In this document: one piece after another, positions 1-64,000 of the stretch
Position numbering within the stretch: the stretch's first letter is position 1
Layout of the letters: every line of letters begins with the position of its first letter
IMG/VR virus record: IMGVR_UViG_3300031521_000011
Coordinates: 1-64,000 of that record
Length of the DNA: 64,000 nt
Source: a virus
Strand: one strand, 5' to 3'
Position numbers and translations under genes: made by a program
The notes under the pieces: generated by a model
What the model was told of the DNA's origin: nothing
The model's input: only the letters and a program-made list of their open reading frames with translations
Databases searched by the model: none

Positions 1-228
1 GTCCCATGCCTTGATGATTCGGAAGATGTCGATTACGACAGAGGGGCTAGGGTCGGGGCGATTGAAGATATCCCCACCGCATAGTATGGCGGAGACCTGA
101 TTGTTGTGGGCAATCTGCCCTACCTCCACCAATTTCTCTTTAATGGTGGTAAAGTAATCGTCCTTCCTGGACTTGGGACTGACCCCCGTTATATGGGGGT
201 CAGTCATGAACAAGAATCTAAGACTCAA
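1..228 (-). CDS. SbcD/Mre11-type DNA nuclease subunit, N-terminal fragment
   Basis: Only the first 76 residues are in the window; the gene runs off the left edge. After a hydrophobic strand (SLRFLFMTDPH) come the first two calcineurin-type metallophosphoesterase motifs, a DxH at residues 10-12 and GGDIFNRPD near residues 51-59. This pattern is typical of SbcD, Mre11 and T4 gp47 nucleases, which process DNA ends with an ABC-type ATPase partner. The start is TTG at 228-226: it lies 8 nt after AAAGGATG, which overlaps the end of the NAMPT gene, and it places the DxH at the usual distance. ATG at 207 would cut into the first strand. The partner ATPase would be expected just outside the window. 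Confidence 0.8.
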   Translation of the reverse strand, partial: MSLRFLFMTDPHITGVSPKSRKDDYFTTIKEKLVEVGQIAHNNQVSAILCGGDIFNRPDPSPSVVIDIFRIIKAWD

Positions 229-234
229 TTGTGA

Positions 235-1761
235 TCATCCTTTCAAGTCTGGAAATACATAGGGTCGCTGGCTGGCTAGGCGAGCCCGAATATCTGCCAA
301 TGTGTCATCAACCATAAGCTTTCCATCCAGGAATATATCTCGCATAAGATCATCGCTCATGGCCAATTCCCTATCAGCGGCAGAGAGTTCGTCTTGGTAG
401 TAGATTTCATTGTGGAAATCATCCATCAGCACAGCCACCATGCCCTTCTGGGATTTCTTGAAGTGGCTCTTGTCGGTGATGGGGTTCTTAAACAACTTCA
501 TCTCCTCGCCGTTGCAAACAGAATAGGTTGTCTTCAGGGCAAAGCCAAAGGTATCCCTTGTGACATACTGATAGGTAAAGGAGCCAATGCCGTATACCAT
601 ATTGGTAGAGGCAAAACCCTTGGCCATCAGGCGCTGGCAGATCTCTCGGCAGCGATCAATTGTGATAGCGTCGCCATAGATGCAGCCAATGTGTGTATCG
701 AGTTGCTTGAATCCATTTTTGGTGATCGTTCCTCCGAACACCTCCCACAGCAGCTCAATGGCGCCTTTGCGTTCCCATTCAGTCTCTCCATCGGGATCGC
801 CGCACACGATCAACACCGGGTCACCGGAGTCAGGCCGGATAACGACGCGGCCGTTGCGAGCCATGATGTTGGGCTTCAATGCCGGAAGTACCTGCGTCAG
901 GATCTTCCAGAAGTCCCATGTGTCGCTGACGATGCTCACGAAACCAGTCGGCTCAACATCTTCAATGATATGCCTGTAGGATTCCACTTCATCCGTTTGA
1001 CCGTGGCCGGCAGCTTCCATGACGGAATGCTCCGTGGCCGGGATTGATGTACCAACGAGCTCTTTCTCAATGTTAGCATTATAGAAATCTTCCATAGCCA
1101 TGATGGCCGGGATGGTGTCTGTGCCAGTAAAGGAGAGAAGGTGGCCCATACCACTGAGCTTCGCCGCCTCCAGGCAGGACATGCCGCGCATTGAAAAGTC
1201 GTGCCCTTGGAACTGCACGAACGTCGGGTCTCCGCCGGATACATGTGCATAGAAATCCAAGATACGACGATACTGGTCCGCAATCGTGGCGCTGGTGGAC
1301 GCCTGCCAGATCTCACATGACATCAATGTTTCCAGGCTGTTGGTGAGCCAGAAGAAATCCTTGTGAGTATTCTCGATGGTAAGCTGCGGGCACCTGATGG
1401 GCGTAAGGGTACCTTCCGGCACGGCACGGATGCGGATTGGCAGATAGTTGAGGTTCTTCAGCGCAACTATATGGGATGCATCAGGATTCTCCACGCCGAG
1501 AGTGTACTTGATGATGCGCTTGTATTCGGATATAACCTCATCCATCGTGCGCTCGAAGAAGAACTTGTTGAAGTACCAGATCAGATACTCCTTAACGAAT
1601 GCTTGATAGCCGAATGCGACTACCCTATCAACGCCGTCGATGCGGGACATTCGGGGCGTCCATGTGGAGTAGATGACTTCAGTACCCACAGGATACTGCT
1701 TGCGGTGCGACACCTTATAAAAGTCGCAAAGCAATGTTGCTGGATAGATGTAGTTCCCCAT
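235..1761 (-). CDS. nadV: Nicotinamide phosphoribosyltransferase (NAMPT/NadV family)
   Basis: The protein has 508 residues, close to the family norm of about 490. The family makes NMN from nicotinamide and PRPP; the Namat branch of phage NARP1 instead uses ADP-ribose pyrophosphate to make NAD+ directly. Recognisable blocks in order are QGHDFSMRGMSCLEAA, FTGTDTIPAI, SIPATEHSVMEAAG, VSDTWDFWKIL, VIRPDSGDP and the GDAITID/YGIGSFTYQ region around the active site. The start has a clear GGAGGAG site. The PRPP-synthetase-like gene lies 14 bp upstream in the same operon, so the two products probably act in sequence. Whether this is classic NAMPT or Namat cannot be decided from motifs alone. Confidence 0.93.
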   Translation of the reverse strand: MGNYIYPATLLCDFYKVSHRKQYPVGTEVIYSTWTPRMSRIDGVDRVVAFGYQAFVKEYLIWYFNKFFFERTMDEVISEYKRIIKYTLGVENPDASHIVALKNLNYLPIRIRAVPEGTLTPIRCPQLTIENTHKDFFWLTNSLETLMSCEIWQASTSATIADQYRRILDFYAHVSGGDPTFVQFQGHDFSMRGMSCLEAAKLSGMGHLLSFTGTDTIPAIMAMEDFYNANIEKELVGTSIPATEHSVMEAAGHGQTDEVESYRHIIEDVEPTGFVSIVSDTWDFWKILTQVLPALKPNIMARNGRVVIRPDSGDPVLIVCGDPDGETEWERKGAIELLWEVFGGTITKNGFKQLDTHIGCIYGDAITIDRCREICQRLMAKGFASTNMVYGIGSFTYQYVTRDTFGFALKTTYSVCNGEEMKLFKNPITDKSHFKKSQKGMVAVLMDDFHNEIYYQDELSAADRELAMSDDLMRDIFLDGKLMVDDTLADIRARLASQRPYVFPDLKG

Positions 1762-1775
1762 TTGTTATTCTCCTC

Positions 1776-2621
1776 CTATTTATTTATTGTATCGTTAAGT
1801 AGATCCAGCACCGTAAATTTGCTGTTGTAGTGGGTAAGTATGCTGTTGGTTGTGAACACCCTTTCGATGAGTGTGCTGTCCGGAATCTCCCCTTCGTTGA
1901 CCGTGTCCTCGCAATGGCCAACGAGAAGATATATTGCCCCGGCATTTCTAGCCTTCAATGCTTTGGCACCCATCATGAATGTTCCGCCTCTGGAGCATAG
2001 GTCATCAATCATCAATACTTTAGCCCCCGCCAAGCCCTGGCCGAGGCTGGGCTCACCTATACCAATGATCTGGAGGTCCTTGATTACCCCTGTGTCAAAG
2101 TCTCTGTCCTTGTGCCCCACTAATACCTTACGGAATTTGAACATCTTGCCATACCGCTTGGCTGCACCGGCATCCGGGAAATAAGCATAGTCATTTCCTA
2201 TATCGAACTTAGACAAGTGAAGCGCCTGCTGGAGCAACTCCTGTGTAAAATATCTGGGTGCGCTTCTATCCACAAGGGCCATGACAACATCTGAGTGCGG
2301 CTCGCCGATCTCAACAATATTGAATTCAAGAGAGTTGATAAACTCAGCCACATACTTCAGTGTAAATACGGAATTGTTTTCCACCCGATCCATGCGCTCA
2401 TAAGGCATGTAGTACATCTTGAGATTACAACTGCCGCCGTAGGATTGGATGTGCCTGACCACAAACATTAGTTTTATAAGGTCTGCATCACTTTGATACC
2501 AGAACTGAATGTTGCTTACGGCGCCCTTAAATATATGTGAGTTAATAAGGACTGGCTTGATGTTTGTCTCACCGTTGGGAAATTGTTCAAATGAAAGGCG
2601 GTTTCCGTTTAGGAAAATCAT
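1776..2621 (-). CDS. Ribose-phosphate pyrophosphokinase family protein (Prs or Adps-like)
   Basis: This 281-residue protein is shorter than cellular Prs (about 315) but has the family hallmarks: PYERMDR in the ATP-binding region and the PRPP loop VLMIDDLCSRGGT near residues 200-212. Prs makes PRPP from ribose 5-phosphate and ATP. In the phage NARP1 pathway a homologue (Adps) pyrophosphorylates ADP-ribose. Its position directly upstream of the NAMPT gene fits either a PRPP supplier or Adps. Its start codon overlaps the stop of the upstream gene (ATGA), suggesting translational coupling. Confidence 0.88.
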   Translation of the reverse strand: MIFLNGNRLSFEQFPNGETNIKPVLINSHIFKGAVSNIQFWYQSDADLIKLMFVVRHIQSYGGSCNLKMYYMPYERMDRVENNSVFTLKYVAEFINSLEFNIVEIGEPHSDVVMALVDRSAPRYFTQELLQQALHLSKFDIGNDYAYFPDAGAAKRYGKMFKFRKVLVGHKDRDFDTGVIKDLQIIGIGEPSLGQGLAGAKVLMIDDLCSRGGTFMMGAKALKARNAGAIYLLVGHCEDTVNEGEIPDSTLIERVFTTNSILTHYNSKFTVLDLLNDTINK

Positions 2622-3028
2622 TCTCTTTCTCCTCCTGTTTCTTCCAAATCGTCCTCTGGCTCATCGTCCTCATCGAGGGTTGCTTCCTCCCCCTCGGCGG
2701 CTGGCTTCTTTACCTTTTTCTCCTTATTGATGCGGTCCGTCCTTAGCGCAGATATGTAACTCCGGCCGACACGCCGGATGACAAGCGCTTCATAGATATT
2801 GCCATCTTCATCGCAAAGGAGGTACTGCGTGGAATCCCTGGCCTTCTCCGGCACCATGTCTTTGTGGGGAGATAAGCCAAGAAATGAGAGCTTGGTTGAC
2901 TTTGTGTACTTCTTATCCTTGTCTGTGCAGGTATACTTGTAGTCGATTTTGTCGAAGAGGGCTGAGGATCTGCTCAACTCAATAGAGAGGTTCTTGTTAA
3001 AAAACCTCTCTTTGGATGGAACTGACAT
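2618..3028 (-). CDS. Unknown protein with acidic C-terminal tail
   Basis: A 136-residue protein I do not recognise. The start at 3028 (MSVPSKERFF) is chosen because GAGG lies 7 nt upstream; an in-frame extension to 3067 has no ribosome site. The first 105 residues are mixed charged and hydrophobic. The last 35 are rich in Lys then Glu/Asp (KKVKKPAAEGEEATLDEDDE), like flexible acidic tails of DNA-mimic or nucleic-acid-associated proteins. It sits between the dNMP kinase and Prs genes in one operon. Confidence 0.7.
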   Translation of the reverse strand: MSVPSKERFFNKNLSIELSRSSALFDKIDYKYTCTDKDKKYTKSTKLSFLGLSPHKDMVPEKARDSTQYLLCDEDGNIYEALVIRRVGRSYISALRTDRINKEKKVKKPAAEGEEATLDEDDEPEDDLEETGGERE

Positions 3029-3042
3029 GATGATACCTCGCT

Positions 3043-3612
3043 TTATATAGAAATGTCGACAAGCCATGCTGTGATTTTGCGTTTAAATTCGGCAATACAT
3101 ATGCCGGTATTGTCGATCATGGAATCACATAGTCCGTTATCCATGATATACTGTGCGCTGATTTCCGTTTCGTGTTTGAATGCTGTTTCTTGGTTAAACC
3201 CGTCGCGGCCCCTCAGGCGCAGCGCTCTGACGAATGGGTCTGCCTGTACGCCTACGACATGAAAACCGCGCTTCTTCCAGAACTCGACCTCGTTAACCTG
3301 GCGGCCGTCGGCAATGACGAATGGATAGGGTGCGGAAGAGAAGGCGCCCGCCAGCATGCTCATTGAGTTCAATGTTGCCACATTCCAAACATCGGGCCCA
3401 TAATTTTTCCGTGCCCACTGGCCATATTCCTGGTATAGCTGCCTTTTCCTGTCCGGTGTTTCGTCGTAGTACAGCAAGTCTACGTGCTCCCTGATCCACC
3501 TCCCCAATTTAAGGGTGCGATAATCAGCCAGCTCATGGAGTGTGTCAGCCACAGTGTCTTTTCCACTGCCCATACATCCAATTATGAGAATGTTTGGAAA
3601 TTTCTTTGCCAT
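3043..3612 (-). CDS. Deoxynucleoside monophosphate kinase-like P-loop kinase
   Basis: A 189-residue kinase with Walker A GCMGSGKDT at residues 12-20, directly after an ILII strand, and a lid-like region with RALRLRGRD. The size and GSGKDT variant match phage dNMP kinases, which convert dNMPs to dNDPs; dephospho-CoA kinase shares the fold and is the main alternative. The neighbouring dCMP deaminase and nucleotidase favour the nucleotide role. The ribosome site GGAGGAG touches the 3' arm of a strong hairpin just upstream. Confidence 0.75.
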   Translation of the reverse strand: MAKKFPNILIIGCMGSGKDTVADTLHELADYRTLKLGRWIREHVDLLYYDETPDRKRQLYQEYGQWARKNYGPDVWNVATLNSMSMLAGAFSSAPYPFVIADGRQVNEVEFWKKRGFHVVGVQADPFVRALRLRGRDGFNQETAFKHETEISAQYIMDNGLCDSMIDNTGICIAEFKRKITAWLVDISI

Positions 3613-3623
3613 AAAAACTCCTC

Positions 3624-3659
3624 CTTCAGCTACAAGTATTTTATCCCTTGTAGCTGAAG
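3624..3659 (-). promoter_or_regulatory. Perfect 13-bp hairpin next to the dNMP kinase ribosome site
   Basis: CTTCAGCTACAAG (3624-3636) pairs perfectly with CTTGTAGCTGAAG (3647-3659), leaving a 10-nt loop. On the minus-strand transcript the 3' arm runs into the GGAGGAG of the gene at 3612. The loop side reads ACAAGGGATAAAA, a degenerate form of the minus-strand promoter element. There is no U-tract, so it is not a simple terminator. It may act as an RNA stabiliser, a processing site, or a translational operator. Confidence 0.6.
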
Positions 3660-3672
3660 CAATTTCCAGTTT

Positions 3673-4605
3673 TTACCTTTCAGGTAAAGTGATTTGGGAC
3701 ATCTGTACACCCTTCTTTGCCAGAAGTTTTATGGTGTTCTGGTCGGGGCGGTACTCATTATAGTAATATATTCGCTTAATGCCCGCCTGCAGTAAAGTCT
3801 TTACGCAGATGTAGCATGGGCAGTGAGTGACGTAGATCTCGGCGCCGTCACAGGAATGGCCAAGCCTTGCGCTTTGGATCAATGCATTGGCTTCAGCATG
3901 CACTGTACGGATACAATGTCCATCAACCATCAGGTGCCCCACATCATCACAGTGATCATCACCAGAGACACTGCCGTTGTAACCGGTGGCTATGAGCATA
4001 TGGTTCTTGGCAATGACGCAACCGACACGAGCCCTGTCGCAGGTGGCCCGGGTGGCCGCCTCCAGCGCCAGGCGCATGAAATACACCTCCCACGACTCAC
4101 GGCGGAAAGGATTTTCACATTTAGTCGGAGGATTATTGAGTGTTGCCAAGGCTTTATCCTTGTATTCACTGGAAATTTTACCTTGCTCAACAAGTCTTAT
4201 CATGCGGCTTTGAGGAATCTTACCAAACTCGATACTGAATTCAGTGAATCTTTTTAGCATCCAAAAAAGCCGCTGCATTTCATCTCGTTCATCAATTGTA
4301 AAGGTGTACTCTGCAGGATTTGTGAGCCGATTTACAACATACTCATCATCAATTACAACAATAAGCTCCTTGTATTCGTGAAGAAGTACCCTTTCCGCCT
4401 CAAGAAATATTGCGCGAGCGTACCAAAACAGCTTCGTCGGCTTGGCCTCATTGACATTGACACGAATAAGACCATCTTCTCCGAAGCTTATCTGAGCTAT
4501 GGAGTTTTTGATGATTGGGTATGTGACAGGTTTTCCCTGAAGCTCATTCAGGAGTCCACTCGAAATGCTTTCAACTCCGGCGTAGTAAACAGTTGATGTT
4601 TTCAT
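3673..4605 (-). CDS. dCMP deaminase with a long N-terminal extension
   Basis: The C-terminal 140 residues form a zinc-dependent cytidine/deoxycytidylate deaminase domain. HAEANA gives the first zinc ligand and the catalytic Glu, and PCYIC gives the two Cys ligands; the fold begins around WEVYFMRLALEAA. It should deaminate dCMP to dUMP, feeding thymidylate synthesis. The first 165 residues are not deaminase and I do not recognise them, making the protein about twice the usual 150-180 residues. The start overlaps the upstream stop as TAATG, so translation is probably coupled to the nucleotidase gene. Confidence 0.88.
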   Translation of the reverse strand: MKTSTVYYAGVESISSGLLNELQGKPVTYPIIKNSIAQISFGEDGLIRVNVNEAKPTKLFWYARAIFLEAERVLLHEYKELIVVIDDEYVVNRLTNPAEYTFTIDERDEMQRLFWMLKRFTEFSIEFGKIPQSRMIRLVEQGKISSEYKDKALATLNNPPTKCENPFRRESWEVYFMRLALEAATRATCDRARVGCVIAKNHMLIATGYNGSVSGDDHCDDVGHLMVDGHCIRTVHAEANALIQSARLGHSCDGAEIYVTHCPCYICVKTLLQAGIKRIYYYNEYRPDQNTIKLLAKKGVQMSQITLPER

Positions 4606-5183
4606 TATTCCTCCTCTTGGAATATGTTTGTGAAGAAGCGCTGCACGTCGTTATGGTTAAAGAGATGAATACCCACATACCCCATATTATGAGTATAGTC
4701 ACCGAAGCAAATTTTTGTGCCTTTGAACTGGCTCATGCTGACTGGGCTGTCGTCCATCAGGAATGCCCGCGTCTCTGGCGGCTCTGCCAATACGGACTTG
4801 TTTGGAGAAATGAATGTCTGCCCCATAGTCGTCAGCATGATAACATTCTCAACGAATGGAGCATATTTCTCAAGCCACCAATATTTCCCCGGGGCGGCGC
4901 TGGCGAATGCCTGTGTGGCAATTATCAGCCTGGCGTTCTCATGAATCATCCTCATGGTATCAATGGCGCCGGGCAGCGGATAGAGATACTTGAAGAACTG
5001 AGGAGTGCGATACACGTTGGTAACCCATTCTTCGGAGCATTTGGTGAAGTTTGGATGACCCCATCCGCCGGCGGAGGTAAGGTTCTCGTGGAATTCTTCA
5101 TTGTATCTGTTGACGATGCCGGCATCCGTATCGACGGTGGTCAGGTCCATGTCCATGTAGACAATAATGTCATCCCTACGCAT
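4605..5183 (-). CDS. HAD-family 5'(3')-deoxyribonucleotidase-like protein
   Basis: 192 residues with the HAD motif I aspartates in VYMDMDLT (the nucleophile and acid/base pair DxD), motif II in LIIATQA and motif III/IV aspartates in AFLMDDSP. This matches the NT5C family, which dephosphorylates (d)NMPs. In a phage nucleotide operon it may trim unwanted nucleotides or dUMP. Both ends are coupled by TAATG overlaps with its neighbours. Confidence 0.75.
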   Translation of the reverse strand: MRRDDIIVYMDMDLTTVDTDAGIVNRYNEEFHENLTSAGGWGHPNFTKCSEEWVTNVYRTPQFFKYLYPLPGAIDTMRMIHENARLIIATQAFASAAPGKYWWLEKYAPFVENVIMLTTMGQTFISPNKSVLAEPPETRAFLMDDSPVSMSQFKGTKICFGDYTHNMGYVGIHLFNHNDVQRFFTNIFQEEE

Positions 5184-5536
5184 TAATTTAGCCTCTTCTT
5201 TCTGTCCGCGATGTTCACAATGGATAGTGGTGGATTTGCTGACGCCTCTGGCGACTCTTTCTGTTTCTTCCTTTCCGAAAGAAGAGGAAGGATCTGCTGC
5301 CGCAGTTCAGGTGGAATCATTTCCTCCTTCAGCTCAGGTATAACTTGGGCGACTATGGCTTCGGAACATTTTTCCCCATCAAAAATCGCCTTGCATACCT
5401 CATAGATGTGCGTTGAGTCAAAGTGAAGGACACTAAAATCCACCATGTCATTGACCATGGCCAGCAATGAGTTGCCGAGCAGGTTGCAAAATTCTTGAAT
5501 CCTGGGATCGTCCTGAGTGATGTTTTTATTATCCAT
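5183..5536 (-). CDS. Unknown 117-residue protein
   Basis: Not recognised. The start at 5536 (MDNKNITQDD) has AAGGAGGG at the right distance; the longer in-frame reading up to 5758 overlaps the next gene and lacks a site. The sequence is mainly helical, with an ELKEEMIPPELRQQILPLL stretch and a basic, Lys-rich end (ERKKQK, ADRKKRLN). It couples to the nucleotidase through a TAATG overlap. Confidence 0.7.
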   Translation of the reverse strand: MDNKNITQDDPRIQEFCNLLGNSLLAMVNDMVDFSVLHFDSTHIYEVCKAIFDGEKCSEAIVAQVIPELKEEMIPPELRQQILPLLSERKKQKESPEASANPPLSIVNIADRKKRLN

Positions 5537-5546
5537 GTTACCCTCC

Positions 5547-5777
5547 TTATATATTCCTGAAAGTAGTCTCAATAATCGGGCACCACTCTGGCGGCTCGAT
5601 ATCTTGAAAGTAAGGGTTGAGTGAAGCAAAATATTCCTCGTCACGGCTGATTTCTTTTCCATTCCAGTTACACCGAAGAACACCTTCATCAGTATACTCA
5701 TCTGATTTGACAAGCAGTCCGAGAGGGCATTGAAGGCACTTTTGTGGGCGCTTATCAAACTTGAGGATGAACGCCAT
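5547..5777 (-). CDS. Small cysteine-containing protein
   Basis: A 76-residue protein starting at 5777 (MAFILKFDKR) behind TTGGAGG. It has CLQC near the start, then single Cys residues (LRCNW, EWCP), a spacing that could bind zinc. It overlaps the end of the upstream gene by 23 bp. The function is unknown. Confidence 0.65.
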   Translation of the reverse strand: MAFILKFDKRPQKCLQCPLGLLVKSDEYTDEGVLRCNWNGKEISRDEEYFASLNPYFQDIEPPEWCPIIETTFRNI

Positions 5778-6114
5778 CTGGAGCCTCCAATAAATGCTTG
5801 ATTTGGGTAAAAATCTCAGGTACCAGGCAAACAGTAATATTGATAGGCTGAATGCTTGGATCATCGAAGAAACCATGCAAACCCATCCTATCCAGGCCAT
5901 AATCCTTGTGCCATGAAATAAAGCAGCCAGTATTGTGCACTTGCTGTAGGACGGCCGCCATATCATTTAATGGAGAATAGTCATTACTCTTTCCTCCGCA
6001 CTTGAAGTGAAGGGTTCCTTTATCAATAGCTTCCTTAATTTGAGCAGCAAGTATTATTCCTTTTTCCATGCCATATCTGAAGTCTTTTGGGATAGCGAGA
6101 TCGTACCTTTCCAT
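5755..6114 (-). CDS. Unknown 119-residue protein
   Basis: Not recognised. The start has GAGGTG 6 nt upstream. The composition is that of a compact globular protein, with no membrane segment. It is the first gene after a TGCTATAAT extended -10 element and heads the leftward nucleotide-metabolism run. Confidence 0.65.
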   Translation of the reverse strand: MERYDLAIPKDFRYGMEKGIILAAQIKEAIDKGTLHFKCGGKSNDYSPLNDMAAVLQQVHNTGCFISWHKDYGLDRMGLHGFFDDPSIQPINITVCLVPEIFTQIKHLLEAPDGVHPQV

Positions 6115-6141
6115 ATGAACACCTCACAATATCAGAATAGT

Positions 6142-6390
6142 CTAATTATAGCATACACCGAGACAAAAAGAAGGCAAGTGTGCACGATTCCTAAAGTTCT
6201 GTACTCCATCCTCAAGCGTGCGTGCCCAACTGCCACGCTCAACTTGAGCATTCCCGTCTTTCACGTAGTAGTCCCATACAATAAACGGCCTGCATGTGTT
6301 GTGCGGATACAAACAAAGGACGGTGTCCCCTTCCTTAGCAAGTACATAAGCTGGCTCGCCATTCACTATGATGATTTCAATTGGACTCAT
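6142..6390 (-). CDS. Unknown 82-residue protein
   Basis: A small beta-rich protein (MSPIEIIIVNGEPAYVLAKE...) with a GGAGGGG site. The final codons TGC TAT AAT TAG also spell an extended -10 promoter for the next gene. No family is recognised. Confidence 0.65.
   Translation of the reverse strand: MSPIEIIIVNGEPAYVLAKEGDTVLCLYPHNTCRPFIVWDYYVKDGNAQVERGSWARTLEDGVQNFRNRAHLPSFCLGVCYN
6145..6153 (-). promoter_or_regulatory. Extended -10 promoter candidate inside a gene end
   Basis: The minus strand reads TGCTATAAT, a TGn-TATAAT extended -10 element, 31 bp before the start of the gene at 6114. No good -35 hexamer is seen at 17 bp, as is usual for extended -10 promoters. It coincides with the last codons of the gene at 6142. 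Confidence 0.4.
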
Positions 6391-6410
6391 ATTCCCCTCC
6401 TAAAATATTA

Positions 6411-6427
6411 GCCGGGCAATGCCCGGC
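6411..6427 (-). terminator. Terminator after the 6457 gene
   Basis: GCCGGGC and GCCCGGC form a 7-bp GC stem with a 3-nt loop, followed on the minus strand by TAATATTTT. It lies between the end of the 6457 gene and the ribosome site of the 6390 gene. Confidence 0.65.
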
Positions 6428-6456
6428 TCTTTTGTTACTTATACCCATAGGTTATC

Positions 6457-6693
6457 TCAGGGTTGACATATGAGATATATCCACACACCTACAACCACTA
6501 GGATTGCCAATAACCAGACCAAAATACCCATATTGAACTTCTTGTGTGGAAGAAAATCTCGCACCACCCTGTAGGGAATGGTTTTGTGAAGTCTTCTCCT
6601 GTATCCCACCATGCTCGCCGGCAGGATGCCATGGCCAGTGATCATAAAGCCCTTACGTCCAGCACGGATTCTGATGATAGCCTTTGCCCTCAT
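6457..6693 (-). CDS. Small single-pass membrane protein
   Basis: 78 residues. The N-terminal half is very basic (RAKAIIRIRAGRKG, YRRRLHKTIPYR); the C-terminal 25 residues form one membrane helix (MGILVWLLAILVVVGVWIYLI). The start at 6693 is preferred because its ATG overlaps the upstream stop as TAATG. This looks like a membrane-anchored protein with a cytoplasmic basic head; the function is unknown. Confidence 0.65.
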   Translation of the reverse strand: MRAKAIIRIRAGRKGFMITGHGILPASMVGYRRRLHKTIPYRVVRDFLPHKKFNMGILVWLLAILVVVGVWIYLICQP

Positions 6694-7067
6694 TAAATAC
6701 TTTTCCTTTCCCATCCATATCTTTCTTCCCATTTATGCCCGCAGAGGCACTCAACTTCCCAGAAGAATGAATCCTTTGGAAGTGCGGCTATTGTATCGTG
6801 CCCTTTGCATCTTGGGCATGGAAACTTGGGCAAAAAAGGAGACCGCAGCGCGGCCCCCTTTTCAAATTCTATAATGTCAGGATATTTGTCGAGTATATTC
6901 TCCTCGCATGGGAGGCATACATAAAGATGGCGGTCATATACCTCACCACAATCGCCGGTTGCGGGTACTGATCCTGTGAGGGCCACCAAGCCCACGGGGA
7001 TGTTTCTCTCGCACAGGTAACACCAATGGCTGATTCTTTGCTTCACGTGCCTTCTGTCGAAGATCAT
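6693..7067 (-). CDS. Zinc-ribbon-like protein
   Basis: 124 residues with four Cys pairs: CYLC, CLPC, CPRC and CLCG. This suggests two zinc-binding knuckles, the last followed by HKWEERYGW. The start at 7067 is chosen because GGAGG is 10 nt upstream; an ATG at 7076 is only 1 nt from it. Its first 125 bp overlap the previous gene in another frame. It could be a small nucleic-acid-binding or RNA-polymerase-binding protein. Confidence 0.65.
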   Translation of the reverse strand: MIFDRRHVKQRISHWCYLCERNIPVGLVALTGSVPATGDCGEVYDRHLYVCLPCEENILDKYPDIIEFEKGAALRSPFLPKFPCPRCKGHDTIAALPKDSFFWEVECLCGHKWEERYGWERKSI

Positions 7068-7536
7068 CCTTTTCATGCCTCCTATACATTTGTACGCAGG
7101 ACTTTACCTGCGTCACGAACTGCTGACCTGAGTGACGCCAACCCTTATTGCGAACACCATTCTCGATAAGAGCGTCCATGGCGCTGTCGAGTATTTTTTG
7201 TGCGGCATCCTCCGCCTCATCCATCGACACAATGATATAGGATGCTGTGTCGATAAAGCTACCAGTTTCGCTGTTAATGACAGAGTGGAGTACGATTTTC
7301 CCACCCGGCAGCATGCCATAGTCGAAGACGAAGAAATAATCCGAATCACCAACCCCGAACTGCAATATCCCATATGGGTTGGTGAGAGTCATACCCATGG
7401 TGGCATCTCCTTCGCCTTTTGCCGGCCGCATGTCGTTATTGATGATGCACGTTGGGTCTAGCGCATGGTTGAATTCGTCGAAGGGTATGCCGTCTTTCCA
7501 TTTGGCAATCTTGGCCATCGGGTAATTATTGCTCAT
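6943..7536 (-). CDS. Unknown 197-residue protein
   Basis: The start at 7536 (MSNNYPMAKIAKW) sits 8 nt after GGAGG; an in-frame ATG at 7551 contains that site. The N-terminal 130 residues look like one globular domain. The C-terminal 45 residues (RGLGGPHRISTRNRRLW) overlap the zinc-ribbon gene out of frame, so this tail may be read only because no stop occurs earlier. No family is recognised. Confidence 0.65.
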   Translation of the reverse strand: MSNNYPMAKIAKWKDGIPFDEFNHALDPTCIINNDMRPAKGEGDATMGMTLTNPYGILQFGVGDSDYFFVFDYGMLPGGKIVLHSVINSETGSFIDTASYIIVSMDEAEDAAQKILDSAMDALIENGVRNKGWRHSGQQFVTQVKSCVQMYRRHEKDDLRQKAREAKNQPLVLPVREKHPRGLGGPHRISTRNRRLW

Positions 7537-7921
7537 TGTTATACCCTCCATAAGCTCCCATTAGCAGAGAGAAGAAGTTGATATTGTCAGGAATATCCCT
7601 CATTACGATTACCAACGCCTCCGCCTTCTCGAACAAACCCCTGGTAGCCAAGAGGTCCTTTTGTGCATGCCCAATAACCTCATTGATTTCCTGCTGCTCG
7701 GCAGGTTTTGTATACTTTTCCAGTAGTCCTGTGAGATACTTTATATCCGATTCCTTGTCGAATATGTTTCTCTCGCAGTCCCTACTATAGCTTTCCGCTA
7801 TAACTCTCATGTTACTAAACATGCCCTTGAACTTGTCGGGCTGTTCTGAGAACATGAATGCACTGGAGTGATACTGAGACATCACACCAGTGAATACCTG
7901 TGGATTGTAATTCTGTGGCAT
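7526..7921 (-). CDS. Unknown helical protein
   Basis: 131 residues with a central charged helical stretch (KYLTGLLEKYTKPAEQQEINEV) and an aromatic C-terminus. AGGGAGGGG precedes the ATG, and a promoter element ends 17 bp upstream, so this is the first gene of its unit. The last codons overlap the start of the next gene. Confidence 0.7.
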   Translation of the reverse strand: MPQNYNPQVFTGVMSQYHSSAFMFSEQPDKFKGMFSNMRVIAESYSRDCERNIFDKESDIKYLTGLLEKYTKPAEQQEINEVIGHAQKDLLATRGLFEKAEALVIVMRDIPDNINFFSLLMGAYGGYNNEQ

Positions 7922-7938
7922 TTGATCCCCTCCCTAAA

Positions 7939-7953
7939 TTTTATTTCTTATAC
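7939..7953 (-). promoter_or_regulatory. Promoter element copy 1 (GTATAAGAAATAAAA)
   Basis: This is the leftmost copy of the 15-bp element GTATAAGnnATAAAA. It ends 17 bp before the start at 7921 and lies just after the hairpin at 7960-7989. The next genes leftward lack their own copy, so this unit may extend several kilobases. Confidence 0.65.
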
Positions 7954-7959
7954 AAAAGG

Positions 7960-7989
7960 CTTTGCCCGGGTACCTACACCCGGGCAAAG
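7960..7989 (-). terminator. Terminator after the 7993 gene
   Basis: CTTTGCCCGGGT and ACCCGGGCAAAG form a perfect 12-bp stem with a 6-nt loop, followed on the minus strand by CCTTTTG. It starts 3 bp past the stop of the 7993 gene. Confidence 0.8.
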
Positions 7990-7992
7990 TTG

Positions 7993-8487
7993 TCAGCCAT
8001 TATCACACCCATAGGTGTTGATATATCCAATGGCTTCCATAAGCCACCCTTCATCGCGACTGCTGTCCAGATATGGCCTAATAATATCAGCGATCAAGAT
8101 CCTCATCTGATCCTCATTAATGTCCCGGTGTGTCTCATCCCACTCGTGCTGTTGCCAAGGCAAGCCGGCTGCATACATCAGAAACATGCCATTATCAGCA
8201 CTATCCGTACAGGCACACTCCAGTGGGATACGGCCTTCTTCGCGCCCCTTATCACTAAGCACTTCAATGAACTCTTGTAAGTCCACATCAACATCAATAC
8301 ATGCGGCCTGCCATGTATCAGAAACTGTTATGCCAGTGTCTTCTTCGATCTTGGCATAATTCGGGATATAGACCAATCCGTCCCGGCAAAGCGCCACAGC
8401 CTTCGTAATGTCGATGATTGGTTTGTCGAAAATTTGGTTTTCCAACTGGATCCCGAAGCCTTGGACAGCCCAATGTCTAGTTCCCAT
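7993..8487 (-). CDS. Unknown protein, INTYGC family member 1
   Basis: 164 residues, paralogous to the gene at 8500. Both start with a GxGI segment, share an IDITK/IDLAK segment, a cysteine-containing (D/N)GMFLMYxAGLPW or GEFMLYWPAYPW block, an alpha-helical DIIRPYL/DLLEPYL region, and end in INTYGC. The end is thus strongly conserved between the two. The function is unknown. The start has GGAGGAG upstream. Confidence 0.7.
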   Translation of the reverse strand: MGTRHWAVQGFGIQLENQIFDKPIIDITKAVALCRDGLVYIPNYAKIEEDTGITVSDTWQAACIDVDVDLQEFIEVLSDKGREEGRIPLECACTDSADNGMFLMYAAGLPWQQHEWDETHRDINEDQMRILIADIIRPYLDSSRDEGWLMEAIGYINTYGCDNG

Positions 8488-8499
8488 TGTTTCTCCTCC

Positions 8500-8943
8500 T
8501 CAACCGCACCCGTAGGTGTTAATGAAATCTATTTCATCCTCTAGCCATTCCCTAGTACGCCCTTCAGCAAGATAGGGCTCCAGAAGATCAGCTAAAACCT
8601 GACGTACAGAATTCTCCGTGAGTACCAAGTCCTTAAGTTTAAATTCCCACGGATATGCCGGCCAGTAAAGCATGAATTCGCCATTACATGCATTGCCTGT
8701 AGTGGACCAATCGAAATTATATCCCTCAGGCGCCTTGTCGCTTAGGAAAGCAATTATATCCGCCCACTCAGGGGCTTTGATATCAACCCCGGGAAATTCA
8801 CTGGCGATCTTCGCCAGATCTATCACCGGGCCGCCGGGTATGTCTACGTGATATACCCCTTCGCTACTTCTGCGCATCTCGCGTGTTGGCCTGGGTTCCA
8901 TATTGATACCCAAACCCATTATTGGCCAATAATCTGTACTCAT
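8500..8943 (-). CDS. Unknown protein, INTYGC family member 2
   Basis: 147 residues, tandem paralogue of the 7993 gene with the same block order (IDLAK, YWPAYPW, DLLEPYL, INTYGC). A third, more diverged relative may be the gene at 32919. It has its own promoter element 15 bp upstream. Such expansions of short proteins are common among phage host-takeover genes, but no activity can be assigned. Confidence 0.7.
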   Translation of the reverse strand: MSTDYWPIMGLGINMEPRPTREMRRSSEGVYHVDIPGGPVIDLAKIASEFPGVDIKAPEWADIIAFLSDKAPEGYNFDWSTTGNACNGEFMLYWPAYPWEFKLKDLVLTENSVRQVLADLLEPYLAEGRTREWLEDEIDFINTYGCG

Positions 8944-8958
8944 CTTATCCTCCTTGAG

Positions 8959-8973
8959 TTTTATTACTTATAC
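8959..8973 (-). promoter_or_regulatory. Promoter element copy 2 (GTATAAGTAATAAAA)
   Basis: Exact match to the most common form. It ends 15 bp before the start at 8943 and lies 11 bp after the U-tract of the structured-RNA terminator. Confidence 0.7.
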
Positions 8974-8984
8974 CAAATTTATGG

Positions 8985-9052
8985 CAAAAAAAGGGAGGTA
9001 GGCAGGACAAGCTCAGGGGCACTGCGCCCGTGGCCTATCCTGTCCCGCCTCC
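8985..9052 (-). terminator. Strong terminator closing the structured RNA region
   Basis: On the minus strand GGAGG and CGGGACA pair with TGTCCTG and CCTCC, around an internal GC-rich arm, and seven Ts follow (8986-8992 as A on the plus strand). No protein gene ends just before it, so it should end a non-coding transcript. Confidence 0.7.
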
Positions 9053-9640
9053 AATTGGCCGGATGGGTAAGTGTAGCCCGATCATAACGGACACCGCCAC
9101 CCAGACTTCTTACGCCAGCAAAGCCCCGGGGAGTGCCGCGACCCGCTATTGCGGATGGGACTCTCCGTAGGCGGCTGGCAAATAATAATAGCACCGGAAC
9201 CCACCTCAACCTCCGGCACTAACGACAGGTATGGATGCACAGAGATTCTTAACTCCCGAGTGACGCCAATCCCCTTAAATGCGCCACATGCACCCTACAT
9301 ATACTGACTCCATACAAACATCCACCTCAGAGTTGGGTAACAATAAGATTGGTCTTTCGCATATGGTTTTGAGCACGCATACGCAATGCTCATCTTCGTT
9401 CAAGCAACAGGGACGCTGCAAATGCTCGAGCGCAGCCTTCAGAGATTTTACCTTACCCACCTTCTACCGCCGTTTCTTTGTCATACATATCTTAGAGGGA
9501 GGCCGGATATGCGAGCGCTCACAATACCACTCCGCTCCAGATTGTTTGGTCCTCGACTGCACTACCACCCGGATATCACAGGTGTCATACAATTACATAA
9601 GAAACTTTTTCGACTCCACGGCTCAGCGCAATAAATACTG
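8985..9640 (-). ncRNA. Probable large structured non-coding RNA
   Basis: This 650-bp gap has no convincing gene but dense complementarity on the minus strand. Examples in plus coordinates: 9114-9119 with 9174-9179 (GCCAGC/GCTGGC) enclosing a CCGC-AATA-GCGG hairpin; 9064-9068, 9071-9074 and 9078-9080 stacked on 9099-9103, 9091-9094 and 9088-9090; and 9094-9098-type short arms continued by 9194-9198 with 9212-9216. It is GC-rich and ends in the terminator at 8985. The 5' end is undefined and no promoter is evident; it may be processed from read-through of the 9641 gene. GOLLD and other giant phage RNAs are candidates. A weak 61-codon reading at 9275-9460 means the upper half could be coding. 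Confidence 0.55.
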
Positions 9641-9892
9641 CTACTCTGTAACTTTAGCTGCTTCCTTGGCTGCCTTTCCAGCCTTGATAGCGTCAATGGT
9701 ATTCTCTACCATCTCGCCTACGAACCCGCCGGCCACCATGCCGCCTGCGACAACAATGCCGCTGTTGAACGAAGTGCCGATAAGAGAAGTGCTGCTGGTG
9801 TCTTCATGGGATGGATTAAGGGCGTCAACGCCCACGAGAGTCAGTCCGATTGCGCCGCCGATGACAGCACCGATTTTTGCACCTTTTTTCAT
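9641..9892 (-). CDS. Small glycine-zipper membrane protein
   Basis: 83 residues with two Gly-rich hydrophobic segments (IGAVIGGAIGLTLVGV and GIVVAGGMVAGGFVG) typical of glycine-zipper membrane hairpins, and a charged Ala/Lys tail. Similar zippers occur at 47454 and 47822. The ribosome site is AAGGGG. Holin-like or membrane-stress roles are possible but not shown. Confidence 0.7.
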   Translation of the reverse strand: MKKGAKIGAVIGGAIGLTLVGVDALNPSHEDTSSTSLIGTSFNSGIVVAGGMVAGGFVGEMVENTIDAIKAGKAAKEAAKVTE

Positions 9893-9925
9893 TTTGATTT
9901 CCCCTTTTCTTATTTAATATAGAAT

Positions 9926-9948
9926 CCCTGATTGCGCCTGTATCAGGG
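9926..9948 (-). promoter_or_regulatory. Leader hairpin before the 9892 gene
   Basis: CCCTGAT and ATCAGGG form a 7-bp stem with a 9-nt loop in the long leader between the element at 10056 and the gene at 9892. No U-tract follows. The gap 9893-10104 otherwise holds the attenuator-like hairpin, the promoter element and a terminator. Confidence 0.4.
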
Positions 9949-10021
9949 TAATCCCCAAATAGAACTACCTCCATATCCGCAAACCACACTTTACCAGTGA
10001 TTTAAGTATGAAGTTAGCAAT

Positions 10022-10046
10022 AAAAACGAGTATCTTAATGATACTC
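10022..10046 (-). terminator. Attenuator-like hairpin just after a promoter element
   Basis: GAGTATC and GATACTC form a 7-bp stem with loop ATTAA followed by CGTTTTTATT on the minus strand. It lies 9 bp downstream of the promoter element and 130 bp before the 9892 gene, so transcription would meet a terminator before the gene. Confidence 0.55.
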
Positions 10047-10055
10047 ACCTCCATA

Positions 10056-10070
10056 TTTTATTTCTTATAC
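10056..10070 (-). promoter_or_regulatory. Promoter element copy 3 (GTATAAGAAATAAAA)
   Basis: Serves the 9892 gene, but 163 bp separate it from the start codon, much more than for most copies; the intervening leader holds two hairpins. Confidence 0.6.
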
Positions 10071-10096
10071 CAAAGGATGGATAAAGTGTAAAAAGA

Positions 10097-10117
10097 AACC
10101 CGGCTTATCGCCGGGTT
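10097..10117 (-). terminator. Terminator overlapping the end of the 10105 gene
   Basis: AACCCGGC and GCCGGGTT form an 8-bp stem followed by TCTTTTT on the minus strand. Its 5' arm encodes the last residues of the 10105 gene and the stop codon lies in the loop. Confidence 0.75.
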
Positions 10118-10296
10118 CTTACGTTGTATTTCATTTGAGCTGTCATGCGCTCCTCACGTTCTCGGCGACCCATCTCACAATCGTACTCCTCTTGGAGCCT
10201 GGTGAGGTGGGCATTTACCCTAAACTTATTGATAATCCTAAATACAGGATATCCGAAAATCACAATAAATAACAAGACCCATCCAAACCAATCCAT
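10105..10296 (-). CDS. Small single-pass membrane protein
   Basis: 63 residues starting at 10296 (MDWFGWVLLFIVIFGYPVF). The N-terminal 20 residues form a membrane helix and the rest is highly charged (RLQEEYDCEMGRREREERM), probably an amphipathic or coiled tail. An upstream ATG is too close to GGAGG to be used. Confidence 0.65.
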   Translation of the reverse strand: MDWFGWVLLFIVIFGYPVFRIINKFRVNAHLTRLQEEYDCEMGRREREERMTAQMKYNVRTRR

Positions 10297-10313
10297 CTCC
10301 ATACCTCCATGTG

Positions 10314-10328
10314 TTTTATATCTTATAC
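10314..10328 (-). promoter_or_regulatory. Promoter element copy 4 (GTATAAGATATAAAA)
   Basis: Ends 17 bp before the start codon at 10296. The variable dinucleotide is AT. Confidence 0.65.
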
Positions 10329-10354
10329 CCAATATATGGAAATATAGAAGGAAT

Positions 10355-10378
10355 AAGGTGCGCCTTGCAGCGCACCTT
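10355..10378 (-). terminator. Terminator after the 10383 gene
   Basis: AAGGTGCGC and GCGCACCTT form a 9-bp stem with a 6-nt loop and a weak AU-rich tail, 5 bp past the stop of the 10383 gene. Confidence 0.7.
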
Positions 10379-10382
10379 GTGA

Positions 10383-11084
10383 TTATAGATCCTCCGGAAG
10401 CTTAACGCCACACTCATCGCAGATCTTCCTCAGATCGAGCGGCCAGCCATTCGTCTCCATGTCATTGTACAGGCTAAGGTCCATCTCGCCCACAGATACC
10501 ACCATAAGATACATGCAGGATATGATTACATCAGCAATAGTACTATTATATAGCCTTCCTTTAGATTTAAAGTAGTCGCAAACCTTATAGCAACTATATA
10601 CTGCGTCAGCCTTGCGAGTTCCTTGTATTGCGCGATTAGACATAGACCGAAATAATTTACTTATCCACTTTGCGGTGAATCCTTTGGTCCATAACCACGC
10701 CCATACCCTAAACGAAATATTCTTTTCGACAAGCATCATGCACTTTAACATGATTTGGATTTTTTGCATATCAGACATGCTGACTTCGTCGATTCGCTTA
10801 ATAGGCATTAAGGATGTGCAGCCCATCTTGCAAAGGCGATCAAAATGGTGTACACCACCGGACTCCATAACCCACAATACCTTACCATGGTCATATACAT
10901 CGTCCATTAAGTGGGCCGGAGACAAGAGCTGCGCTATCCTTGGGTCAACATAGCCGTGATACCAGCCTGAAGTGCATAGCCTCCCATCCTCTCGTGGGTA
11001 TATGATATACCGTGTAATACCAGCTTCCCATTGAGTGTAATTTTTGGTCTGATTCTTCGGGTTGGTGTATTTGTATACCTTCAT
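10383..11084 (-). CDS. Unknown protein, MKV(Y/F)K family member 1
   Basis: 233 residues, paralogous to the next gene. Both open with MKVYK/MKVFK, have a WE(A/V)G segment, a Trp/His/Tyr block (SGWYHGYVDPRIAQL versus HWFHCYHDLRQVALF), a VLWVMESGG/VLLFEAEAEG strand and a KMGCTSL/KMGCTEL motif. This N-terminal order resembles the DUF7666-type domain found in many phages; I am not certain. The ATG overlaps the upstream stop (TAATG). Confidence 0.65.
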   Translation of the reverse strand: MKVYKYTNPKNQTKNYTQWEAGITRYIIYPREDGRLCTSGWYHGYVDPRIAQLLSPAHLMDDVYDHGKVLWVMESGGVHHFDRLCKMGCTSLMPIKRIDEVSMSDMQKIQIMLKCMMLVEKNISFRVWAWLWTKGFTAKWISKLFRSMSNRAIQGTRKADAVYSCYKVCDYFKSKGRLYNSTIADVIISCMYLMVVSVGEMDLSLYNDMETNGWPLDLRKICDECGVKLPEDL

Positions 11085-11785
11085 TACTCAGCCTCCTTGT
11101 AGTTCAGCACCTTGAAGCCGCACTGGTCCATGAACGCGAACAGATCAAACTTATTAAGCTCATGGCATGGATCAGTAAGGAGGTCATTGATGCCCTCACC
11201 CAGATAATCTATTATGGCACTTGGGTTAAAGCTATCGACTTTAATAATGCGGTGAGCGGTCCTGGAAATGCATTCCTCATACATCTTATTGGAATACTTG
11301 TCAAGATCTACAAATAAATCATCATCATCTTGTGTGAGCTGTTTCTCTTCCCTAGCATCATATTCATCAAGCCACTTAACACATCCTCGGTAAAAATCCT
11401 CTTTATAACACACCCGATCCTTGCTGCAGGCAAGGACATATAGCCTGACCAACATCAGCCACGCCGACGTAAGATCTACTTCCGGCCACGGTATCTCTTT
11501 GGTAAGGGTCAGTTCTGTGCAGCCCATCTTATCCTTCTCTATAGAATGCCTAATAGCCCCCTCTGCCTCCGCCTCGAATAGCAGTACATTATTCCAACCG
11601 CAATGCAGTGCTCTATGGAAGAGCGCTACCTGGCGCAGGTCATGATAGCAATGGAACCAGTGGCAGTTGCATAAGCATGCTTCAGAGTCTATCAGAGCCC
11701 TATTGATACTATTCTTCTTACCGACTTCCCATTCCGTGGCGCCATTGGTCATCATGCTCGCCATTGTCACTTTGAATACCTTCAT
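11084..11785 (-). CDS. Unknown protein, MKV(Y/F)K family member 2
   Basis: 233 residues from the start at 11785 (MKVFKVTMAS), which has GGGAGGAG upstream. It shares the N-terminal 110-residue domain with the 10383 gene; the C-terminal halves differ and this one is acidic in the middle (QDDDDLFVDLDKY). The tandem pair probably arose by duplication followed by divergence of the effector half. Confidence 0.65.
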   Translation of the reverse strand: MKVFKVTMASMMTNGATEWEVGKKNSINRALIDSEACLCNCHWFHCYHDLRQVALFHRALHCGWNNVLLFEAEAEGAIRHSIEKDKMGCTELTLTKEIPWPEVDLTSAWLMLVRLYVLACSKDRVCYKEDFYRGCVKWLDEYDAREEKQLTQDDDDLFVDLDKYSNKMYEECISRTAHRIIKVDSFNPSAIIDYLGEGINDLLTDPCHELNKFDLFAFMDQCGFKVLNYKEAE

Positions 11786-11819
11786 TGTAATTCTCCTCCC
11801 ATAATAATACATTTCTGTA

Positions 11820-11834
11820 TTTTATTACTTATAC
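11820..11834 (-). promoter_or_regulatory. Promoter element copy 5 (GTATAAGTAATAAAA)
   Basis: 34 bp before the start at 11785, heading the two-gene MKV(Y/F)K unit; a terminator lies immediately upstream. Confidence 0.65.
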
Positions 11835-11847
11835 ATATAGCCAAAAA

Positions 11848-11871
11848 AGAGGTGGGCTTAAGCCCATCTCT
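11848..11871 (-). terminator. Terminator after the 11858 gene
   Basis: AGAGATGGGCTT and AAGCCCACCTCT form an almost perfect stem followed by TTTTT on the minus strand, overlapping the end of the 11858 gene. Confidence 0.7.
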
Positions 11872-12082
11872 TAAATGTAATTAGGTACTTGTCAGCATCC
11901 GACAGCTCCAGCCGGGTAACTGAGGCGACATTGCGGCTCATGAATCGCAGTTGGCTTTCGATGTTCTTCTTGCTATCGTCCGGGAATGTGCTTATGTCAA
12001 CGATATGATCTGAGCATTCAGCACCAGCCCGGCTTATTTCAAGCTGTAAGGCGCAGAGACTCGCGGCTATCCCGATACTCAT
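11858..12082 (-). CDS. Unknown 74-residue protein
   Basis: The start at 12082 (MSIGIAASLCALQLEISRAG) is chosen because its ATG overlaps the upstream stop (ATGA); a longer reading from 12142 would overlap the upstream gene by 64 bp. Helical N-terminus; unknown function. Confidence 0.55.
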   Translation of the reverse strand: MSIGIAASLCALQLEISRAGAECSDHIVDISTFPDDSKKNIESQLRFMSRNVASVTRLELSDADKYLITFKRWA

Positions 12083-12300
12083 GTCGTCACCAGATATCTC
12101 GTGCCCTCGATGAGGGTTATAAAGATAGTTGGCCCGAACCATGGTATCAACGATACGATCCCTGAATGGTACTGTTCAGGAACATCAGCCAAGTCTATCT
12201 CAACCTGACCTGTGCCGTCGTGCATGCACTCAGAAATCTGAAGATGAATTGGGAGTAGGTACCTGGACATCGGCGAAGAAGACGGCGTTTCAACTGTCAT
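12079..12300 (-). CDS. Unknown 73-residue protein
   Basis: A small protein with a beta-rich, hydrophobic C-terminus (IPWFGPTIFITLIEGTRYLV). The ribosome site is AGGGGG and a promoter element lies 19 bp upstream. It forms a two-gene unit with the 11858 gene. Confidence 0.6.
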   Translation of the reverse strand: MTVETPSSSPMSRYLLPIHLQISECMHDGTGQVEIDLADVPEQYHSGIVSLIPWFGPTIFITLIEGTRYLVTT

Positions 12301-12319
12301 AATAGATCCCCCTTGAATG

Positions 12320-12334
12320 TTTTATCGCTTATAC
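12320..12334 (-). promoter_or_regulatory. Promoter element copy 6 (GTATAAGCGATAAAA)
   Basis: 19 bp before the start at 12300; the variable dinucleotide is CG. Confidence 0.65.
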
Positions 12335-12350
12335 CCAATATTTAGGCGAA

Positions 12351-12375
12351 AAAAAAAAGGGGGCCGAAGCCCCTA
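12351..12375 (-). terminator. Terminator after the 12373 gene
   Basis: GGGGC pairs with GCCCC, followed by ten Ts on the minus strand, right at the stop codon of the 12373 gene. Confidence 0.7.
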
Positions 12376-12921
12376 TAGTCTGCATTCCCCAATGTAACGC
12401 AGCACAGTTATTGCTGCATCGTACTGGGATTGAAAGCTTTGGTGCTTGTCGAGATTCTGCGCCCCGACATCTGCTGCAATTAAATGCAGAAGGTCCCACA
12501 CCAGATCTGACCCGTATTTCTGTACGAGCCCGCGTATGGCAGTTACGGAGTCAAGCGCTTGGCCAAACCCAAGCCCATAGTCATGCTCGCCGATGAGGAT
12601 GAGGATTTGCCTAAGCTCCTCTTCGTCGAGGAGATCACCAACCATGGGGCGCAGAATCCTTTCTGCAATCTCAACGCTTGGCTTGGCATGATTATAGAAA
12701 TGGTCCACGCCATCCCTTGTGAACTTCACGACGGGCTTACCAATGTCGTGAAGGAGGGCGGCCACTCTCACATCGCCAGTGTAGCCAGCGCTATTCAAGT
12801 AGGCGCGATTCATATGCTCGCCTACATTGAACAGGTGAAAGGCATTGTTCTGCTCACAATTGATGCAAGTCTTGTATTCCTCGCTGGCCCGGATAGCTTT
12901 GACGATTTTGGAAATCTTCAT
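12373..12921 (-). CDS. HD-domain phosphohydrolase
   Basis: 182 residues from the start at 12921, behind AAGGGG. The metal-binding HD pair is at residues 58-59 in AALLHDIGKP, with upstream His in NVGEHMNRA and downstream His in FYNHAK and GEHDYG. This matches the HDIG family seen in tRNA nucleotidyltransferases and nucleotide hydrolases. Substrates could be dNTPs, cyclic nucleotides or 2',3'-cyclic phosphates; no fused domain narrows this. It is the first minus-strand gene next to the 13-kb control region, so it may be expressed early. Confidence 0.8.
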   Translation of the reverse strand: MKISKIVKAIRASEEYKTCINCEQNNAFHLFNVGEHMNRAYLNSAGYTGDVRVAALLHDIGKPVVKFTRDGVDHFYNHAKPSVEIAERILRPMVGDLLDEEELRQILILIGEHDYGLGFGQALDSVTAIRGLVQKYGSDLVWDLLHLIAADVGAQNLDKHQSFQSQYDAAITVLRYIGECRL

Positions 12922-12941
12922 AGCAATGTCCCCTTTGAATG

Positions 12942-12956
12942 TTTTATGGCTTATAC
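12942..12956 (-). promoter_or_regulatory. Promoter element copy 7 (GTATAAGCCATAAAA)
   Basis: 20 bp before the start at 12921. It faces left out of the large intergenic region and is the outermost minus-strand promoter there. Confidence 0.65.
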
Positions 12957-13065
12957 GCCATATTTGAGTGGTTTGAAATGCCTGCACCGCCCCCAACACC
13001 CCCTCATTACAGCGTCAGAGATGTGAGCGACAAAGAGCGGATGCATAGTATGCGTGCCCGGCTCT

Positions 13066-13114
13066 GCTGGCGGGGCGTGCATCGACGTAAGGAGTGCACG
13101 GTGGCGCCGCCAGC
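13066..13114. repeat. GC-rich inverted repeat
   Basis: GCTGGCGG (13066-13073) and CCGCCAGC (13107-13114) are perfect inverted repeats, with a nested GTGCA/TGCAC pair inside. It could form a cruciform or an RNA hairpin at the left edge of the control region. Confidence 0.6.
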
Positions 13115-13148
13115 ATGGATAACGCCTCTGGCGACTCTGGCGATGTGA

Positions 13149-13174
13149 GTATGCATACAATGTATAATTATACA
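13149..13174. repeat. Two adjacent perfect palindromes
   Basis: GTATGCATAC (13149-13158) and TGTATAATTATACA (13161-13174) sit 2 bp apart. Perfect palindromes of this size are typical dimeric regulator sites; the second also contains a TATAAT. Confidence 0.6.
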
Positions 13175-13187
13175 AAAAAATTCCTTG

Positions 13188-13651
13188 TTGGCACGGTACC
13201 CCCCTCTCTTGGCAGAGAAGTGCCCTCTCTTGGCAGAGAAGTGCCCTCTCTTGGCAGACTCTTGGCAGACAAATTGGTAAAAAAAGGAAATTTTTCTTAT
13301 AAATGTATAAAGCTAAAACGTGCCAGAATGGCTCTATTACTTATATATATATAATAATATAATATATATATATACAGTAGTATACAGATGGCTGCCAAGA
13401 GAGGAGAGGGAAAACATATAAGGAGATAATTTTTATTTTTTCTTTAAAAGAAATTGCTCTTTTCAAAAAAAAAATATTTATACCCCCGGGTACCTTTTCT
13501 GAGAATTTCGTGCCTCTTGGCAGAGAAATGCCCTCAAACCCGCATGAATCCTCACTTTACCAGTTTTTGCCTGTGCCAAGAGAGGGGGGTATCGTGCCAA
13601 GAGACCATGTTTTTCTGCCAACAGTTGGCACAAAGTGCCCCCTTGTTGGCA
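13188..13651. repeat. Twelve TTGGCA boxes, mainly phased at 21 bp
   Basis: Forward TTGGCA starts at 13188, 13209, 13230, 13251, 13262, 13517, 13625 and 13646; the reverse form TGCCAA starts at 13393, 13574, 13595 and 13616. Spacing is exactly 21 bp within three runs (13188-13251, 13574-13616 and 13625-13646), two helical turns, so bound proteins would face the same side. The left run is built on a 21-bp unit CTTGGCAGAGAAGTGCCCTCT. The runs flank the AT-rich core. Confidence 0.8.
13338..13380. other. AT-only core between box clusters
   Basis: A run of alternating T and A with almost no G or C lies between the left and right TTGGCA clusters. It should melt easily, as expected for a DNA unwinding element. 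Confidence 0.5.
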
Positions 13652-13902
13652 CGCGAAGCGTCCGATTTCCACTTCCGTGCTGTAATGGAGGAGCTCTGGG
13701 CTCTGAAATTATGCCCTGGATGTCATCGCCGGCCGCCTTGCGGGCAGATTTTGCAGACCAATGTGGTAGCAAAACGGAGCATGAGCGAGAAAAACCCTCG
13801 TATGTAACACTTGGTGAAAGAAGGATTGATGCCAAGGCTGAATATGGGGAGTGGAAAAGTGGATAGGGTTGTGAGCATATGGCTGTTGACATATGGCTTG
13901 AA

Positions 13903-13955
13903 AATGCAAACGATTTTGTTTGCATTGGAGGAAAGCAAAGGATTTTGTTTGCATT
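13903..13955. repeat. GATTTTGTTTGCATT direct repeat with inverted half
   Basis: GATTTTGTTTGCATT occurs at 13912-13926 and 13941-13955 (29-bp period). AATGCAAAC at 13903-13911 is the inverted match of GTTTGCATT at 13918-13926. The set lies about 150 bp before the first plus-strand promoter and looks like an operator for it. Confidence 0.55.
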
Positions 13956-14101
13956 CGGTTGACAAAACAGAGGGAATAGGAGGATTGGTTGACAAATGGG
14001 GTGAGGAATGACTTTGACGACTCTGACGTTGCGCCCGGGGATGGATGTGTTTTATAATGATGGGGAGATTGGTAAGGCAACCTGGACCTGTTGATACTGC
14101 T

Positions 14102-14130
14102 TTGCCGTCATAGTGTTACTGTGTTATAAT
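14102..14130 (+). promoter_or_regulatory. Sigma-A-type promoter of the 14-kb operon
   Basis: TTGCCG, a 17-bp spacer and TATAAT, then about 40 bp to the start codon at 14170. It is the rightward promoter of the large divergent region. Confidence 0.7.
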
Positions 14131-14169
14131 AAGCCGAATTACAGCGCTCACGCAGAAAGGAGTCGCATC

Positions 14170-14364
14170 ATGGAAAAAACAGGAACGATATACTGTGGTA
14201 TGAACATATACATCAATCCTTTAACGGGTGAACAGTTCCAGAAGACTGCAGGCGAGAAGTTTGAACGCATGGACTCACGCCAATTGAAAGTCGAACAGCG
14301 CTTCATAAAGAAGCATGCGAAAGATATGGCTAACAAGATAGGGGAGGTTGCACTCAATGGATAA
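14170..14364 (+). CDS. Small protein with KTAGEKF motif
   Basis: 64 residues starting at 14170 behind AAAGGAG. It begins MEKTG and has FQKTAGEKF in the middle, a pattern like the [E/Q]K[IT]A units found in the tagged proteins of the plus-strand islands. The C-terminus is basic. It is the first gene of the 14-17.8 kb operon and overlaps the next gene by 8 bp; possibly a minor virion component. Confidence 0.7.
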   Translation: MEKTGTIYCGMNIYINPLTGEQFQKTAGEKFERMDSRQLKVEQRFIKKHAKDMANKIGEVALNG

Positions 14365-16876
14365 GTTTGCTGCAAGTTTGGCTGAAGGTTTCATTCCAGA
14401 AAGAACCATGCAAATGAACCTCGATCCTCAGTACGATCAGATTCGCAAAACTGCCGGCATGGTGCTCCATGGCAAGAAATCTGATGACATCAAGAAGTTC
14501 GTTTTGAATTATATACGCCCTGACCTGAAGGCCGCTGGTGTTGAGGGCGAATTGAGCTGCTCTATAGAGTCCTCGGATGTTGGAAAAAATGACAATAGCG
14601 ATATACTGGAAGGAACTGGAAAGGTAAACATTAAGAAGGATGGGGCCACAATTTCCATTCCTTTCGTCGTTTCTAGCGGAGAAGTTTCCATTGATGTGAT
14701 TCAAGTTGCCGATAAAACGATACCTTACGACAGAGAGAACTTAGGAAAAATATTTGAGGCACTTGGCCATGCTGGAAAAGAAAAAGCAGCGTTCGATGGC
14801 ACATCCGGCTTTATCGGAACAGAGAAGCCCATTGCCATGAGCACTGACCCAGGCTTCCTTGCTGATGTCATGCAGATTCGTGACAAGCATGTCAGCAAGA
14901 ACATTGTTGATGGAAATCATTATGTCTATGCCTTCGAGCATCTTGACACTGCTCTCGAAAAGACTGCGGGTATCGCCGAACTGACGAAGGCATCGTTGGC
15001 GACGATAGAGCAGCTTGCTGTAGCAGCATTTGAAAATGAAGTCGAAGAGCAGATCAAGAAAGCATGCGCGGGCACGGAAGACATGGATAAACTGGCAGAA
15101 GATGTCAGGATGTTCCTTGAGGACGCAGCCGGCCTGTCCTGGAAGCTTGCATCGCAGATTGCTGATGGCCAGCACATTGTCTTCCCTGAGAAGAATGGAA
15201 AAGAAATTTCAATGACTCACGCTGTAGTGTTCAAAAATGCATTGCTTATGCGTGAACCATACGATATGGCGCAATCATTAAGCGACAGCGCTTCTCCGTA
15301 TGAACATGATCGCAACAACCTGCAGAAGATGGAGTATGACAATAAGAAAAACTCCATTATCATTATCACGAACGACAACAGATTTGTTGTTCTTCAAAAC
15401 AACGAACCATTCTGGGCTATTGAGTCGGATGAGTCGTGGACATTCAAAACAACAACCCCATGGGCTATGCAGCCGAGCAGCATTTACTGCGGCATATTCG
15501 GTAACTCCATCACGTTCCCTTTCCAGGTTCGTTATGTTGAAAATGCAACCAAGCGGGATGTCAACGCTCCAATGCCTGATGGCATCATTGAGTCCACAAT
15601 GGCTCAGGTCGACAACATCCCGAAGATCCTCAGGGCTCGCTGTTCTGAATGGCCTTCGGAGAATCACAGCTTCAACCTGATGGGCATCCCTGGCACAAGA
15701 TTTAAGGCGTTGACAGCGCAAGCAGCGCAAGATGCGTGGAAGGGCCTAATGAAGGATATCTCTCCTGAGTGGGCGATGAGAATCATGGCCACCACCAGTT
15801 ATGGCGATGTCTGGGCTACCGACCCTGAACTCACCCGTCTCATTCCCATCAAAGGATTCATCGGAGATTATCTGCGCAATGCAAAGCAAGTCGAGTTCAC
15901 CGCCGGTGATACCCTGTTTAAGGAAGCCGGCAGCCAGATGGTCAAGCTCACGTGCTATGACAAGATGCGTGGCATCTTTGATGTTTATGTGCAATACAAA
16001 AACGACGTCAACAAGATCTTCAAGACCACCATCAAAACCTTCAACAAAGTTGACCGCTATACCGTTATGGGCATCCTTCGCACCATCGGGTTTGCTCCTT
16101 CCGAAGTGGTTGAGTTGGTTGAGAAGGCCAGCATCAACAACACAGCCTCCGCCGATATGCCAAAGGATGCAACCCCTGAGAACATCGAAGGCGGCGACAC
16201 TCAGACAAAGGCAAGAGCTCTTGTGAAGAAGCTCGTCGGCAAGGCTTTGACAGCAGACAACGTCAGCAATATGGGCGCATCCATCGCCGGGGCCCAGCTC
16301 GCAGACATCGCAGAAGACAATGACAATCTCAAGCACATCCTCACATCCGTGCATGAGTGGACAAAGAAGTCAGAGTTGTGTGCATGTGAATTCGAGAAGC
16401 TTGCCATCGAGACACAGTCGGACCAGGCACTCAACGTGGCCAAAGTATTGGTCTCAGCATACTACACCGGCACAGCAATCGGTGATGCCTGCAATGGCAA
16501 GGTCATGAATCATTTCAAGGAAGCGATGGAGTCCGTTCGCGCTGCTCAACCCGAGATCGAGAAGCTTGCCTACGAACTTATTGCTATGAAGATAGACGGA
16601 TTCAAGGCTGGCACACAGATCATTTCTCCGAATCTCATTACAGCAGCCATCGGATGCATGGACAGGTTGGTCAAGGTGGCCAACTCTGGCGGCACGGCAC
16701 ACTCAGAAGTGATTTGTGAGGAGTGTGGTAAGAAGGCCGAGGCCGGGCAGCAGCTCATCCAGGGTAAATGCCCCGCATGCTACCAGGAAGAGCAGCAGAA
16801 AAGCAATGACGGCAGCGCTACGGTGATCCAGGATGACAAAGACAGAGTAACCCCAGTATCATCATCAATGCAGTAG
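14357..16876 (+). CDS. Large putative virion protein with C-terminal zinc finger
   Basis: 839 residues, starting at ATG 14357 behind GGAGG (a TTG at 14348 is less likely). It begins MDKFA and carries several K-x-A units (IRKTAG, LEKTAG, MDKLAE, FEKLAI, IEKLAY). There is no transmembrane segment. Near the C-terminus CEECGKKAEAG...GKCPAC forms a four-Cys zinc knuckle, followed by a polar tail. Size and position at the head of an operon with other tagged proteins suggest a structural or internal virion protein; no sequence family is recognised. Confidence 0.7.
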   Translation: MDKFAASLAEGFIPERTMQMNLDPQYDQIRKTAGMVLHGKKSDDIKKFVLNYIRPDLKAAGVEGELSCSIESSDVGKNDNSDILEGTGKVNIKKDGATISIPFVVSSGEVSIDVIQVADKTIPYDRENLGKIFEALGHAGKEKAAFDGTSGFIGTEKPIAMSTDPGFLADVMQIRDKHVSKNIVDGNHYVYAFEHLDTALEKTAGIAELTKASLATIEQLAVAAFENEVEEQIKKACAGTEDMDKLAEDVRMFLEDAAGLSWKLASQIADGQHIVFPEKNGKEISMTHAVVFKNALLMREPYDMAQSLSDSASPYEHDRNNLQKMEYDNKKNSIIIITNDNRFVVLQNNEPFWAIESDESWTFKTTTPWAMQPSSIYCGIFGNSITFPFQVRYVENATKRDVNAPMPDGIIESTMAQVDNIPKILRARCSEWPSENHSFNLMGIPGTRFKALTAQAAQDAWKGLMKDISPEWAMRIMATTSYGDVWATDPELTRLIPIKGFIGDYLRNAKQVEFTAGDTLFKEAGSQMVKLTCYDKMRGIFDVYVQYKNDVNKIFKTTIKTFNKVDRYTVMGILRTIGFAPSEVVELVEKASINNTASADMPKDATPENIEGGDTQTKARALVKKLVGKALTADNVSNMGASIAGAQLADIAEDNDNLKHILTSVHEWTKKSELCACEFEKLAIETQSDQALNVAKVLVSAYYTGTAIGDACNGKVMNHFKEAMESVRAAQPEIEKLAYELIAMKIDGFKAGTQIISPNLITAAIGCMDRLVKVANSGGTAHSEVICEECGKKAEAGQQLIQGKCPACYQEEQQKSNDGSATVIQDDKDRVTPVSSSMQ

Positions 16877-16886
16877 GAGTGAAGAC

Positions 16887-17786
16887 ATGGAGAAAATAGC
16901 GGAAGAATCAAATGCTCGCGCAATGAAGGGCGCCAACTCGGAAAGATTGTATACCGCACTGCGCCTGGCTGAGCTGAAAGAAGTGGAGCAATATAAAAAG
17001 GATAACAAGAAATCTATCCTTACCGGCGTAGCGGCCGGCATTGCTCCCCCTGTGATCGGTGCTTTGATTGGCTCTCGTATTGGGAGCAAAGAATACAGAG
17101 GCGCCAGGGCTATTGCTGGCGGAATTGCGGGCGGCGTCCTTTCTCCATTTACTGGCACGGGCGCCTATGTCTTAGATGCGTGGCGAAGGGCAAACAAAAG
17201 AACCTTCAACCACCCGGCGCTGGTGAGAGAAATGCTTGAGGAGAAGAATGCCTCCGAGGATCGCATCGATATGTATAAAGACCAAATCATGGAAAAAGTA
17301 GCAACATCCGCATGGCGCTCTCGCGTTCACCATATGTTCAACGCCGGGGATATTCATGGTGCTGCAGATATGCTCGGCAGGATAAAAGCATCTCCATACA
17401 AGAGCCTTGTAGCTGATTCTTTTCGTAAGGGCGCTACAAACGATGCCTATCTGTTACTCAAGCAGAATGGCAAAGATGGATTGATGAAGGGTATTGCTAA
17501 TCTCCAAGAATCATTAAAGATGCGTCAACGAGCTGGAGAGGCTCTAATCACAAGCTCGCCAAAGACTGGATTTGTTCACTATGAATTGGAGTCTGCAAGA
17601 AGGTCGCTGAACAACAATAAGCAGCGGTTGGCTGATAAGACTCAGAGGTACGGCGCAACACCTAGCCCAAAGAATCAGGAATATCTGAATGATCTAAGGC
17701 AGCGTATCCGGAGGGATGAAACTGACCTGCATCGCGCCAAAACAAACGCCCGTGTTTATCTCAATGGAGCCAAGGGTAATAAGTAA
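16887..17786 (+). CDS. Tagged membrane-type protein with SAW(R/K)SRV domain
   Basis: 299 residues with AGGAG upstream. It starts MEKIA, then two Gly/Ala-rich hydrophobic segments (LTGVAAGIAPPVIGALIGSRIG and AIAGGIAGGVLSPFTGTGAYVL). An internal tag, MYKDQIMEKVA, precedes SAWRSRVHHMFNAGDIHGAADMLGR. The same block after a tag occurs in the helicase gene at 17851 (SAWKSRVRNMIHAGDLKGAS). The rest is basic and helical. The hydrophobic zippers suggest membrane insertion, perhaps during DNA entry. Confidence 0.7.
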   Translation: MEKIAEESNARAMKGANSERLYTALRLAELKEVEQYKKDNKKSILTGVAAGIAPPVIGALIGSRIGSKEYRGARAIAGGIAGGVLSPFTGTGAYVLDAWRRANKRTFNHPALVREMLEEKNASEDRIDMYKDQIMEKVATSAWRSRVHHMFNAGDIHGAADMLGRIKASPYKSLVADSFRKGATNDAYLLLKQNGKDGLMKGIANLQESLKMRQRAGEALITSSPKTGFVHYELESARRSLNNNKQRLADKTQRYGATPSPKNQEYLNDLRQRIRRDETDLHRAKTNARVYLNGAKGNK

Positions 17787-17798
17787 ATCCGCTTGACA

Positions 17799-17828
17799 AG
17801 CCCTAGCAATTGCTAGGGCTTTTTCTTT
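17799..17828 (+). terminator. Terminator after the 16887 gene
   Basis: AGCCCTAGCAA and TTGCTAGGGCT form a self-complementary 22-bp hairpin followed by TTTTCTTT. It overlaps the next promoter. Confidence 0.85.
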
Positions 17829-17838
17829 ACTGTATAAT
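17810..17838 (+). promoter_or_regulatory. Sigma-A-type promoter built into a terminator
   Basis: TTGCTA lies in the 3' arm of the terminator hairpin, followed by a 17-bp spacer that includes the T-tract, and TATAAT. The helicase gene starts 13 bp downstream. Confidence 0.65.
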
Positions 17839-17850
17839 GAATGGCGTGAG

Positions 17851-19974
17851 GTGCGAGAGATGTTAAAACGGGCTGCATTGAATAAAGATGTAAAGTTAAG
17901 ACCACACCAACAGCGCATCGTTGATGCTGAAGGTGATGGCATCGTTATAGCACACGCACCCGGCAGCGGGAAGACACTCAGCAGCATAGCTCGATTCGAG
18001 AAGCAGAAAGCCAATGGTAAGGCCAAGAAAGCCCTCGTTGTTGTGCCTGCAGGTCTCCGAGACAACTTTGGTGTTTCTGGTGTTGGTAAATTCACAAATA
18101 GCTCTTATCAAATCATAGGCAACAAGCAGGAGATCTCTAGTGGATCCGCATACGGCAATCCAGATCCCAACAAAGATTACAACATCATCTCCTATGAGAT
18201 GTTCAGGAGCAATCCTGATTATTATATAAAGGCTACGGGTGCAGACACCCTCATTTCAGATGAAGCCCATCGCGGAAAGAATGAGGACACTGCGACCCTG
18301 AAGAGCATTCGTAAATCACGCCCGAAATTCAAAAACTACACAGGCCTCACCGGAAGCGTGATCTCGAACAAGATATCCGATGTCTATCCTTTAATTGATG
18401 TGGCATCGGGCGGGAATAATCAACTCGGCGTAAAGAACAAGGACGAGTTTGAGTCGAGGTATCTAGCCCGCAGCAATGAAAAGGCGTATCGAGGAATGCC
18501 GCCGGCAAGGATTCCAGTAGTTGGATTCAAGCATAGGGGCCAACTGAAGAGTGAACTCGGAAAATATATCGATTACATGGATGAGGATGACATATCTGAT
18601 GTGGCTGATATGCCTCGTAAGAAGGTCAATGTCAAAAAGGTCCCCATGACAAAGGAGCAGGCCAAGCTCTACAAGGGAATACTGAATGACAACCCGAAGG
18701 TACGGCAGATGATCGTCAGAAAGCGCCTGGAGACACTCAAAGATGATGAGCTATCGAAGCTCTATTCGTCAATGATAGAGTCCAGGAAACTAGTCAATAG
18801 CGTGGGCTCCGTGACCCCGGGTATGTCTTTAAGGGAAAGCCTAAAGAGAACGCCGAAGACATCTCAGATGCTGGATGATCTGTCTGATCATTTGAGCAAA
18901 ACCAAAGATGGCCAGGCTATCGTGATGAGTCATCTCATCAATGGTGGAATTGATATTGCAGAGCAAGGCCTCAAGGACCGCAAGATATCATATGGTAAGT
19001 TCATTGGTAAGGGCAACGAGGGTGTATCAGAGGAGTCCAGGCAAAAGGCTGTTCAGGATTTTAACAAGAGGAAGAATCGCGTGATGCTTCTCTCTTCTGC
19101 CGGCGGAGAAGGCGTTTCCCTGAATGATACAACATGGGAAGGTGTCCTGGACCCACATTATAATCCTGAGAAGATGAAACAGATGGAGGCTCGGGGCATC
19201 CGGAGTGGCGGATTGAGCCATAGGCCACGTGAAAATCGTGAAGTCGAGGTCAATAGATACATGTCCACGATGCCTCGGCGCTTATTCGGCATGCTGCCAC
19301 CCAAGTATAAAAGCCCGGATGAGGTCATATACGACATCGCCAATCGCAAAGAGCAGCAGAACAAGATTTTACAAAACCTTATGAAGGAGAATCACAAGAA
19401 GATGGAAAAGATATCGATGGAGAAGATCGCCACATCCGCCTGGAAGAGTCGTGTTCGTAATATGATTCATGCCGGTGACCTTAAGGGTGCGTCAAATATA
19501 CTTGGAAGATTTCGTGCTGGTGCAATCAACTCGGAAGTCCCAGACTTTATGAGCACGGTTGGGCATGGATCCAGCGCAGATATGATAGAGGGCGAGATGA
19601 GGTCCAACTGGAAGAACCTCATTCACACCAAAGAGCCGCGGTACAAATCTACACAGCCACTTACTTCTGATGGCTCATATCCGGAAAGTGCACATGCAAT
19701 GCATAAGCTTCTTAATGATGGCAGCATAAATCTGGTGAGGTCAACACTTGGGCCCGATGACTTTACCAGAAAAATGATGAGATCAAAAAGAATGAGAAAT
19801 GAGTTAATGAGGGCGCGTAAGACATATGATGATGCAGGCGTTCTTGCTGCTACAAGTCGTAAAGGAGATCTGGGCAGAAAGACCAAGCAGAAATTGGACG
19901 ACTCTATGGATGAACTGGTAAACGCCAAAGTAAATGCTCGGCACATGATTCATATAAATAAGAACACAAAGTAG
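17851..19974 (+). CDS. SNF2-like superfamily 2 helicase fused to a tagged domain
   Basis: 707 residues. Walker A HAPGSGKT is at residues 35-42, DEAH at 137-140, LTGSVISN is motif III, and LLSSAGGEGVSLND with QMEARGIRSG gives motifs V and VI. The domain should be an ATP-driven DNA translocase. At residue 518 (base 19402) a MEKISMEKIA tag begins, followed by SAWKSRV..., homologous to the 16887 protein. AAGGAG lies 12 nt before that internal ATG, so a separate 190-residue product is possible. Packaged SNF2-like helicases with anti-restriction roles (DarB type) are a plausible analogy, not a demonstrated match. Confidence 0.82.
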   Translation: MREMLKRAALNKDVKLRPHQQRIVDAEGDGIVIAHAPGSGKTLSSIARFEKQKANGKAKKALVVVPAGLRDNFGVSGVGKFTNSSYQIIGNKQEISSGSAYGNPDPNKDYNIISYEMFRSNPDYYIKATGADTLISDEAHRGKNEDTATLKSIRKSRPKFKNYTGLTGSVISNKISDVYPLIDVASGGNNQLGVKNKDEFESRYLARSNEKAYRGMPPARIPVVGFKHRGQLKSELGKYIDYMDEDDISDVADMPRKKVNVKKVPMTKEQAKLYKGILNDNPKVRQMIVRKRLETLKDDELSKLYSSMIESRKLVNSVGSVTPGMSLRESLKRTPKTSQMLDDLSDHLSKTKDGQAIVMSHLINGGIDIAEQGLKDRKISYGKFIGKGNEGVSEESRQKAVQDFNKRKNRVMLLSSAGGEGVSLNDTTWEGVLDPHYNPEKMKQMEARGIRSGGLSHRPRENREVEVNRYMSTMPRRLFGMLPPKYKSPDEVIYDIANRKEQQNKILQNLMKENHKKMEKISMEKIATSAWKSRVRNMIHAGDLKGASNILGRFRAGAINSEVPDFMSTVGHGSSADMIEGEMRSNWKNLIHTKEPRYKSTQPLTSDGSYPESAHAMHKLLNDGSINLVRSTLGPDDFTRKMMRSKRMRNELMRARKTYDDAGVLAATSRKGDLGRKTKQKLDDSMDELVNAKVNARHMIHINKNTK

Positions 19975-19982
19975 GTGCCGTA

Positions 19983-21338
19983 ATGGAAAAGATATCGATG
20001 GAAAAGATTGCCGCCGCTTTTGGGATAATAACTTTCCCAAAGGCGGAGTATAACTCATTAACGAATAGGCTTGCCCAGGGCAAGCCTATAATGACAACTA
20101 GGGTGAGTTTAGAAAAAGATAAATACAAAGTAGGAAAGGTATATAGATCAGACCTTGGGGTAAAATTAAAAGTTGTAAGTGTGAAGTCTTACAACTCTAT
20201 TAATGAACATCCCTATTTAGGTGAGTTGACATCAACTCAAAAGAATGCAATCTCTAAATATGGACCGTATGATTTTATCGTACTTAGAAAAGTCTCTGAA
20301 GCAATGAATAAAGATGCTATGGAGAAGATAGCCCTTCCGAAATGGAAAAGCATATATGGGGAGCTCTCTCAGTTTGCAAAGAACAAGCTCTTAATGAGCG
20401 GCATTCATAACCCTGAAAAGGAAATGTTTGGCATACAAAAAGGAACTAGGCAACTTGTTAAGTCTCAGGGCGGGATTATTGATAGATCAAAAACTGGTCA
20501 TAAGATAATCCATGAGATTATGACCAGAGGAAAACAAATGGGAGATAGCTCAGAAGAGATTGATGCTTTAAAAAATATAGTGAGTCTCAAGCATGATCGT
20601 GGGCGTGGGTTCATGACAATTCCTATGGTTAAAGGCGTACCAAATGTTACTGATTCAAAATCAATTGTTGGGCAAGGTAGTTATAAAAGACACTTAAGTC
20701 CAGAACCAGCAGAATTTTTAAAAAAACAGAATAGACTGTCTGGAGATGATTTATTTCAATTTGTACACGACGCTATGAAAAAGGGTACAAAATCTGAGCG
20801 CAATTATTTAGATGCATTGGCAAATCGGCACGAGGCTGACGAATTGAGATACTTCAATAAAAATACCAAACTAGGTAAGCACACAAAGATGACAGAAAAA
20901 GGTGAGTGGCCTAGAACAAGTATCCTGGGCCACCACATATCCCCCAACGTATTACATCAAGAATCCACACACATAGCTCTTGCTCCACCGAATGTTGGAA
21001 ATGTGTTACTAACCATGCGTGGTAGTCCAGATTACGGAGATGAGGGAGTATGGTTAAAAAAGCATGGTTTGGAATATGGAAAAAGCACAAGGTTCAATAA
21101 AAAACTTGCAAAGAAACTCGATGACGATTTGATACGCACTAGTATTGAATATGAGGCGCGCTCCAAACGTCTTGCTGAATATAAAGCACGCTCAGCTAAA
21201 TGGGAAGCAGAGGATGCAATTGATCAAGCTAATTATGACGCTAAACTCAAGAATACCAATGACTTTAATGATAGAAGAAAAGTAATGGATGAATATTATG
21301 AATCTAAACGTCAAAAACGCATGGACAGATATAAATAA
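19983..21338 (+). CDS. Tagged protein of unknown function, AT-rich gene
   Basis: 451 residues starting MEKISMEKIA, with a second internal tag (MNKDAMEKIALPKWKSIYG) about residue 108. The middle region has a His-rich stretch (ILGHHISPNVLHQESTHI) and ends in a charged helix (RSKRLAEYKARSAKWEAEDA). By eye the gene is more AT-rich than its neighbours, which may mean recent acquisition. It may be an enzyme cargo behind a tag, but no catalytic family is clear. Confidence 0.65.
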   Translation: MEKISMEKIAAAFGIITFPKAEYNSLTNRLAQGKPIMTTRVSLEKDKYKVGKVYRSDLGVKLKVVSVKSYNSINEHPYLGELTSTQKNAISKYGPYDFIVLRKVSEAMNKDAMEKIALPKWKSIYGELSQFAKNKLLMSGIHNPEKEMFGIQKGTRQLVKSQGGIIDRSKTGHKIIHEIMTRGKQMGDSSEEIDALKNIVSLKHDRGRGFMTIPMVKGVPNVTDSKSIVGQGSYKRHLSPEPAEFLKKQNRLSGDDLFQFVHDAMKKGTKSERNYLDALANRHEADELRYFNKNTKLGKHTKMTEKGEWPRTSILGHHISPNVLHQESTHIALAPPNVGNVLLTMRGSPDYGDEGVWLKKHGLEYGKSTRFNKKLAKKLDDDLIRTSIEYEARSKRLAEYKARSAKWEAEDAIDQANYDAKLKNTNDFNDRRKVMDEYYESKRQKRMDRYK

Positions 21339-21358
21339 AACAAGAGTAGGTGAATGTG

Positions 21359-22084
21359 ATGGAAAAGATATCGATGGAGAAGATTGCCCTGAACGCTCAG
21401 AAAGCCCGGGAGATGGCAAGCGCCGCCGGGCTTCTTCCTTATGGTAAGTGGAAGATAGCATTGAAGGCTATGAGGAATGGTCGGGGCGATCTCCTTCAAG
21501 GCCGTGCGCTCGCTGAGACTAAGCAAAAGCTGGGTAAGTTACCGAATAATGTAAGGCAAAGGATACTGAGCATAAATGATCGATATAATCCAGGTAAAGA
21601 AATTCTGGTTGCCATGGATAAGCAGTGGGATAGCAATAAATACGAGAGACCATACTTCACTCTTGGTGGTCATGATATCTCAACCAGGGCCGGTCTTTCT
21701 AAACTTATTGCCCATACTCACCCACAAGAGTCGTTAACGAAGACATTAAGATCAAAGATGACGGTGAATAGAGTAAAGGAGCTTTACTTACCAAGGCGTC
21801 AGAGAATTATCGATACTATGGATTTGAATGATCCTAAGGTTGCTGCTCGGCTCCGTAATTTGGATTCTATCTGGGATAGTACAAAAAATCTTGAGAAAAT
21901 GCTTAAAGAGCCGCAGTCAGGAATGAGTAGCACAGATCTTTCATCTGCAGTAGAGGATATTCGCCAGCTTGGAACGAGTCATGATCGTTCAAGTATTATA
22001 GGCCATGGCGACCAAACCGAAGGTATCCACACCGTTATGCCTGACGGCCGTGCAAAGTCCATCTACTTCAAGTATAATAAGTAG
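21359..22084 (+). CDS. Tagged protein with HTHP motif, possible JAB-like metalloprotease
   Basis: 241 residues from ATG 21359 behind AGGTGA; starts MEKISMEKIALNAQKARE. In the second half LIAHTHPQES resembles the metal-binding HxHP of JAB/JAMM peptidases, and MSSTDLSSAVED could supply the S-x2-D part, but the intervening region is longer than usual. SSIIGHGDQTEG then fits a following strand. JAB-like assignment is an inference from motifs only. Confidence 0.6.
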   Translation: MEKISMEKIALNAQKAREMASAAGLLPYGKWKIALKAMRNGRGDLLQGRALAETKQKLGKLPNNVRQRILSINDRYNPGKEILVAMDKQWDSNKYERPYFTLGGHDISTRAGLSKLIAHTHPQESLTKTLRSKMTVNRVKELYLPRRQRIIDTMDLNDPKVAARLRNLDSIWDSTKNLEKMLKEPQSGMSSTDLSSAVEDIRQLGTSHDRSSIIGHGDQTEGIHTVMPDGRAKSIYFKYNK

Positions 22085-22099
22085 TATGGGGGTGGGCTT

Positions 22100-24238
22100 G
22101 TGGCAATCTATGTCGATGGAATGAATATCAATGGTATCATTGAGCTCGGTCAGCAAAAAGAATACGGTATAAAGAAGGTATATGCATCACTACAGGATAC
22201 CCAGTTGTCTCGTGCAACTATGGAATCTTTGCTTTTTCGCATACTCTTTCAGCTACCTGATGAAACCACACTTATGTCTCCCGAGCTTATCTTTACTGAT
22301 GGTGAAGCTGAATACACTATAGAGGAAATCCTCACCCTGAAGCATGGCTATGGTTCAGCTCAGCTCATCGCTTCGCTTGGAGCTGATATAGTCTGGAGAG
22401 ATCACATTTTTCCAACCCTTGTCAAACCCTCAATCGATGAAGGCGATACTCCACCGGATGCCGTACCGAGCTGGATAACTCAGCTCAACGCATCAAAAAG
22501 AGATGCAGATATAGCGTCGGCAGCCGCAATTGAAGCTGCAGCAAGTATAGCGCTTGGCATAGAAGAAGGATTATTCACTGGGCCTACTGGACCTACCGGC
22601 GTTGGTATCACTGGTATGATAGGCCCTACCGGAGCGGATAGCATTGTGCCTGGTTCAACAGGTCCCACCGGACCGACAGGCATTGGAATCACCGGCATGA
22701 CCGGCCCTACAGGTGTTGGTATTACTGGTGTTACTGGCATAACAGGAATCACTGGATCTACTGGTCCAATTGGCCTAGCAGGAATTACTGGTATAACAGG
22801 CGCAACTGGCCCTACAGGTATCGGTATTATAGGTGTTAAGGGAATTACAGGCGCAACGGGTGTAACTGGGATAACAGGCATAACCGGCCATACTGGTTCG
22901 GTTGGAGTTACTGGAATCTCCGGAGTAACTGGCATGACTGGCCCTACAGGTATAAGCGGTGCTATTGGAATCTCTGGAGCAACAGGTCAAGCTGGACCTA
23001 TTGGACAAACAGGCGCCGGAGTAACTGGCGCTACTGGTGCTGTAGGCTCCACAGGCCCCGCAGGAACGACGGGAGTAACAGGTGCCACTGGAATAGGTGT
23101 AACCGGCGCGAGTGGTCCTGCTGGACAGACAGGCGCCGTTGGACCTACTGGAGCGAGTGGACAGACAGGCATCGGTGTAACCGGAGCTACTGGAGTGGGT
23201 ATAACGGGTGCCACAGGACCTATTGGAGTTACTGGAGCTACTGGAGTCGGAGTCACTGGTGCAACTGGGCAAACCGGACCTACAGGTATATCGGGCGTCA
23301 AGGGAATCACTGGTGCGACAGGAGCTACTGGTGGTACTGGCGCTGCAGGCGCTATGGGAATAAGTGGACCTACCGGAATTGGTGTAACGGGTGCAGTAGG
23401 TGTCACTGGCGCAACTGGTCCTATAGGAATAACTGGTCCTCAGGGTATAACTGGCCCCACCGGGGCTGGGGTCACTGGCATAACCGGCGCGAGCGGTATT
23501 GGTAGCACTGGACCTCAAGGTGTAACCGGCGCAACTGGCGTTGGCATCACAGGCCAAACAGGTCCAACCGGCATTAGTGGTCCTCCAGGTCCTACAGGTA
23601 TTGGTGTAACAGGCGTAACAGGTGCTACTGGCCCTACTGGTGGCACTGGCGCAGTAGGCGGAAATGGAACGCAAGGCATAACGGGTGCAACAGGCCCTAC
23701 TGGTGGCACTGGCGCAGTAGGCGGAAATGGAACACAAGGCATAACGGGTGCAACAGGCCCTACTGGTGGCACTGGTGGCACCGGTGCTGCAGGCGGTAAC
23801 GGAGTACAAGGGGTCACTGGTGTGACGGGTGCTACCGGTACGGGAATTGCTGGTATGACAGGAGTAACTGGCGTTGGAATAACGGGCGCAACAGGTGCTA
23901 CTGGACCTACAGGTGCTCCCGGTGCAACCGGAGGAACTGGTGCTCCTGGTGCAGCAGGTGGTGGGTCAAGCATCGTCTCAGCGGCCATTACATCCAATAC
24001 AGTCATTTCAAACCAAACATTAGTTTTATGTAACGCTACGAATGGACCATTCTCTGTGACTCTTCCTTCAGGTAGTACGGCAACAACCCCTATCTATATC
24101 AAGAAAACAGATTCCAGTAAAAATGTCGTTACTGTTGTTGGTACTATAGACGGAGGTGCTAATTATCTGTTAGAATTGAAAGGTGAATTTGTCGAAGTAG
24201 CTCCGGATGGAACAAACTGGCAAGTAGTCGCTGAATGA
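22100..24238 (+). CDS. Collagen-like repeat protein
   Basis: 712 residues starting at GTG 22100 behind GGGGGTGG. Residues 1-165 form a non-repetitive head, then about 450 residues of G-x-T and G-x-x triplets (TGPTG, GITGATG, GVTG). The C-terminal 90 residues are a beta-rich cap likely to trimerise. Thr in the third position is typical of bacterial and phage collagens of Bacillota. It is probably a trimeric rod in a tail fibre or head decoration. The short DNA repeats invite length changes by recombination, such as the repeated unit at 23630-23770. Confidence 0.85.
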
Positions 24239-24248
24239 GGTGAAATAA

Positions 24249-24668
24249 ATGTCTGATAAATTCGTAAAGGCGAGAGATGCTCAGGGAAATCCAATTGAGG
24301 TAGCGAGCGAAAATGGACTCGGCGTAGTAGCCAACATTCTCTATCTGCTTCGTAGGATTGTAAAGTTGCTTGAGTCAAACGCTGTAACAGATTCGCAACA
24401 GCGCCAAAAGGTTGTTGTTGAAGGTACAGTAGCTGCATCATTAGCTGCCTCAAGCGGTACATCTGTAATCTCCGGTACAGTTACGGCTAACATAGCCGGT
24501 TCGGCAGGAGTCGGCTCTCTTGTTGCGAATACGGCTGCAGGCAGTCCTTATGCCTCATCAAGTCAAACAGCCCAACTGGTTATGGAAGGTCCTGTTTCTC
24601 AAGAGTGGCGTATAATTGATGCCGCAAGAACTTCATTCGCAGTTGGAATAAGAACAAAGTTAACATAA
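24249..24668 (+). CDS. Small fibre- or baseplate-associated protein
   Basis: 139 residues behind GAGGTG. It is Ala/Ser/Gly/Thr-rich with beta-type repeats (VVEGTVAASLAASSGTSVISGTVTANIAG), bounded by a helical N-terminus. It lies between the collagen-like and the large fibre gene, so a connector or chaperone for the fibre is likely. Confidence 0.6.
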   Translation: MSDKFVKARDAQGNPIEVASENGLGVVANILYLLRRIVKLLESNAVTDSQQRQKVVVEGTVAASLAASSGTSVISGTVTANIAGSAGVGSLVANTAAGSPYASSSQTAQLVMEGPVSQEWRIIDAARTSFAVGIRTKLT

Positions 24669-24681
24669 GGTGGTGTGACAT

Positions 24682-27510
24682 ATGCCTTTGACAAATAGTT
24701 TGAAAACAAAACTTGATCTTCCTGTATTTGAATGGTTGAGGTTTGCCCCCACTGCTACGGCAGCGACGTCGGCGATGTGTTTTGGTGATACATTAACTGA
24801 GCGGTACATGTATTATGTAACAGGAGTAAACTTCTATCGATATGATACAATCTCGGATTCATGGCAGACGCTTGCAAGTATCCCAACATGCGTCACTACT
24901 GTAGCGCTGAAGTATACTTCTTTCGGAGGATATCGCGGAAATATCCTCAGCGCCGGAGCGGCCAATGCTGTTATTCCTGGATTAAAGGGTACTCCATTGG
25001 TCGGATATAAAATCAGAATTATGAGCGGAACCGGCCAGGGTCAAGAAAGAACAATAAATGCATGTGCTGACGCGAAAGTTTACGATCACGGCATTGCCTC
25101 ATCTATCGGTGCTGGCGTATCCATTGTCGATAACTTGAAAAAGTGGCTGCCAAATCAGTGGGTAGGTTATCAGGTGCGTGTCGTTCTCGGTACAGGCTTC
25201 ACACAAGTCAGAAAAGTTCTGTATAATGATGCGACAACCCTTTATTTCCAGGATCCAAACTATCAGCAGCTTGAGCCATTCAATAACACATGGTTTGCTA
25301 CAGCGCCTGCTGCAGGTTCTCATTATTACATTGAAGCATCCACAATTACTGTTGATTCTTCATGGACCGTACAGCCAGATGTGACTTCCAGCTTCTGCAT
25401 TTTAAGCGGCGGCGTATGGGCGATAACAGCTACTGCAGTAGCTCCTTTCGCGGCTTATTATTATTACGATATTTTGACTGATACATGGAATAATAAGACA
25501 AGCCCGGGTGGGCATTTATATGCGGCGTTGGCAACGGATTGGTCTCTCGAAAGAACCGGCGAAGTCGGAGGATATTACGAAGCTGACACGACAGCGTCTT
25601 CCGGAGCCGCCAGGAGTATTACCTGCTCTGGTAAAACATATACGGCAGATATTTACTCAAATTACCAAATCAGGATCATATCAGGTACTGGAGTTGGACA
25701 ACGCCGCAGAATCATTGGAAATACTGCAGATACATTCTATGTAGATCGTCCATGGGATACAAATCCAGATAGTACATCCCATTTTGCTGTTCTTGGGAAT
25801 GTGGACAATATGTATCTGGTTGGCAACGGCGGCGGAACAATGTATAAATATTCCGTTGAGATTGATTACTGGGCTACGGGTGAATGCTCAGACTTCGGAA
25901 CAGCGGGAAATATGTCTTGCAAGTTTGCAGGGCAAGAAATGTTCACATTGACTTCTGCAACAAAGAACGCAGCCGGTATCCTAACTGTTGCAGTCAATGC
26001 TCCAGGCACAAACTATGTAGTCGGTGACATATTGACACTGTCTACTACTGGTACAGGTGCCAAAGTCAGGGTTGCAGCGGTTACCACATCAGGAGCAGTT
26101 AGCGCAGTAACCCTATATGCATCAGGAACTGGCTACACTTCGGTTACATCATCTGCGACAACAGGTGGTGCTGGTTCGGGTTGTACCATTACGACTACAG
26201 TCGGAGCGGTGGCTAGGGTTGTTACGGTACAGAATCACAATCTCTGCGTTGGTGACTCAGTTACTATTGCTGGCGTGGCAGATTCCTACTACAACGGAGC
26301 ATTCACTATAATCGGCGTGGATGGCATAGCAGGTTTTGATATTGCCATCAGTGCATCGGCAGCGGCGTCAGCATCGGCAAGCTTATCAAACAGTACGACA
26401 TTACTGGTTGATGCTTCAAAGAACTGGACAGCTCACGAGTTGATTGGAAAAATCCTCCATATTGCTGTCGCCGGTGTTTCACCAACCATTCAAAGCAGAA
26501 GGATCACAGAAAATACGGCGACATCAATCACGGTTGCCACGCTAACAGCGCAGGCTGTCAATGGTACATCGAGATATACCATCCAGGAACCATTTGCCTT
26601 TGGCCGTGATGAGCAATGGAAAGAGGCAGGATTCACCAATAACGGCTATGCCACAGGCGGCAGTGGAACAACCCTCATTGATTCCACAAAGACATGGTAT
26701 CTTAACCAGTGGGCTGGTTATAGAATCCGTATTGTAAGCGGAACTGGATTCGGAAGTGAGTTTGCTATCACATCCAATACATCAACAACGCTCACGTATT
26801 CTTCGCAAGGCTTCACACCAGATGCCACGACAAAGTACCTCATCATGGACACGTTTGGTATCGCAACAACCCTTACAAACTCAACAAATGCTGTAGTGAC
26901 GGATACTACGAAAGGATGGCCAGTGAATATATGGGCAGGTCAAAAACTCAGGATTACTGCAGGTGCTGGTATCGGTCAGGAAATCGTCATAACATCGAAT
27001 ACAGCCACAGCAATTACTTGCACGGGCGTCTTCGCTACAGCGCCAGATACGACATCTATGTATACGATCCTCGGATTACCAAATAGGGGTGCTGGAACGA
27101 ACATTTCGTGGTTATTTGGCGGTTCTATTGCGGTAAATAAGGGAAGATATATGCTGAGTTCACGCGGAGGCGGTTCTAACGCAATAGATAGGTTTGACAT
27201 CACAACTGGTGTTTGGGATTACACCATATTCATCATTCCTCAAACAGAAACGATGAATACTGGTACGATGTATACCTATGATGGTGGCGACTGGGTTTAC
27301 TTTACCAATGCAACAACATCATCATCTAAAATATTCAGGATCAATGTCAATACCTGGAAGGTTGAGCCTTGCACAGCGGCGCCCTATGGACACAACACAG
27401 CGGTTATTGGTAATAGAATGGAAATCGTTCAGACAGATGACGGTCTCCAGTTCTTATATATCATGCGACATACGGGCCAAGAAATGTGGAGAGTCCTGAT
27501 TTTCTGGTGA
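24682..27510 (+). CDS. Large kelch-like tail fibre or receptor-binding protein
   Basis: 942 residues. Kelch-like blades occur near the start (VTGVNFYRYDTISDSWQTL), in the middle (YYYDILTDTWNNKTSPGG) and at the end (NKGRYMLSSRGGGSNAIDRF). Between them a 90-residue module recurs about five times with the core N(Q/I)WxGYxxRIxSGTGxGQ followed by RxI and a TT/TS strand (for example SGTGQGQERTI, SGTGVGQRRRI, SGTGFGSEFAI). Such blade and beta-rich repeats suit a receptor-binding fibre. It ends the 14-27.5 kb rightward block. Confidence 0.75.
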   Translation: MPLTNSLKTKLDLPVFEWLRFAPTATAATSAMCFGDTLTERYMYYVTGVNFYRYDTISDSWQTLASIPTCVTTVALKYTSFGGYRGNILSAGAANAVIPGLKGTPLVGYKIRIMSGTGQGQERTINACADAKVYDHGIASSIGAGVSIVDNLKKWLPNQWVGYQVRVVLGTGFTQVRKVLYNDATTLYFQDPNYQQLEPFNNTWFATAPAAGSHYYIEASTITVDSSWTVQPDVTSSFCILSGGVWAITATAVAPFAAYYYYDILTDTWNNKTSPGGHLYAALATDWSLERTGEVGGYYEADTTASSGAARSITCSGKTYTADIYSNYQIRIISGTGVGQRRRIIGNTADTFYVDRPWDTNPDSTSHFAVLGNVDNMYLVGNGGGTMYKYSVEIDYWATGECSDFGTAGNMSCKFAGQEMFTLTSATKNAAGILTVAVNAPGTNYVVGDILTLSTTGTGAKVRVAAVTTSGAVSAVTLYASGTGYTSVTSSATTGGAGSGCTITTTVGAVARVVTVQNHNLCVGDSVTIAGVADSYYNGAFTIIGVDGIAGFDIAISASAAASASASLSNSTTLLVDASKNWTAHELIGKILHIAVAGVSPTIQSRRITENTATSITVATLTAQAVNGTSRYTIQEPFAFGRDEQWKEAGFTNNGYATGGSGTTLIDSTKTWYLNQWAGYRIRIVSGTGFGSEFAITSNTSTTLTYSSQGFTPDATTKYLIMDTFGIATTLTNSTNAVVTDTTKGWPVNIWAGQKLRITAGAGIGQEIVITSNTATAITCTGVFATAPDTTSMYTILGLPNRGAGTNISWLFGGSIAVNKGRYMLSSRGGGSNAIDRFDITTGVWDYTIFIIPQTETMNTGTMYTYDGGDWVYFTNATTSSSKIFRINVNTWKVEPCTAAPYGHNTAVIGNRMEIVQTDDGLQFLYIMRHTGQEMWRVLIFW

Positions 27511-27531
27511 GATTGAGGCCAAAAAAAAGAG

Positions 27532-27558
27532 AAGTGCCCGGCATAATGCCGGGCACTT
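27532..27558. terminator. Bidirectional terminator between convergent genes
   Basis: AAGTGCCCGGCA and TGCCGGGCACTT form a perfect 12-bp stem with a 3-nt loop, A-rich on the left and T-rich on the right, so it can end transcripts from both sides. Confidence 0.85.
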
Positions 27559-27561
27559 TGT

Positions 27562-27897
27562 TTAATCTTTCAGAACAACATCATCGCCTCGGGTCAGTCC
27601 CCTAAAGGTATGCGGCTCATCAGTTTTGAGAGCCGGGATAAACACATCTTTGCGCGTTGCCCTTAACGCTGACACAACCGCCCAGTTAGCAAGGTAGATT
27701 GTGTCAGGTTCTTCTGGAGGTAGATGTTTAATTCCATCGGAAACCGCGACAACCACCGGCAATCCGGCAATGCGATCGACTTCCTTTAGGCTTACTTGGG
27801 AATTTGCGGCTTGCTCTTGTATTGATAGGGCATGGATAACTTTACCATTATCATCTACGAATTTGATCGGATGCCCTGTTAGGTTAACGATTTTCAT
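27562..27897 (-). CDS. NLTPHP-type conserved phage protein, copy 1
   Basis: 111 residues from the start at 27897 (MKIVNLTGHPIKFVDDNGKV), behind GGAGG. The IVNLTGHPI opening is the signature of a widespread small phage protein of unknown function; another copy is at 35063. The rest is beta-rich with a YLANWAVVSALRATRKDVFIP block near the end. It ends the operon at the convergent terminator. Confidence 0.7.
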   Translation of the reverse strand: MKIVNLTGHPIKFVDDNGKVIHALSIQEQAANSQVSLKEVDRIAGLPVVVAVSDGIKHLPPEEPDTIYLANWAVVSALRATRKDVFIPALKTDEPHTFRGLTRGDDVVLKD

Positions 27898-28243
27898 AAC
27901 CAAGACCTCCCTGCGGGCTATTTGGTATGGCTGAGAATCCAAAGGTGAACTCGATTTCATACTGCGCACTCTCGTCGTATATGAAATACGACATCTTATA
28001 TCCGGCTGCAATACCTAAATTAGTAAGATCATTGATCAACAAGGCAGAAATCTTGTTGGCTTCACCATATGTGATCTTGACCGGGAAGATAGCCTTCTTT
28101 GCTCCAGTATTGAAGGCCTTTTCGATACAGGTATTGGCATCTCCGATGAGTAGATCAAGAAGCTCTGCATACTCTACTCTCAGTGGCTCGAAGAATCTCT
28201 CTGCACCGAAAAACGCAACGCTTGCAGGTATTAATTTAGACAT
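27884..28243 (-). CDS. Unknown 119-residue protein
   Basis: Not recognised. A helical protein with a mixed C-terminus (YEIEFTFGFSAIPNSPQGGLGYENR), behind GGAGGGG. It is the first gene after a promoter element and overlaps the next gene by 14 bp. Confidence 0.65.
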   Translation of the reverse strand: MSKLIPASVAFFGAERFFEPLRVEYAELLDLLIGDANTCIEKAFNTGAKKAIFPVKITYGEANKISALLINDLTNLGIAAGYKMSYFIYDESAQYEIEFTFGFSAIPNSPQGGLGYENR

Positions 28244-28260
28244 GTGTTCCCCTCCTTGAG

Positions 28261-28275
28261 TTTTATTACTTATAC
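28261..28275 (-). promoter_or_regulatory. Promoter element copy 8 (GTATAAGTAATAAAA)
   Basis: 17 bp before the start at 28243, heading the two-gene unit with the NLTPHP gene. No terminator is seen between it and the 28295 gene. Confidence 0.65.
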
Positions 28276-28294
28276 GGACTTTTGGGTTTCAGAG

Positions 28295-28684
28295 TTACTC
28301 GTATAGTAAGTACTGAATGCCCCGGGGGTGATGCTTATCAAACCAGTGCCAAATATCCTCGCGCTCCGTTCCCTTCTTCCAAATGTAAAAATCCTGTGCG
28401 AGGATCATATCACCGGCAGTATCATCAAATGGAACGTCTTCCAGTTCGCGCCATAGTCGGTCAATTTCATCACCCTTCATTTCATCTGAAAAGTCGTCAA
28501 CACAGTAAGAGTGTTCCACAAGGAAGGCTTCATCATCCGGAGTATACTCCGGACCTTTACTGCTATAATACTCACCGACAGCCCAGCAGAACTCCTCATT
28601 GTAGTAAGGGTCGTTGACCTGAAGACACATGCGGCCTTCGACATACCCTCGAAGGCCCTTGTCCCATACAAAGCAACTATTCAT
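28295..28684 (-). CDS. Unknown acidic aromatic protein
   Basis: 129 residues, rich in Asp, Glu, Trp and Tyr, with no membrane segment. The start at 28684 overlaps the stop of the upstream gene and has TGGAG nearby; an ATG at 28696 is less well placed. Unknown function. Confidence 0.6.
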   Translation of the reverse strand: MNSCFVWDKGLRGYVEGRMCLQVNDPYYNEEFCWAVGEYYSSKGPEYTPDDEAFLVEHSYCVDDFSDEMKGDEIDRLWRELEDVPFDDTAGDMILAQDFYIWKKGTEREDIWHWFDKHHPRGIQYLLYE

Positions 28685-29138
28685 TTTGTTCTCCATTACC
28701 TTGTAGTCCTTTAGAGCCGTCCTCCATTGAAGTTAAGGGCCCAAATAGCTGCTTATAGTCGTCGGGCATAACAAAGCATTTCCCACGGTTCAAAATGCTT
28801 TGTTTGAGTTTATTTTGTATATCCCAACCCTCTACAGCTTCTCTCTTGATAACACAGAAAGTACCTGTTGGGTAGAAATCTACACCTCGATCTCTTTGTA
28901 TGGGCGGCATCCCCTCTATCTTGGGCGTTGTGCTCATCTCTATAAACGAGATGCCCTGCGCAAATTGTTCCTTGCACAGGGCACAGGGTTCATAGTCCAT
29001 AACGCCCAACATGGGAGCTTCTTTATCTCCCTTTAGCTTCCCGAGCAGAGCAATTTCGTTCTTCCCTTTTCCACACCAGAAACATTGAAGGATCATAGGA
29101 TTGACGCCGTGCTCATCGCTTAATCTGATTCCTGACAT
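28677..29138 (-). CDS. Conserved zinc-finger phage protein
   Basis: 153 residues from MSGIRLSDEHG, behind GGAGGAA. CFWCGKGKNEIALLG and EPCALCKEQ give two CxxC pairs for one zinc. The pattern with GVMDYEPC and a later VDFYPTGTFCVI block is common in Bacillota and Gram-negative phages, always without a known function; host RNA polymerase or ribosome binding has been suggested only by analogy. Confidence 0.7.
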   Translation of the reverse strand: MSGIRLSDEHGVNPMILQCFWCGKGKNEIALLGKLKGDKEAPMLGVMDYEPCALCKEQFAQGISFIEMSTTPKIEGMPPIQRDRGVDFYPTGTFCVIKREAVEGWDIQNKLKQSILNRGKCFVMPDDYKQLFGPLTSMEDGSKGLQGNGEQNE

Positions 29139-29382
29139 TGTATTCCTCCTCATCTGTTGTTTTTAGCAAGTCTAGTCGCTTTCTGTTTGTAAGCAGATCA
29201 TAATTTGGGACACTACTGCTTACCTTGTCGATTACGGCAACATCTATTCTGTTTGTATTGGCTTTTTTTGTTGCCAGCGCTGCCGTCATTGCTGACTCAA
29301 GAGTTCCCGTGTGGTCTTGGAGCCACACCCCATCTACAGACCCATTTGCCTCTTTATCCACATTAATTAAAGAAAACTTCAT
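29113..29382 (-). CDS. Unknown 89-residue protein
   Basis: A compact alpha/beta protein opening MKFSLINVDKEANGSVDGVWLQ, behind AGAGGA. It overlaps the next gene by 26 bp. No family is recognised. Confidence 0.6.
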   Translation of the reverse strand: MKFSLINVDKEANGSVDGVWLQDHTGTLESAMTAALATKKANTNRIDVAVIDKVSSSVPNYDLLTNRKRLDLLKTTDEEEYNVRNQIKR

Positions 29383-29398
29383 GCCTGACTATCCTCTT

Positions 29399-29581
29399 TT
29401 ATAGATTTCGAGTATAATCTTCTCCAGATGTTTGAGGGCGGTTTTGTTCATTTCCGCCGCCGCCCTCTTGATTGAATCGAGTAATTGCTTTATCCAGAGC
29501 GATGAAATCAGCATCAGCATCGGGAAGAGGCGTTAACTTATCACGCTCATCATTATAGATTTTCCAGAAATCACTATTCAT
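29399..29581 (-). CDS. Short unknown protein
   Basis: 60 residues, charged, with a Gly-rich linker (NQEGGGGNEQ). It has GGAGG 6 nt before the ATG and overlaps the end of the upstream gene by 4 bp, which supports it despite its size. Confidence 0.55.
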   Translation of the reverse strand: MNSDFWKIYNDERDKLTPLPDADADFIALDKAITRFNQEGGGGNEQNRPQTSGEDYTRNL

Positions 29582-30468
29582 TTGTCCTCCATCACCTTGT
29601 AATCAGATATCTTATGTTCGCCGGTATAAAGCTGCACCTCTAGTTCCTCTGGTTTGCAACCATATAGATCGGCCAGCGCTTTGCGTAGGGGAGCGCCCTC
29701 TTTCCAGCGTACCTCATCAATGAGGAAGTATCCGCCGCAGTCATCAATGTCAAACTCAGTTCCACAACCGAGCCAAAGATGACCAATTTCGTTGATAGCA
29801 TCATCACTGTAATGGTCCGGGCAATAAAGCACTGTGCAATAATCGCCTTGTGAGTATCCAGCGAAAGCCTTGGTCTTCCACTTCACTTTTGTTTTTCGTC
29901 TAAGATACATGGAAACAAACCAAATATCCTTAATTTCATAGACTTCTTTGTCTTTTTCTTCGTTAATAGCTTCCATTTCAGCTTGAAGCGCTTTGTATTC
30001 TTTGATATGGAAGCCGGAAAGTCTACCCCAGCCTTCGTCTTGGATAATGTATAAAGTGCAATTCTCGCCGCCGGACTCATTAAAGCCATCATCGTCAAAA
30101 TATGTAGAGAAGTCTCTCGCTTCTGGAGAGACTTCTCGGGCTATGATCTTATCAGGCGCTTTATCTTCTTGGGCGGTCATTGTATTCTTTAGGTCGGTTA
30201 ATATTTCGATGTAGTTATCCAGCCATCCGGCATCGAAGCATACATTCCTTTCCACGCTCCAGAATGTATGCCCATCATCTTCTTGCATTAAATGTACTAA
30301 TGGGGCGCTTCCCTTTCTTTCTTGTATCCATACGGCCATTACGCCGCCGCGCTGATACAGGATTTTGTGGTCGTCCCAGAGGCTTTTGATGTCTTCTTCG
30401 TCAAAACTCTGGTCGTAGCCGAAGACATCAATCCTGTCTTTGTCCCTGTAGATTGTATACCTAGGCAT
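29578..30468 (-). CDS. Unknown 296-residue protein
   Basis: The start at 30468 (MPRYTIYRDKDRIDVFG) follows GGAGGGGG at the end of the upstream gene. Rich in Trp, Tyr and Asp throughout, with YCPDHYSDDAINEIGHLWLGCG near the C-terminus; no membrane segment or catalytic motif is evident. The last 25 residues, ELEVQLYTGEHKISDYKVME, look like a small strand pair. Confidence 0.65.
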   Translation of the reverse strand: MPRYTIYRDKDRIDVFGYDQSFDEEDIKSLWDDHKILYQRGGVMAVWIQERKGSAPLVHLMQEDDGHTFWSVERNVCFDAGWLDNYIEILTDLKNTMTAQEDKAPDKIIAREVSPEARDFSTYFDDDGFNESGGENCTLYIIQDEGWGRLSGFHIKEYKALQAEMEAINEEKDKEVYEIKDIWFVSMYLRRKTKVKWKTKAFAGYSQGDYCTVLYCPDHYSDDAINEIGHLWLGCGTEFDIDDCGGYFLIDEVRWKEGAPLRKALADLYGCKPEELEVQLYTGEHKISDYKVMEDK

Positions 30469-30685
30469 TGTCGTCCCCCTCCAGTAATTGGCATTTGGGA
30501 TAGATCTTTTTTCTGAAACTCTTGTCGCGCATGTCTTCGCCATCCATGAATCCAAAGGTGCAATTTGCTTCCGTGCCTCTTTCATTCATGCACTGATATT
30601 GATGTTCTGAATAACAGAAGCACTCACCGCAAGTCTGAGGACGCTTATCGATAATGATCGTGGCGTTTTTCACTTTGTACTGCAT
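30461..30685 (-). CDS. Cys-rich small protein, possible zinc binder
   Basis: 74 residues with CGECFCY, CMNERG, NCTF and KCQLL: six Cys spaced like a small zinc or disulfide domain, plus Phe/Asp patch. AAGGAGG precedes the ATG. Unknown function. Confidence 0.65.
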   Translation of the reverse strand: MQYKVKNATIIIDKRPQTCGECFCYSEHQYQCMNERGTEANCTFGFMDGEDMRDKSFRKKIYPKCQLLEGDDNA

Positions 30686-31170
30686 TTGTTATCCTCCTTG
30701 GGTTTGTAATTAGTACCTGAAGCCAGGCAGTTTTCACAGGCTTTTCCGATGTTCTGACACGAATAACACATTGGGGGCATACTCATGGTCATTTCCTCCT
30801 CAATCTTCCAGAACCCGAAGCATGATGCATCACCTTCCAGTGTTCCATAGTAATATCCTTTAGGCGCAATGCCAGAGAAGTACTCCATTATCTCCTCGTT
30901 AATGAGATGGCTGATATATTCCAACCGCTGCACTCGAGCCAGCGCCGTGGGGTACTTCTTCTCCCACCTCTCTCGGTCACTTTTGCGGAAAGAATCCTCG
31001 AGCTTCGCATCCGGTAGCGCCGATTTCCATTCGGCAAAGCATCTTGGACGCAGCTTATATTCGCGCACAATCGCGATATGTGCCTCTATAAGATCAGAGT
31101 CACGCAATGTAGCATGGCTTACTTCAAGGCTGCCGGCCTGCTTGATGGCATTAATCAAATCTTTCTTCAT
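30670..31170 (-). CDS. Unknown protein with C-terminal CxxC motifs
   Basis: 166 residues from the start at 31170, behind AAAGGGG. The N-terminal two-thirds are helical and basic (RKSDRERWEKKYPTALARVQ); the C-terminus carries CYSC and CENC, a likely zinc knuckle. Unknown function; second gene after the AcrVA2-like gene. Confidence 0.6.
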   Translation of the reverse strand: MKKDLINAIKQAGSLEVSHATLRDSDLIEAHIAIVREYKLRPRCFAEWKSALPDAKLEDSFRKSDRERWEKKYPTALARVQRLEYISHLINEEIMEYFSGIAPKGYYYGTLEGDASCFGFWKIEEEMTMSMPPMCYSCQNIGKACENCLASGTNYKPKEDNKCSTK

Positions 31171-31174
31171 AGTA

Positions 31175-32224
31175 TTACCCCTTTTCAACTTCGTGTATTA
31201 CCGCCGGCAGCGCATCCTCCTCAGAGGCGTTAACCAGCGCCGGATGTAACCATTTTACAATAAGCTCCTGCGCCTCTTTCCTTGGGCCCGTCCAATAATG
31301 ATGCCAGTGAGCCCGGCGGACATGCGGGCGTGGGCGATTATGTCCACCCTCATGAGGCGTCCGGGTTGCTCCAGAGTTTTCCGGGTGAACCTTGCGAATT
31401 GCAGCCCCAACCCGGACGCCGACATCCCACTGAATAGGGAAATAGGATGACGTTTTGTTGGGTGACTTATGAGTGGAGTGGGGATTGTGATTTACGATAT
31501 CAGGTTTCTCGGAACACAGATAAAGAACGTGATGAAGCATTGGGGCAATCAAGTTTTTCGTATGCTCTATAACAGCTTCTTCACTATGGCTGTAGAAATT
31601 ATTATTGTACAGCCTCCTATTTAACTCGATGCCAAGCTTTAGGCTCTCCTCTATGGTGATATCGCTTAAGTGAATGCAAAGCGGAGCGCACACCATCTTG
31701 TCATTTCCACAAGTTGGAAGAAGAAACAGAACATCGTCCCCACTTTTATCGCTGCAATCAGGGAGTACAAAGAATTCGGTGCAGTTTTTGATTGGAGATT
31801 CTGGAATTTCTATAAACATGCACCAATCTGGCAACTTCAGTAAAGCTTTAACGGGAACGTTCCCGTCGAATTTGGTATTTAATAGCTCATCTGATATTGT
31901 TTTATCAAACTTGTAGATATTTTTGGTTTTGCTCCAGTTGTAAATAGCGCAGAGTGTTGGGACGAGGAAGTTCAAAGCCTCAATCCTGTCGGCGTACTCT
32001 GCTCGTTTGTCTGGATCAACAAGATCACGCACATTTTCCATCCCAATAATATCTCCGATAACCTTGGTGATGACGATGTATGGTGTATGACACCAACCTG
32101 GCCACTCCCCAGTATCCATCTCAGACCGAGCCTTCGTTATTAAGCCCCAAAGGCCAGGAAACTTGTTGGTGTAGTATTGGATCATACGCCCCGGGGCGGT
32201 GTCATTAATGCTCTGCTTCTTCAT
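31175..32224 (-). CDS. AcrVA2-like anti-CRISPR protein
   Basis: 349 residues. The central LLKLPDWCMFIEIPE block and the C-terminal RPRPHVRRAHWHHYWTGPR (about residues 297-315) followed by ELIVKWLHPALVN match the conserved core of the AcrVA2 family as I know it. AcrVA2 blocks Cas12a production by acting on its transcript during translation. The start at 32224 overlaps the upstream stop (ATGA). It lies in a run of small accessory genes, as counter-defence genes often do. Functional inhibition is inferred from family resemblance alone. Confidence 0.75.
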   Translation of the reverse strand: MKKQSINDTAPGRMIQYYTNKFPGLWGLITKARSEMDTGEWPGWCHTPYIVITKVIGDIIGMENVRDLVDPDKRAEYADRIEALNFLVPTLCAIYNWSKTKNIYKFDKTISDELLNTKFDGNVPVKALLKLPDWCMFIEIPESPIKNCTEFFVLPDCSDKSGDDVLFLLPTCGNDKMVCAPLCIHLSDITIEESLKLGIELNRRLYNNNFYSHSEEAVIEHTKNLIAPMLHHVLYLCSEKPDIVNHNPHSTHKSPNKTSSYFPIQWDVGVRVGAAIRKVHPENSGATRTPHEGGHNRPRPHVRRAHWHHYWTGPRKEAQELIVKWLHPALVNASEEDALPAVIHEVEKG

Positions 32225-32850
32225 CTGTCTTCTCCCCATGTTCCCTTATATTCCTCTTTTAGTTCGTTTCTCAATTCTTTAAAGGAGTCAAGTTCCATTT
32301 GGGCCCTGCGCTTCTCTGATAATGATAACTGCATGCCCATTGTGTATTCCGTCATCGAACCTGTGTCAAAAGCATTTCTAGGCCTATCAGTAACCGTGTA
32401 TCCGTCAGAGGTGAAGCCCTTGTATAAAGGCGTTTCCTTTACTGAAAAATCCTCAGCTCGTAGCCTGTCATTTCTTGCCTTATTGGTGAAATACGGAGTG
32501 TATGTTGACATTTTGTTCGTGCGCCATTTCCTCATAACATCATAGCGTTCGGACTTATTCATCACTACAAAATGATGAACCAAACACTCAATGACTTCAT
32601 TTTTACTGAGATCTGAAATGGCTTCATTATTAAGTTGGGTGGCCTTGATTGCATCATCGAAGGCAGCTCCAAGATCAGGTGCAAGGTGAAGCACACACTC
32701 AATGTCGTCAGGATGCAACTGACTCTTCATCATTCTGCTTCTTTCAATGGATCTCCTAAAAGCCATACGTCGAAGCAAATTATTGACAGGTATAATAATG
32801 AGCCATCCGAAACCCCACGTAACCAGGATGATTATTATTGTCGGATCCAT
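32221..32850 (-). CDS. Membrane-anchored protein of unknown function
   Basis: 209 residues from the start at 32850 (MDPTIIIILVTWGFGWLIII), behind GGGGAGGGG. One N-terminal membrane helix, then a basic stretch (LLRRMAFRRSIERSRMM) and a long soluble domain. Its stop overlaps the AcrVA2-like start, so the two may be co-translated; no function is recognised. Confidence 0.65.
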   Translation of the reverse strand: MDPTIIIILVTWGFGWLIIIPVNNLLRRMAFRRSIERSRMMKSQLHPDDIECVLHLAPDLGAAFDDAIKATQLNNEAISDLSKNEVIECLVHHFVVMNKSERYDVMRKWRTNKMSTYTPYFTNKARNDRLRAEDFSVKETPLYKGFTSDGYTVTDRPRNAFDTGSMTEYTMGMQLSLSEKRRAQMELDSFKELRNELKEEYKGTWGEDR

Positions 32851-32885
32851 TTCATTCCCCTCCCCTTTTTTGTCATACAAAAAGT

Positions 32886-32912
32886 AGGGTATAGGCATTG
32901 TGCCTATACCCT
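32886..32912 (-). terminator. Terminator after the 32919 gene
   Basis: AGGGTATAGGCA and TGCCTATACCCT form a perfect 12-bp stem followed by ACTTTTTG on the minus strand. Confidence 0.8.
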
Positions 32913-32918
32913 TATCTC

Positions 32919-33410
32919 CTACATCATATTGAGCGCCGTCCATCTTTTCGATAAGTCCTCGTAAGAGATGTCATCTATGACATATGGCTTGAGCAGATCT
33001 ATCATGATATCCTTAACCTGCTCTGGCGTGTGCCAGTAATCGAATTTATTGCCTTTTTTCCTCACCAACCACATCAACCATTGATCGTGATCATCCTGAT
33101 CGATCACGAGCCTGCAGCCTTCAGGCAGGAGCTTATGGAAGGCCCTCAGCAGTTCATCATTACTGACAAAATGATCAGCCATCCACCACCCTATAAACTT
33201 ATAGGGCACATACTGATTATGCTTCACGAATGCATTGTTTAGTATAGGCTCAAGCTTCGCTGGGCTGAGAAGCCAATTCCCAGAAGGCTCATCATTGAGG
33301 TTAATTCCGAACCCCTTCCAATCCTGGTGTGGGTGCCGTGGTTCGATCTTAAAGACCTTGTTGAAGGTGTTCTTTACCCTCAATATGAAAAGCCTAATTG
33401 TTAGTTTCAT
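32919..33410 (-). CDS. Unknown protein, possible third INTYGC-family relative
   Basis: 163 residues with a basic N-terminal amphipathic segment. FGINLND, WLMWLVRKKGNKFDYW and IMIDLLKPYV match in order the GxGI, GEFMLYWPAYPWEF and DLLEPYL blocks of the 7993 and 8500 proteins, but the INTYGC end is missing. Only a profile search could confirm the relation. Confidence 0.6.
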   Translation of the reverse strand: MKLTIRLFILRVKNTFNKVFKIEPRHPHQDWKGFGINLNDEPSGNWLLSPAKLEPILNNAFVKHNQYVPYKFIGWWMADHFVSNDELLRAFHKLLPEGCRLVIDQDDHDQWLMWLVRKKGNKFDYWHTPEQVKDIMIDLLKPYVIDDISYEDLSKRWTALNMM

Positions 33411-33840
33411 GTTTATCCTTCCTTCCTTTTGAATATTGTTTATAGAGCTCCATTACCTTTATCATGGCCGGATGATCATCAGGTAGGTCAACGCTTTCCG
33501 CAACCTTGAAGAGAGCAATACTTGCCATGATGATCCTCACGCTCCAGAATATGACCATCAAGCTGGTGGGCTTGTAAATCATTCTGAACCATCCTCGAAC
33601 CATTGTGCACAAGTTGTTAAATATTACCCTCTGGATCTTTGGATCTTTAGAAGCCAATGACACTGCCATCATGCTCATAAGGAATTCCTGATTGAGCTTT
33701 ATTCTCCGAGCACCTTCTTTGCGCCCTTTTGATTCCAAATCAAGAGCGATCACTTTGATCGCATAGTCCAGGTCATCCAGGTGGCCTTGTTTCAAAAACC
33801 GAAGCTCTCTGTGGATTTCATAGTCTTCCAAGTCATTCAT
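33394..33840 (-). CDS. Unknown helical protein
   Basis: 148 residues, helix-rich, with one possible membrane-associated stretch (PTSLMVIFWSVRIIMASIALF). Behind GGAGGGG and a promoter element. It overlaps the next gene by 17 bp. Confidence 0.65.
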   Translation of the reverse strand: MNDLEDYEIHRELRFLKQGHLDDLDYAIKVIALDLESKGRKEGARRIKLNQEFLMSMMAVSLASKDPKIQRVIFNNLCTMVRGWFRMIYKPTSLMVIFWSVRIIMASIALFKVAESVDLPDDHPAMIKVMELYKQYSKGRKDKHETNN

Positions 33841-33858
33841 GGTATCCCCTCCAGTGTG

Positions 33859-33873
33859 TTTTATTACTTATAC
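33859..33873 (-). promoter_or_regulatory. Promoter element copy 9 (GTATAAGTAATAAAA)
   Basis: 18 bp before the start at 33840; the upstream terminator lies 16 bp away. Confidence 0.65.
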
Positions 33874-33889
33874 GGCAAAAAAAAGAAAT

Positions 33890-33914
33890 AGGGAGTCGAT
33901 AATATCGACTCCCT
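33890..33914 (-). terminator. Terminator after the 33919 gene
   Basis: AGGGAGTCGATA and TATCGACTCCCT form a 12-bp stem followed by TTTCTTTTTTTT on the minus strand. Confidence 0.8.
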
Positions 33915-33918
33915 TCTG

Positions 33919-34413
33919 TCATAAATCGTCAGGGTGTTTGATGCCTAACATTTCACATGCTTTGCGCAGCGCCGGGCGGCCATACTGCGGATACAGTGAG
34001 TCGTCGTTGAGTACTTCCGCGACATCTGGCCTATCCAGGCATTTCATCCAAGCTGAGAGCTTGGAGATGCTTCTGCCGGCAGACAACCCTCGCTGGTCAA
34101 ATGCCTTCATCCAGGCAAATACCATATAATCCAAGAAATCTTGGACTGCCTCTTTGACATCTGTAACCTGTGTCCAGGTCTTCTTTCCAGCCAGAACTTC
34201 GGCAACGTAGTCGGCGTCAAGGTGTGGACTGGCGTCATCGAATGATACAAAATTAGCTGCGACCTCAAAACCAAACCCAAACACATCATGCGTGTCTTCC
34301 ATGCATGCCTTCGCGGCCTCAAGGTTGATTGAAAGTTTATTGTTGGCAATGAACTCATCATTTACCGGGATACGCGGCTCATCTCCGTCAGGGCACTTCC
34401 TCATGTATTCCAC
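33919..34413 (-). CDS. Unknown protein starting at GTG
   Basis: 164 residues starting at GTG 34413, 8 nt after GGAGG; an in-frame TTG at 34428 overlaps that site. Acidic first third, then a helical region (AVQDFLDYMVFAWMKAFDQRG) and a C-terminal RPALRKACEMLGIKHP. Unknown function. Confidence 0.6.
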   Translation of the reverse strand: MEYMRKCPDGDEPRIPVNDEFIANNKLSINLEAAKACMEDTHDVFGFGFEVAANFVSFDDASPHLDADYVAEVLAGKKTWTQVTDVKEAVQDFLDYMVFAWMKAFDQRGLSAGRSISKLSAWMKCLDRPDVAEVLNDDSLYPQYGRPALRKACEMLGIKHPDDL

Positions 34414-34436
34414 AGCATTATCCTCCAAGATTTATT

Positions 34437-34622
34437 TTACCGAATTTCCTTCAGGAAGCCTTCCAGTTTATCCAGACTTTCTAGCACCTCTGGTAGCACC
34501 AGAAATATTCCGGCCGCCAGCATACCGATGCCCAGGCTACTGATTGCTAAAACCTCGCACCCCTTTCTGACAGGGGATACCCTCGTTATGGGTGCAATCT
34601 TCCGTTTGATCTTTAATGGCAT
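34437..34622 (-). CDS. Small membrane protein
   Basis: 61 residues: basic N-terminus, one hydrophobic helix (EVLAISSLGIGMLAAGIFLVLPEVL) and a charged C-terminus, behind GCAGGAGG. It follows another small membrane gene, so the two could form a holin-like pair, but this is not shown. Confidence 0.6.
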   Translation of the reverse strand: MPLKIKRKIAPITRVSPVRKGCEVLAISSLGIGMLAAGIFLVLPEVLESLDKLEGFLKEIR

Positions 34623-34638
34623 TTCGCTTACCTCCTGC

Positions 34639-34731
34639 TTATTTTCCCAACTTAATGGCGCCGGTTAATAATGACTGAGCCAGAACCAGAATGGCCACAA
34701 GGGCGATGTCCTTATTCTTACTATTGCTCAC
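34639..34731 (-). CDS. 30-residue membrane peptide
   Basis: Starts at GTG 34731 with GGAGGTG 8 nt upstream and reads MSNSKNKDIALVAILVLAQSLL then TGAIKLGK: charged start, one membrane helix, basic end. A promoter element 23 bp upstream supports it. Too short for most gene finders. Confidence 0.5.
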   Translation of the reverse strand: MSNSKNKDIALVAILVLAQSLLTGAIKLGK

Positions 34732-34754
34732 AGTTACTCACCTCCTCATTATTT

Positions 34755-34769
34755 TTTTATTGTTTATAC
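34755..34769 (-). promoter_or_regulatory. Promoter element copy 10 (GTATAAACAATAAAA)
   Basis: One mismatch to consensus (GTATAAA). It overlaps the stop codon of the 34764 gene and lies 23 bp before the 30-residue gene at 34731. Confidence 0.5.
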
Positions 34770-35060
34770 GGGCATATTGGCATTTTCCCACGATATAGAA
34801 AGTATCATCTTTCCTATATTGCCAAGAATTTTATTCTCAAGTGTATAACCCGCCTGTTCCAGGGTTCTTTGGACAGATTCCATAACCTCAGCAGGAGCAT
34901 CATTAAAGTCATGGCCCGTGGAAGTTTCACCATGCTCCGTTGCGTACCAAATCCTATTTCTGATTATCTCAAGATTTACTGAGATACTCTGCTCTTCTTT
35001 GGTGAGCGTGCGACCCTTATTTTTAAGGGATAACTCAAGTGCCGATTGCGCTGTTATCAT
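34764..35060 (-). CDS. Unknown 98-residue protein
   Basis: The start at 35060 (MITAQSALELSLKNKG) lies 2 nt after the upstream stop with GCAGG close by. Helical with a short beta C-terminus. No family is recognised. Confidence 0.6.
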   Translation of the reverse strand: MITAQSALELSLKNKGRTLTKEEQSISVNLEIIRNRIWYATEHGETSTGHDFNDAPAEVMESVQRTLEQAGYTLENKILGNIGKMILSISWENANMPV

Positions 35061-35062
35061 GG

Positions 35063-35410
35063 CTATACCTGCGTGAGTGCGCGGCACCCGATGATATGCC
35101 CATCTGCATCCCGGACTACGTCATCCGGAACATACAAGTCTTCCGTGCGACCATTAAGCTTGGCGGCCTGGGCGCAGACGAGGCTCACAATGTAAGCTAC
35201 GCCCTCTTTGGGTTCGGGGAGGTCCTGCAATTCGCCGAAAACCGTGCTATTGACAGGCATTCCATTGACATACCCAACCAGTTCCCGGGTTACAGTAACC
35301 CGGGCCGTTGGAAGCACGGCCCGGATTGCGCAGATAAATTCGTTTCCGCGATCCAGGATATTGACCGGGTGAGGCGTGAGGTTGATAAGAGCGACGTCAC
35401 GATTGAACAT
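35063..35410 (-). CDS. NLTPHP-type conserved phage protein, copy 2
   Basis: 115 residues. ALINLTPHPVNIL near the start is the family signature shared with the 27562 gene. A central EPKEGVAYIVSLVCAQAAKLNGR and C-terminal VPDDVVRDADGHIIGCRAL follow, also typical of the family. GGAGGAG precedes the ATG. Confidence 0.7.
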   Translation of the reverse strand: MFNRDVALINLTPHPVNILDRGNEFICAIRAVLPTARVTVTRELVGYVNGMPVNSTVFGELQDLPEPKEGVAYIVSLVCAQAAKLNGRTEDLYVPDDVVRDADGHIIGCRALTQV

Positions 35411-35430
35411 TTGATTCTCCTCCAGTGCAT

Positions 35431-35445
35431 TTTTATTACTTATAC
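35431..35445 (-). promoter_or_regulatory. Promoter element copy 11 (GTATAAGTAATAAAA)
   Basis: 20 bp before the start at 35410, preceded by a terminator and an A/T-rich tract. Confidence 0.65.
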
Positions 35446-35466
35446 GGAGTATATAGTGAAAAAAAG

Positions 35467-35483
35467 AGGGGCATTTAGCCCCT
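35467..35483 (-). terminator. Terminator after the 35482 gene
   Basis: AGGGGC and GCCCCT form a 6-bp stem followed by TCTTTTTTT on the minus strand; the stem starts in the stop codon of the 35482 gene. Confidence 0.7.
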
Positions 35484-35799
35484 AATAATCGTAGCGGGAT
35501 CTGCGAAGTGCCCGCGTAATCCCCATCAACTCAGAAACCGCCTCCGAGCCTTTGATGAGCTTCTTGATATCCTCATCACTCCGGCCGGATATCTTGAGCG
35601 TCTGCTCGTACTTTTCTTTCAGTACTTCCAGCTCTTGATTGAGCTTCACATTTTCCGCATTGGATACGGTAACTTCGCGTGACAATGCTTCAATGACATT
35701 CTGTTGAGACGCAGTCTTGTGATTGAACTCAGCGCGGAGCTTTTGCATGCGTTTTTCACATTCGGCGTTGATGTCTTTGTTCTTGATATCTTTTCCCAT
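35482..35799 (-). CDS. Coiled-coil protein
   Basis: 105 residues from the start at 35799 (MGKDIKNKDINAEC), behind AAGGAGGG. Residues 10-75 are a continuous charged helix with heptad-like spacing (NAENVKLNQELEVLKEKYEQTLK). Probably a dimeric coiled coil; function unknown. Confidence 0.65.
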   Translation of the reverse strand: MGKDIKNKDINAECEKRMQKLRAEFNHKTASQQNVIEALSREVTVSNAENVKLNQELEVLKEKYEQTLKISGRSDEDIKKLIKGSEAVSELMGITRALRRSRYDY

Positions 35800-35816
35800 A
35801 GCGCCCTCCTTGAATA

Positions 35817-35831
35817 TTTTATTACTTATAC
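35817..35831 (-). promoter_or_regulatory. Promoter element copy 12 (GTATAAGTAATAAAA)
   Basis: 17 bp before the start at 35799; a GC-rich terminator lies 20 bp upstream. Confidence 0.65.
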
Positions 35832-35851
35832 TGAATATATGGCTAAAAAAG

Positions 35852-35870
35852 GGGCGGCTCTGTGCCGCCC
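35852..35870 (-). terminator. Terminator after the 35882 gene
   Basis: GGGCGGC and GCCGCCC form a 7-bp stem with a 5-nt loop, then CCTTTTTT on the minus strand. Confidence 0.75.
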
Positions 35871-35881
35871 ATGCGTTAGAA

Positions 35882-36250
35882 TTATTCGTACCCACTACCT
35901 GGCAACAACGGAACCTCATAGGATTCACTCACGAGAAATGTGCCATTTGCGAGCCCTCCCCTTGCATGAAGCTTTCTTGCACATATTTCCATGAACTCAG
36001 TTGGTGAGATGAGCATGACATCAAGAATGGCATCGATCACTGTAACGAGATCGCACAGCTCTATTACCTTCTTGCTGTCATCCTTTTCTCTGTAATATTC
36101 CAGCAGCTCTTCCATGAGTTTCTTGTCAAGCTGCTCCCGATAAGAGGCGTCGTCGAGCGTTATAAAGACACCGTCTCTTTTTTCATCCTTTAACACTTGA
36201 GGTAAATGATCACGGACGAGTTTTCCGTAAACCCTTGTTTTAATTGGCAT
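35882..36250 (-). CDS. MazG-like all-alpha NTP pyrophosphohydrolase
   Basis: 122 residues. YGKLVRDHLPQVL, KLMEELLEYY and ELCDLVTVIDAI provide the KLVRD opening and the ExxE...ExxD metal-binding helices of the MazG / phosphoribosyl-ATP pyrophosphohydrolase superfamily; ARGGLANGTFLVSE is the conserved end. These enzymes remove pyrophosphate from NTPs or (p)ppGpp-like signals and are widespread in phages. The exact substrate is open. Confidence 0.8.
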   Translation of the reverse strand: MPIKTRVYGKLVRDHLPQVLKDEKRDGVFITLDDASYREQLDKKLMEELLEYYREKDDSKKVIELCDLVTVIDAILDVMLISPTEFMEICARKLHARGGLANGTFLVSESYEVPLLPGSGYE

Positions 36251-36265
36251 TTTTAAATCCTCCTT

Positions 36266-36757
36266 TTATTTTATAAAGAACGCCAGCGCCAGCAGCGTCA
36301 GTTCATGGAGCCTGTGGTCGATGCCGATGTGCATGAACCAGAAGTGCGGATCTTCCTCAATCTGCTCTTTGGTCATGCCTTTTAGCTTCAGTATCCACTT
36401 CACAGGGATTCTGGTATCAATGAATGCATGTGTAACGAATAGATAGAGAAATATGAGGTAATAGTATGGAATCTGAATGATCAGCGTGTTCATAAGGAAC
36501 ATTGTAATAATGCTTGTAGCGCCGGCGTATATTAGGGAATGACTGACAAGGGCTAGAATACTATTCGATATAGATGGCATCTCCGTTTCAACTTTAAGGG
36601 CGCGGATCGGAAAACCAGGTCCTACCGGCCATTGAGTAATCTTCTTTCGAGGCCCCCAGAAACTCTTGTTGGCCGCCTGCCATTGATCCTGAAACACCCA
36701 ATCGACAAACGTGCCAATTATGAACGTGATGATGAAGAATTTGACATTGAGCTCCAT
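36266..36757 (-). CDS. DUF3307-like membrane protein
   Basis: 163 residues, four or five hydrophobic segments. GTFVDWVFQDQWQAANKS, the LVSHSLIYA helix, VTHAFIDTRIPVKWIL and IGIDHRLHELTLLAL match in order the pattern of DUF3307 membrane proteins (D near the start, two His/Asp blocks later), possibly a membrane metal hydrolase. Confidence 0.65.
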   Translation of the reverse strand: MELNVKFFIITFIIGTFVDWVFQDQWQAANKSFWGPRKKITQWPVGPGFPIRALKVETEMPSISNSILALVSHSLIYAGATSIITMFLMNTLIIQIPYYYLIFLYLFVTHAFIDTRIPVKWILKLKGMTKEQIEEDPHFWFMHIGIDHRLHELTLLALAFFIK

Positions 36758-37263
36758 TTAATCATTACCTCCAATACTTCATGTGTGACATAGTTTGCCA
36801 TGAAAGAGTGATCACGATGGGTGAATACTTCATTTGCCATCGTAGATGAAATCACTGGAAACCGTGACCTGATATACACTGTTTCCATGCTCGACCAGAG
36901 TTTCCGGTTTGCTTCAGCGAGGATTTCCTCCTGCATGAAGTCGTTGACATTGCGAATCCCGCGAACGAGGTAGTCAATGCGATCATCGTGAACGAGGCTA
37001 AAGTTGTGAGCGGCGTCAACAGTGAATTGCTTCGATTCTATGAAGATAATCCTATCTTCATAGTCATGGTGCAGAAACATATTCTTTGCGGCAGCCATCA
37101 TCTCGTGCATATTATACTTGCGCTGCTTGGTAGGATTGATGGCGAAAAGGACATACACCCTGTCGAACAGGTCCAGCGCCTGTTCGACAATATCTGTGTG
37201 TCCGTGGGTCCAGGGATCAAATGTGCCGGCGTAGATGGCATTACATATCCTTCTTTGGCTCAT
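36718..37263 (-). CDS. CoaD/NMNAT-like nucleotidyltransferase
   Basis: 181 residues from the start at 37263, 6 nt after GGAGG. GTFDPWTHGHTDI (HxGH-like residues 20-22), a YLVRGIRN loop and ISSTMANEV at the end are the HIGH and ISSTxxR-type motifs of phosphopantetheine adenylyltransferases and NMN adenylyltransferases. It transfers AMP to a phosphate-containing acceptor. If NMN is accepted it would finish NAD+ synthesis from the NAMPT product; PPAT activity is the simpler reading. Confidence 0.75.
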   Translation of the reverse strand: MSQRRICNAIYAGTFDPWTHGHTDIVEQALDLFDRVYVLFAINPTKQRKYNMHEMMAAAKNMFLHHDYEDRIIFIESKQFTVDAAHNFSLVHDDRIDYLVRGIRNVNDFMQEEILAEANRKLWSSMETVYIRSRFPVISSTMANEVFTHRDHSFMANYVTHEVLEVMIKWSSMSNSSSSRS

Positions 37264-37492
37264 TGGCATCCTCCGCCGGCGCTGCCGGCAACTCCTCATA
37301 CCTCTTCCCACATATCGGGCAGAAGGTGTGTAAGATGTGAAATGTCCTAGGCTTCTTCGCTCCGGGCATCGTAACACTTACATCTGAGAAGATCTTACCT
37401 GACAACAGCTCCATATTATCGAAGCTTACCTTTTCACAGCCAGGGAATTTCTCCCTGGTCTTACTGAGCATTTCCTTGATGCAGTTGCACAT
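37241..37492 (-). CDS. Small Cys-containing protein
   Basis: 83 residues from the start at 37492 behind GGGAGAG. CNC at the start and FCPICGKRYEELP near the end are zinc-knuckle-like. The end overlaps the nucleotidyltransferase gene by 23 bp. Unknown function. Confidence 0.55.
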   Translation of the reverse strand: MCNCIKEMLSKTREKFPGCEKVSFDNMELLSGKIFSDVSVTMPGAKKPRTFHILHTFCPICGKRYEELPAAPAEDANEPKKDM

Positions 37493-37742
37493 TGCTTTTC
37501 TCTCCCATTCTTTCAGATAAGTCCATGTAGTGCATGCCATTGATTCTCAACGGCGACAACAGATCCATGATGGCCTTTTCAAGATCTTTCTTAAGGTAAC
37601 CGACGCTTTCGTTAGTGTATTTTGTCGGGTCATTTAGCGTCTCAAGTAGCAACTGCAGTGCAAATGCATCGCAACTTGGTCCGCCATCCTTTTGAGTGAA
37701 AACGATATTTGCAACCCCGGCCGCAATCTCTTTATTTGTCAT
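37461..37742 (-). CDS. Unknown 93-residue protein
   Basis: The start at 37742 (MTNKEIAAGVANI) has AAGGAGG upstream. Helical with a C-terminal SPLRINGMHYMDLSERM segment. Overlaps the 37241 gene by 32 bp. Confidence 0.6.
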   Translation of the reverse strand: MTNKEIAAGVANIVFTQKDGGPSCDAFALQLLLETLNDPTKYTNESVGYLKKDLEKAIMDLLSPLRINGMHYMDLSERMGEKSNVQLHQGNAQ

Positions 37743-37872
37743 TGGTGCCCTCCTTACGCCGAATCTTGAATACGCAGCATGGCAGTGGGCAGATGTACAA
37801 CACTTGCTTTCCTTTGTCGTAGAACCAACCAACCCAGAAGTCATACCATGCGAAGAAAAAGGATACTCTCAT
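37732..37872 (-). CDS. 46-residue conserved phage peptide
   Basis: Reads MRVSFFFAWYDFWVGWFYDK then GKQVLYICPLPCCVFKIRR, with AAGGAG upstream. The WYDFWVGxxYD and LYxCPLPxCVxKI pattern is a very common short phage protein of unknown function. It overlaps the next start by 11 bp. Confidence 0.7.
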   Translation of the reverse strand: MRVSFFFAWYDFWVGWFYDKGKQVLYICPLPCCVFKIRRKEGTNDK

Positions 37873-37876
37873 GGCC

Positions 37877-38257
37877 TTACTCCTTCTTATTCTCGTCCTC
37901 GTATGCGGCGAACATCCTACGGACCATCTCTCCGCCGATGCTACCCTGTGTTGGTGATTGGCTTAGTTCGTAGCGGTAGGCTCCCTGACGGACCCTATCC
38001 TTTTGCGCCTGGATCAGTGTCGGATTACTGGTACCATACTCGCGCTCGTTTGCGATTTTAATGAGGCCAATCAGGTCGATTCCCTCAAGGATTTCATCCA
38101 GATCGTCGTCGCCGGTCTCCGCCTCATCTGGGTCCTGAGAATATGAACCATCTGGATTTCTCGTAACAGAGATTGTAAGGTCTGGATCCTGACCATCCCT
38201 TAAAGTCAGGATTGCTTTGTCCTCATCGACGTCGACAGTAACGTTGATCTTACTCAT
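37877..38257 (-). CDS. Unknown acidic protein
   Basis: 126 residues, strongly acidic in the first half (DEDKAIL, QDPDEAETGDDDLDEILE). Its N-terminus (MSKINVTVDVDEDK) resembles that of the 39691 gene (MAKITMTIEADEEK), suggesting a shared beta module. Behind GGAGGATG. Confidence 0.65.
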   Translation of the reverse strand: MSKINVTVDVDEDKAILTLRDGQDPDLTISVTRNPDGSYSQDPDEAETGDDDLDEILEGIDLIGLIKIANEREYGTSNPTLIQAQKDRVRQGAYRYELSQSPTQGSIGGEMVRRMFAAYEDENKKE

Positions 38258-39072
38258 TGCATCATCCTCCTCATTGCTTGCAGTATTTCTTTTGCATTGG
38301 CGTCATCAATTTCGCGGAGGGTGCTTCTCATCTTCTCTAGAGTGGCGAGAGCAATGTCGGCAGGGCTCTCCTGTTGGTCCTCAGGGACTGCCAATGATTC
38401 AAGGACGATCTTTTCAACTTTTCCATCAGCATTGATGGCCACTGGGTCGCCCGGCTTTAAATCACAATCTACATTCACCTTAAGCACCCGCATGAAATCA
38501 TTTCCCTGATGCACCAGGGCAACTTGGGGTTGCTTAGTGCGCCAATCCCTGATCTTCTTTGCAATGTCGCAACCATCAAAGTCAGGACAATTACCGAAAT
38601 AATCATCATAGTGGTCATCCTTACATCTTTCGCAAGCAACATCACATGGCTTTGGATCGTCAAATAAACCATTCACGGGTATTGTATGGTGATACGCTGA
38701 CGGAGTTTTTCCCATCAGATGAGATATCATATGATCCCCCGGTCCCATATGGGATACCATAAATGGAATGCCAGGATCTCCAACTTTGGATGCTGATACC
38801 GCCGTATATAGGTTGGCATTCTTTGTTGGTTTGTCAAATTGCAGCACTGGCAACTTGAGTATCTCTGAGGTTGTAGTTGGTTCATCAGGCGTTATGGTAA
38901 CATTCCTGAGTTTGACCAGCATCTCCGCTATCGCCAAGGCTAAATCTTGCATGAACAAATCTAGATTATTCCCAGGCAGCGGAAGGGTGTACCAATGAAA
39001 ATCAGGGAGCCCTATGAGCTCCCTGATTTTATTAATATTCTCAAATGTATCCATACATATTTTACTATCCAA
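38254..39072 (-). CDS. Unknown 272-residue protein
   Basis: Starts at TTG 39072 behind GGAGG, overlapping the upstream stop. The middle has CDVACERCKDD and GNCPDFDGC, a Cys cluster that could bind zinc. N- and C-terminal helices frame it. Not recognised. Confidence 0.6.
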   Translation of the reverse strand: MDSKICMDTFENINKIRELIGLPDFHWYTLPLPGNNLDLFMQDLALAIAEMLVKLRNVTITPDEPTTTSEILKLPVLQFDKPTKNANLYTAVSASKVGDPGIPFMVSHMGPGDHMISHLMGKTPSAYHHTIPVNGLFDDPKPCDVACERCKDDHYDDYFGNCPDFDGCDIAKKIRDWRTKQPQVALVHQGNDFMRVLKVNVDCDLKPGDPVAINADGKVEKIVLESLAVPEDQQESPADIALATLEKMRSTLREIDDANAKEILQAMRRMMQ

Positions 39073-39691
39073 TAATATCCTCCAATCCTTCCACTAGGGG
39101 TTTGACGTCAACATAGTAACCAATAGTTACTATGTTGAGTATGAGATCTTTGATCTCATCACCCATTTTTAATAGGTTATCCTGGTCGATAGTCTTTGCG
39201 GCGTAGTTGCGACTTATCGCATCCATCTTCCCTGAGAAGTCCATGAATTCCTGGTGGAAATTAGGATGCGATAGTACGCCATACACATGCAGTTCCATTA
39301 TTGGCATATCTGGGCTTACTGAGACGGTTATGTGAAATTCATCAGAACCACTGGAAAGGATATTATAAGCCTTCTTGGCCGCCGGGGTATCCTCATCTTC
39401 ATCTTCGTCATCGTCAGTCATGCGCAGTTTGCCGGGATCACGGTCTGCGAAGTACGCCATCAGGAGGTCATCCAGAGGGACAATCCACAGAATATGCCTA
39501 TGTATTGCGGATAAAAAATCGAAATCATCCGGATTCGATTTTGTGAACTGTTCGCAAGCAAGTCCGTCTGCCTGCAGCTTTATTCCGTACCGGAACCGCT
39601 GTTCTTTGTACGAACCCTCAATGACAGCCGTCTTCTTAAGCTCGTCAATCTGCACTTTAAATGCAAAATTGGTTGGGTTTTTTCTTCCCAT
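39065..39691 (-). CDS. Unknown 208-residue protein with acidic linker
   Basis: A polar protein with a DDDEDEDEDTPAAKKA linker dividing it into two parts. Behind GGAGGAAG. It overlaps the gene on either side by 1 and 8 bp. No family is recognised. Confidence 0.6.
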   Translation of the reverse strand: MGRKNPTNFAFKVQIDELKKTAVIEGSYKEQRFRYGIKLQADGLACEQFTKSNPDDFDFLSAIHRHILWIVPLDDLLMAYFADRDPGKLRMTDDDEDEDEDTPAAKKAYNILSSGSDEFHITVSVSPDMPIMELHVYGVLSHPNFHQEFMDFSGKMDAISRNYAAKTIDQDNLLKMGDEIKDLILNIVTIGYYVDVKPLVEGLEDIIG

Positions 39692-40032
39692 TACTCATCT
39701 TCCTCCAGCATTTCGATTTCAATCTCCTGCTCTTCGACTTCATCCCCGAAGCGACGGCAGTTCCATCCATCGACCACATCATTATCATCGATGCTCTCGC
39801 AGATATCAATAAGGTCACCGATTTCCCTAAAGATGTCCTCCATCTTTTCGGCCTCTTCATCAGTTAGAAATTTCATATCATCAATATGTGTGCCGGTGCC
39901 GTACAAGGCAGGATGAATTTTGTCGCTAGGTGTGGATTTTCTCCATCCCCATTCTGTATCATTTCCTCTAATATTGGCCTTAACGACAACTTTTTCCTCA
40001 TCAGCCTCTATGGTCATTGTGATTTTAGCCAT
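39691..40032 (-). CDS. Unknown acidic protein
   Basis: 113 residues with a beta N-terminus similar to the 37877 gene and an Asp/Glu-rich C-terminus (EQEIEIEMLEEDE). Behind AAGGAG. Possibly a nucleic-acid mimic, not shown. Confidence 0.6.
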   Translation of the reverse strand: MAKITMTIEADEEKVVVKANIRGNDTEWGWRKSTPSDKIHPALYGTGTHIDDMKFLTDEEAEKMEDIFREIGDLIDICESIDDNDVVDGWNCRRFGDEVEEQEIEIEMLEEDE

Positions 40033-40508
40033 TTTGTTTCTCCTTCATACACCACTTCACCATTGTTGAATTTAACATCAAAGTCTGGCCAGAATTTATT
40101 GAGCGCTATGAGTGTAGGTGGAAAAATATTGCCATCGGTAGTTGTCATAATTTGTGTTGGCGTCATCCAGGTTAACCCACGCATTTCTTTGTCATGATCT
40201 GTGAGATATACCTTATCCGGGGATGCGCCGGCGTTATATTTAAAGATGACGGATCGAACTGGCTGCATTATGCCATGAATCCTAGCAATGCATAAAATTG
40301 CTCCACAGAGCTCCATATCTTTTTCATAGATAATGATTCCGAATTCCTCACGCGCCTCACGAACTGCTGTCTCAAGAAAGGTCTCACCCGGGTCAACCTT
40401 GCCTCCAGCAATAGCCCATCCCTGCCCATCGCTTCTTTCACCCATAAGAATTTTACCACCGGAATGAACAATGATACCGGTGCCGCCTGTGTAAATTTTC
40501 TGTCTCAC
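40014..40508 (-). CDS. Nudix hydrolase
   Basis: 164 residues. The Nudix box GGKVDPGETFLETAVREARE followed by EFGI (residues 35-58) is complete, with G-x5-E-x7-REUXEE. Substrates could be mutagenic dNTPs, ADP-ribose or NAD+-related dinucleotides; the NAD/ADP-ribose theme of this genome makes the last two worth testing. Overlaps the next gene by 19 bp. Confidence 0.88.
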   Translation of the reverse strand: MRQKIYTGGTGIIVHSGGKILMGERSDGQGWAIAGGKVDPGETFLETAVREAREEFGIIIYEKDMELCGAILCIARIHGIMQPVRSVIFKYNAGASPDKVYLTDHDKEMRGLTWMTPTQIMTTTDGNIFPPTLIALNKFWPDFDVKFNNGEVVYEGETKWLKSQ

Positions 40509-40735
40509 TCTTCTGTCCCCTTCTTTAATATAGTTTTTTCGCGAAACCTGTTCACAGTAAGGTTTGCTGCCTGTGAGCTTCTATGATACTGAATCGTAGA
40601 TTTGCCGTTGGCTCTGTTGATAAGGGATACCCATGGTAGCACAGCTCCATTGTCCCTGAAGACAAACTTACCAGGTTCTTTGTTCTCAATAAGCTTTCTG
40701 CCAAGTTCAGTGGATATAATCTGAATCTTTTTCAT
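40505..40735 (-). CDS. Unknown 76-residue protein
   Basis: The start at 40735 (MKKIQIISTELGRKL) sits 8 nt after GAGG; an in-frame GTG at 40744 overlaps the site. Basic, beta-type. Unknown function. Confidence 0.6.
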   Translation of the reverse strand: MKKIQIISTELGRKLIENKEPGKFVFRDNGAVLPWVSLINRANGKSTIQYHRSSQAANLTVNRFREKTILKKGTEE

Positions 40736-40788
40736 ATTGCTCACCTCTCGATAAAATTACACTATTATCATATCACAACCTTTCATTG

Positions 40789-40803
40789 TTTTATATCTTA
40801 TAC
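40789..40803 (-). promoter_or_regulatory. Promoter element copy 13 (GTATAAGATATAAAA)
   Basis: 53 bp before the start at 40735. It faces away from the plus-strand promoter at 40819, so the two diverge. Confidence 0.6.
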
Positions 40804-40818
40804 AAATCTTCCATTAAG

Positions 40819-40847
40819 TTGATATATTGGAAGATTTATCTTATAAT
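40819..40847 (+). promoter_or_regulatory. Sigma-A-type promoter of the 40.9-kb island
   Basis: TTGATA, 17-bp spacer, TATAAT; the first tagged gene starts 23 bp downstream. Confidence 0.7.
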
Positions 40848-40870
40848 AAATAAAAAGGATGGTGAGTGTT

Positions 40871-41206
40871 ATGGAAAAGATATCTATGGAAAAAATAGCG
40901 CTCCAGGCCGGTATCAAATATAAAATTTCAGGTAAGGTTCCGAGAGATATTAGGGCCATGCAAACAATAAACTTAGTTAAGAGTAATCTTAAGAAGTATA
41001 TTGCCTTGGTAAACAAGACAAAAAAGGCTACTGGCCTATCGTATAAGTCGGGAGAATTTTCCAATGTTCAGAAGAATATTGAATCTGGAAATGAAACCAT
41101 CAGAATGCTGACAGATATGAGGAAAAATACATTCCCACTCATGATAAAAGCGCATGGTAATAGTAAAAAGACTGTGTTGAAAAAGATTCCGAAAGAGGTA
41201 TTTTAA
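40871..41206 (+). CDS. Tagged protein (MEKISMEKIA)
   Basis: 111 residues. The first ten residues are the tag, identical to those of the 19983 and 21359 proteins. The rest is basic and helical (KSNLKKYIALVNKTKKATG) with no hydrophobic segment. The start ATG is preferred over an upstream GTG because paralogues share it. No function recognised beyond the tag. Confidence 0.7.
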   Translation: MEKISMEKIALQAGIKYKISGKVPRDIRAMQTINLVKSNLKKYIALVNKTKKATGLSYKSGEFSNVQKNIESGNETIRMLTDMRKNTFPLMIKAHGNSKKTVLKKIPKEVF

Positions 41207-41207
41207 A

Positions 41208-41711
41208 ATGAATAAGCTTGCAATGTACAAAGAAGCCATCTACAAACGAGCAACACGTGTTGCCAATCCCTATATATTTAGGGGTCCAGCATCGAATGAG
41301 GACCCTGAATCCTACTCAGCCCGGCTGCAAGGCATGTACGATAAGGGTGAGAAAATAAAGAACACCGCCAACATCGCCAGCCTTGGTATTGGTGCTGGCG
41401 CATTGGCGACAAGTATCCTGTCCGGACGCGGTGCATCGAAGCGGCTTAAGCAACTCGCAGACTCTGGCAAACTTGATGCCCTGGCTCTCAAGATCAAGAA
41501 GTCCGTTCCTGAAACCAAGCAAATATTGAGCCGTGCTATTGGACGGCGCATTGGCCTCTCTGCCGGCGCCGGAATCGGTGGAGTACCGGCCATGATGCTT
41601 ACTGAGGGAATCGGTAGAACATTGGCCAACAAATCAACACTCAGATCCATGACACCTGATGAGCGTCAGCGCTATAATGATGTCACCAAAATCAGACACA
41701 ATGGAATATAG
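41208..41711 (+). CDS. Tagged Gly-zipper membrane protein
   Basis: 167 residues beginning MNKLAMYKEAIYKRA, the KExIYK form of the tag. Two Gly/Ala-rich hydrophobic segments (ASLGIGAGALATSIL and GLSAGAGIGGVPAMM) separated by a basic helix. Behind AAGAGG, 1 bp after the previous gene. A likely membrane-inserting virion protein. Confidence 0.7.
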   Translation: MNKLAMYKEAIYKRATRVANPYIFRGPASNEDPESYSARLQGMYDKGEKIKNTANIASLGIGAGALATSILSGRGASKRLKQLADSGKLDALALKIKKSVPETKQILSRAIGRRIGLSAGAGIGGVPAMMLTEGIGRTLANKSTLRSMTPDERQRYNDVTKIRHNGI

Positions 41712-41723
41712 GAGGAAAAGACA

Positions 41724-42374
41724 ATGGACAAGGTAGCAGCATATAAAGAGGCCATCTACAAGGTGGCTGCAGAAGGAAAGAAAAATCCGAATTCATCTTT
41801 TCTGTTCCCCTTGAACCGTGATTACATCCGTGAGGAGGATTTTTCTCCCGCGTATGCAAAGGCGTCAAGGGAACAGGGCCATATCAATAAGGTTGTTGGC
41901 GGCGTTAGCCTGGGTGGTTTGGCACTTGGTGGAGGCAGCGTAATCGGCGGTTTTGCTCTTGGTGCGAAAACCGCAGACAAGGCACGAAGGCTTGCTAAGC
42001 CAGCTGCCAAGGCTACTCTAAATATCATCAAAAGAGATATTTACAATGGCAGAAGAGGAATGCAGGACCTCTTTAGCCCCGTTCATTCTGAGATAGCTGC
42101 TCACAACGTCCTCAACAAGTCTAAGATTTTTAACGACGTAACGAAGCGACTTCGTCGAAACAACAAAATCGCTGACGGCTTAGTCCTTGGCGGGTTACTC
42201 GTTCCCTCAGTCGCGATGGCAGCTGCCAGTGCTCCATTTATGAAGAAGCGTCAGGAAGTGGTCAAAAGCCTGATGAAGTCAGCGCCCCGCAATAGGAGTG
42301 AGGAGAATTTCAAGGCGGACATGCTAAATCTGCCGAAGAACATCTCTCCAAGGAAACGCCACGCCGATGAATGA
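41724..42374 (+). CDS. Tagged Gly-zipper membrane protein
   Basis: 216 residues beginning MDKVAAYKEAIYKVA. Hydrophobic segments: VVGGVSLGGLALGGGSVIGG and VLGGLLVPSVAMAAASA; basic tail ending PRKRHADE. It is a close analogue of the 41208 protein in layout. Confidence 0.7.
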   Translation: MDKVAAYKEAIYKVAAEGKKNPNSSFLFPLNRDYIREEDFSPAYAKASREQGHINKVVGGVSLGGLALGGGSVIGGFALGAKTADKARRLAKPAAKATLNIIKRDIYNGRRGMQDLFSPVHSEIAAHNVLNKSKIFNDVTKRLRRNNKIADGLVLGGLLVPSVAMAAASAPFMKKRQEVVKSLMKSAPRNRSEENFKADMLNLPKNISPRKRHADE

Positions 42375-42380
42375 TACCGG

Positions 42381-42409
42381 TTTACTTGCTCAGTAAGTAG
42401 TGGTATCAT
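42381..42409 (+). promoter_or_regulatory. Sigma-A-type promoter of the endolysin gene
   Basis: TTTACT, 17-bp spacer, TATCAT, 24 bp before the start at 42434. Confidence 0.55.
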
Positions 42410-42433
42410 AGCAGTCGAAAGGAAGTGTTAATT

Positions 42434-43165
42434 ATGGCAACGGGTAAAAACCTTGTTGATATTCTTGTTCCGAAGATCGGAAGCGGTTATGTATATGGTG
42501 GGCAAGGCCAGATTTGCACGATGGCCATGATCAACACACTCATGGCCCGGTACGGACGCGATCACTATTACTTTAAGGGTTATAGTGCCGAGAAGTGGAT
42601 CGGCAAGCCCTCCTTTGACTGCTCCGGCTTTGTCAGCTGGGGGCGCTACATGCTCGGATTGAACCCAGGCCACAAGAGTTACAGCGCCAATGGCTATTAC
42701 ACCATGACAACTCGCATCTCCAAGCTGCAGCTCTTGGCTGGCGATCTCTGTTTCATCGTGAACAGCGATGGCCACGCTACCCATGTTGGTGTATATATGG
42801 GGAACGGTTACGTTGTTCAGGCTGCCAGCACAAAATCAGGCGTTATCAAAACGAAACTTGGTACCGGTTGGAGCGGCTACGGCAGACTGAAGGACCTAGT
42901 GCAGGTTGTCGTGAAACCAACCGTTGAGTATACCGAGATTAAGTTTGGAGCAAATGGCCCCGAGGTTTATCAGATGCAAAAGGCGCTGGCCCTCCTGAAC
43001 TACAACCCAGGTCCGCTCGACGGAGTCTTTGGGCCACTGACACTGACCGCAGTGAGGGCATTTCAAAAAGGAAACCAGCTGTACGTGGATGGCCGCCCTG
43101 GTCAGCAGACTCTCAGTGTACTTTATGGTACCGCAGATGTTGTTCCAAAGAAGGCTGCTGCCTAA
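42434..43165 (+). CDS. Endolysin: NlpC/P60 peptidase with peptidoglycan-binding domain
   Basis: 243 residues. The NlpC/P60 fold has catalytic Cys63 in FDCSGFVSW and His117 in HATHVGVYMG. Residues 170-235 (GPEVYQMQKALALLNYNPGP then GVFGPLTLTAVRAFQ) form a PG_binding_1 domain. The family cuts D-Glu-mDAP or similar bonds in peptide stems. AAAGGAAG precedes the ATG. No signal peptide, so export would need a holin or other route. The start at 42434 is chosen over a TTG at 42425. Confidence 0.92.
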   Translation: MATGKNLVDILVPKIGSGYVYGGQGQICTMAMINTLMARYGRDHYYFKGYSAEKWIGKPSFDCSGFVSWGRYMLGLNPGHKSYSANGYYTMTTRISKLQLLAGDLCFIVNSDGHATHVGVYMGNGYVVQAASTKSGVIKTKLGTGWSGYGRLKDLVQVVVKPTVEYTEIKFGANGPEVYQMQKALALLNYNPGPLDGVFGPLTLTAVRAFQKGNQLYVDGRPGQQTLSVLYGTADVVPKKAAA

Positions 43166-43190
43166 ACCGAAGTCCAAAAAAAAAGATAGA

Positions 43191-43212
43191 GCCCGGCCAT
43201 ATGGCCGGGCTG
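43191..43212. terminator. Bidirectional terminator
   Basis: AGCCCGGCCA and TGGCCGGGCT with A-tract left and TTTTT right, between the endolysin gene and the convergent minus-strand gene. Confidence 0.85.
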
Positions 43213-43215
43213 TTT

Positions 43216-43641
43216 TTATGATAGGGATCCCATTTCTTTGAGCATGGACAGCTTTACCACCAGGGATACATCTCTTCTTTCCATGTATGGACAGATGATA
43301 TTCTGGAAGATATCATCCCTTCTAACAAGGGCGACGGCGCGTTGATTCCTGGTCATCACCAGGTAATTGTCCAGCGCAGCCACTAATATGTCATTGAGGG
43401 ATACGTCAAATCCCAGATCAGCAGTTTCCGAAACCAGTTTTGTCATCAAATCTTCAGGGATTCTGATCTGAAGATTAACGAACGGCTCTACTGCTGGAGG
43501 ACATTCGACCTTAACCTTCGTCGGCTCCACATAAGTGACGACAATTGGCTCCTTAGGTCTGCGCTTGAACCCAGGCTTTGGACCAGGCTTTTTCCTTTCG
43601 ATGACGTCATCGACATTAACACCTTTGTCGTTTTTATCCAT
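43216..43641 (-). CDS. Ribbon-helix-helix DNA-binding protein with AT-hook-like arm
   Basis: 141 residues. The arm KKPGPKPGFKRRPKEP resembles an AT-hook; then VNLQIRIPEDLMTKLVSETA followed by DLGFDVSLNDILVAALDNYL fits an Arc/MetJ-type RHH dimer (beta strand, helix, helix). The rest is a helical tail. It probably represses or activates transcription. Its own promoter element overlaps the -35 of the divergent tagged operon. Confidence 0.75.
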   Translation of the reverse strand: MDKNDKGVNVDDVIERKKPGPKPGFKRRPKEPIVVTYVEPTKVKVECPPAVEPFVNLQIRIPEDLMTKLVSETADLGFDVSLNDILVAALDNYLVMTRNQRAVALVRRDDIFQNIICPYMERRDVSLVVKLSMLKEMGSLS

Positions 43642-43659
43642 GATAACCCCTCCATTGTG

Positions 43660-43674
43660 TTTTATTGCTTATAC
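43660..43674 (-). promoter_or_regulatory. Promoter element copy 14 (GTATAAGCAATAAAA)
   Basis: 18 bp before the start at 43641. Positions 43665-43670 double as the TTGCTT -35 of the rightward promoter. Confidence 0.65.
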
Positions 43675-43693
43675 TCCGTTTTTACCTTATAAT
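43665..43693 (+). promoter_or_regulatory. Sigma-A-type promoter overlapping a minus-strand element
   Basis: TTGCTT, 17-bp spacer, TATAAT; the tagged gene starts 22 bp downstream. Its -35 lies inside the minus-strand element, so polymerases for the two directions cannot occupy the site together. Confidence 0.65.
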
Positions 43694-43715
43694 AAATCGA
43701 GTAGAGGTGAGTAAT

Positions 43716-44462
43716 ATGGAAAAGATATCTCTTGAAAAAGTCCATCCTGCCCTTAAAGAGATGCAGGATTCGTTTGAAGATCCGGTTTCAAAGAAAGTGG
43801 CTACGATGATTGCCACTTCTCATGAATATAAAACTCCCAACATAAAAGCCGGGCACCACTTTACGAGGAATTACAGATGGAGCAATGGCACGATGAAGAT
43901 CAGTGACCTTCAGGGTATCAACAAGCCGATCACGCAGGAAAAGGTTGATAGCCTTGTGAAAGCCATTGGTAAGTCTGGCAGGGTAGATCCTTTCGTTGTC
44001 GTGAACCAGTTAGATGCCATCCGCCCACAGACGCCCGGCAAAAAAGTATTGATCGACGGACATCACCGGCTGGAGGCCTGCAAGAAACTCGGCATCGATG
44101 AAGTCCCTGTATATCGCGGCGACTACACTGGCGATGCTCACAGGGATATTGAGGAATTAAAGAAGGCAGCCAGCTTTGCGTCTGTCTATAATTTTGTTTA
44201 CAATAATCCATACCTTGGTATGGGAAAGGAAGCCTCTCAAGATGGCATCTCGGAAGTCCGGCGGCTCACAAAAGATCGCCAATTTACCATTGACCCAATC
44301 GTTGCAGGTGAGTTGGGCGGGCTTGGCCTTATGGGAACCTCTCTTATCATCAAGAAGAGACTTCCGTCAAGGAGTACCTTGCTTCGCAACGCTGGTATCG
44401 GCATCGGTCTCGGCAGCGCCGCAATTGGCACGGCTCGCACGATCAGAAAGGGTGAAAAATAA
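43716..44462 (+). CDS. Tagged ParB-fold protein with Gly-zipper tail
   Basis: 248 residues beginning MEKISLEKVHPALKEMQ. Residues 60-140 form a ParB/Srx domain with the signature DGHHRLEACKKLGIDEVPVY at 114-133. The last 60 residues are hydrophobic with two Gly/Ala segments (GELGGLGLMGTSLII and AGIGIGLGSAAIGTA) and basic ends. ParB-fold enzymes bind CTP/ATP or act as nucleases. With a tag and membrane segments it looks like an enzyme delivered with the virion, an inference. Confidence 0.75.
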   Translation: MEKISLEKVHPALKEMQDSFEDPVSKKVATMIATSHEYKTPNIKAGHHFTRNYRWSNGTMKISDLQGINKPITQEKVDSLVKAIGKSGRVDPFVVVNQLDAIRPQTPGKKVLIDGHHRLEACKKLGIDEVPVYRGDYTGDAHRDIEELKKAASFASVYNFVYNNPYLGMGKEASQDGISEVRRLTKDRQFTIDPIVAGELGGLGLMGTSLIIKKRLPSRSTLLRNAGIGIGLGSAAIGTARTIRKGEK

Positions 44463-45589
44463 TGGGAAAGACTTATATGGAAGAGATGTTCAAAAACGCA
44501 GCAAGCGAAGAGGATGATTTCGCCAACCTTATGGGAAGTCTTAAACATACCAATCGTGATGATTGGGAGAGCGCAGTGACGAAGCATAATCCAAACTGGA
44601 AATATGTCTATCCAGTATCGCCAGATGGTGGAGCTCCATATGTTCTTCAGGAGGGCAATAGATCCAGTGGACTGATCGCCATGCATCACAAGAATGGAAA
44701 AATATCCATTGCTCTCTCTTTTCATCCTGAAGGATTTGATCCAAATGAGCACGTGCGGTCCGTATTTGATGTTTCTGGATCAGGGCGCAGAAACGAAGGC
44801 TTTACACTTGATAATGCTGCATCTGCTAACTTTCATCCCAAGGGTTTTCATGGAGAAGATGCATACAGCGTTACAGATAAAGGGCAAGTTCGCCATGGGC
44901 GTGGTGAGCGCCAGGCGGTAGCTCCTAAAGCGAAACCTCAACCGAAATCCGAACCGAAGGCTGAACCAAAGCCAGAGCCGAAACAGGAACCAAAGACTCA
45001 ACCAAAGCCTGCTGAGTCACAGATGCAACAGGCGTTTTCGCAACCTCAACCAAAAGCAGCGCCACAGCCCCAGCCAGCGCCCCAGGCTGCACCGCAGCCA
45101 CAGGCACAGCAGCCCACCCCACAAGTACAGCCTCAATCCGCGTCGCAGCCACAGGCCCAGCCACAGCCTCAGCAGCAGGCTACACCTAAAGCTCAACCAC
45201 AACCGCAGGCAGCCCCGGCAGCAGCGCCAGTTCCTCCCGTTGCGGCTGCAGAGGGAGTTGAGCAGGCCGCAGCTAAGGAAGCACCACAAGCCGAAAAAGG
45301 CTTGCTTACAGCCATCAAAAAGCTTAAACTATCACCAGGATTAGCGAAGGCTGCACCATGGGTTGGTGGAGGCGTTGCCGGATTAGCGGCGGGCGCTGGC
45401 TTGATGGCGATGAGCAACAAAAAGAAACAGCAAAAGACTGCAGTATATAAAGAAGAAATTTATAAACTGGCTGGCCTGATGTCCGCTCCTAAAGCAGTGG
45501 CAGCAAAGGTACCATCCTTCAGTAAGCCGAAGATCGCAAAAGCGGTAAATCGTGCTCGTAGAGCATCATTCGTAAAATCAATTCATTAG
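44462..45589 (+). CDS. Pro/Gln-rich virion-type protein with C-terminal tag
   Basis: 375 residues. N-terminal 145 residues form a small domain, then about 130 residues of PQ/PKPEP repeats, an alanine-rich segment, a Gly-zipper (WVGGGVAGLAAGAGLMAMSNKK) and, after it, TAVYKEEIYKLAG. Here the KEEIYK tag lies near the C-terminus rather than the start. The tail is very basic. The start overlaps the previous stop (TAATG). It looks like a flexible linker protein with a membrane-inserting end. Confidence 0.65.
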   Translation: MGKTYMEEMFKNAASEEDDFANLMGSLKHTNRDDWESAVTKHNPNWKYVYPVSPDGGAPYVLQEGNRSSGLIAMHHKNGKISIALSFHPEGFDPNEHVRSVFDVSGSGRRNEGFTLDNAASANFHPKGFHGEDAYSVTDKGQVRHGRGERQAVAPKAKPQPKSEPKAEPKPEPKQEPKTQPKPAESQMQQAFSQPQPKAAPQPQPAPQAAPQPQAQQPTPQVQPQSASQPQAQPQPQQQATPKAQPQPQAAPAAAPVPPVAAAEGVEQAAAKEAPQAEKGLLTAIKKLKLSPGLAKAAPWVGGGVAGLAAGAGLMAMSNKKKQQKTAVYKEEIYKLAGLMSAPKAVAAKVPSFSKPKIAKAVNRARRASFVKSIH

Positions 45590-45598
45590 GAGGAAGTA

Positions 45599-46057
45599 AT
45601 GGATAAGGTTGCATTTTATAAGGAACAAATCTACAAAGTCGCCTATACTTCTGCTGGATATAATAGACTCTATATGACAAAGGACCTTAAAGGCAGAACA
45701 AACGTAAAGTATAAAACACCAAATCGGGTTCCTATGCGCTTTAAGAACGAGCGCGTAGATCCATCAATGTCGATGGTCCCGGCTGGTCCTGTGAAAACGC
45801 ACTCAAATCCCAGCAGACTCAGGCGACTGAGGAAAATAAACAATACTCGCCACGGTCTCAGTAGGGATACGAGAGAAGCAATCCGGCTTGGTGGAGCAGT
45901 TGATTCAAAGGCAGCTAAGGAAATTGCCGAAAAATCATTAGCCCGGGCCGCCAGTAAGGGCATGCCGCTATATGCCGGCGGGGGAATTGGACTTGCTGCA
46001 ATTGCGGCTGCCGCAATTGCAATGAGCAACAAAAAAAAGCACAAAGATGCTGAGTGA
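45599..46057 (+). CDS. Tagged small membrane protein
   Basis: 152 residues beginning MDKVAFYKEQIYKVAYTSAG. The middle is basic; the C-terminus has LYAGGGIGLAAIAAAAIAMS then NKKKHKDAE. The MSNKKK end is shared with the 44462 protein. Behind GGAGGAAG. Confidence 0.7.
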   Translation: MDKVAFYKEQIYKVAYTSAGYNRLYMTKDLKGRTNVKYKTPNRVPMRFKNERVDPSMSMVPAGPVKTHSNPSRLRRLRKINNTRHGLSRDTREAIRLGGAVDSKAAKEIAEKSLARAASKGMPLYAGGGIGLAAIAAAAIAMSNKKKHKDAE

Positions 46058-46068
46058 GGTGGATGGAT

Positions 46069-46770
46069 ATGGACAAAGTAGCTTTTTACAAGGAATATAT
46101 CTACAAGGTTGCCGACGCTTATGATGATATCATCAAGCGTAATGAGGCAAGTAGGCCCAGGATGTATACCGTGAAGCCAAACGGTGAAACAATTCTCGAC
46201 GGATTCATTGCCGACGAAAAATACTCTAAGCCAAATGTGGACCGTACTGTTTCTGGAGTCAAGGATCTGCTGAAAACCAAGGGTGGAAAGCTTAAGGTAT
46301 TGAAGCCATACCTTATTGGCGCTGCTGGCGGCGCTGCCTTGCTTGGGAGCGGCATGTCGCTCATGGAACAACGTCGGAAAAATATGCGTAAGCGCATGCA
46401 TAAATCAGCTTCATTTATTGACAAACTCCTTGGAAAAAAAAAGCCCAAACCCAAGTCTAAGGCCAGACTCCAGTATGATGCTCTGGTAGCAAGCGAAGAA
46501 GCGGCAGAGGCGCGGCGTCTTAAAAGAGAACAGGAAGCTGTTGCAGCCCGGGCAGAGAAATTCAGATCCCAAAGAGGACCTCTTCGACTGACCAGCGGGG
46601 CCTCACAAGCAGCTCCTGCGGCAAAGTCCACAATAATCGATGCAGCACCGACCATTGCAAGAAAGATTCCGAAACAGTTACTCAGGAAGGCCGGGCCGTG
46701 GGCGCTTGGCGGACTTGGTTTAGCCGGGGGTGGTGCGGCAATACTCAGTAGGAAAAAAGAAGACAAATAA
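46069..46770 (+). CDS. Tagged membrane protein
   Basis: 233 residues beginning MDKVAFYKEYIYKVADAYDD; the start at 46069 fits the paralogues and sits 8 nt after GAGGT. It has two Gly/Ala segments (LIGAAGGAALLGSGMSL and ALGGLGLAGGGAAIL) and a basic middle (KKKPKPKSKARLQY). The end is SRKKEDK. It closes the 43.7-46.8 kb island. Confidence 0.7.
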   Translation: MDKVAFYKEYIYKVADAYDDIIKRNEASRPRMYTVKPNGETILDGFIADEKYSKPNVDRTVSGVKDLLKTKGGKLKVLKPYLIGAAGGAALLGSGMSLMEQRRKNMRKRMHKSASFIDKLLGKKKPKPKSKARLQYDALVASEEAAEARRLKREQEAVAARAEKFRSQRGPLRLTSGASQAAPAAKSTIIDAAPTIARKIPKQLLRKAGPWALGGLGLAGGGAAILSRKKEDK

Positions 46771-46777
46771 AAAAGAT

Positions 46778-46805
46778 AGACCGGGTGGCGTTTGCCACCC
46801 GGTCT
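46778..46805. terminator. Bidirectional terminator
   Basis: AGACCGGGTGGC and GCCACCCGGTCT form a perfect 12-bp stem with a 4-nt loop between convergent genes. Confidence 0.85.
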
Positions 46806-46807
46806 TG

Positions 46808-47125
46808 TTACTTTAGACTAATTGACCAATCAGTATTTATGCGGGAAACCCTTGTTTCTATAAGACCCTCCCGCAGGTCGATTGCCCTTTCGCGGGCAGA
46901 AAGCTCGCGCTCTTTGATATTCGCCTTACGCTCACGGCGGACGAGGAGTTCATTCATATCACTCTGCTCCTCAGAGACGCGAATGATTTCCTTTGCTGAA
47001 ATAGATTTGAGCTTTTTTCTGTCTCTCATTGAGATAAATACGGCGGCCATCGTAATAGCTCCCATTAAGAAACCGATGCTTGCCAGAATTAGGTCCCAAT
47101 AGATAGTGCCGTATAAATTACTCAT
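46808..47125 (-). CDS. Membrane-anchored coiled-coil protein
   Basis: 105 residues from the start at 47125 (MSNLYGTIYWDLILASIGFL), behind GGAGG. One N-terminal helix followed by a long charged coiled coil (RVSEEQSDMNELLVRRERK). This layout (helix plus coil, one short gene) recalls i-spanins, but other functions are as likely. Confidence 0.6.
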   Translation of the reverse strand: MSNLYGTIYWDLILASIGFLMGAITMAAVFISMRDRKKLKSISAKEIIRVSEEQSDMNELLVRRERKANIKERELSARERAIDLREGLIETRVSRINTDWSISLK

Positions 47126-47382
47126 TACAGTATCCTCCTCAGTTGTTTTGGGTATTCCTCGCAAAGAGCTTGATCGATATAACACGTTCCACGGATTGCC
47201 TGGTTCCGGGCGATAGACATTGTTGCCCTTGCTAGCCCGGTAATGTTTCCGGTGAAGAATCTGAGCTGGTGCAACCGGCGCTGCTCCTCAACAGCTTGCT
47301 GTATTGCACCGTTGGTAGAATAGACCATTCTCTCGGACTCTTGTGGTATCTGCTGGCGGTCTAATTGGCACTTAAACGACAT
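47125..47382 (-). CDS. Unknown 85-residue protein
   Basis: From MSFKCQLDRQQIPQES, with GGAGAGGG upstream; an ATG at 47409 lacks a site. Helical and basic in the second half. Its stop overlaps the next start as TAATG. Confidence 0.6.
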   Translation of the reverse strand: MSFKCQLDRQQIPQESERMVYSTNGAIQQAVEEQRRLHQLRFFTGNITGLARATMSIARNQAIRGTCYIDQALCEEYPKQLRRIL

Positions 47383-47410
47383 AACTTTGTTTCCCTCTCC
47401 ATCTGTCATT

Positions 47411-47425
47411 TTTATGTCTTATACC
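47411..47425 (-). promoter_or_regulatory. Promoter element copy 15 (GTATAAGACATAAAA)
   Basis: 28 bp before the start at 47382, after a terminator with a seven-T run. Confidence 0.65.
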
Positions 47426-47447
47426 TAGGTTTGGAGCGCAAAAAAAG

Positions 47448-47464
47448 AGGGGGTTAGCCCTCCT
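47448..47464 (-). terminator. Terminator after the 47454 gene
   Basis: GGAGGGC/GCCCTCC-type stem around a short loop followed by TCTTTTTTT on the minus strand. Confidence 0.6.
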
Positions 47465-47783
47465 TTTCCGTGCTTTCCTCGCTGGGTTCGGATGCTGCAT
47501 TCTGCATCATATACGCAACATCGCCTGGCACCGGAATATCCCAGGCAACCTGAACGACCCTATTTATGTCCTGAGGATCTTCCGTGGGATACTCGGTTGA
47601 GTTTCCGGCGATGACATCATATACATACCCAATCAGTTTGCCACCAAGGATACCGACACCTACATTGATTGCGGCATCGAGCGCTCCGGGAATTTGATTC
47701 TTCTTTAAAGCTTGAACGCCGGTGGCGGCCAAGGCGACTGTCATGCCTGCCAGGGCACCGACACGCCTTCCTATTGTTGACAT
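47454..47783 (-). CDS. Gly/Ala-rich membrane protein
   Basis: 109 residues, behind GGAGG. Hydrophobic zippers ALAGMTVALAATGVQAL and AAINVGVGILGGKLIGYVY, then an acidic soluble tail (EYPTEDPQD...EEST). Related in style to the 9641 and 47822 proteins; function unknown. Confidence 0.65.
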   Translation of the reverse strand: MSTIGRRVGALAGMTVALAATGVQALKKNQIPGALDAAINVGVGILGGKLIGYVYDVIAGNSTEYPTEDPQDINRVVQVAWDIPVPGDVAYMMQNAASEPSEESTEKEG

Positions 47784-47814
47784 TAAAATACCTCCAAATC
47801 TGAGTTGTAAAAAG

Positions 47815-47834
47815 AGAGGGGCTATTGCCCCTCT
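47815..47834 (-). terminator. Terminator after the 47822 gene
   Basis: AGAGGGGC and GCCCCTCT form an 8-bp stem with loop AATA, followed by CTTTTT on the minus strand. Confidence 0.8.
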
Positions 47835-48097
47835 GTGTTCGTGTTTACGATTGGTGATTCGATAGGTACGATGGGTGTAGCCGATTGTTCCTTATCGAAC
47901 ATTCCGCCGATTGCGCCGCCGATGACAGCTCCTCCTGTTGCGGAAAGAGCCAAGCCTCCGACATATTCAAGGCTTGGCTCTTCAAGCCTTTTTTGCCTGG
48001 CTTTCGCAGAAAAGAATGGAATACCCCATAACAGTACTCCTGCTAGAGCACCGAGCATGCCGCCCAATTCTTGATTGACGGTATTTTTATTTGACAT
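47822..48097 (-). CDS. Gly-zipper membrane protein
   Basis: 91 residues from the start at 48097, behind AAAGGAGG. Segments LGALAGVLLWGIPFF and GGLALSATGGAVIGGAIGG; a Pro/Thr/Asn-rich tail. Function unknown. Confidence 0.65.
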   Translation of the reverse strand: MSNKNTVNQELGGMLGALAGVLLWGIPFFSAKARQKRLEEPSLEYVGGLALSATGGAVIGGAIGGMFDKEQSATPIVPIESPIVNTNTEGQ

Positions 48098-48120
48098 AAA
48101 TGAAACACCTCCTTTGCTAG

Positions 48121-48135
48121 TTTTATTACTTATAC
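48121..48135 (-). promoter_or_regulatory. Promoter element copy 16 (GTATAAGTAATAAAA)
   Basis: 23 bp before the start at 48097; terminator directly upstream. Confidence 0.65.
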
Positions 48136-48154
48136 CAACAATGAGCGCAAAAAA

Positions 48155-48172
48155 GGGGCCCTTGCAGGCCCC
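48155..48172 (-). terminator. Terminator after the 48187 gene
   Basis: GGGGCC and GGCCCC, 6-bp stem, then TTTTTT on the minus strand. Confidence 0.7.
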
Positions 48173-48186
48173 CATACTGAATAAGA

Positions 48187-48603
48187 TCAGGTATTGGTTG
48201 TGCCGAGTACGCCGCGAGCAGCGCGGTCATCGGTACGCTTCCGAAGATACATGAGCGCTTCCTCAAGCTTCTGGATGACGATTTCATTCTCCTTGCATTT
48301 GAAGCGGCCTGCCTGAAATGCCTTCATGCGCTCCAGTACCATGGCGATAACATCGGGATCAAACACGCCATTGACGCCCACTTCGTTGACGGGGCCTTGC
48401 TGGAAGTTGATGACGGCAAGAACTTCAATATCATTCGTGTCGATATCACCTATTTCGATATCCTTCTGGTCTGTGGAGTATGTACTGCCGGCGCTGTCCA
48501 ACACTGCGAAGTGATGCGGCGCTCCGTAGTACATATCTTCGGGGTTTTCATGAAAAACGACGGTATGCTTGTTTGTATAGAGCGAGCCTACAACTTTTTT
48601 CAT
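48187..48603 (-). CDS. Possible Acb2/Tad1-type cyclic nucleotide sponge
   Basis: 138 residues from the start at 48603, whose ATG overlaps the upstream stop. The C-terminal half, FQQGPVNEVGVNGVFDPD followed by a two-helix FQAGRFKCKENEIVIQKLEEA and RTDDRAARGVLGT, resembles the helical hairpin of Acb2/Tad1 proteins that soak up CBASS and Thoeris signalling molecules. The N-terminal HHFAVLDSAGS part is a small beta module. Assignment rests on my memory of the family pattern and needs a profile search. Confidence 0.5.
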   Translation of the reverse strand: MKKVVGSLYTNKHTVVFHENPEDMYYGAPHHFAVLDSAGSTYSTDQKDIEIGDIDTNDIEVLAVINFQQGPVNEVGVNGVFDPDVIAMVLERMKAFQAGRFKCKENEIVIQKLEEALMYLRKRTDDRAARGVLGTTNT

Positions 48604-48797
48604 TTTCGTGCTCTCTTTCTTTTCCATTTACGATCAAGTTTCTTCCAATAATGTTCGCGGCTTACCTTGTCCCAGAATACAATCCAGTGCGCAACGAAAT
48701 TCCATACCGGATTGGCATATGATGCACACCATAATCGGATCCATCCGATTCCAGGAGGTCCCCACCACGCTGGGATGCTGCTCTTCCTCTTCTTCAT
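48600..48797 (-). CDS. Small basic aromatic protein
   Basis: 65 residues, very rich in Trp, Arg and Lys (AWWGPPGIGWIRLWCASY, KKLDRKWKRKRARK). Possibly membrane-interacting. AAGGA lies about 11 nt upstream, and both neighbours overlap or abut. Function unknown. Confidence 0.55.
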   Translation of the reverse strand: MKKRKSSIPAWWGPPGIGWIRLWCASYANPVWNFVAHWIVFWDKVSREHYWKKLDRKWKRKRARK

Positions 48798-48803
48798 TTT
48801 CAG

Positions 48804-49214
48804 TCAGTCCTTTTTTATAACATCGAGCTTGCCTCGTATGTCATTAGGAAGACCGCCCTTCCACTGGAAGCTGTTTTGCGTGATGTAATTATTGTATGAG
48901 CTGGCAGTACGGTTGGCTCTCATCATGGCTCCGGCAGCCCATTCTTTCTCATTGGCGTCTGTGCTGTCTTTATACTGCTCATAGGTGGCCTTATCAGCTT
49001 CGTAGCTGGATATCATGGCGCGAGCAGTATCCTCAACCTTTTTGAGTGTTTCGTAATTGGTTGCATCATCAGCCTTGTGCACGCTGAAGAACCAGCTATT
49101 CCATGCTGCCCTGCCGCCCGGGGTGGCGCCAAATATAATAAGGCCAATAATTAAAATTATGGCCACAACTAATCCAATGACCTTCCAGACGGTCCCGACT
49201 GAAGGTTCAAACAT
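48804..49214 (-). CDS. Single-pass membrane protein
   Basis: 136 residues: one N-terminal helix (VWKVIGLVVAIILIIGLIIF), then a soluble helical domain with KKVEDTARAMISSYEADK and RTASSYNNYITQNSF. This pattern occurs in other phages of unknown function; it is not LemA as first suspected. Confidence 0.65.
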   Translation of the reverse strand: MFEPSVGTVWKVIGLVVAIILIIGLIIFGATPGGRAAWNSWFFSVHKADDATNYETLKKVEDTARAMISSYEADKATYEQYKDSTDANEKEWAAGAMMRANRTASSYNNYITQNSFQWKGGLPNDIRGKLDVIKKD

Positions 49215-49215
49215 G

Positions 49216-49794
49216 TCACTTTACCTCCGTAATAATGCTGGGCGTATTTATCTTAACAGGCTGGTCTGTGTATTCATAGTATCCTTTATATTCATGATAG
49301 ATGCCGTCGGGGGTGAAGTAAAATACTCCTTCGGAATTTGCTCCATAGGAGCCGTCAACATCTGCAAGCCATTTATTGCGGTAGAGGCCGGTGGAGCCAG
49401 TAGTAATTTCGTAAAATTCACTTTCAGGTGTTAGGTAACTATTTAGATCACTGAGCTTGCCCTCAACAACATCCATTCCCAGGATAGCTCCGCTTTGTGT
49501 GTACTTAATAATATAACCTAGGGGTGGATTTGAAATAGGGCACGGTAAACTGAGTGCTTTTTCGCGCTGGCCATTCACCCAATAAGCACGACGTATCAAA
49601 TTGAAGCGCTCCAAGGAATAGTTGATGTCTGTTGGTGTTGGCTGAGTTTCCTCAAGCGTCTTGGATACAGCGAGTTGATTTTGAGAATCAGAACTGCTGT
49701 TCGTGTCATACTCGCAGGTCTCAGCTGTCAGCATTACGAATGCAATCAGGACAACGAAAATCAACAAGGCTTTCAGAATAGGTCTTCTCTTCAT
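49216..49794 (-). CDS. Membrane-anchored secreted-type protein
   Basis: 192 residues from the start at 49794 (MKRRPILKALLIFVVLIAFV), behind AGGAG. One N-terminal helix, then LTAETCEYDTNS, a possible processing or lipid site, and a beta domain with DVDGSYGANSEGVFYFTPDG that recurs in phage proteins of unknown function. Probably exposed outside the host membrane. Confidence 0.65.
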   Translation of the reverse strand: MKRRPILKALLIFVVLIAFVMLTAETCEYDTNSSSDSQNQLAVSKTLEETQPTPTDINYSLERFNLIRRAYWVNGQREKALSLPCPISNPPLGYIIKYTQSGAILGMDVVEGKLSDLNSYLTPESEFYEITTGSTGLYRNKWLADVDGSYGANSEGVFYFTPDGIYHEYKGYYEYTDQPVKINTPSIITEVK

Positions 49795-49805
49795 TCTCTT
49801 TCTCC

Positions 49806-50345
49806 TCAAATTATATTTTCTGTGTCATCCGGAACCATTGCCGTTATTACGGATACGATGGCTGCGAGATACTTTCTCACTTCCACTCTGTCGCTCTCTT
49901 TTTCTTGCTCAGACAGATTGGTGTATGATGTGGATGCCTGCCGCTTCCACCTTTCGGCCGCCCATGTCGGAATGGTGACACTGCCGTCGTCATTTTCAGT
50001 ACATTTCGAGAATAGGTAATTCATCCAGCCCGACCAGGATTCATGCTCCACTATTCCGCAAGCTTCAATCATTGCGGGAGCATTGAAATAGAGTCTTTCT
50101 GCAAGATCCGATTCCATAATCTTTCTCCTTTCTAGTATTCTTACTGTTTCTCTGACATCTATCATCCGTGCCCCGGCCTCCACCGCCTGCTTCCTCTTGC
50201 GAGCCGTAGTAAGGTCAAAGTGTGGATGGTTCGACTTCTTATTTTGAAACCATTCGCGCCGTAAGTCAATAGCGAGAGCGAATTTTATTAACTCGCTCTC
50301 GCTAGAGTCGGAAACCATGTGACCCATCTGGTCTACGAAAATCAT
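49806..50345 (-). CDS. DUF4031-type protein with C-terminal extension
   Basis: 179 residues. The N-terminal 65 residues (MIFVDQMGHMVSDSSESELI, HPHFDLTTARKRKQAVEAGA) match the DUF4031 pattern. The C-terminal half (SDLAERLYFNAPAMIE...LSEQEKESDRVEVRKYL) is another common phage domain. The two appear fused here. Functions unknown; nucleotide-linked roles have been guessed for DUF4031 but not shown. Confidence 0.7.
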   Translation of the reverse strand: MIFVDQMGHMVSDSSESELIKFALAIDLRREWFQNKKSNHPHFDLTTARKRKQAVEAGARMIDVRETVRILERRKIMESDLAERLYFNAPAMIEACGIVEHESWSGWMNYLFSKCTENDDGSVTIPTWAAERWKRQASTSYTNLSEQEKESDRVEVRKYLAAIVSVITAMVPDDTENII

Positions 50346-50614
50346 TCTGACGGCTCCTCTTCGGGACCCTTGATAACCAGGTAGATACCTTCATTGTTTG
50401 CGAATGTCTGGATGAACTCCATATTCAGATTTACAGCAAGAGCCTTAAGCTCATCATTGTATGGGGTAAATCTGAAATACTCTTCACCTATCCTGTATTT
50501 TAGATAGTATCGGATATCATCTTTATTTTCCCTATTCTTATAGACAGTGTCCATGATAAGGTCTTCATATTTTTCCCAAGTAAGGTATATACCAACGCTT
50601 TTCTGTATATCCAT
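50342..50614 (-). CDS. Unknown 90-residue protein
   Basis: A helical, charged protein (YEDLIMDTVYKNRENKDDIR) with a modest GAGG site. Its stop overlaps the next start. Confidence 0.6.
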   Translation of the reverse strand: MDIQKSVGIYLTWEKYEDLIMDTVYKNRENKDDIRYYLKYRIGEEYFRFTPYNDELKALAVNLNMEFIQTFANNEGIYLVIKGPEEEPSE

Positions 50615-50616
50615 AT

Positions 50617-51093
50617 CTACGCCTCCGCAGGTGTTGGGTCTCCGGCGATGTGCACATCAATCAGGATGTATTCCATAGGCTTTACGGGAGTGACTTGTCG
50701 ACTCACAATAAAGTACGCATCGCTCTTCCATTTGATTACATCGACGACGGACGTTCCGCCGTATATTTCATACCGGATGGTTATGACTGACGAGGAAAGC
50801 TCCTCGTCAGTCACCTCTGGCACTTGATCATTGTAAAAAAGTCGCAGGGCAACTCTTCTTGCATTGATATCGGGCATTGATTTTTTCCTCCATTGATCTG
50901 CAGTATATTCAACCAAAAGGGGTACACCGATCAGATCATCTATGTAGGTATGTGGGCAGAAGTCCTTCCATTTGATTCCTTCAGACTCCGCCCAGATTTT
51001 GAGTAACTCGAGAGCCTGGTCCGATTCGGCATCTTCGTGCGCAACCATGACGATACACAGTTGTCGAATCCAGAGTTTGAACAGTGGGTTCAT
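50617..51093 (-). CDS. Unknown 158-residue protein
   Basis: Starts overlap the end of ligA (ATGA). N-terminal helical part with CPHTYIDDLIG, C-terminal beta-rich half. No family is recognised; operon context only. Confidence 0.6.
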   Translation of the reverse strand: MNPLFKLWIRQLCIVMVAHEDAESDQALELLKIWAESEGIKWKDFCPHTYIDDLIGVPLLVEYTADQWRKKSMPDINARRVALRLFYNDQVPEVTDEELSSSVITIRYEIYGGTSVVDVIKWKSDAYFIVSRQVTPVKPMEYILIDVHIAGDPTPAEA

Positions 51094-53102
51094 TTTATCA
51101 TCTCCAGGAAGTCTGCCTGAGAGATACAGGGGATTCCCAAAGAAACCGCCTTCTCCTGCTTGCTCCCGGCGTTTTCACCCACCAGCACAAACGACGTCTT
51201 CGCCGATACGCTGCCGGATACCTTACCACCATTCTTCTCAACCAGCTCTTCAGCCTCCTTGCGCCCAAGCGTCGGGAGCGTACCGGTCACAACAACAGTT
51301 TTACCTTTAAGAACGCCGTCAGCAACGAGTACTTCATCCTTCGGGCGCACGCCGGCGGCATACATCATGTTGAGCGCATCGATATTCGTCGGGTTATCGA
51401 AGAAGTCCCTGATGGACGTCGCTACGATGTCCCCGATATCCTGAATGCTCATCAGCTCATCATAGGTGGCCTTGAAGACATTGTCAAATGTGCCAAACCT
51501 CTTGGCAAGCCGTTTTGCAGTTCCCTCTCCGGAGTTGGGCATGCCCAGCGCATAAATGAAGTGCTTGAGGTCCGGATTTTTCGCAGCTTCGATTGCCGCC
51601 AGCAACTTCTCAACCTTCCGCACACCCACCCCTGCAAGCTGACACATTTCATCCTTGTAGGTATGCAGATAGAAGATCGAATCGATGCCCTTCAGCATGC
51701 CGGCATTGAACAACAATTTGATCGTTTGCTCACTGAGGCCGTCGATATCAAGGCAATCCTTGGATGCCAGGTGTGTCATCGCACCGACGATTTGCGGAGG
51801 ACAGCTCAGTGTATTGCTGCAGAATATATGCGCACCAAACTCAATAACTGCAGCTCCGCAGGCCGGGCAGACGACAGGAACAATTACATTCCTCTCAACA
51901 TTAGAATCGATGCCGGCATCATTCGGTGCGGAACCCATGATCTCGGGGATGACGTCGTTGCTACGGCGGATCCACACCCGTCCATTGATCTTTACTTGCT
52001 TTCTCTCAACGTCGCCAGCGTTGTTAAGCGTCGCCCGGCGGATGGTTGCGCCACCAATATCAATCGGGTCCACTTCGGCGACAGGTGTCAGCTTGCCTGT
52101 GTGGCCGACTTCCCATACAACATCGCGTATCGTGGTGATAAGCTCTTCAGCCTCGAACTTCCAAGCGATGGCCCACCGGGGATACCTGTTTGTCCACCCA
52201 AGAACATCGCGCGTGGGGAAGTCGATAACCTTGATAACGGCTCCGTCGATGAGATAATCCAGACCACTCCTCTGTTTTTGCAGTCCATCAATTTCCTCGA
52301 TGATTTGCTCGATGCTACCGGTGGCCTTTAGGAAGCGGTTGGTGGGGAATTTGTTCCAGCGCAGGAACTCCATCATGTCCATATGGCCGTTCATTACGCC
52401 GCCGGTTGGGCTCATGGCATTCGGGAGGTCAATGTAGTTGACGTTATAGAAGAACGCCCTGATCCCCCGGGCGGCCGTTTCTTTAGGGTTGAGATTGCGA
52501 ATCGCGCCGGCCACGGCGTTCCGTGCATTCTTCAATTGCGACTCTGACTTGGCGTTATATGCGGCCAGCGCTGACAATGGCATATACGCCTCTCCCTGAG
52601 CCTCTAGGAGCCCTTTGTACGGTATCGAAAGAGGAACCGTCTTAATGGTCTTGACCTGCTCCAGAACGCACTCTCCGGTCTCGCCGTCGCCCCTGGTGGT
52701 AGCCTGAATGAGATTGCCCTCATTGTATGTGAGATTGATTGTCAACCCATCGAACTTCATCTCAAGAGCATACTGAACCTTTGGAAGATTGTACTCCACT
52801 GCAGTGGCTTCAATCTTGGCAGCCCATGAGCGCAGGTCATCAATCGTCCGGACCTTATCAAGGCTATAGAGCGGTGCGAGATGTTTGTGCTGCTGGAACC
52901 CTGTCAGTGTAGCGCCGCCCACACGCTGGGTCGGTGAGTTCGGAAGGAAGTAGCCAAGTTCGGCTTCCATTTTCAGGAGGTCATCGAATTTCTTGTCATA
53001 CTCTGCATCCGACACTCTTGGCTCGTCGAGCACATAGTACCGATACGCCAGGTCATTGAGTTCATCGACGAGTAGTGCCATTGCCTCTGCCATTGGTTTC
53101 AT
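51090..53102 (-). CDS. ligA: NAD+-dependent DNA ligase
   Basis: 670 residues, full length for LigA. Domain Ia (YYVLDEPRVSDAEYDKKFDD), the adenylated Lys116 in EMKFDG, the OB fold, a four-Cys zinc finger (CPACG and CSNTLSC), HhH repeats (LAGVGVRKVEKLL and GEGTAKRLAKRFG) and a C-terminal BRCT domain (LKGKTVVVTGTLPTLGRKEA) are all present. It seals nicks using NAD+ as the AMP donor, unlike the ATP ligases of T4-like phages; this adds a second NAD+ consumer to the genome. Confidence 0.95.
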   Translation of the reverse strand: MKPMAEAMALLVDELNDLAYRYYVLDEPRVSDAEYDKKFDDLLKMEAELGYFLPNSPTQRVGGATLTGFQQHKHLAPLYSLDKVRTIDDLRSWAAKIEATAVEYNLPKVQYALEMKFDGLTINLTYNEGNLIQATTRGDGETGECVLEQVKTIKTVPLSIPYKGLLEAQGEAYMPLSALAAYNAKSESQLKNARNAVAGAIRNLNPKETAARGIRAFFYNVNYIDLPNAMSPTGGVMNGHMDMMEFLRWNKFPTNRFLKATGSIEQIIEEIDGLQKQRSGLDYLIDGAVIKVIDFPTRDVLGWTNRYPRWAIAWKFEAEELITTIRDVVWEVGHTGKLTPVAEVDPIDIGGATIRRATLNNAGDVERKQVKINGRVWIRRSNDVIPEIMGSAPNDAGIDSNVERNVIVPVVCPACGAAVIEFGAHIFCSNTLSCPPQIVGAMTHLASKDCLDIDGLSEQTIKLLFNAGMLKGIDSIFYLHTYKDEMCQLAGVGVRKVEKLLAAIEAAKNPDLKHFIYALGMPNSGEGTAKRLAKRFGTFDNVFKATYDELMSIQDIGDIVATSIRDFFDNPTNIDALNMMYAAGVRPKDEVLVADGVLKGKTVVVTGTLPTLGRKEAEELVEKNGGKVSGSVSAKTSFVLVGENAGSKQEKAVSLGIPCISQADFLEMIK

Positions 53103-53488
53103 TGTTGTTCCTCCTCAATTTTACATCCAGCAGCTTTCATAATGCGAAGCCACTTTTCTTCAGTAGTATGACCATCCCAGTTGGACTTTTCCATCTTGCG
53201 AAGATTTCCGAGATCAAAACTGTCCGGGATATGGAATGTTATCTCTCCGCCATTCAGACTTATAACCCTTAACCATCCGGCCCACGATGGATCATCGGCA
53301 TGGTCTTCATCGTAGTACCAACCTGGGCGCGCCGAGTCATCTGCTGGCCTGCAGCATTCATCCGCCCATAGGTTTGCTTCAACAGCCATTGCCAATGCCA
53401 ACATATTTCTTTCCCAATAAGCGAGGTCTAGGGCTTGTTTGGCGCTTAGATCCTTATTCCAGGTCGTTATTACTTTTGGAATTTTCAT
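53099..53488 (-). CDS. Conserved phage protein with WDGHTTEEKW motif
   Basis: 129 residues behind AAGGAGGG. GWLRVISLNGGEITFHIPDS then FDLGNLRKMEKSNWDGHTTE form a recognisable but uncharacterised phage family. No catalytic motif. Confidence 0.65.
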   Translation of the reverse strand: MKIPKVITTWNKDLSAKQALDLAYWERNMLALAMAVEANLWADECCRPADDSARPGWYYDEDHADDPSWAGWLRVISLNGGEITFHIPDSFDLGNLRKMEKSNWDGHTTEEKWLRIMKAAGCKIEEEQQ

Positions 53489-53499
53489 ATTCGCCCTCC

Positions 53500-53514
53500 T
53501 TTTATCTCTTATAC
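53500..53514 (-). promoter_or_regulatory. Promoter element copy 17 (GTATAAGAGATAAAA)
   Basis: Runs directly into the AAGGAGGG of the 53488 gene, with only 11 bp between the element and the ATG; this fixes the transcript start to a few bases. Confidence 0.65.
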
Positions 53515-53521
53515 TAAAGGT

Positions 53522-54076
53522 TTACTCTTTCTCGCTGTCAAGATATTCATTGCAGTCTTTTGGCAGCACGCAGATAGTGGCTTCAGGAGCATTTTCTTCA
53601 ATGAGTTTACGGACGATTTTCCAATCTCCTCCGGCCAGCCCGCAGCCAAGCCTGAAAGGTAAATAGAGAGGGAGGTCCAACTTGCGGGAAAGCTCCGCTA
53701 CAGTGCGAAGACATTTCGTCAATGCATCATAATCTGTCGCCACGCCAGACTGTGCGAATACACTCACTCCGGAATCCAGGTCAATTACTACATTGTCTTC
53801 GACCATCTTATTAAGAATTTTCTTAAAGTCAGTGATTCCATCCTGCGCTGCCATGTTGGCGATACAAAGATCGTTTTCAACAGCGACTGTGAGTACTACG
53901 CCGAGCTTTAAATCACCGCTCTCATAAAACTGATGATACTGCTCATATGCGTATGGGTACATTCTGCGGATCTGCAGCGCCAGGCCACCGCCCATGACGC
54001 CGATACAGTTAACCTGATGGCCAATGATTCCTCTTTTGTTGTCGAGGATGTTTCTTATTACAACATGGTTTTTCAT
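53522..54076 (-). CDS. Macro-domain ADP-ribose hydrolase-like protein
   Basis: 184 residues behind AGGAGG. GHQVNCIGVMGGGLALQIRR is the N-terminal macro loop, ANMAAQDG follows, and LPFRLGCGLAGGDWKIV is the second ligand loop. Macro domains bind ADP-ribose; this order fits hydrolysing members (ALC1/TARG1- or Poa1p-type) that remove ADP-ribose from proteins, DNA or ADP-ribose-1''-phosphate. The same genome encodes a PARP 2 kb away, so it probably reverses that modification or the host's. Substrate not determined. Confidence 0.85.
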   Translation of the reverse strand: MKNHVVIRNILDNKRGIIGHQVNCIGVMGGGLALQIRRMYPYAYEQYHQFYESGDLKLGVVLTVAVENDLCIANMAAQDGITDFKKILNKMVEDNVVIDLDSGVSVFAQSGVATDYDALTKCLRTVAELSRKLDLPLYLPFRLGCGLAGGDWKIVRKLIEENAPEATICVLPKDCNEYLDSEKE

Positions 54077-54094
54077 CTTTCCTCCTAAAAAATA

Positions 54095-54114
54095 AGGGCC
54101 CCTGGCGGGGCCCT
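54095..54114 (-). terminator. Terminator after guanylate kinase
   Basis: AGGGCCCC and GGGGCCCT form an 8-bp stem with a 4-nt loop, then TATTTTTT on the minus strand, 12 bp past the gmk stop. Confidence 0.8.
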
Positions 54115-54126
54115 GGAATGCAGGTG

Positions 54127-54741
54127 TTACAGTTGCTGTGTCTGCCGCTCAATGACATCCTTACGGATATCGTCGAACTGCTTGCAGTTGAGAGCGAAAT
54201 TATCTTCAGAGAGAATGACGTAATCCGACATGGATGGAGGAATAAACTCCTCATTCTCCACAGCATTGATGAGGCGTTCGATAGCCAGTCGATGCCTGAT
54301 ATGCTCACATGACATACTGCGAGACTTGTCTGCCAACATGTGCCTAAGACAAGTCTCGGCTGAAGCATAGAGGAATATTCTGACAATCATGCACTCTTTG
54401 GAATTGAATACTTGTTTCATTGCCGCTGCCCCTACCCGCTCCATCACGATGCAAATTTCGTCATGCTGCTGGAGTTTTTCTTCAACTTCATTTTTGGATG
54501 TGCCATACATGTAGTTGTTGTAAGGAGCTGTTTCTACAAAAAGTTCTTGTCTTTCCATGAGATCAAAAGCATAATTCCCCTTAACAAAATGATAGTTAAC
54601 CCCGTCAACTTCACCCAGGCGCATCGGGCGAGACGTATGACTGATCAGCTCGCCCATGCCATATGTAGGCTTGATATATTCATTTACCAGTGTGGTCTTG
54701 CCGGATCCAGATGGACCCACAATGATGTAGATTGTCTTCAT
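54127..54741 (-). CDS. gmk: Guanylate kinase
   Basis: 204 residues. Walker A GPSGSGKTT at residues 9-17 and the GMP-binding SHTSRPMRLGEVDGVNYHFV with Arg and Tyr contacts are canonical. It converts GMP/dGMP to the diphosphate. The later half is divergent but complete. Its stop lies before a terminator, ending this nucleotide unit. Confidence 0.9.
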   Translation of the reverse strand: MKTIYIIVGPSGSGKTTLVNEYIKPTYGMGELISHTSRPMRLGEVDGVNYHFVKGNYAFDLMERQELFVETAPYNNYMYGTSKNEVEEKLQQHDEICIVMERVGAAAMKQVFNSKECMIVRIFLYASAETCLRHMLADKSRSMSCEHIRHRLAIERLINAVENEEFIPPSMSDYVILSEDNFALNCKQFDDIRKDVIERQTQQL

Positions 54742-55172
54742 TTACTTACCCTCTCAAATATATTCCCACAGGTATAACACTCACAAAAATTTGGTTGATT
54801 AGCTACTGCTCCGCAAAGTTCCTCATTACAGACAGGGCATGGAGGAAAGTTTACTTTCCTTAGTTTACCCCGGCCGGCAGCCAGTTTAAACATTGCCGTT
54901 ACAGGTGGAGCATAATATGGAATGAAATGCCTTTTTTTGGTTCGCTTTTTGTCATATCGAGGTTCTGCTTTTTCATATCCCTCAACAAGATATCTGGCGC
55001 CCGGTGTTGGTTTAGGATTATACTTGTCTTGGTGTCTAAACCATGACAGGCCAAGCCTATCTATCACATCTTTGGGTTTTTCTCCAGGCTGGATAACGCA
55101 AATTACTTTGCCTTCCATTTTGGTTCTATGACTTCTAGATATCCATGTGACGGCTTGGCCTATAATATCCAT
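54738..55172 (-). CDS. Zinc-finger protein of unknown function
   Basis: 144 residues; two CxxC pairs near the end (PPCPVCNEELCG and ECYTCGNIF) form a likely zinc knuckle after a basic middle (DKKRTKKRHF). Behind GAGGAG; stop overlaps gmk start. Confidence 0.6.
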   Translation of the reverse strand: MDIIGQAVTWISRSHRTKMEGKVICVIQPGEKPKDVIDRLGLSWFRHQDKYNPKPTPGARYLVEGYEKAEPRYDKKRTKKRHFIPYYAPPVTAMFKLAAGRGKLRKVNFPPCPVCNEELCGAVANQPNFCECYTCGNIFERVSK

Positions 55173-55177
55173 GTATA

Positions 55178-55438
55178 TTACTCCTCTATCAGGAATCGTT
55201 CTCTGAAAACCGGATTCAATGTATCAATACATAAGTTGAGGACATTGATAAACTGTGCTTCATCCTTATCGATCAAGTTCCTCGTAATCGATGCAATGGC
55301 GTCATGGCCAGCCCAGTCGAGCTGAAGGGCCTTTTCTTCACTTAAGCCGAGAAGCAGATCAAGGGTAACAATAACGCATAGCCTGCCTTCTTCATTTTCC
55401 TTAAAAAGCCTCATTACCTCACTGAACAAACTATTCAT
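55178..55438 (-). CDS. Unknown helical protein
   Basis: 86 residues from the start at 55438, behind CCGGAGG. Helical throughout (LFSEVMRLFKENEEGRL, DAIASITRNLIDKDEAQF). No family is recognised. Confidence 0.6.
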   Translation of the reverse strand: MNSLFSEVMRLFKENEEGRLCVIVTLDLLLGLSEEKALQLDWAGHDAIASITRNLIDKDEAQFINVLNLCIDTLNPVFRERFLIEE

Positions 55439-55439
55439 G

Positions 55440-55730
55440 TCAGTCCTCCGGCATGATAAGCATAATCGTTGATCCGTTATCAATTGCCTCAAAGGCCATA
55501 TCTCCATATATTACGCTTTGATGATAACAAGCTCCTTCTGGACTGTCAACCCGCTCTTGAATCAAGCTAACAATTTTAGTTACGAATGATACCATCGATT
55601 CTCCTTCCAGTAAAGGAGTCATCGTGTTGGTGAAATTGTCAGAGAGGGTAATTCCTGATTGATATCGAATAGGGTCAAAGTCTGCGGTTTTGCAGCCCCC
55701 TTCCTGTGGCTTTAGGCGTAGTTCAGGCAT
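55440..55730 (-). CDS. Unknown 96-residue protein
   Basis: The start at 55730 (MPELRLKPQEGG) has AAAGGGA 7 nt upstream. Mixed alpha/beta; no motif recognised. It lies 1 bp from the next gene. Confidence 0.6.
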   Translation of the reverse strand: MPELRLKPQEGGCKTADFDPIRYQSGITLSDNFTNTMTPLLEGESMVSFVTKIVSLIQERVDSPEGACYHQSVIYGDMAFEAIDNGSTIMLIMPED

Positions 55731-55732
55731 GG

Positions 55733-56101
55733 TCAATCCCTTTCTTCATATTGTAATTTTTCTCCGCATCTGATTGCTCCAAAGTGAGTGTTTAGGTATT
55801 TTGAGAGGAGATGCCTGTGGCAGAATTGTCCAGGTATACAATAACAGGCAAGATGATATGTTGCCTCTTTATCTGGAAAAACCTCTTCAAAGATACCCAT
55901 GGTGAGAGCCCTATTGAGAATGTCAAAATATCTTTTCTCATATTCATCTGCCGTAATTTTCCCCTTCTTTACCTTGTTCACCATGTCCCAGGTAGGGGAC
56001 AGTGTCCGTGCATGTCCAGATGCACTCGCTGCCGTGATATCAATTACATTAGGTAGATTCAAGATGTTGGCAACCGATATTTGGACCGTGTAAACTTTCA
56101 T
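55733..56101 (-). CDS. DUF488-type protein
   Basis: 122 residues from the second of two adjacent ATGs, 5 nt after AAAGGAG. The N-terminal beta strand (MKVYTVQIS), WDMVNKVKKGKITADEYEKR and CYCIPGQFCHRHLL match the DUF488 pattern (a Cys-rich end near CHR). Function unknown; some members are linked to nucleotide or DNA repair. Confidence 0.7.
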   Translation of the reverse strand: MKVYTVQISVANILNLPNVIDITAASASGHARTLSPTWDMVNKVKKGKITADEYEKRYFDILNRALTMGIFEEVFPDKEATYHLACYCIPGQFCHRHLLSKYLNTHFGAIRCGEKLQYEERD

Positions 56102-56133
56102 CATTACTCCTTTCATGTCAAAAAATAACAATA

Positions 56134-56162
56134 AGTGCTGACAGCAAAAAGCTGTCAGCACT
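56134..56162 (-). terminator. Attenuator-like hairpin after a promoter element
   Basis: AGTGCTGACAGC and GCTGTCAGCACT form a perfect 12-bp stem with a 5-nt loop followed by TATTGTTATTTTTTG on the minus strand. It lies 6 bp downstream of the promoter element and before the DUF488 gene, so it would stop that transcript unless bypassed; it may also end the PARP transcript. Confidence 0.75.
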
Positions 56163-56168
56163 ACATAC

Positions 56169-56183
56169 TTTTATTACTTATAC
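56169..56183 (-). promoter_or_regulatory. Promoter element copy 18 (GTATAAGTAATAAAA)
   Basis: 67 bp before the start at 56101, just after the PARP stop; a hairpin separates it from the gene. Confidence 0.6.
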
Positions 56184-56187
56184 CAGA

Positions 56188-57555
56188 TTATCTGTTGGTG
56201 GAGGCAAATTCGATGATATATCGAATAGCTTGCTGACCGCTATCATATACGATGAATTCATTGTGCAATAGACTGCTTCCTGCAACTCCCTTGACACTAT
56301 CAAATCCGGAAGGCGCCTTGAGATGGTAAACGGAGTTTCGCTCCTCTTTGATCCTTCCGCAGGCGACGTCGGCGACGAATAGGAAGGCAGTGGGATGGGC
56401 ATTTTGACGACCACCGAAGCGGCTGCACGCATACTGGGTAGATTTAGTCGATTGATCAGCGAAATAGATTCCAGGTCCAAACATTGCTCCAGTGATATAC
56501 ACCCCCGACAATTGTGTTGGGAGCTTAAGGAAAGAGGAGAGAATCCCGGGCAGGTTGGCCGTTCTTGAGCCATGAAAAAGTTCTTTGACATTACCAATTC
56601 CCTCCTTGAATGCCGGCGCACGCTTCTGCTTTACGCCGAACATATTGACAGCGCTTAGCTTGACGGAGTGATGGTTGCTCTGGGAGTTGATCATATAGTC
56701 CTCCAGATGCCGCCATAGACCTGAACCACGTGGAATCGCCCAAAGATCACTATACAAGGAATCGTAGCGTTTGTCGATATCGTCGCTGACGATGACATCC
56801 TCCATGCGCAGGGAGTCCTCATAAAATTTCAACAGATCAAGCTCCATGCTGATTTTGTCATCATTACCGATGAGGACATCTTCCAGACTTATTTTCCTGC
56901 TGCCGAACGAGCGGGGAATAATGCGGCGATACTGCTCCGATAAACTCTGAATCATTGGAGCATCATGTATCTTGATGGACTTCGCAATCTCCTCAAGCGC
57001 TGCCCGGCCCATGCCGATTTGTTTATTACTGAGCTTACCAAGCGGAGCTTTCTGGTCTAGTGTGGCCTGACCATTAATGAATGAAGAAAGGGCTGCTCCG
57101 CTTTCATCGAAGATGTGTTGCACGAACTTCCGGACCTCAGGCTCAAGATTGCTCCGGTTTTCTGCTTTAATGGTAGTTGGGGCAGCAATGACTTCATTGG
57201 CGTCAATCATCTTCTGGGCTTCGGCGCTGCCAGTGGAACTCTGTGCCAGCTCGATCTCCACGTATCCCTTCTTGGTCTTTTCATGGACGATTGCACTGAA
57301 TTCCGAGCGAGCCAGACTTGCAGAGATGCCAGAGTTGCCACGCACCTGTTTTGTGGACGTTACCCCAAGCCTTCCGTATTCAGAGAAAATCCTATAGACA
57401 CCATTAGCTCCCTCATGAAGTTCAATGGTGTAGTATTTGTTCGAGTTTACGCCCACCTCAAAGAAGTTTAAGGTCTTTTTATCCACGACCTTATAGGACG
57501 AGAATGGGCTCCCCACATCCAAGTGAGGAGCCCAGTTAAGTGCGCTTAGTCCCAT
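56188..57555 (-). CDS. Poly(ADP-ribose) polymerase with WGR, regulatory and catalytic domains
   Basis: 455 residues from ATG 57555, 5 nt after TGGAGG at the end of the upstream gene. Residues 25-110 are a WGR domain (YRIFSEYGRLG) that in PARP1 senses DNA breaks; about 140-270 is the helical regulatory domain (GKLSNKQIGMGRAALEEIA); 285-455 is the ART domain. The H-Y-E triad is complete: His328 in ELFHGSRTAN, Tyr364 in GPGIYFAD and Glu433 in LLHNEFIVYD. An active polymerising enzyme is expected, in contrast to the mono-ADP-ribosyltransferases of T4. Unlike PARP1 it lacks zinc fingers and BRCT. Confidence 0.92.
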   Translation of the reverse strand: MGLSALNWAPHLDVGSPFSSYKVVDKKTLNFFEVGVNSNKYYTIELHEGANGVYRIFSEYGRLGVTSTKQVRGNSGISASLARSEFSAIVHEKTKKGYVEIELAQSSTGSAEAQKMIDANEVIAAPTTIKAENRSNLEPEVRKFVQHIFDESGAALSSFINGQATLDQKAPLGKLSNKQIGMGRAALEEIAKSIKIHDAPMIQSLSEQYRRIIPRSFGSRKISLEDVLIGNDDKISMELDLLKFYEDSLRMEDVIVSDDIDKRYDSLYSDLWAIPRGSGLWRHLEDYMINSQSNHHSVKLSAVNMFGVKQKRAPAFKEGIGNVKELFHGSRTANLPGILSSFLKLPTQLSGVYITGAMFGPGIYFADQSTKSTQYACSRFGGRQNAHPTAFLFVADVACGRIKEERNSVYHLKAPSGFDSVKGVAGSSLLHNEFIVYDSGQQAIRYIIEFASTNR

Positions 57556-57556
57556 G

Positions 57557-58330
57557 TTAGCCTCCAAATCCATCCTTTACAGAGTGAGGGCCGTCGATGC
57601 CGAGGAAGGTTGCTTCGGTGATTGGGGTAAGTGGTGCCGCGCAGGTATCGATTTCTACTGCAGTGACAGAGGGCGCTGTAAGGGCGGGCACAGGGCAATC
57701 CACAATCTTCTTGTAGAGTACATTCTCCCGATAGCGCCGCGCTTCCTTCTGAAGTATCTTGTAGAACAAGATTTCCTTACCAAGCTCTACGTCCTGCACG
57801 TTGTTGGCTTGGCACCTTATCTTCCTGATATGGAGCTTGCCATCGAATCCGTAGTATTTTGCTACGGTAACAGGACCACTTGTGAAATATTCGACAATCG
57901 GAAGAGCAGCCATCAGTATTTGTACGTTCTGATATTTCTTCGGGATCTCAATCTGTGTGCCGCCCATTGGGACAACATGCTGAGCAGCCCTAAATTCCGG
58001 CTTGATGTCGGGTAATTCTTTTTCAATGATCTCGTATTGGGCAGGATTCTGATATCTTATGGAGCGGCTGCCGGCCTGACGAATGATGCCAATGTCGCCA
58101 GTTTCCTCAACTTGCGCGAGCAAGTACTCACAATCGGGCTCAAGGAGGTCGGCGCGTTCAACGCCCTTGCATCCCGTTATCTTGATAGAGTCGTCCTGGA
58201 AGTCTTTAGGGGACAGAATCAACACGGTTCTGTTTTTGAGCCATCTGTTGAGATCAAAGCCACCTGCGTCAATGACTTTGGCTTTGTCGCCGGGGACCAG
58301 CTTCTGAATGTCGAGTGTAGTGTCGCACAT
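57557..58330 (-). CDS. Unknown protein upstream of PARP
   Basis: 257 residues; the C-terminus overlaps the PARP ribosome site, so the two are probably co-translated. N-terminal third is beta-type (VLILSPKDFQDDSIKITG), later part helical with basic stretches (KILQKEARRYRENVLYKK). No family is recognised. Being coupled to PARP suggests a substrate, adaptor or toxin/immunity role. Behind AAAGGAG. Confidence 0.65.
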   Translation of the reverse strand: MCDTTLDIQKLVPGDKAKVIDAGGFDLNRWLKNRTVLILSPKDFQDDSIKITGCKGVERADLLEPDCEYLLAQVEETGDIGIIRQAGSRSIRYQNPAQYEIIEKELPDIKPEFRAAQHVVPMGGTQIEIPKKYQNVQILMAALPIVEYFTSGPVTVAKYYGFDGKLHIRKIRCQANNVQDVELGKEILFYKILQKEARRYRENVLYKKIVDCPVPALTAPSVTAVEIDTCAAPLTPITEATFLGIDGPHSVKDGFGG

Positions 58331-58474
58331 GGGTGAGAGTGCTCCTTTCTTTATTTTGGAAATTTTAGAAACGAAAAAAGCGGTTCTATTTGCGCTTCAT
58401 AGAAACCATCTGCCTTTCCTATTTTATATCTTGTGTCATAGCCATTTTCCTTTTTTTTCCATTTCCGTCTTTAA

Positions 58475-58503
58475 TTGCAGGTATGAGTCAAATCGATTAT
58501 AAT
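58475..58503 (+). promoter_or_regulatory. Sigma-A-type promoter of the 58.6-kb gene
   Basis: TTGCAG, 17-bp spacer, TATAAT, 54 bp before the start at 58558. The 58331-58470 stretch holds T-rich sequence and a weak minus-strand element-like CACAAGATATAAAA at 58424-58438 for the 58330 gene. Confidence 0.7.
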
Positions 58504-58557
58504 GAACTGAGTAAAAAGCATTATACCACAAAACAATCCACAGTTGGAGGAGTTAAA

Positions 58558-59250
58558 ATGAATCAAGTTAAATTCAAGCAAAAGACTGCCACAGAAATTA
58601 TTGAGTTCCTAAAAGAAGCAAGGGCTATGAGGCCAGATGAAAGCAAACATGATCCATATAAAACCACGAAGACTGTAGGAAAGGTAAATGCCATTGATAT
58701 GGGTCTTAATATAGGACAGGACCTGGTTGCGAATATGGCTGGAGCGCTTACTGTCGGATTGGCAGGCACTGCGCTTGGTGGACATTCCAAGTTGCATACT
58801 CCAGAAGATATAGCAAAATTGAAAGAGAGCCTGGAGAGTTATAATCATACGCCTGAAGCACACACCCGATTGCACAATGTTATTAATGAAATGCAGCGTG
58901 GTGGAGAGGCAAGTCTCGGCGATACAATGAAGAACATCGGGCATAGCTTCAGACGTGATGGCTATAAGAAGACTATGGATGGAATTAAGGCAGCCACAAA
59001 AACACCGGCCTTTAAAGATGCTCTTTCATCTTTCAAGAATTCACAAAAGATTCTGATCCCTGCAGGTTTAGGATTGACGGGCCTTTATACCTTAAATGCA
59101 TATAATCAAGATCGAAAAGATCTTCTTGCTCAGCAAAAGGAAATGAAGAAAACTGCAGCAGTCATTGAGCAGTCAATGCCGCATGCCCGGCCAGAAGATA
59201 TTCCAGGGACATACTGGTGGATTCGCTCGATGATGGCCAAAAAAAAGTAA
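58558..59250 (+). CDS. Membrane-type protein with KTATEIIEFLKEA start
   Basis: 230 residues, behind GGAGGAG. It starts MNQVKFKQKTATEIIEFL, a variant of the tag with K-x-A, then hydrophobic Gly/Ala segments (LVANMAGALTVGLAGTALGG and LIPAGLGLTGLYTLNAY) and a basic DRKDLLAQQKEMKKTAAVIE stretch. Layout matches the tagged family. It ends at a strong terminator. Confidence 0.65.
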   Translation: MNQVKFKQKTATEIIEFLKEARAMRPDESKHDPYKTTKTVGKVNAIDMGLNIGQDLVANMAGALTVGLAGTALGGHSKLHTPEDIAKLKESLESYNHTPEAHTRLHNVINEMQRGGEASLGDTMKNIGHSFRRDGYKKTMDGIKAATKTPAFKDALSSFKNSQKILIPAGLGLTGLYTLNAYNQDRKDLLAQQKEMKKTAAVIEQSMPHARPEDIPGTYWWIRSMMAKKK

Positions 59251-59254
59251 AGTG

Positions 59255-59280
59255 AAAGGACCCCATTTTTGGGGTCCTTT
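59255..59280. terminator. Bidirectional terminator next to the tRNA
   Basis: AAAGGACCCC and GGGGTCCTTT form a 10-bp stem followed by TG on the plus side; it can end the 58558 transcript and, from the other side, the tRNA transcript. Confidence 0.8.
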
Positions 59281-59284
59281 TGAT

Positions 59285-59362
59285 TGGTTGCGGGTGAAGG
59301 ATTTGAACCTCCGAACCTTCGGGTTATGAACCCGACGAGCTACCAGACTGCTCTAACCCGCG
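59285..59362 (-). tRNA. Initiator-type tRNA-fMet (anticodon CAT)
   Basis: A full cloverleaf on the minus strand: acceptor CGCGGGT with ACCCGCA, D arm GAGC/GCTC, anticodon stem TCGGG/CCCGA with loop TTCATAA, T arm GGAGG/CCTTC around TTCAAAT, and encoded CCA. C1 faces A72 (mismatch) and the anticodon stem has three consecutive G:C pairs, the two marks of bacterial initiator tRNA. It is 78 nt with a 6-nt variable loop. It follows a small gene in the same direction. Confidence 0.95.
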
Positions 59363-59392
59363 ATAATGTTATACCATTTTTACGACTTGCTG

Positions 59393-59644
59393 TCAACTCT
59401 TATAAACGATTCCGTCCTCAGAGTGTGATTGAAACTGGTGGAGAGCAGAAGCAACTTCAGCCACTCCGCCCGGTTTGGAAAGCACGTTGCGCTGAAGTGC
59501 GCGAACAAATGAGTCCATAATAAGATCGAGACCACTGCTGTTGAGTAAAATGCGAAATGAATTGTCTTTATAGGTACCTGAAACTTCAAGCCTATTGTTA
59601 CCTTTTTTTTCTTCTTTCGCCTCAATAAAAAGAACCGATGCCAT
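59393..59644 (-). CDS. Unknown 83-residue protein
   Basis: From MASVLFIEAKEEKKGNN, behind GGAGGTG. Alpha/beta, no motif recognised. It has a promoter element 18 bp upstream and precedes the initiator tRNA, with which it may be co-transcribed. Confidence 0.65.
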   Translation of the reverse strand: MASVLFIEAKEEKKGNNRLEVSGTYKDNSFRILLNSSGLDLIMDSFVRALQRNVLSKPGGVAEVASALHQFQSHSEDGIVYKS

Positions 59645-59662
59645 AACAGCACCTCCTCATTG

Positions 59663-59677
59663 TTTTATTACTTATAC
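59663..59677 (-). promoter_or_regulatory. Promoter element copy 19 (GTATAAGTAATAAAA)
   Basis: 18 bp before the start at 59644; probably also drives the tRNA. Confidence 0.65.
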
Positions 59678-59702
59678 GGTTTTTCTGATTATGAAATGAA
59701 AA

Positions 59703-59731
59703 TTGCGCCTGTTTTGAGATTGTGGTATGAT
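59703..59731 (+). promoter_or_regulatory. Sigma-A-type promoter of the 59.8-kb island
   Basis: TTGCGC, 17-bp spacer, TATGAT, 35 bp before the start at 59767. Confidence 0.6.
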
Positions 59732-59766
59732 AATCCAGAGAATATGCTGCGGAAGAGGTGCAAACA

Positions 59767-61236
59767 ATGAATTACACATATAGAGACGCTTTGATGGATT
59801 TAGAGAAACTTGAGTCAACATTGCTTACTGAGGAATTTGAGAAATTCGCAGAAGAGATGATGGAAAAAGAAGCTCTGCCACTTGGCGCTATTTGGAGTGG
59901 CCTCAAGGCTTTTGGAACTGGCGCAGGTCAAATATTGCGCGGTGCCGGCAGATCTGTCGCTCCTGCATTGAAGGGTGTTGGTTCAGCACTTTCAAAAGGT
60001 GTAGGCGCAAAGACCCTTGCAGAAGGTGTTGATGGCGCCAAAGGTTTGAAGAGTTCGCTTGGCGAACTTGGTAAGACAGTAAAGGGCCAGGCCTCCGGCG
60101 TCGCAGATAAGATGAAGGACCTTGGAACTCAGACTAAGAAGTTCATGAATCCTCCAAAACCGGTTGCGCCAACTCCTCCAAGTACGGCGCTGGCTACTAT
60201 TCCGAAAGAGAAGGGATTTACTACCCCGGATGGAGTGAATACCCAATCCAACACGGCGGCGGGAAGAAATGCTGGAAAGCCCAAAACTGGTCTCGCTACA
60301 ACACCGAAACCAAATACAGACTTCACCACCCCAGGCGGAGTAAATACCCATTCTGATACAGCAGCCGGAAGACGGGCTGGTTCTGGACTTCCTGCGCAAA
60401 GACCAGAAAGTGAATGGCTCATGAATACAATGATACCTAAAGAGCAAGCTGCTGGTGCAGCCGGCGCTGTCAAGAAGAAGATGCCTGAATGGGTGGTCCC
60501 CGGTGCGGTTGGTGTCGGCGCGGGTGCATTGGGTATGCATGCATACGACAATAATCAGGCGGATAAGGCTGCAAGCGATGTTTCTTGCACAGACATGCTT
60601 GGTTATATGGATGTTTTGGCGGCCTCATTATCTGAAGAAGATTTTGAGAAAATTTCTCAGGAGATTATGGAAAAGAACGCCAATGTGCTTATCAATATGG
60701 GAAAAGCCATTGGTCGGAGTGCTGAATCAGCCGGTGCTCGCAAAGCAATAGGCGCAACCCTTAAACAGGACGTTAAAGCTGCAAAAGGAACTTTTAAGGC
60801 TGGCGTTAAAGACCTGAAAGATAAGGCCAAGCTGGATAAAGGCAATGTCGGAAAACCCGCCCCCGCAGCAGCCCCGGCAGCGGCAGCTACACCAACTCCC
60901 GCAGCGGCCCCGGCAGCAGCACCGGCAGCGGCTCCACAGTCTTTAGCGACTCCAGCCCCGGCGGCCGGCGCAACCGGCGCGGCCCCGGCAGCACCTGGAA
61001 AGAAGCCAAAGAAACCTGCCTCCTTTACCGACAAGGTAAAAGCATTCGGAACAGGTGCAGGCGTAGGCGCACTCGGCGTAGGTGTTGGATCGCAGTTTAT
61101 AGGGAAGAAGCCTGATGAGCAGCAATCGGTGTATGCATGTGCCGACATCCTTCATGATTTCGATAAGGTTTCTGTTGATTTAAGTGAAGAGGACGTAGAG
61201 ACTCTTGCAAAAGAAATCCTGCGTGATATCATGTAA
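59767..61236 (+). CDS. Virion-type protein with three acidic tag repeats
   Basis: 489 residues from ATG 59767, behind GAAGAGGTG. A repeated segment, of the type SEEDFEKxAxEIMEK, occurs near the N-terminus (LTEEFEKFAEEMMEK), about residue 280 (LSEEDFEKISQEIMEKNA) and at the C-terminus (LSEEDVETLAKEILRDIM). Between are Gly/Ala hydrophobic segments (VVPGAVGVGAGALGMHAYD and GTGAGVGALGVGVGSQFIG) and Pro/Ala linkers. Three copies of a helix plus Gly-zipper suggest a multivalent structural or ejection protein. Confidence 0.7.
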   Translation: MNYTYRDALMDLEKLESTLLTEEFEKFAEEMMEKEALPLGAIWSGLKAFGTGAGQILRGAGRSVAPALKGVGSALSKGVGAKTLAEGVDGAKGLKSSLGELGKTVKGQASGVADKMKDLGTQTKKFMNPPKPVAPTPPSTALATIPKEKGFTTPDGVNTQSNTAAGRNAGKPKTGLATTPKPNTDFTTPGGVNTHSDTAAGRRAGSGLPAQRPESEWLMNTMIPKEQAAGAAGAVKKKMPEWVVPGAVGVGAGALGMHAYDNNQADKAASDVSCTDMLGYMDVLAASLSEEDFEKISQEIMEKNANVLINMGKAIGRSAESAGARKAIGATLKQDVKAAKGTFKAGVKDLKDKAKLDKGNVGKPAPAAAPAAAATPTPAAAPAAAPAAAPQSLATPAPAAGATGAAPAAPGKKPKKPASFTDKVKAFGTGAGVGALGVGVGSQFIGKKPDEQQSVYACADILHDFDKVSVDLSEEDVETLAKEILRDIM

Positions 61237-61259
61237 GGACAACGGGAGGATGGTTGTCC

Positions 61260-62531
61260 ATGAGTACCAGAACGCATAAGGGGCCAAATCCAAAGAATCA
61301 AGACTCTCAAAAGGTTGCGGTAACCGTTCTTGATGGTCGTATACAGAACACCATCAACATCATTGATAGTAAGCCGCATGCCAAATATATTAGATATCTG
61401 CTTTCAAAGAGATACTCTCCGAGGCAGATAAAAAATGAACTACAGCGACTAGCTCTTTCAGCGCCTCATGAGAAGGCGCTGAAAGCTTATTATTTTGCCG
61501 TCATGGATCCTGTAATTAAGACGCTTGGACTCGGAAAACTTTATTCAGATTATAAGAATAAACTTCTCCGAACTGATAACATTAAAGGTGATTTTGTTAA
61601 TTACTTGTTGAAGTTCCGGCTAGAGCTCGATAGATCTCTGGAGGACCAGGTTTCTTTTTGCAAATTTGTTCAAGAGATGGATATTGAAGAATGCTGGTCT
61701 CATGAAGTTTTGGGGTTTTATGGTACGGTAGCCAACATCCCCGAAGATGAAAATGGCAATCGAATTATCAAGACACCGAATTTCAGGGGAACAGTTCCTG
61801 AAAAGATTCTAATGAGCGAGAAGCGCTACCTGATTGATAAGTTCGTTTTAGAGAACGTTCCAGATGCCAGAATCAGCGCTTACGCCAGAACAGAACTCAA
61901 AATACCGATTACTGATGGGGATGTTTCCTATTATAAGAAAGTATTCTTCAATCTGCGCACCAAAGGTTTCGATGAAAAGATACAAGCCCTAGAGTCCGAG
62001 AAGACATCCCTGGAAAGTTTCATTGAGGTCATCGCCAGCGATAATGAGATGGAGGCCAGCGAAAGGGCGCTCATAAGGCGACAGACTAACGATAGGATCA
62101 GGGAGCTTGAGGATAGCATCAAAACATTGAACATGTTGTTCAGTGAGTCTGTAAATGGACAACTCCGCACTGAGAATGAATCTATAGAACAAATATTCCT
62201 TGATGTACTGCATCGTACACACAACCGGTTCAAGCAACTTGATAGGAGTCAGGACCGCGACGTCGTGGAACCAATATTTAAGACAGTCAGGATTCTGGCT
62301 ATGGCAGCAGATAAGCTGGAGGCTCTCAAAAAGCATGACGACTCTGGCAATGAAGACAAGCATTCACAGACAGAACTCTTGCAGCTATATAAGGCTCGTG
62401 TGGATGAGGCTTATGACGAGCAAGATGTAAAGCTAGTCAATCCGCCCGGGGGCGATGAAGATGCTGAAGGAATCCTTGGATTGGATGAGATTGGTATGAT
62501 TCCTGGAGGAGAAGAAGAGACAGACGAATGA
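61260..62531 (+). CDS. Large unknown protein with helix-turn-helix-like region
   Basis: 423 residues from ATG 61260, behind GGGAGG. It has LLSKRYSPRQIKNELQRLAL near the start (HTH-like) and a second helical DARISAYARTELKIPITDGD. A long central coiled region (EKTSLESFIEVIASDNEMEA) follows, ending in an acidic tail. This could be a terminase small subunit or other DNA-packaging protein, but I cannot support it firmly. It closes the last plus-strand island. Confidence 0.55.
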   Translation: MSTRTHKGPNPKNQDSQKVAVTVLDGRIQNTINIIDSKPHAKYIRYLLSKRYSPRQIKNELQRLALSAPHEKALKAYYFAVMDPVIKTLGLGKLYSDYKNKLLRTDNIKGDFVNYLLKFRLELDRSLEDQVSFCKFVQEMDIEECWSHEVLGFYGTVANIPEDENGNRIIKTPNFRGTVPEKILMSEKRYLIDKFVLENVPDARISAYARTELKIPITDGDVSYYKKVFFNLRTKGFDEKIQALESEKTSLESFIEVIASDNEMEASERALIRRQTNDRIRELEDSIKTLNMLFSESVNGQLRTENESIEQIFLDVLHRTHNRFKQLDRSQDRDVVEPIFKTVRILAMAADKLEALKKHDDSGNEDKHSQTELLQLYKARVDEAYDEQDVKLVNPPGGDEDAEGILGLDEIGMIPGGEEETDE

Positions 62532-62541
62532 ATAAAAAAGG

Positions 62542-62570
62542 AATAGGGACCCCCATCCGGGGTCCCTATT
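62542..62570. terminator. Bidirectional terminator
   Basis: AATAGGGACCCC and GGGGTCCCTATT form a 12-bp stem with a 5-nt loop between convergent genes. Confidence 0.85.
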
Positions 62571-62571
62571 T

Positions 62572-62799
62572 TTATTCATCACCTAGTGACTTTACTTCAC
62601 GCGCAACTCTGATGTTGTCCACGGCCTTGGCCAACGATAGCGCTACGATGTCGATTGCTCCGCCCCTTATTTTAAGACGGGTAGTTCTTGACATAATTGA
62701 ACCATCGATAATTATGTCATTGTCCTCGCTGCGAGCCTCAAGATTAATGTCTATAAGCTTCGCATCTTCAGGCGTGATAATAACCTCACTGTCTTGCAT
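62572..62799 (-). CDS. Unknown 75-residue protein
   Basis: From the start at 62799 (MQDSEVIITPEDAKLIDINL), behind AAGGAGGG. Beta-rich first half, helical second. It overlaps the upstream gene by 14 bp. Function unknown. Confidence 0.6.
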   Translation of the reverse strand: MQDSEVIITPEDAKLIDINLEARSEDNDIIIDGSIMSRTTRLKIRGGAIDIVALSLAKAVDNIRVAREVKSLGDE

Positions 62800-63616
62800 A
62801 TTGTCCCTCCTTTGCAGATTTATATGTTGCTCTCTCCGGAAGCTCCTCCCGGACATATGAATCAAGGAACTTAATAAAAGTGTCCCTGGTCCTTTCTTGA
62901 TTGGTGACATCCACGATGAATTTGTGGTCGTTGGTAGCCCAATCCACGAAGCACTCCAGAAGATTCATATTCATGGCCATATGGGCGATCAGCCATTCAG
63001 GCGGATCTTCTTTGCAAAGCCCATTGCCCGTATCATATTTTGCGAATTCTTCCACATTGAAACTTCCTTCGATGTCCTCAAAGAGATATATTATTTCATG
63101 CCTTAGGCCAATTTCATAAGCCATAGCATACACCTTTTCGGCAGAGTAGAACATTACATTATCCCACTTCCAGCGCCGCTGCTCTTCTGTAATTGCATCC
63201 CTAATCTTATCAACATCAAATTCCGAACTGGCAATTGTACTCTCAAGGTTGAGTGGCATTCCCTTTACATACTTGATTGCTTCTGGGCAATCAGAATCAA
63301 TTGCTCTACTACCGAGAATTTCGCGGCCATCTTTTAATTCCGAGCAAAGTGCAAGTAATTCAGAAGAATCCGCACTCATTGCAATCCGACGAGCTTCTTC
63401 CTCATTTGCAGCCTCCACCGGTACAACTATGCAGCATGATATATCCATCAGATATAATGGCTTTGGCTTCTCATCTGGACGCCCTTCAATTACAACAAGA
63501 GGAACCTCGTCAAAGTTGCCATCACTGAGTTCACCGATTCCAAGGGTGCCGAGAAGACGAGCCTGTGCCTCGGGAGTGAGGTCACGCGCCATGACTTTGA
63601 ATTGCATATTTTTCAT
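62786..63616 (-). CDS. Unknown 276-residue protein
   Basis: Behind GGAGGGG. Middle section has paired Cys (LALCSELKDG, DSDCPEAIKYV); C-terminal half is helical and acidic. No family is recognised. Promoter element 42 bp upstream with a hairpin in between. Confidence 0.6.
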   Translation of the reverse strand: MKNMQFKVMARDLTPEAQARLLGTLGIGELSDGNFDEVPLVVIEGRPDEKPKPLYLMDISCCIVVPVEAANEEEARRIAMSADSSELLALCSELKDGREILGSRAIDSDCPEAIKYVKGMPLNLESTIASSEFDVDKIRDAITEEQRRWKWDNVMFYSAEKVYAMAYEIGLRHEIIYLFEDIEGSFNVEEFAKYDTGNGLCKEDPPEWLIAHMAMNMNLLECFVDWATNDHKFIVDVTNQERTRDTFIKFLDSYVREELPERATYKSAKEGQYARQ

Positions 63617-63637
63617 GCTTTCCCCTCCATAAAATTT

Positions 63638-63660
63638 AAGAGGAGCAATTTGCTCCTCTT
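63638..63660 (-). terminator. Attenuator-like hairpin before the 63616 gene
   Basis: AAGAGGAGCA and TGCTCCTCTT form a 10-bp stem with a 3-nt loop and an A/T-rich tail on the minus strand. It overlaps the promoter element by 2 bp and is downstream of it, so it may be an attenuator or the terminator of the 63661 gene. Confidence 0.6.
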
Positions 63661-63673
63661 TTATTCCTTATAC
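63659..63673 (-). promoter_or_regulatory. Promoter element copy 20 (GTATAAGGAATAAAA)
   Basis: Overlaps the last codons and stop of the 63661 gene and lies 42 bp before the start at 63616. Confidence 0.6.
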
Positions 63674-63993
63674 CGTTTTTTCTTCTTCTTTGGATAAAAC
63701 TTCTTATAGATTTCAAAATCCCCGTATAATACTTTGCTTAATCCTTGTTGTAATCGCCTTGGGTAATGGAATGGCCAACTATGTTCTCTGCCATTGACCA
63801 TTCTGGCGGCTCGTGTCGCAATCATCTTAGCTATTGAGAAGTCGTTATCACCAGGGATGTGACAATGATATATTTCTGGTGAAGGGGCATCTTCGGGTGG
63901 TTTAAGATTCACGACGGTCCAATAACAACCGCCGCTGTTTGGATTTCTTACAACAATGAAATCTCCTCTAGAGAATCTTATGTCTCTGGACAT
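63661..63993 (-). CDS. Unknown basic protein near the window edge
   Basis: 110 residues with a Lys-rich end (YPKKKKKRYKE). Only AGGTTTT is visible before the ATG at 63993, so the true start may lie outside the window. Contains GGCYWTVVN and HCHIPGDNDF segments; no family is recognised. Confidence 0.5.
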   Translation of the reverse strand: MSRDIRFSRGDFIVVRNPNSGGCYWTVVNLKPPEDAPSPEIYHCHIPGDNDFSIAKMIATRAARMVNGREHSWPFHYPRRLQQGLSKVLYGDFEIYKKFYPKKKKKRYKE

Positions 63994-64000
63994 AAAACCT

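Follow-up and report, generated by a model that had tools for sequence, protein, structure and literature searches.

Genomic setting of the gene pair

The window analysed here comprises bases 1–64,000 of a 168,244-base IMG/VR virus record. Close to its first base, on the minus strand, lie the two genes of a NARP1 pair: Adps (1776–2621, 281 residues, ATG start), a Prs-like ADP-ribose pyrophosphate synthetase and the first enzyme of the pathway, and Namat (235–1761, 508 residues, ATG start), a NAMPT-like nicotinamide ADP-ribose transferase and the second. Adps is upstream, the intergenic gap is 14 nt, and each start is preceded by a strong AGGAGG-type ribosome-binding site. The original prediction had described adjacent NAMPT-like and PRPP-synthetase-like reading frames in one operon, and the gene calls agree with both parts of this: the frames occupy these positions on the same strand, and the Adps start shares 4 nt (ATGA) with the stop of the upstream gene (2618–3028, minus strand), which is further evidence for a single operon. 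This upstream gene is a gene call with a possible alternative start at 3067, encoding a putative small protein with an acidic tail and no assigned function. In the same gene run, upstream of Adps and also on the minus strand, Pfam identified a dNMP kinase-like gene (3043–3612), a dCMP deaminase (3673–4605) and an NT5C-type 5'-nucleotidase (4605–5183). Beyond Namat, the start of an SbcD/Mre11-like metallophosphoesterase gene (1–228, minus strand) begins 6 nt past the Namat stop. A scan for minus-strand terminators returned no candidate from 235 to 2621, with scan counts no better than shuffles; promoter and terminator counts over the window did not exceed those of shuffled controls and so have no bearing on the operon in either direction.

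No near DNA match to the first 20 kb of the window was found by megablast against phage records. Overlapping parts of the one SbcD-like gene are encoded at both ends of the record (window 1–228; record 167331–168236) with few base differences, and for this reason the 168-kb phage genome is probably near complete, the end differences probably being strain variation. The gene at 36718–37263 (minus strand) was considered as an NMN adenylyltransferase (NMNAT) and rejected: it scores above the curated cut-off for CoaD (pantetheine-phosphate adenylyltransferase), and the NMNAT models lie far below theirs. At least eight predicted proteins, with plus-strand gene calls starting at 16887, 19983, 21359, 40871, 41724, 43716, 45599 and 46063, have a common short N-terminal leader (MEKISMEKIA... 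or MDKVA.YKE.IYKVA) that might act in packaging or targeting. Radical-SAM-like proteins encoded at 128230–130572 of the record (L005) and at 6030–7958 of L118, a viral contig with a NARP1 relative, appear to contain an intein inserted exactly at the CxxxCxxC cysteines.

The Namat protein and its adenine clamp

The 508-residue protein matched the family models NF006629 (2e-161) and PF04095 (1.6e-40), and its top PDB matches were 9W5X and 9W5W (1.7e-210), the crystal structures of Namat from the Bacillus phage SPbetaL1 with nicotinamide and with NAD+ (PMC12774641). It is 63% identical to SPbetaL1 Namat and 66% identical to Namat from Paenibacillus foliorum; the corresponding values for Adps are 46% and 48%. 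In SPbetaL1 the two genes have the same order as in the window, and in P. foliorum, whose pfAdps and pfNamat have been characterised by in vitro assays and in tests against SPARSA (PMC12774641), they are likewise adjacent. Adps and Namat also stand side by side in this order in other Bacillota phages. The P. foliorum pair is bacterial, whereas the pair described here sits within a phage nucleotide-metabolism operon; the window phage is also distinct from SPbetaL1, with a 168-kb record that carries PARP, LigA and macrodomain genes, and its Namat has an additional C-terminal tail.

Catalysis by SPbetaL1 Namat involves F189, D215 and R306, and its adenine clamp is formed by R40, the stacking residue of the clamp loop, together with F392 and Y396; in the R40A/F392G variant, NAD+ synthesis from ADP-ribose pyrophosphate (ADPR-PP) is mostly lost while NMN synthesis is retained (PMC12774641). 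Every one of these clamp and catalytic residues is conserved in the window protein, as F189, D215 and R309 for the catalytic set and R40, F395 and Y399 for the clamp, the latter two within the clamp-helix motif GSFTYQYVTRD. All 130 relatives that neighbour an Adps gene carry Phe or Tyr at the first position of the clamp helix, and 101 of them carry Tyr or Phe at the second. Neither position has such a residue in any of eight NAMPT or NadV proteins, five NAMPTs from phages and three NadV from Pasteurellaceae, for which the fetched DNA shows no Adps (0/8 aromatic at the first, 0/8 Tyr/Phe at the second). The phage NAMPT/NadV salvage enzymes (KP15 NadV, KVP40-like phi-ST2 and phiM7) have the NAMPT fold and catalytic core in common with window Namat at 31% identity, but carry a GGGLLQ-type helix without the clamp aromatics, have no Adps alongside in the fetched DNA and form a separate clade; the phiM7 NAMPT adjoins a cytidyltransferase.

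The Adps protein compared with PRPP synthetases

Against the Prs model TIGR01251, the 281-residue protein scored 57 bits (2e-15), half the curated cut-off of 113. A Prs above that cut-off was present in all 14 control genomes, and P. foliorum illustrates the distinction within a single organism, with 377 bits for its own Prs and 91 bits for its Adps. Identity of window Adps to eight Prs is 22–30%, and in the Adps tree these eight group together on one side (support 91), with the window protein on the other side among Adps.

The general fold is nonetheless that of Prs: an AlphaFold model built with 27 sequences reached a pLDDT of 89.8, and the top of the list in a PDB search with it consisted entirely of PRPP synthetases, at a TM score of about 0.7. 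Window Adps retains the flexible-loop catalytic K171 and R173 as well as the DD...GGT framework of the ribose-5-phosphate loop, which reads DDLCSRGGT here against DDMIDTGGT in E. coli Prs, so that Arg211 aligns with Thr225 of the E. coli enzyme. The E. coli Prs sequence used as a control agrees with the partial sequence available. The loop Thr/Ser is present in 8/8 Prs, and all 138 Adps relatives have Y, K, R, G or F there instead; we infer that this change would open the pocket for a 5'-phosphate bearing AMP. A scan of viral contigs with a single Adps sequence gave no match; the alignment-based scan did yield matches.

Phylogenetic analysis of Namat

The more careful of two Namat trees has 25 rows. 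In it, window Namat groups with sequences from the viral contigs L113 and L118 (support 99/96), and this group belongs to a 15-row clade (98/94) together with both characterised Namats, from SPbetaL1 and P. foliorum; the five NAMPTs fall on one side with support 100/100, and forcing the window protein to join them was rejected by the AU test (p = 0.0003). A larger, quick tree gave the same placement, yet there the NAMPT grouping was not rejected (p = 0.155). Since most of the longest branches are absent from the careful tree, we rely on it more than on the quick one. Phylogeny and comparison of substrate-site residues were among the checks proposed with the original prediction, and both favour it: the transferase is nested with verified Namats and keeps the SPbetaL1 clamp residues, and the Prs-like protein lies on the Adps side and has Arg in place of the Prs loop Thr.

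Two observations concern relatives elsewhere in the family. Three Pasteurellaceae NadV (L076, L083 and L085) fall inside the Namat clade, yet they no longer carry the aromatic residues of the clamp, and their fetched flanks contain no Adps; judged by sequence, they look like Namats that reverted to PRPP use. In a Vibrio phage ICP1 isolate (L018, 2986–4452) the Namat frame contains an in-frame stop near its beginning, and the annotation uses a start further along; an intact Adps adjoins it.

Proposed function of the pair

We consider the pair, with a probability of about 0.9, to be a NARP1 module, likely used to restore NAD+ after a host NADase defence, in line with the NARP1 reading that had first been put forward for this locus. 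By analogy with the characterised relatives, Adps would use ATP to convert ADP-ribose to ADPR-PP, and Namat would couple this product with nicotinamide, a route to NAD+ of two steps that needs neither PRPP nor an NMN adenylyltransferase. TIR, SIR2 and SEFIR NADase defences yield ADP-ribose and nicotinamide (PMC12774641); a host NADase of these kinds, cutting NAD+, would thus supply both NARP1 inputs, and counter-defence appears the likeliest use of the window pair. A search of the whole 168-kb record found no NADAR genes, and one that had no positive control found no RyR-domain (RyDEP-like) genes. The NARP1 pair is itself of an already described type; what is new is its genomic context and, as a side result, the probable nicotinate branch described below.

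Predicted NAD+ and ADP-ribose use by the phage

The phage itself had been expected to use NAD+ through LigA and PARP, and both genes are present, on the minus strand at 51090–53102 and 56188–57555. LigA, an NAD+-dependent DNA ligase, scored 696 bits against NF005932 (cut-off 369). The PARP1-like ADP-ribosyltransferase has WGR, PARP regulatory and catalytic domains with an H-Y-E triad, and aligns to human PARP1 at 2.7e-36. Between them, a macrodomain protein (53522–54076, minus strand) has DarG as its nearest curated model (NF048014, 3.9e-14, partial), scores slightly below the PF01661 cut-off and matches PDB macrodomains at 8.5e-16. All three genes thus lie together in 6.5 kb (51090–57555).

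This arrangement raises the possibility that NARP1 mainly recycles the phage's own NAD+ products, which would add to the NARP1 chemistry and not contradict it. PARP and LigA would consume NAD+, nicotinamide would come from PARP and ADP-ribose from the macrodomain, and Adps and Namat would join the two and resupply LigA and PARP. We regard this as unlikely to be the main role, even though a single phage encodes LigA, a macrodomain and a PARP with the H-Y-E triad. PARP is rare among phages, with 14 of 50,697 records matching the window PARP, and among 41 NARP1-bearing phage records it occurs in three: the window phage, G009 and G013. The latter two have the Namats nearest to that of the window, and each also encodes LigA and a macrodomain; in G013 the LigA and PARP genes lie next to each other. 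The presumed tail-sheath protein of the window phage has no match in either of these two, and their LigA and PARP are 23–29% identical to those of the window versus about 68% for Namat; both points count in favour of recycling. Against this, 38 of the 41 NARP1 phages have no PARP, the three Namats are related and so not independent, with shared phage ancestry possible, and the macrodomain may instead reverse host DarT marks. Eight other PARP records searched comprise two Klebsiella phages with Adps and Namat relatives, two records with NAMPT only and four with neither. The co-occurrence of NARP1, PARP and macrodomain in three related records is compatible with a functional link and also with a common origin. 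A closed phage cycle of NAD+ and ADP-ribose, in which NARP1 would serve not only counter-defence but also ADP-ribosylation and DNA repair by the phage, is in our view unlikely.

We regard as very unlikely a classic salvage of the kind found in KVP40-type phages, in which Prs would make PRPP, NAMPT would make NMN from it and nicotinamide, and a host or phage adenylyltransferase would complete NAD+. The general models do name the two proteins Prs-like and nicotinate/nicotinamide phosphoribosyltransferase, just as the original prediction had said of NARP1 family members, and some PRPP activity persists in Namat relatives; since Namat retains NMN-forming activity on PRPP in vitro (PMC12774641), the donor used in the cell is not decidable from sequence. 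Several features argue against salvage: the Adps score below the curated Prs cut-off, the lost phosphate-loop Thr, the adenine-clamp residues in Namat, the rejected NAMPT placement in the careful tree, and the fact that the one adenylyltransferase-like gene examined in the window is CoaD. A nicotinate variant at this locus, with Adps and a nicotinic-acid transferase producing deamido-NAD that a nicotinamidase and NadE would have to complement, is predicted to exist in relatives of the pair but is hardly credible here, as window Namat keeps the amide-recognising D215 (D219 of human NAMPT; PMC10907753) and neither PncA nor NadE is among the neighbouring genes examined.

A predicted nicotinate branch among relatives

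Outside the window, the position of D215 is Asp in 101 of 142 aligned relatives and Ala in 41 (L067–L069, L071, L073–L075, L077–L082, L084, L086–L088, L090, L091, L093–L112, L154 and L165). A corresponding Asp recognises the amide group in Xanthomonas NAMPT, and nicotinate enzymes have Ser there (PMC10907753). The fetched DNA of the Ala-type relatives contains a PncA-like (isochorismatase-fold) gene in 39 of 41 cases and NadE in 23 of 41, counts that are not independent because these relatives form a sister clade for which the tree requires a single D-to-A change; no PncA-like or NadE gene was found near any of the 101 Asp-type relatives in the fetched DNA. The Ala-type relatives are mostly from Clostridium, Lachnospiraceae and Ruminococcus. 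Two viral contigs carry complete sets, with Adps, PncA, transferase and NadE in L154 and Adps, transferase, NadE and PncA in the 367-kb L165, and Pfam confirmed the transferase, NadE and isochorismatase-fold genes in both.

The simplest reading of these loci is a deamido branch, in which nicotinamide would be converted to nicotinic acid, joined to ADPR-PP to form deamido-NAD, and this converted to NAD+. The Ala-type clade is thus probably a nicotinate version of NARP1, with members in bacteria and on at least two contigs from phages. No published description of such a branch was found in the literature searched, whose coverage leaves out many journals.

Implications

Simple residue checks on sequence, for the clamp aromatics of Namat and the lost loop Thr of Adps, allow NARP1 pairs to be picked out behind the labels Prs and NAMPT. 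Comparison of NARP1 loci also brought to light a probable nicotinate version of the pathway in Clostridia and in some phages. In the window phage NARP1 accompanies PARP, LigA and a macrodomain, so that a connection between counter-defence and ADP-ribosylation by the phage itself can be put to the test.

Follow-up and report, generated by a model that had tools for sequence, protein, structure and literature searches.

Positions 8985-9640 of the phage genome under study (G000; IMG/VR record IMGVR_UViG_3300031521_000011, 168,244 bases) are best explained as the structured, noncoding 3' end of a transcript that is read from the minus strand and carries the gene for an 83-aa protein, perhaps leaving a stable fragment, a reading that we hold tentatively and at slightly under even confidence. 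Transcription would start at a promoter-like motif at 10071-10056, proceed through the 83-aa gene (9892-9641), then along an unstructured stretch of ~415 nt and four strong hairpins (SL1 to SL4), and would end at the very stable SL4 with the U7 tract behind it, a short distance ahead of the next unit's promoter motif. These hairpins would insulate that following unit and shield the 3' end of the RNA from exonucleases, so that a stable 3' fragment of ~190-240 nt would probably accumulate. The window analyzed here is the first 64,000 nt of the record, and genome-wide counts (gaps, terminator-like hairpins and motif copies) refer to 164 kb of it. Literature searches returned nothing recognizable as this phage, and they were too unspecific to call the region unreported.

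Organization of the Locus and Promoter-Like Motif

The noncoding gap spans positions 8944-9640 of the minus strand (697 nt) and separates the 83-aa gene (9641-9892) from the 147-aa gene of the next unit (8500-8943). It is the longest of 157 gaps, with a runner-up of 462 nt and a median of 33 nt, as counted with a simple purpose-made gene caller after a spurious plus-strand ORF (9030-9170) had been dropped. Against such a median, ~650 nt of 3' untranslated sequence is unusual, and something may therefore select for it. GC content is 0.60 for 8985-9225 vs 0.49 for 9171-9640, so that the GC-richness ascribed by an earlier note to the entire region applies only to its end. The 83-aa gene (codon score +0.245) codes for a small Gly-rich protein with no family match above the cut-off. 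The 147-aa gene forms a paralogous pair with 7993-8487 (window 7993-8943, minus strand), the 164- and 147-aa proteins being 37% identical. A relative of the 147-aa protein (29% identical) is encoded by Moorella phage MTATph1, in a different gene neighborhood and without such a gap; the existence of this relative hints at a clostridial host.

The motif GTATAAGnnATAAAA occurs just upstream of many minus-strand genes, with 21 matches in the window, all on the minus strand and against 0.5 expected; in the 164 kb of G000 it was found 26 times on the minus strand and never on the plus strand (two mismatches at most to the 16-base form). Its location directly before ribosome-binding sites and on one strand only suggests that it is probably the phage group's own promoter, from whose copies transcripts probably start just before the ribosome-binding site. 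One copy, GGTATAAGAAATAAAA (10056-10071, minus strand), lies upstream of the 83-aa gene and is the probable start of its transcription unit; another, GGTATAAGTAATAAAA (8959-8974, minus strand), comes right after the terminator and would serve the next unit. No other site scoring above 2 was found on the minus strand between 8980 and 10080. The order on this strand is thus promoter-like motif, 83-aa gene, noncoding stretch, hairpins, terminator and next promoter-like motif. Since the minus strand codes on both flanks of the gap, the motif is confined to it, and one copy directly follows the terminator, this arrangement argues that the region closes the transcript of the 83-aa gene. Further copies occur in the window, e.g., at 28261-28276 and 48121-48136. 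Right after the motif at 10056, the minus strand at 9967-10056 presents a good GGAGG site and then ~25 open codons for a small hydrophobic peptide, with an ATG missing, by eye, at the usual distance.

Other features of the genome were recorded. A phage NAD-salvage pair, nicotinamide phosphoribosyltransferase beside ribose-phosphate pyrophosphokinase, is found at window 235-2621 (minus strand). Several plus-strand proteins at 19983-22084 and 40859-45589 start with sequences like MEKISMEKIA- or MDKVAAYKEAI-, and G007, one of the related phages described below, matches one such start over 19 residues; these N-termini may represent a common leader peptide that serves targeting or is cleaved off. 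Window 13094-13807 recurs at ~90.8-91.2 kb of G000 (translated pieces 62-92% identical).

Four Predicted Hairpins With a Large Terminator-Like End

The last ~240 nt (9225-8985, minus strand) are predicted to fold into four separate consecutive hairpins of 13, 26, 17, and 24 bp, followed by U7. Scored alone, and with boundaries picked after folding, the hairpins gave z-scores of -4.35 for SL1 (9189-9221; 13 bp, followed by the U-rich linker UAUUAUUAUUU), -4.48 for SL2 (9114-9179; 26 bp with bulges and an AAUA tetraloop), -1.11, not significant, for SL3 (9057-9106; 17 bp, loop UUAUGAU), and -5.51 for SL4 (8994-9052; 24 bp), with mean pair probabilities of 0.94, 0.97, 0.79, and 0.99, respectively. 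These individual values make SL1 and SL2 likely to be genuine hairpins and leave SL3 in doubt. Two of the stems proposed earlier were recovered in this fold: 9114-9119 pairs exactly with 9174-9179, forming the 6-bp base of SL2, and the stack at 9064-9103 falls within SL3.

Taken together, positions 8985-9225 of the minus strand scored a z of -4.4 to -4.7 over repeated estimates and had the lowest MFE among 399 equally long segments (241 nt) taken from the window's minus strand; when the 14 top-ranking segments were re-scored with 60 shuffles, they came only eighth by z, and some of the seven lower ones lie inside genes. Folding is more favorable on the minus than on the plus strand (-115.5 vs -99.5 kcal/mol). 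The lowest MFE and this strand preference, together with the lack of coding signal (see below), favor a structured transcript end. Upstream, the 415 nt at 9226-9640 fold no better than shuffled sequence (z +0.6), and hence the z of -3.06 obtained for the whole 656 nt stems from the last 241 nt. This confines the structure, which had been thought to extend over some 650 nt, to 8985-9225: a minus-strand RNA end with its own strong terminator stands, and a discrete 650-nt structured RNA does not, only ~240 nt being structured.

SL4 (9052-8994, minus strand; 24 bp, -40.3 kcal/mol) is followed at 8992-8986 by the U7 tract. By sequence and predicted fold it is a stable GC-rich hairpin with a U-rich tract at once behind it, which is the form of an intrinsic terminator, and as a sequence feature it is clear. 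It ranked first among 171 terminator-like hairpins in the 164 kb (89 on the minus and 82 on the plus strand), bearing out the large terminator expected at the end of the region and arguing for a transcript end here. It was missing from the list of a simple terminator scan, its bulge-interrupted stem being unlike the simple form sought by that scan.

SL4 itself supplies much of the folding signal, which counts against the 3' end reading: without this hairpin, SL1-SL3 jointly reached only a z of -2.46, a modestly unusual value that 7 of 300 shuffles equaled in stability. This modest figure, with a SL3 that is not unusual at all, would suit an oversized intrinsic terminator acting as insulator, accompanied by incidental hairpins in neutral intergenic DNA and having no further RNA function. 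We give this explanation about one chance in four. It leaves unexplained the length of 697 nt and the confinement of GC-richness to the end of the gap, and SL1 and SL2 are each strong alone.

Related Phages

A motif search identified the relative G001 (166,758 bases), whose 28 copies of the motif all share one strand. Helicase alignments identified G006 and G007, in which a less strict version of the motif occurs 9 and 12 times, respectively, as well as four more distant records (G008-G011). The helicases of G001, G006, and G007 are 63, 52, and 57% identical to that of G000. Gene order near the locus is not kept in these three phages, and no relative with the same gene neighborhood was found; in IMG/VR, the neighboring proteins encoded at 8500-8943, 9641-9892, and 14348-16876 and the alignment of the paralogous pair returned no relatives.

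The RNA sequence itself gave no blastn match in G001 and only 12-16-base matches in G006 and G007. A structure model (R1), in which this single sequence was entered twice and which is a weak probe, matched only itself in 27 sources including the searched stretches of G001, G006, and G007, found nothing beyond G000 itself in G008-G011, and found nothing in OR602862 (Moorella phage MTATph1); since a single-sequence model probes weakly, these blanks are no proof of absence. DNA searches of phage records yielded only six short matches (E 0.007 to 1), and those of plasmid records none. One of the six, a 27-nt match on SL3 (E 1), lies within a protein-coding gene of Burkholderia phage FLC9 and was taken as chance; the other five fall on the 83-aa gene, its neighbor sequence or the promoter motif. 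A gapped pattern that combined the linker between SL2 and SL3 with the loop of SL3 matched four IMG/VR contigs, none of which fits the structure model.

Long near-perfect hairpins (~15-30 bp), mostly intergenic, were detected in the relatives: 26 in G001 (160 kb), 16 in G007, and 3 in G006, against none in one mononucleotide shuffle of each. Strong hairpins between units are thus ordinary in this group, which supports the plainer readings, and the explanation as terminator and insulator only gains from them and from the failure to find the sequence in related phages. Against it, G000 itself has none of these long perfect stems.

Some motif copies in the relatives form one arm of a long near-perfect palindrome ending before the ribosome-binding site, in which the motif is paired to an inverted copy of itself (G001 record 55830-55905, 62580-62650, and 71325-71400; G007 31020-31095). 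In addition, an intergenic stretch of G001 (record 90248-90358) that precedes a variant of the motif has a ~12-bp hairpin followed by a ~28-bp hairpin without U tract (z -11); this could be an RNase III site.

Candidate Start Sites Within the Gap

A dedicated small noncoding RNA of ~190-240 nt, transcribed from its own promoter in the gap and acting by base pairing or protein binding, was also considered and is judged unlikely. As an example, it would consist of SL2-SL4, with the extended -10-like site TGCTATTAT (9193-9185, minus strand) setting its start near 9178. Such a SL1-SL4 RNA (or a SL2-SL4 RNA of ~190 nt) would be a discrete, stable small RNA of phage origin, from a class that Rfam lacks, occurring so far in one phage lineage and arising from the genome's longest noncoding gap, a proposal to which we assign roughly one chance in five. 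In its favor are the exceptional length of the gap and the stability and high pair probability of SL2, and TGCTATTAT, the only extended -10-like site in 8985-9640, ends 5 nt before this hairpin. There are 64 such sites on the minus strand in the 164 kb, and TGCTATTAT is a possible internal promoter whose match is weak and post hoc. The family motif GTATAAGnnATAAAA has no copy there, and promoter-like sites are not enriched: one sigma-70-like site was found on the minus strand in 8985-9640, and the four present in 8000-11000 are not above the 5.6 expected by chance. This scarcity of sites favors the 3' end reading. Moreover, no homologue that could lend covariation to the small RNA was found in the searched records.

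Coding Potential of the Gap

Nine ORFs were tested, eight within the gap and one overlapping its edge, and their codon-usage scores ranged from -0.02 to -0.23, as compared with -0.02 to +0.25 for nine neighboring or short genes. The period-3 power of 9226-9640 was 1.69, below the 5th percentile of 112 coding windows (1.9) and the 95th percentile of shuffles (1.89). These negative scores and slight periodicity agree with the original impression that no plausible full-length gene is present. A decayed or unrecognized protein gene in 9226-9640 is accordingly improbable; the plus strand does hold a 120-codon open frame (9279-9638) and the minus strand a 61-aa ORF (9275-9460), the latter without Pfam match, and by eye no ribosome-binding site is located at the usual spacing.

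Known RNA Families

The earlier note had suggested a long structured RNA such as GOLLD, which would be encoded near tRNAs. The idea was reasonable, since Herelleviridae staphylophages are reported to express RNAs likened to GOLLD and ROOL (PMC10383478); the tests nonetheless failed. Searching Rfam gave no match at gathering thresholds, and up to E 10 just two microRNA families far below cut-off appeared, with no GOLLD, ROOL, OLE or other credible family among the matches. GOLLD and ROOL are described as often near tRNA genes (PMC12286853); the sole tRNA in the window is a lone tRNA-Met (59285-59362), 50 kb from the region, and a cluster of 12 tRNAs is found at G000 record 156302-162940. An elaborate fold over some 500-800 nt or more, as in GOLLD, ROOL, and OLE, was not found, given the z of +0.6 for 9226-9640 and the four separate hairpins. 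A diverged member of GOLLD, ROOL or OLE is thus extremely improbable, for the phage setting and a 3' part more structured than the 5' part, loosely recalling the conserved 3' and less conserved 5' regions described for GOLLD (PMC12286853), are outweighed by the silence of Rfam, the distant tRNAs and a structured part of only ~240 nt, predicted as a plain row of hairpins without multibranch core. A retron or DGR partner was ruled out, as the record has no reverse-transcriptase domain (PF00078).

Significance and Comparison With Known Systems

If a discrete RNA is made, the region would add a new structured RNA, encoded by the phage itself, to a group of ~150-170-kb phages that has barely been described; if none is made, it would exemplify an oversized terminator and the separation of units in this group. 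In both cases, the motif common to the group and its three further members provide a starting point for reading the group's transcription.

RNAs derived from 3' UTRs are a class that is likewise noncoding, structured and terminator-ended. The same features are shared by phage-encoded small RNAs as presented in a review (PMC12197685). With GOLLD and ROOL, as described in PMC12286853, the region has in common that it is a noncoding structured RNA in a phage; unlike them, it shows no family match and no tRNA neighborhood, its structured part is far shorter, and no multibranch fold is predicted. In form, SL4 resembles the intrinsic (rho-independent) terminators of phage transcription units: a GC-rich hairpin runs directly into a U tract where one unit ends, ahead of the promoter-like motif that opens the next. 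In contrast to the compact terminator-like hairpins of G000 (8-13 bp, e.g., those ending at 7957, 32883, 39001, and 54092), SL4 is bulged, extends over 24 bp and reaches -40 kcal/mol, and, unlike ordinary intrinsic terminators, it is preceded by three more hairpins.

Follow-up and report, generated by a model that had tools for sequence, protein, structure and literature searches.

The array and its parts

What would a large phage be doing with a dozen copies of one hexamer packed into less than half a kilobase of its DNA? The question arises from the window, i.e., the 64,000-nucleotide stretch analysed here, which consists of bases 1-64000 of the 168,244-bp uncultured phage record IMGVR_UViG_3300031521_000011. 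A first-pass annotation had described twelve TTGGCA/TGCCAA boxes within some 460 bp, flanking a run of pure A/T, as a candidate origin. A scan for exact matches bears out the count, with all twelve found at 13188-13651 (464 bp), and the pure A/T run does lie between the two main groups. Successive spacings are 21, 21, 21, 11, 131, 124, 57, 21, 21, 9 and 21 bp, that is, exactly 21 bp in six of eleven gaps, which makes it fair to have said that nearly all boxes within three runs are so separated. The left boxes are indeed all forward (5/5), while the right ones, described as mainly reverse, are so only just (four reverse and three forward, n = 7). Phasing around the A/T core combines 11-bp with 21-bp steps. 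The whole is here termed module A, with its parts listed in Table 1.

No other hexamer clusters as tightly in the genome as TTGGCA, with 12 copies in 470 bp as against a maximum of 5 for hexamer clustering in 100 dinucleotide shuffles. Same-strand pairs of TTGGCA at 21 bp likewise number 11 across the genome versus 0-1 in shuffles. The block at 13461..13605, which is shared with a second module, contains an A10 tract, CCCCCGGGTACC, one forward box and two reverse boxes. An Rfam search matched no RNA family.

Table 1. Parts of module A and associated features (window positions unless marked as genome positions)
Feature	Position	Strand	Basis
Module A, whole TTGGCA box array plus A/T core	13188..13651	.	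box scan; self-BLAST match to module B
Left group of putative iterons (boxes 13188, 13209, 13230, 13251, 13262)	13188..13267	+	gaps of 21, 21, 21 and 11 bp; spacing shared with module B
Pure A/T core, candidate DNA-unwinding element	13341..13374	.	stability rank 1-2 in genome, together with module B
Lone reverse box, right side of A/T core	13393..13398	-	position kept in module B (90984) and in relative G001
Block near-identical between modules A and B	13461..13605 (145 bp)	.	module alignment
Lone forward box	13517..13522	+	57 bp ahead of right group, modules A and B alike
Right group of putative iterons (reverse boxes 13574, 13595, 13616)	13574..13621	-	21 bp apart
Near-palindrome TGCCAACAGTTGGCA plus additional forward boxes 13625 and 13646	13616..13651	.	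module A only
Left neighbour, HD-domain protein gene, start about 12921	12373..12921	-	Pfam PF01966, E=2e-7
Sigma-70-like promoter for HD-domain gene, left module edge, -10 outside module	13167..13194	-	consensus match only
Sigma-70-like promoter TTGCCG-17-TATAAT, 450 bp beyond module	14102..14130	+	consensus match only
Right flanking operon, large protein, no recognised family (no Pfam matches)	14348..16876	+	
Primase-helicase	genome 138548-141751	-	zinc motif, Toprim, P-loop

To the right of the array, a small plus-strand gene starts at about 14171. The large protein encoded beyond it is probably structural, a role suggested by adjacent tail-fibre genes. Between the array and this right operon, at 13903-13955, are two 24-bp near-identical palindromes, AATGCAAACGATTTTGTTTGCATT, near repeated TTGACA hexamers; from their letters these look like repressor operators.

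A second copy, almost opposite

The annotation had also raised the matter of boxes elsewhere in the genome. Searching the remainder yields a single further array, module B, at genome 90791-91209 and hence outside of the window, and its grammar is identical. That is, five forward boxes (21, 21, 21, 11) are followed by an A/T core, one reverse box and one forward box, and then, after 57 bp, by reverse boxes at 21-bp steps. Self-BLAST aligns 13188-13626 with 90791-91214 at 79% identity over 446 bp (E=2e-95), with likeness ending at the array edges. By nearest-neighbour calculation, nowhere else in the genome is duplex stability as low as at the two A/T cores, whether 50, 150 or 200 bp are considered.

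The contig ends, 1-98 and 168141-168238, overlap imperfectly by 98 bp within an SbcD-like gene, and the map therefore is effectively circular. Going by these ends, the record probably represents a whole genome, circularly permuted, that was misassembled where its ends join. On the circular map modules A and B are separated by 77.6 and 90.6 kb, i.e., they are almost opposite one another. A skew change at the array, which the annotation had looked to as a sign of an origin, does not appear in third-position skew, and in this genome, Arash and D69 (relatives introduced below) that measure gives no replichore signal, gene-strand effects alone being seen. As gene direction dominates skew, this silence is uninformative; a skew change independent of gene direction would be a supporting sign and no strict requirement of an iteron-type theta origin.

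Phased direct repeats of one site, adjoining an easily melted A/T-rich element (stability ranks 1 and 2), are what one looks for in an iteron-type theta origin, and both are present in module A. Iterons plus an unwinding element would seem the best-supported reading of the array, from its sequence and by analogy, and we consider it probable that the array is a replication origin of which the genome has more than one copy. The annotation's theta-like origin thereby gains comparative support, but as one of two copies rather than as ‘the’ origin.

Modules across a phage lineage

Searches with the terminase and the primase picked out Salmonella phage Arash and Vibrio phage D69, with which this phage has in common a terminase, portal, giant RNA-polymerase-like protein, protease and sheath. 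More relatives were gathered with the giant polymerase and the primase as queries, and 16 of these were read whole; apart from Arash and D69, all lineage genomes come from IMG/VR (G001 and so forth). Modules were called using a fixed criterion, i.e., that repeats found by self-BLAST be dispersed and lie on ranked A/T minima. They are found in 15 of the 19 genomes that share the giant fused RNA polymerase, at 2-5 copies each: two in this phage, G001, G009 and G016 (the last called from the repeat and box array rather than from an A/T minimum ranked in the top ten); three in D69, G011 and G005; four in G022; and five in G002, G003, G004, G007, G008, G012 and Arash. A module is 200-650 bp in length, consists of an A/T core flanked by inverted box arrays, and in most cases sits on a top-ranked A/T minimum. 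In Arash, a 200-bp element with the box GGTTACA is found five times around that phage's lowest-stability DNA.

Six genomes were fetched last, after the pattern had been put forward, and three of these conform to it. No module is detectable in G020 or G021, at most one box cluster, at an A/T minimum, is seen in G019, and G010, a distant relative lacking the primase, has no modules. Repeats in G010 were at one point taken for five modules, a call that was rejected; they read instead as an IscB/TnpB-like element, with dispersed copies at 1-666 and 103006-103677, and were removed from the set. Phage MTATph1, a negative control with few genes in common (e.g., Pol III), is without dispersed intergenic modules.

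Module cores fall outside of open reading frames of at least 100 aa in 52 of 56 cases. Gene settings, by an automatic ORF call which takes some small spurious ORFs as neighbours and which counts module A itself among the codirectional ones, are divergent for 19, codirectional for 29 and convergent for 8 modules, and the annotated gaps of Arash agree that settings are mixed. Modules therefore are not simply divergent promoters. Genes do diverge at module A, as had been pointed out, with the HD-domain gene on the minus strand and the small gene on the plus strand; since relatives' modules occupy all gene contexts, however, this divergence is not defining and loses its force as an argument for an origin.

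Beyond the lineage, blastn returned no homologous arrays in phages or plasmids. Scanning viral and genome contigs for the exact box gave box-rich matches, which look to be coding repeats. A looser scan for TTGGCA at 21 bp gave coding repeats for the most part, along with four to five suggestive noncoding arrays in unrelated contigs (L023, L078, L066 and L053). In the unrelated viral contigs L023 (~732-779) and L078 (~867-914), 21-bp TTGGCA boxes lie by an A/T core with opposed boxes past that core, and these possibly represent convergent origins.

Constant layout, changing boxes

One box is used per genome, across all of that genome's modules, which are 77-98% identical to each other, and the box differs between genomes. 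It is TTGGCA in this phage, GTGTCC in G001, TGTCCAA in G009 and G022, TGGACA in G011, TTGGTAC in G003, TGTAGCA in G005 and GTTACAA / GGTTACA in Arash. G001, the closest relative, nevertheless keeps the layout in detail: some number of forward boxes, the A/T core, one reverse box, an A-tract plus C-run, one forward box and then reverse boxes. The A-tract and C-run are those of the block at 13461..13605, recurring there in the company of a different box. In the five-copy genomes, module positions are conserved though sequence has diverged. Boxes that change within a layout that does not would be the trace expected of an initiator of changing specificity, with sites co-evolving.

Even spacing

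For each genome we calculated the probability that modules placed at random on a circle would leave a smallest gap no smaller than the one observed, circular maps being assumed for all records, which is an assumption where end repeats are absent. For two-copy genomes P is 0.077 (this phage), 0.023 (G001), 0.024 (G016) and 0.093 (G009), and for three-copy genomes 0.0052 (D69), 0.055 (G011) and 0.081 (G005). It is 0.0087 for four-copy G022, 0.006 for five-copy G002, and 2e-5 to 3e-4 for the remaining five-copy genomes (Arash 2e-5). Five-copy genomes have module positions relative to the terminase in common and therefore are not independent; the combined Fisher P, using the least favourable genome per positional class, is about 2e-6. 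Across the lineage, that is, module gaps are far more even than chance. Two-copy spacing taken alone is weak evidence, and for this phage even spacing rests on the lineage.

The 2-5 regularly placed stations of related phages suggest copying from several evenly spaced start points. On balance we lean towards a lineage of 150-200 kb phages which replicates as a multi-origin chromosome, with 2-5 near-evenly spaced modules that evolve in concert within a genome, with boxes that switch between genomes, and with a layout that stays constant.

A possible mechanism and its closest known counterparts

As to how such an origin would fire, an initiator would bind the phased inverted boxes to either side of the A/T core and, so bound, would wrap the DNA, or loop it, and melt that core. 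The phage primase-helicase then could be loaded at the melted core, with forks departing bidirectionally. The initiator, we infer, would be either the primase-helicase or a partner. Its specificity and all of the boxes of one genome would evolve together, and three to five evenly spaced modules, as in relatives, would serve to shorten copying time.

The closest likeness is to the origins of PICIs and SaPIs, in which two iteron sets surround an A/T melting site adjoining a primase-initiator, and for which the ability to drive replication of a plasmid has been proven (PMC6092414). Common to those elements (with their Pri-Rep or P4 alpha-type primase-helicase initiators) and to the modules are paired iteron sets around an A/T-rich melting site, a primase-linked replication protein and iteron sequences that differ from element to element. 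This match, along with genome-lowest stability and a conserved layout with changing boxes, makes the origin reading stronger. The differences are in number and place. A PICI origin is single, found in a small satellite island, and directly 3' of its rep gene, whereas here there are 2-5 copies per genome, tens of kilobases from the primase gene, in phages of 150-200 kb which are not satellites and whose candidate origins are known from sequence. In this 168-kb phage, the two modules are at 13.4 and 91.0 kb and the primase-helicase is at 138.5-141.8 kb. Compared with Pri-Rep, furthermore, the phage primase-helicase gives DnaG-type zinc/Toprim matches only.

Other counterparts are more distant. 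Baculovirus homologous regions (hrs) are interspersed, repeated palindromic sequences of one genome that serve as origins and enhancers (PMC2834656), and the modules likewise are interspersed, repeated palindromic regions within a single virus genome; virus and sequence nonetheless are unrelated, and it is in the phage modules that regular spacing is notable. Herpes simplex oriS and oriL, with their origin-binding protein (PMC12543377), also have inverted boxes flanking an A/T spacer, but with three boxes rather than 8-12, with an SF2 helicase as initiator, and in another kind of virus. Phage T4 is a large phage with several origins, one of which, oriE, has evenly spaced direct repeats (PMC3016281), but T4 origins are without a common motif and the oriE iterons are without a proven role. 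A literature search for evenly spaced phage origins found T4 oriE only, and in the literature searched there is no description of phage origins that are both regularly spaced and sequence-related. If confirmed, these modules would provide a small system for studying what fixes the number of origins and the distance between them, how an initiator evolves along with its sites, and what keeps five near-identical sites evenly spread over one molecule. Arash and D69, as sequenced isolates, make the multi-origin reading testable.

Alternative explanations

Might the boxes instead bind a phage activator or repressor, with the A/T core aiding promoter opening, or the modules be enhancers that act independently of distance? 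In this phage and in G001, both copies have genes diverging on either side and stand ahead of structural operons, and baculovirus hrs do double as enhancers (PMC2834656). We nevertheless think transcriptional control unlikely. In modules A and B, the recognisable sigma-70-like promoters of flanking genes are at or beyond the limits of the conserved unit, no module accompanies the terminase operon at 65.4 kb, relatives' modules are found also in convergent and codirectional gaps, and G010 retains both RNA polymerase and a sigma-like gene despite having no modules. Nor would even spacing be predicted. Even spacing would fit an organiser of the chromosome, i.e., modules that anchor or fold the genome, serve in partition, or mark recombination or headful cutting, as would the same-orientation copies in Arash, and the phage encodes two HU-like proteins. 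Against these roles, which we judge to be quite unlikely, packaging needs one site rather than five, partition has no use for a strong, conserved melting core, and neither ParA nor ParB is among the Pfam matches listed for the phage's proteins.

It is very improbable, lastly, that the modules are a MITE-like miniature mobile element, with inverted ends, that has spread within the genome. Copies are dispersed, end in inverted repeats and are 77-98% identical within a genome, just as such an element would be, but positions are conserved across five-copy genomes despite diverged sequence, spacing is even, box arrays take the place of simple terminal repeats, and no cognate transposase was identified. 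The replication origin continues to be our preferred reading, though the modules possibly act as an enhancer, as a genome-organising site, or as an origin and enhancer combined, in the manner of baculovirus hrs (PMC2834656).

Gene content and candidate initiators

The phage encodes Pol III alpha, an NAD-dependent ligase, an SbcC-like exonuclease, SF2 helicases and the primase-helicase, as well as a contractile-tail sheath, terminase and portal. Pfam searches of 166 proteins, most of those predicted for the phage, gave no DnaA, RepA_N, DnaD or similar initiator among the matches listed, with the 25 commonest families tabulated (28 in one table). In a first set of 12 module genomes, three protein families were present throughout and absent from both G010 and MTATph1, with the primase-helicase the sole replication protein among the three. 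It is found also in G009, G012 and G022, and hence in all module-bearing genomes checked. As G019, G020 and G021 possess it as well, G020 and G021 without a detectable module, its presence is necessary-looking but not sufficient for modules. AlphaFold and Foldseek were applied to a primase homologue, for which the model was too poor to locate a DNA-binding domain. An association of origin number with polymerase type was considered and is not supported; both Pol III genomes (2/2) have two copies, and so do two PolA-type genomes. The HU-like DNA-binding proteins, at genome 87849-88109 (minus) and 83393-83656 (plus), are possible origin-opening helpers.

Several other genes may be recorded. The giant polymerase gene at genome 76254-83144 (L005:12254-19144), outside of the window, encodes one protein of 2296 aa in which the motifs HGNKG and ADYDGD, typical of the beta and beta-prime subunits of RNA polymerase, both occur. 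Its Arash counterpart is split around one module, and a sigma-like gene (114137-114979) is conserved together with it. Within the window, a PARP gene occupies 56188-57573 (minus), with the PF00644 catalytic domain placed there and with PARP regulatory and WGR domains also matched in the gene set that holds it; NAMPT and other NAD-related genes are found in the same genome. Small acid-soluble spore proteins (PF00269) are matched in part at 37877-38257 (minus), a hint of a spore-forming host.
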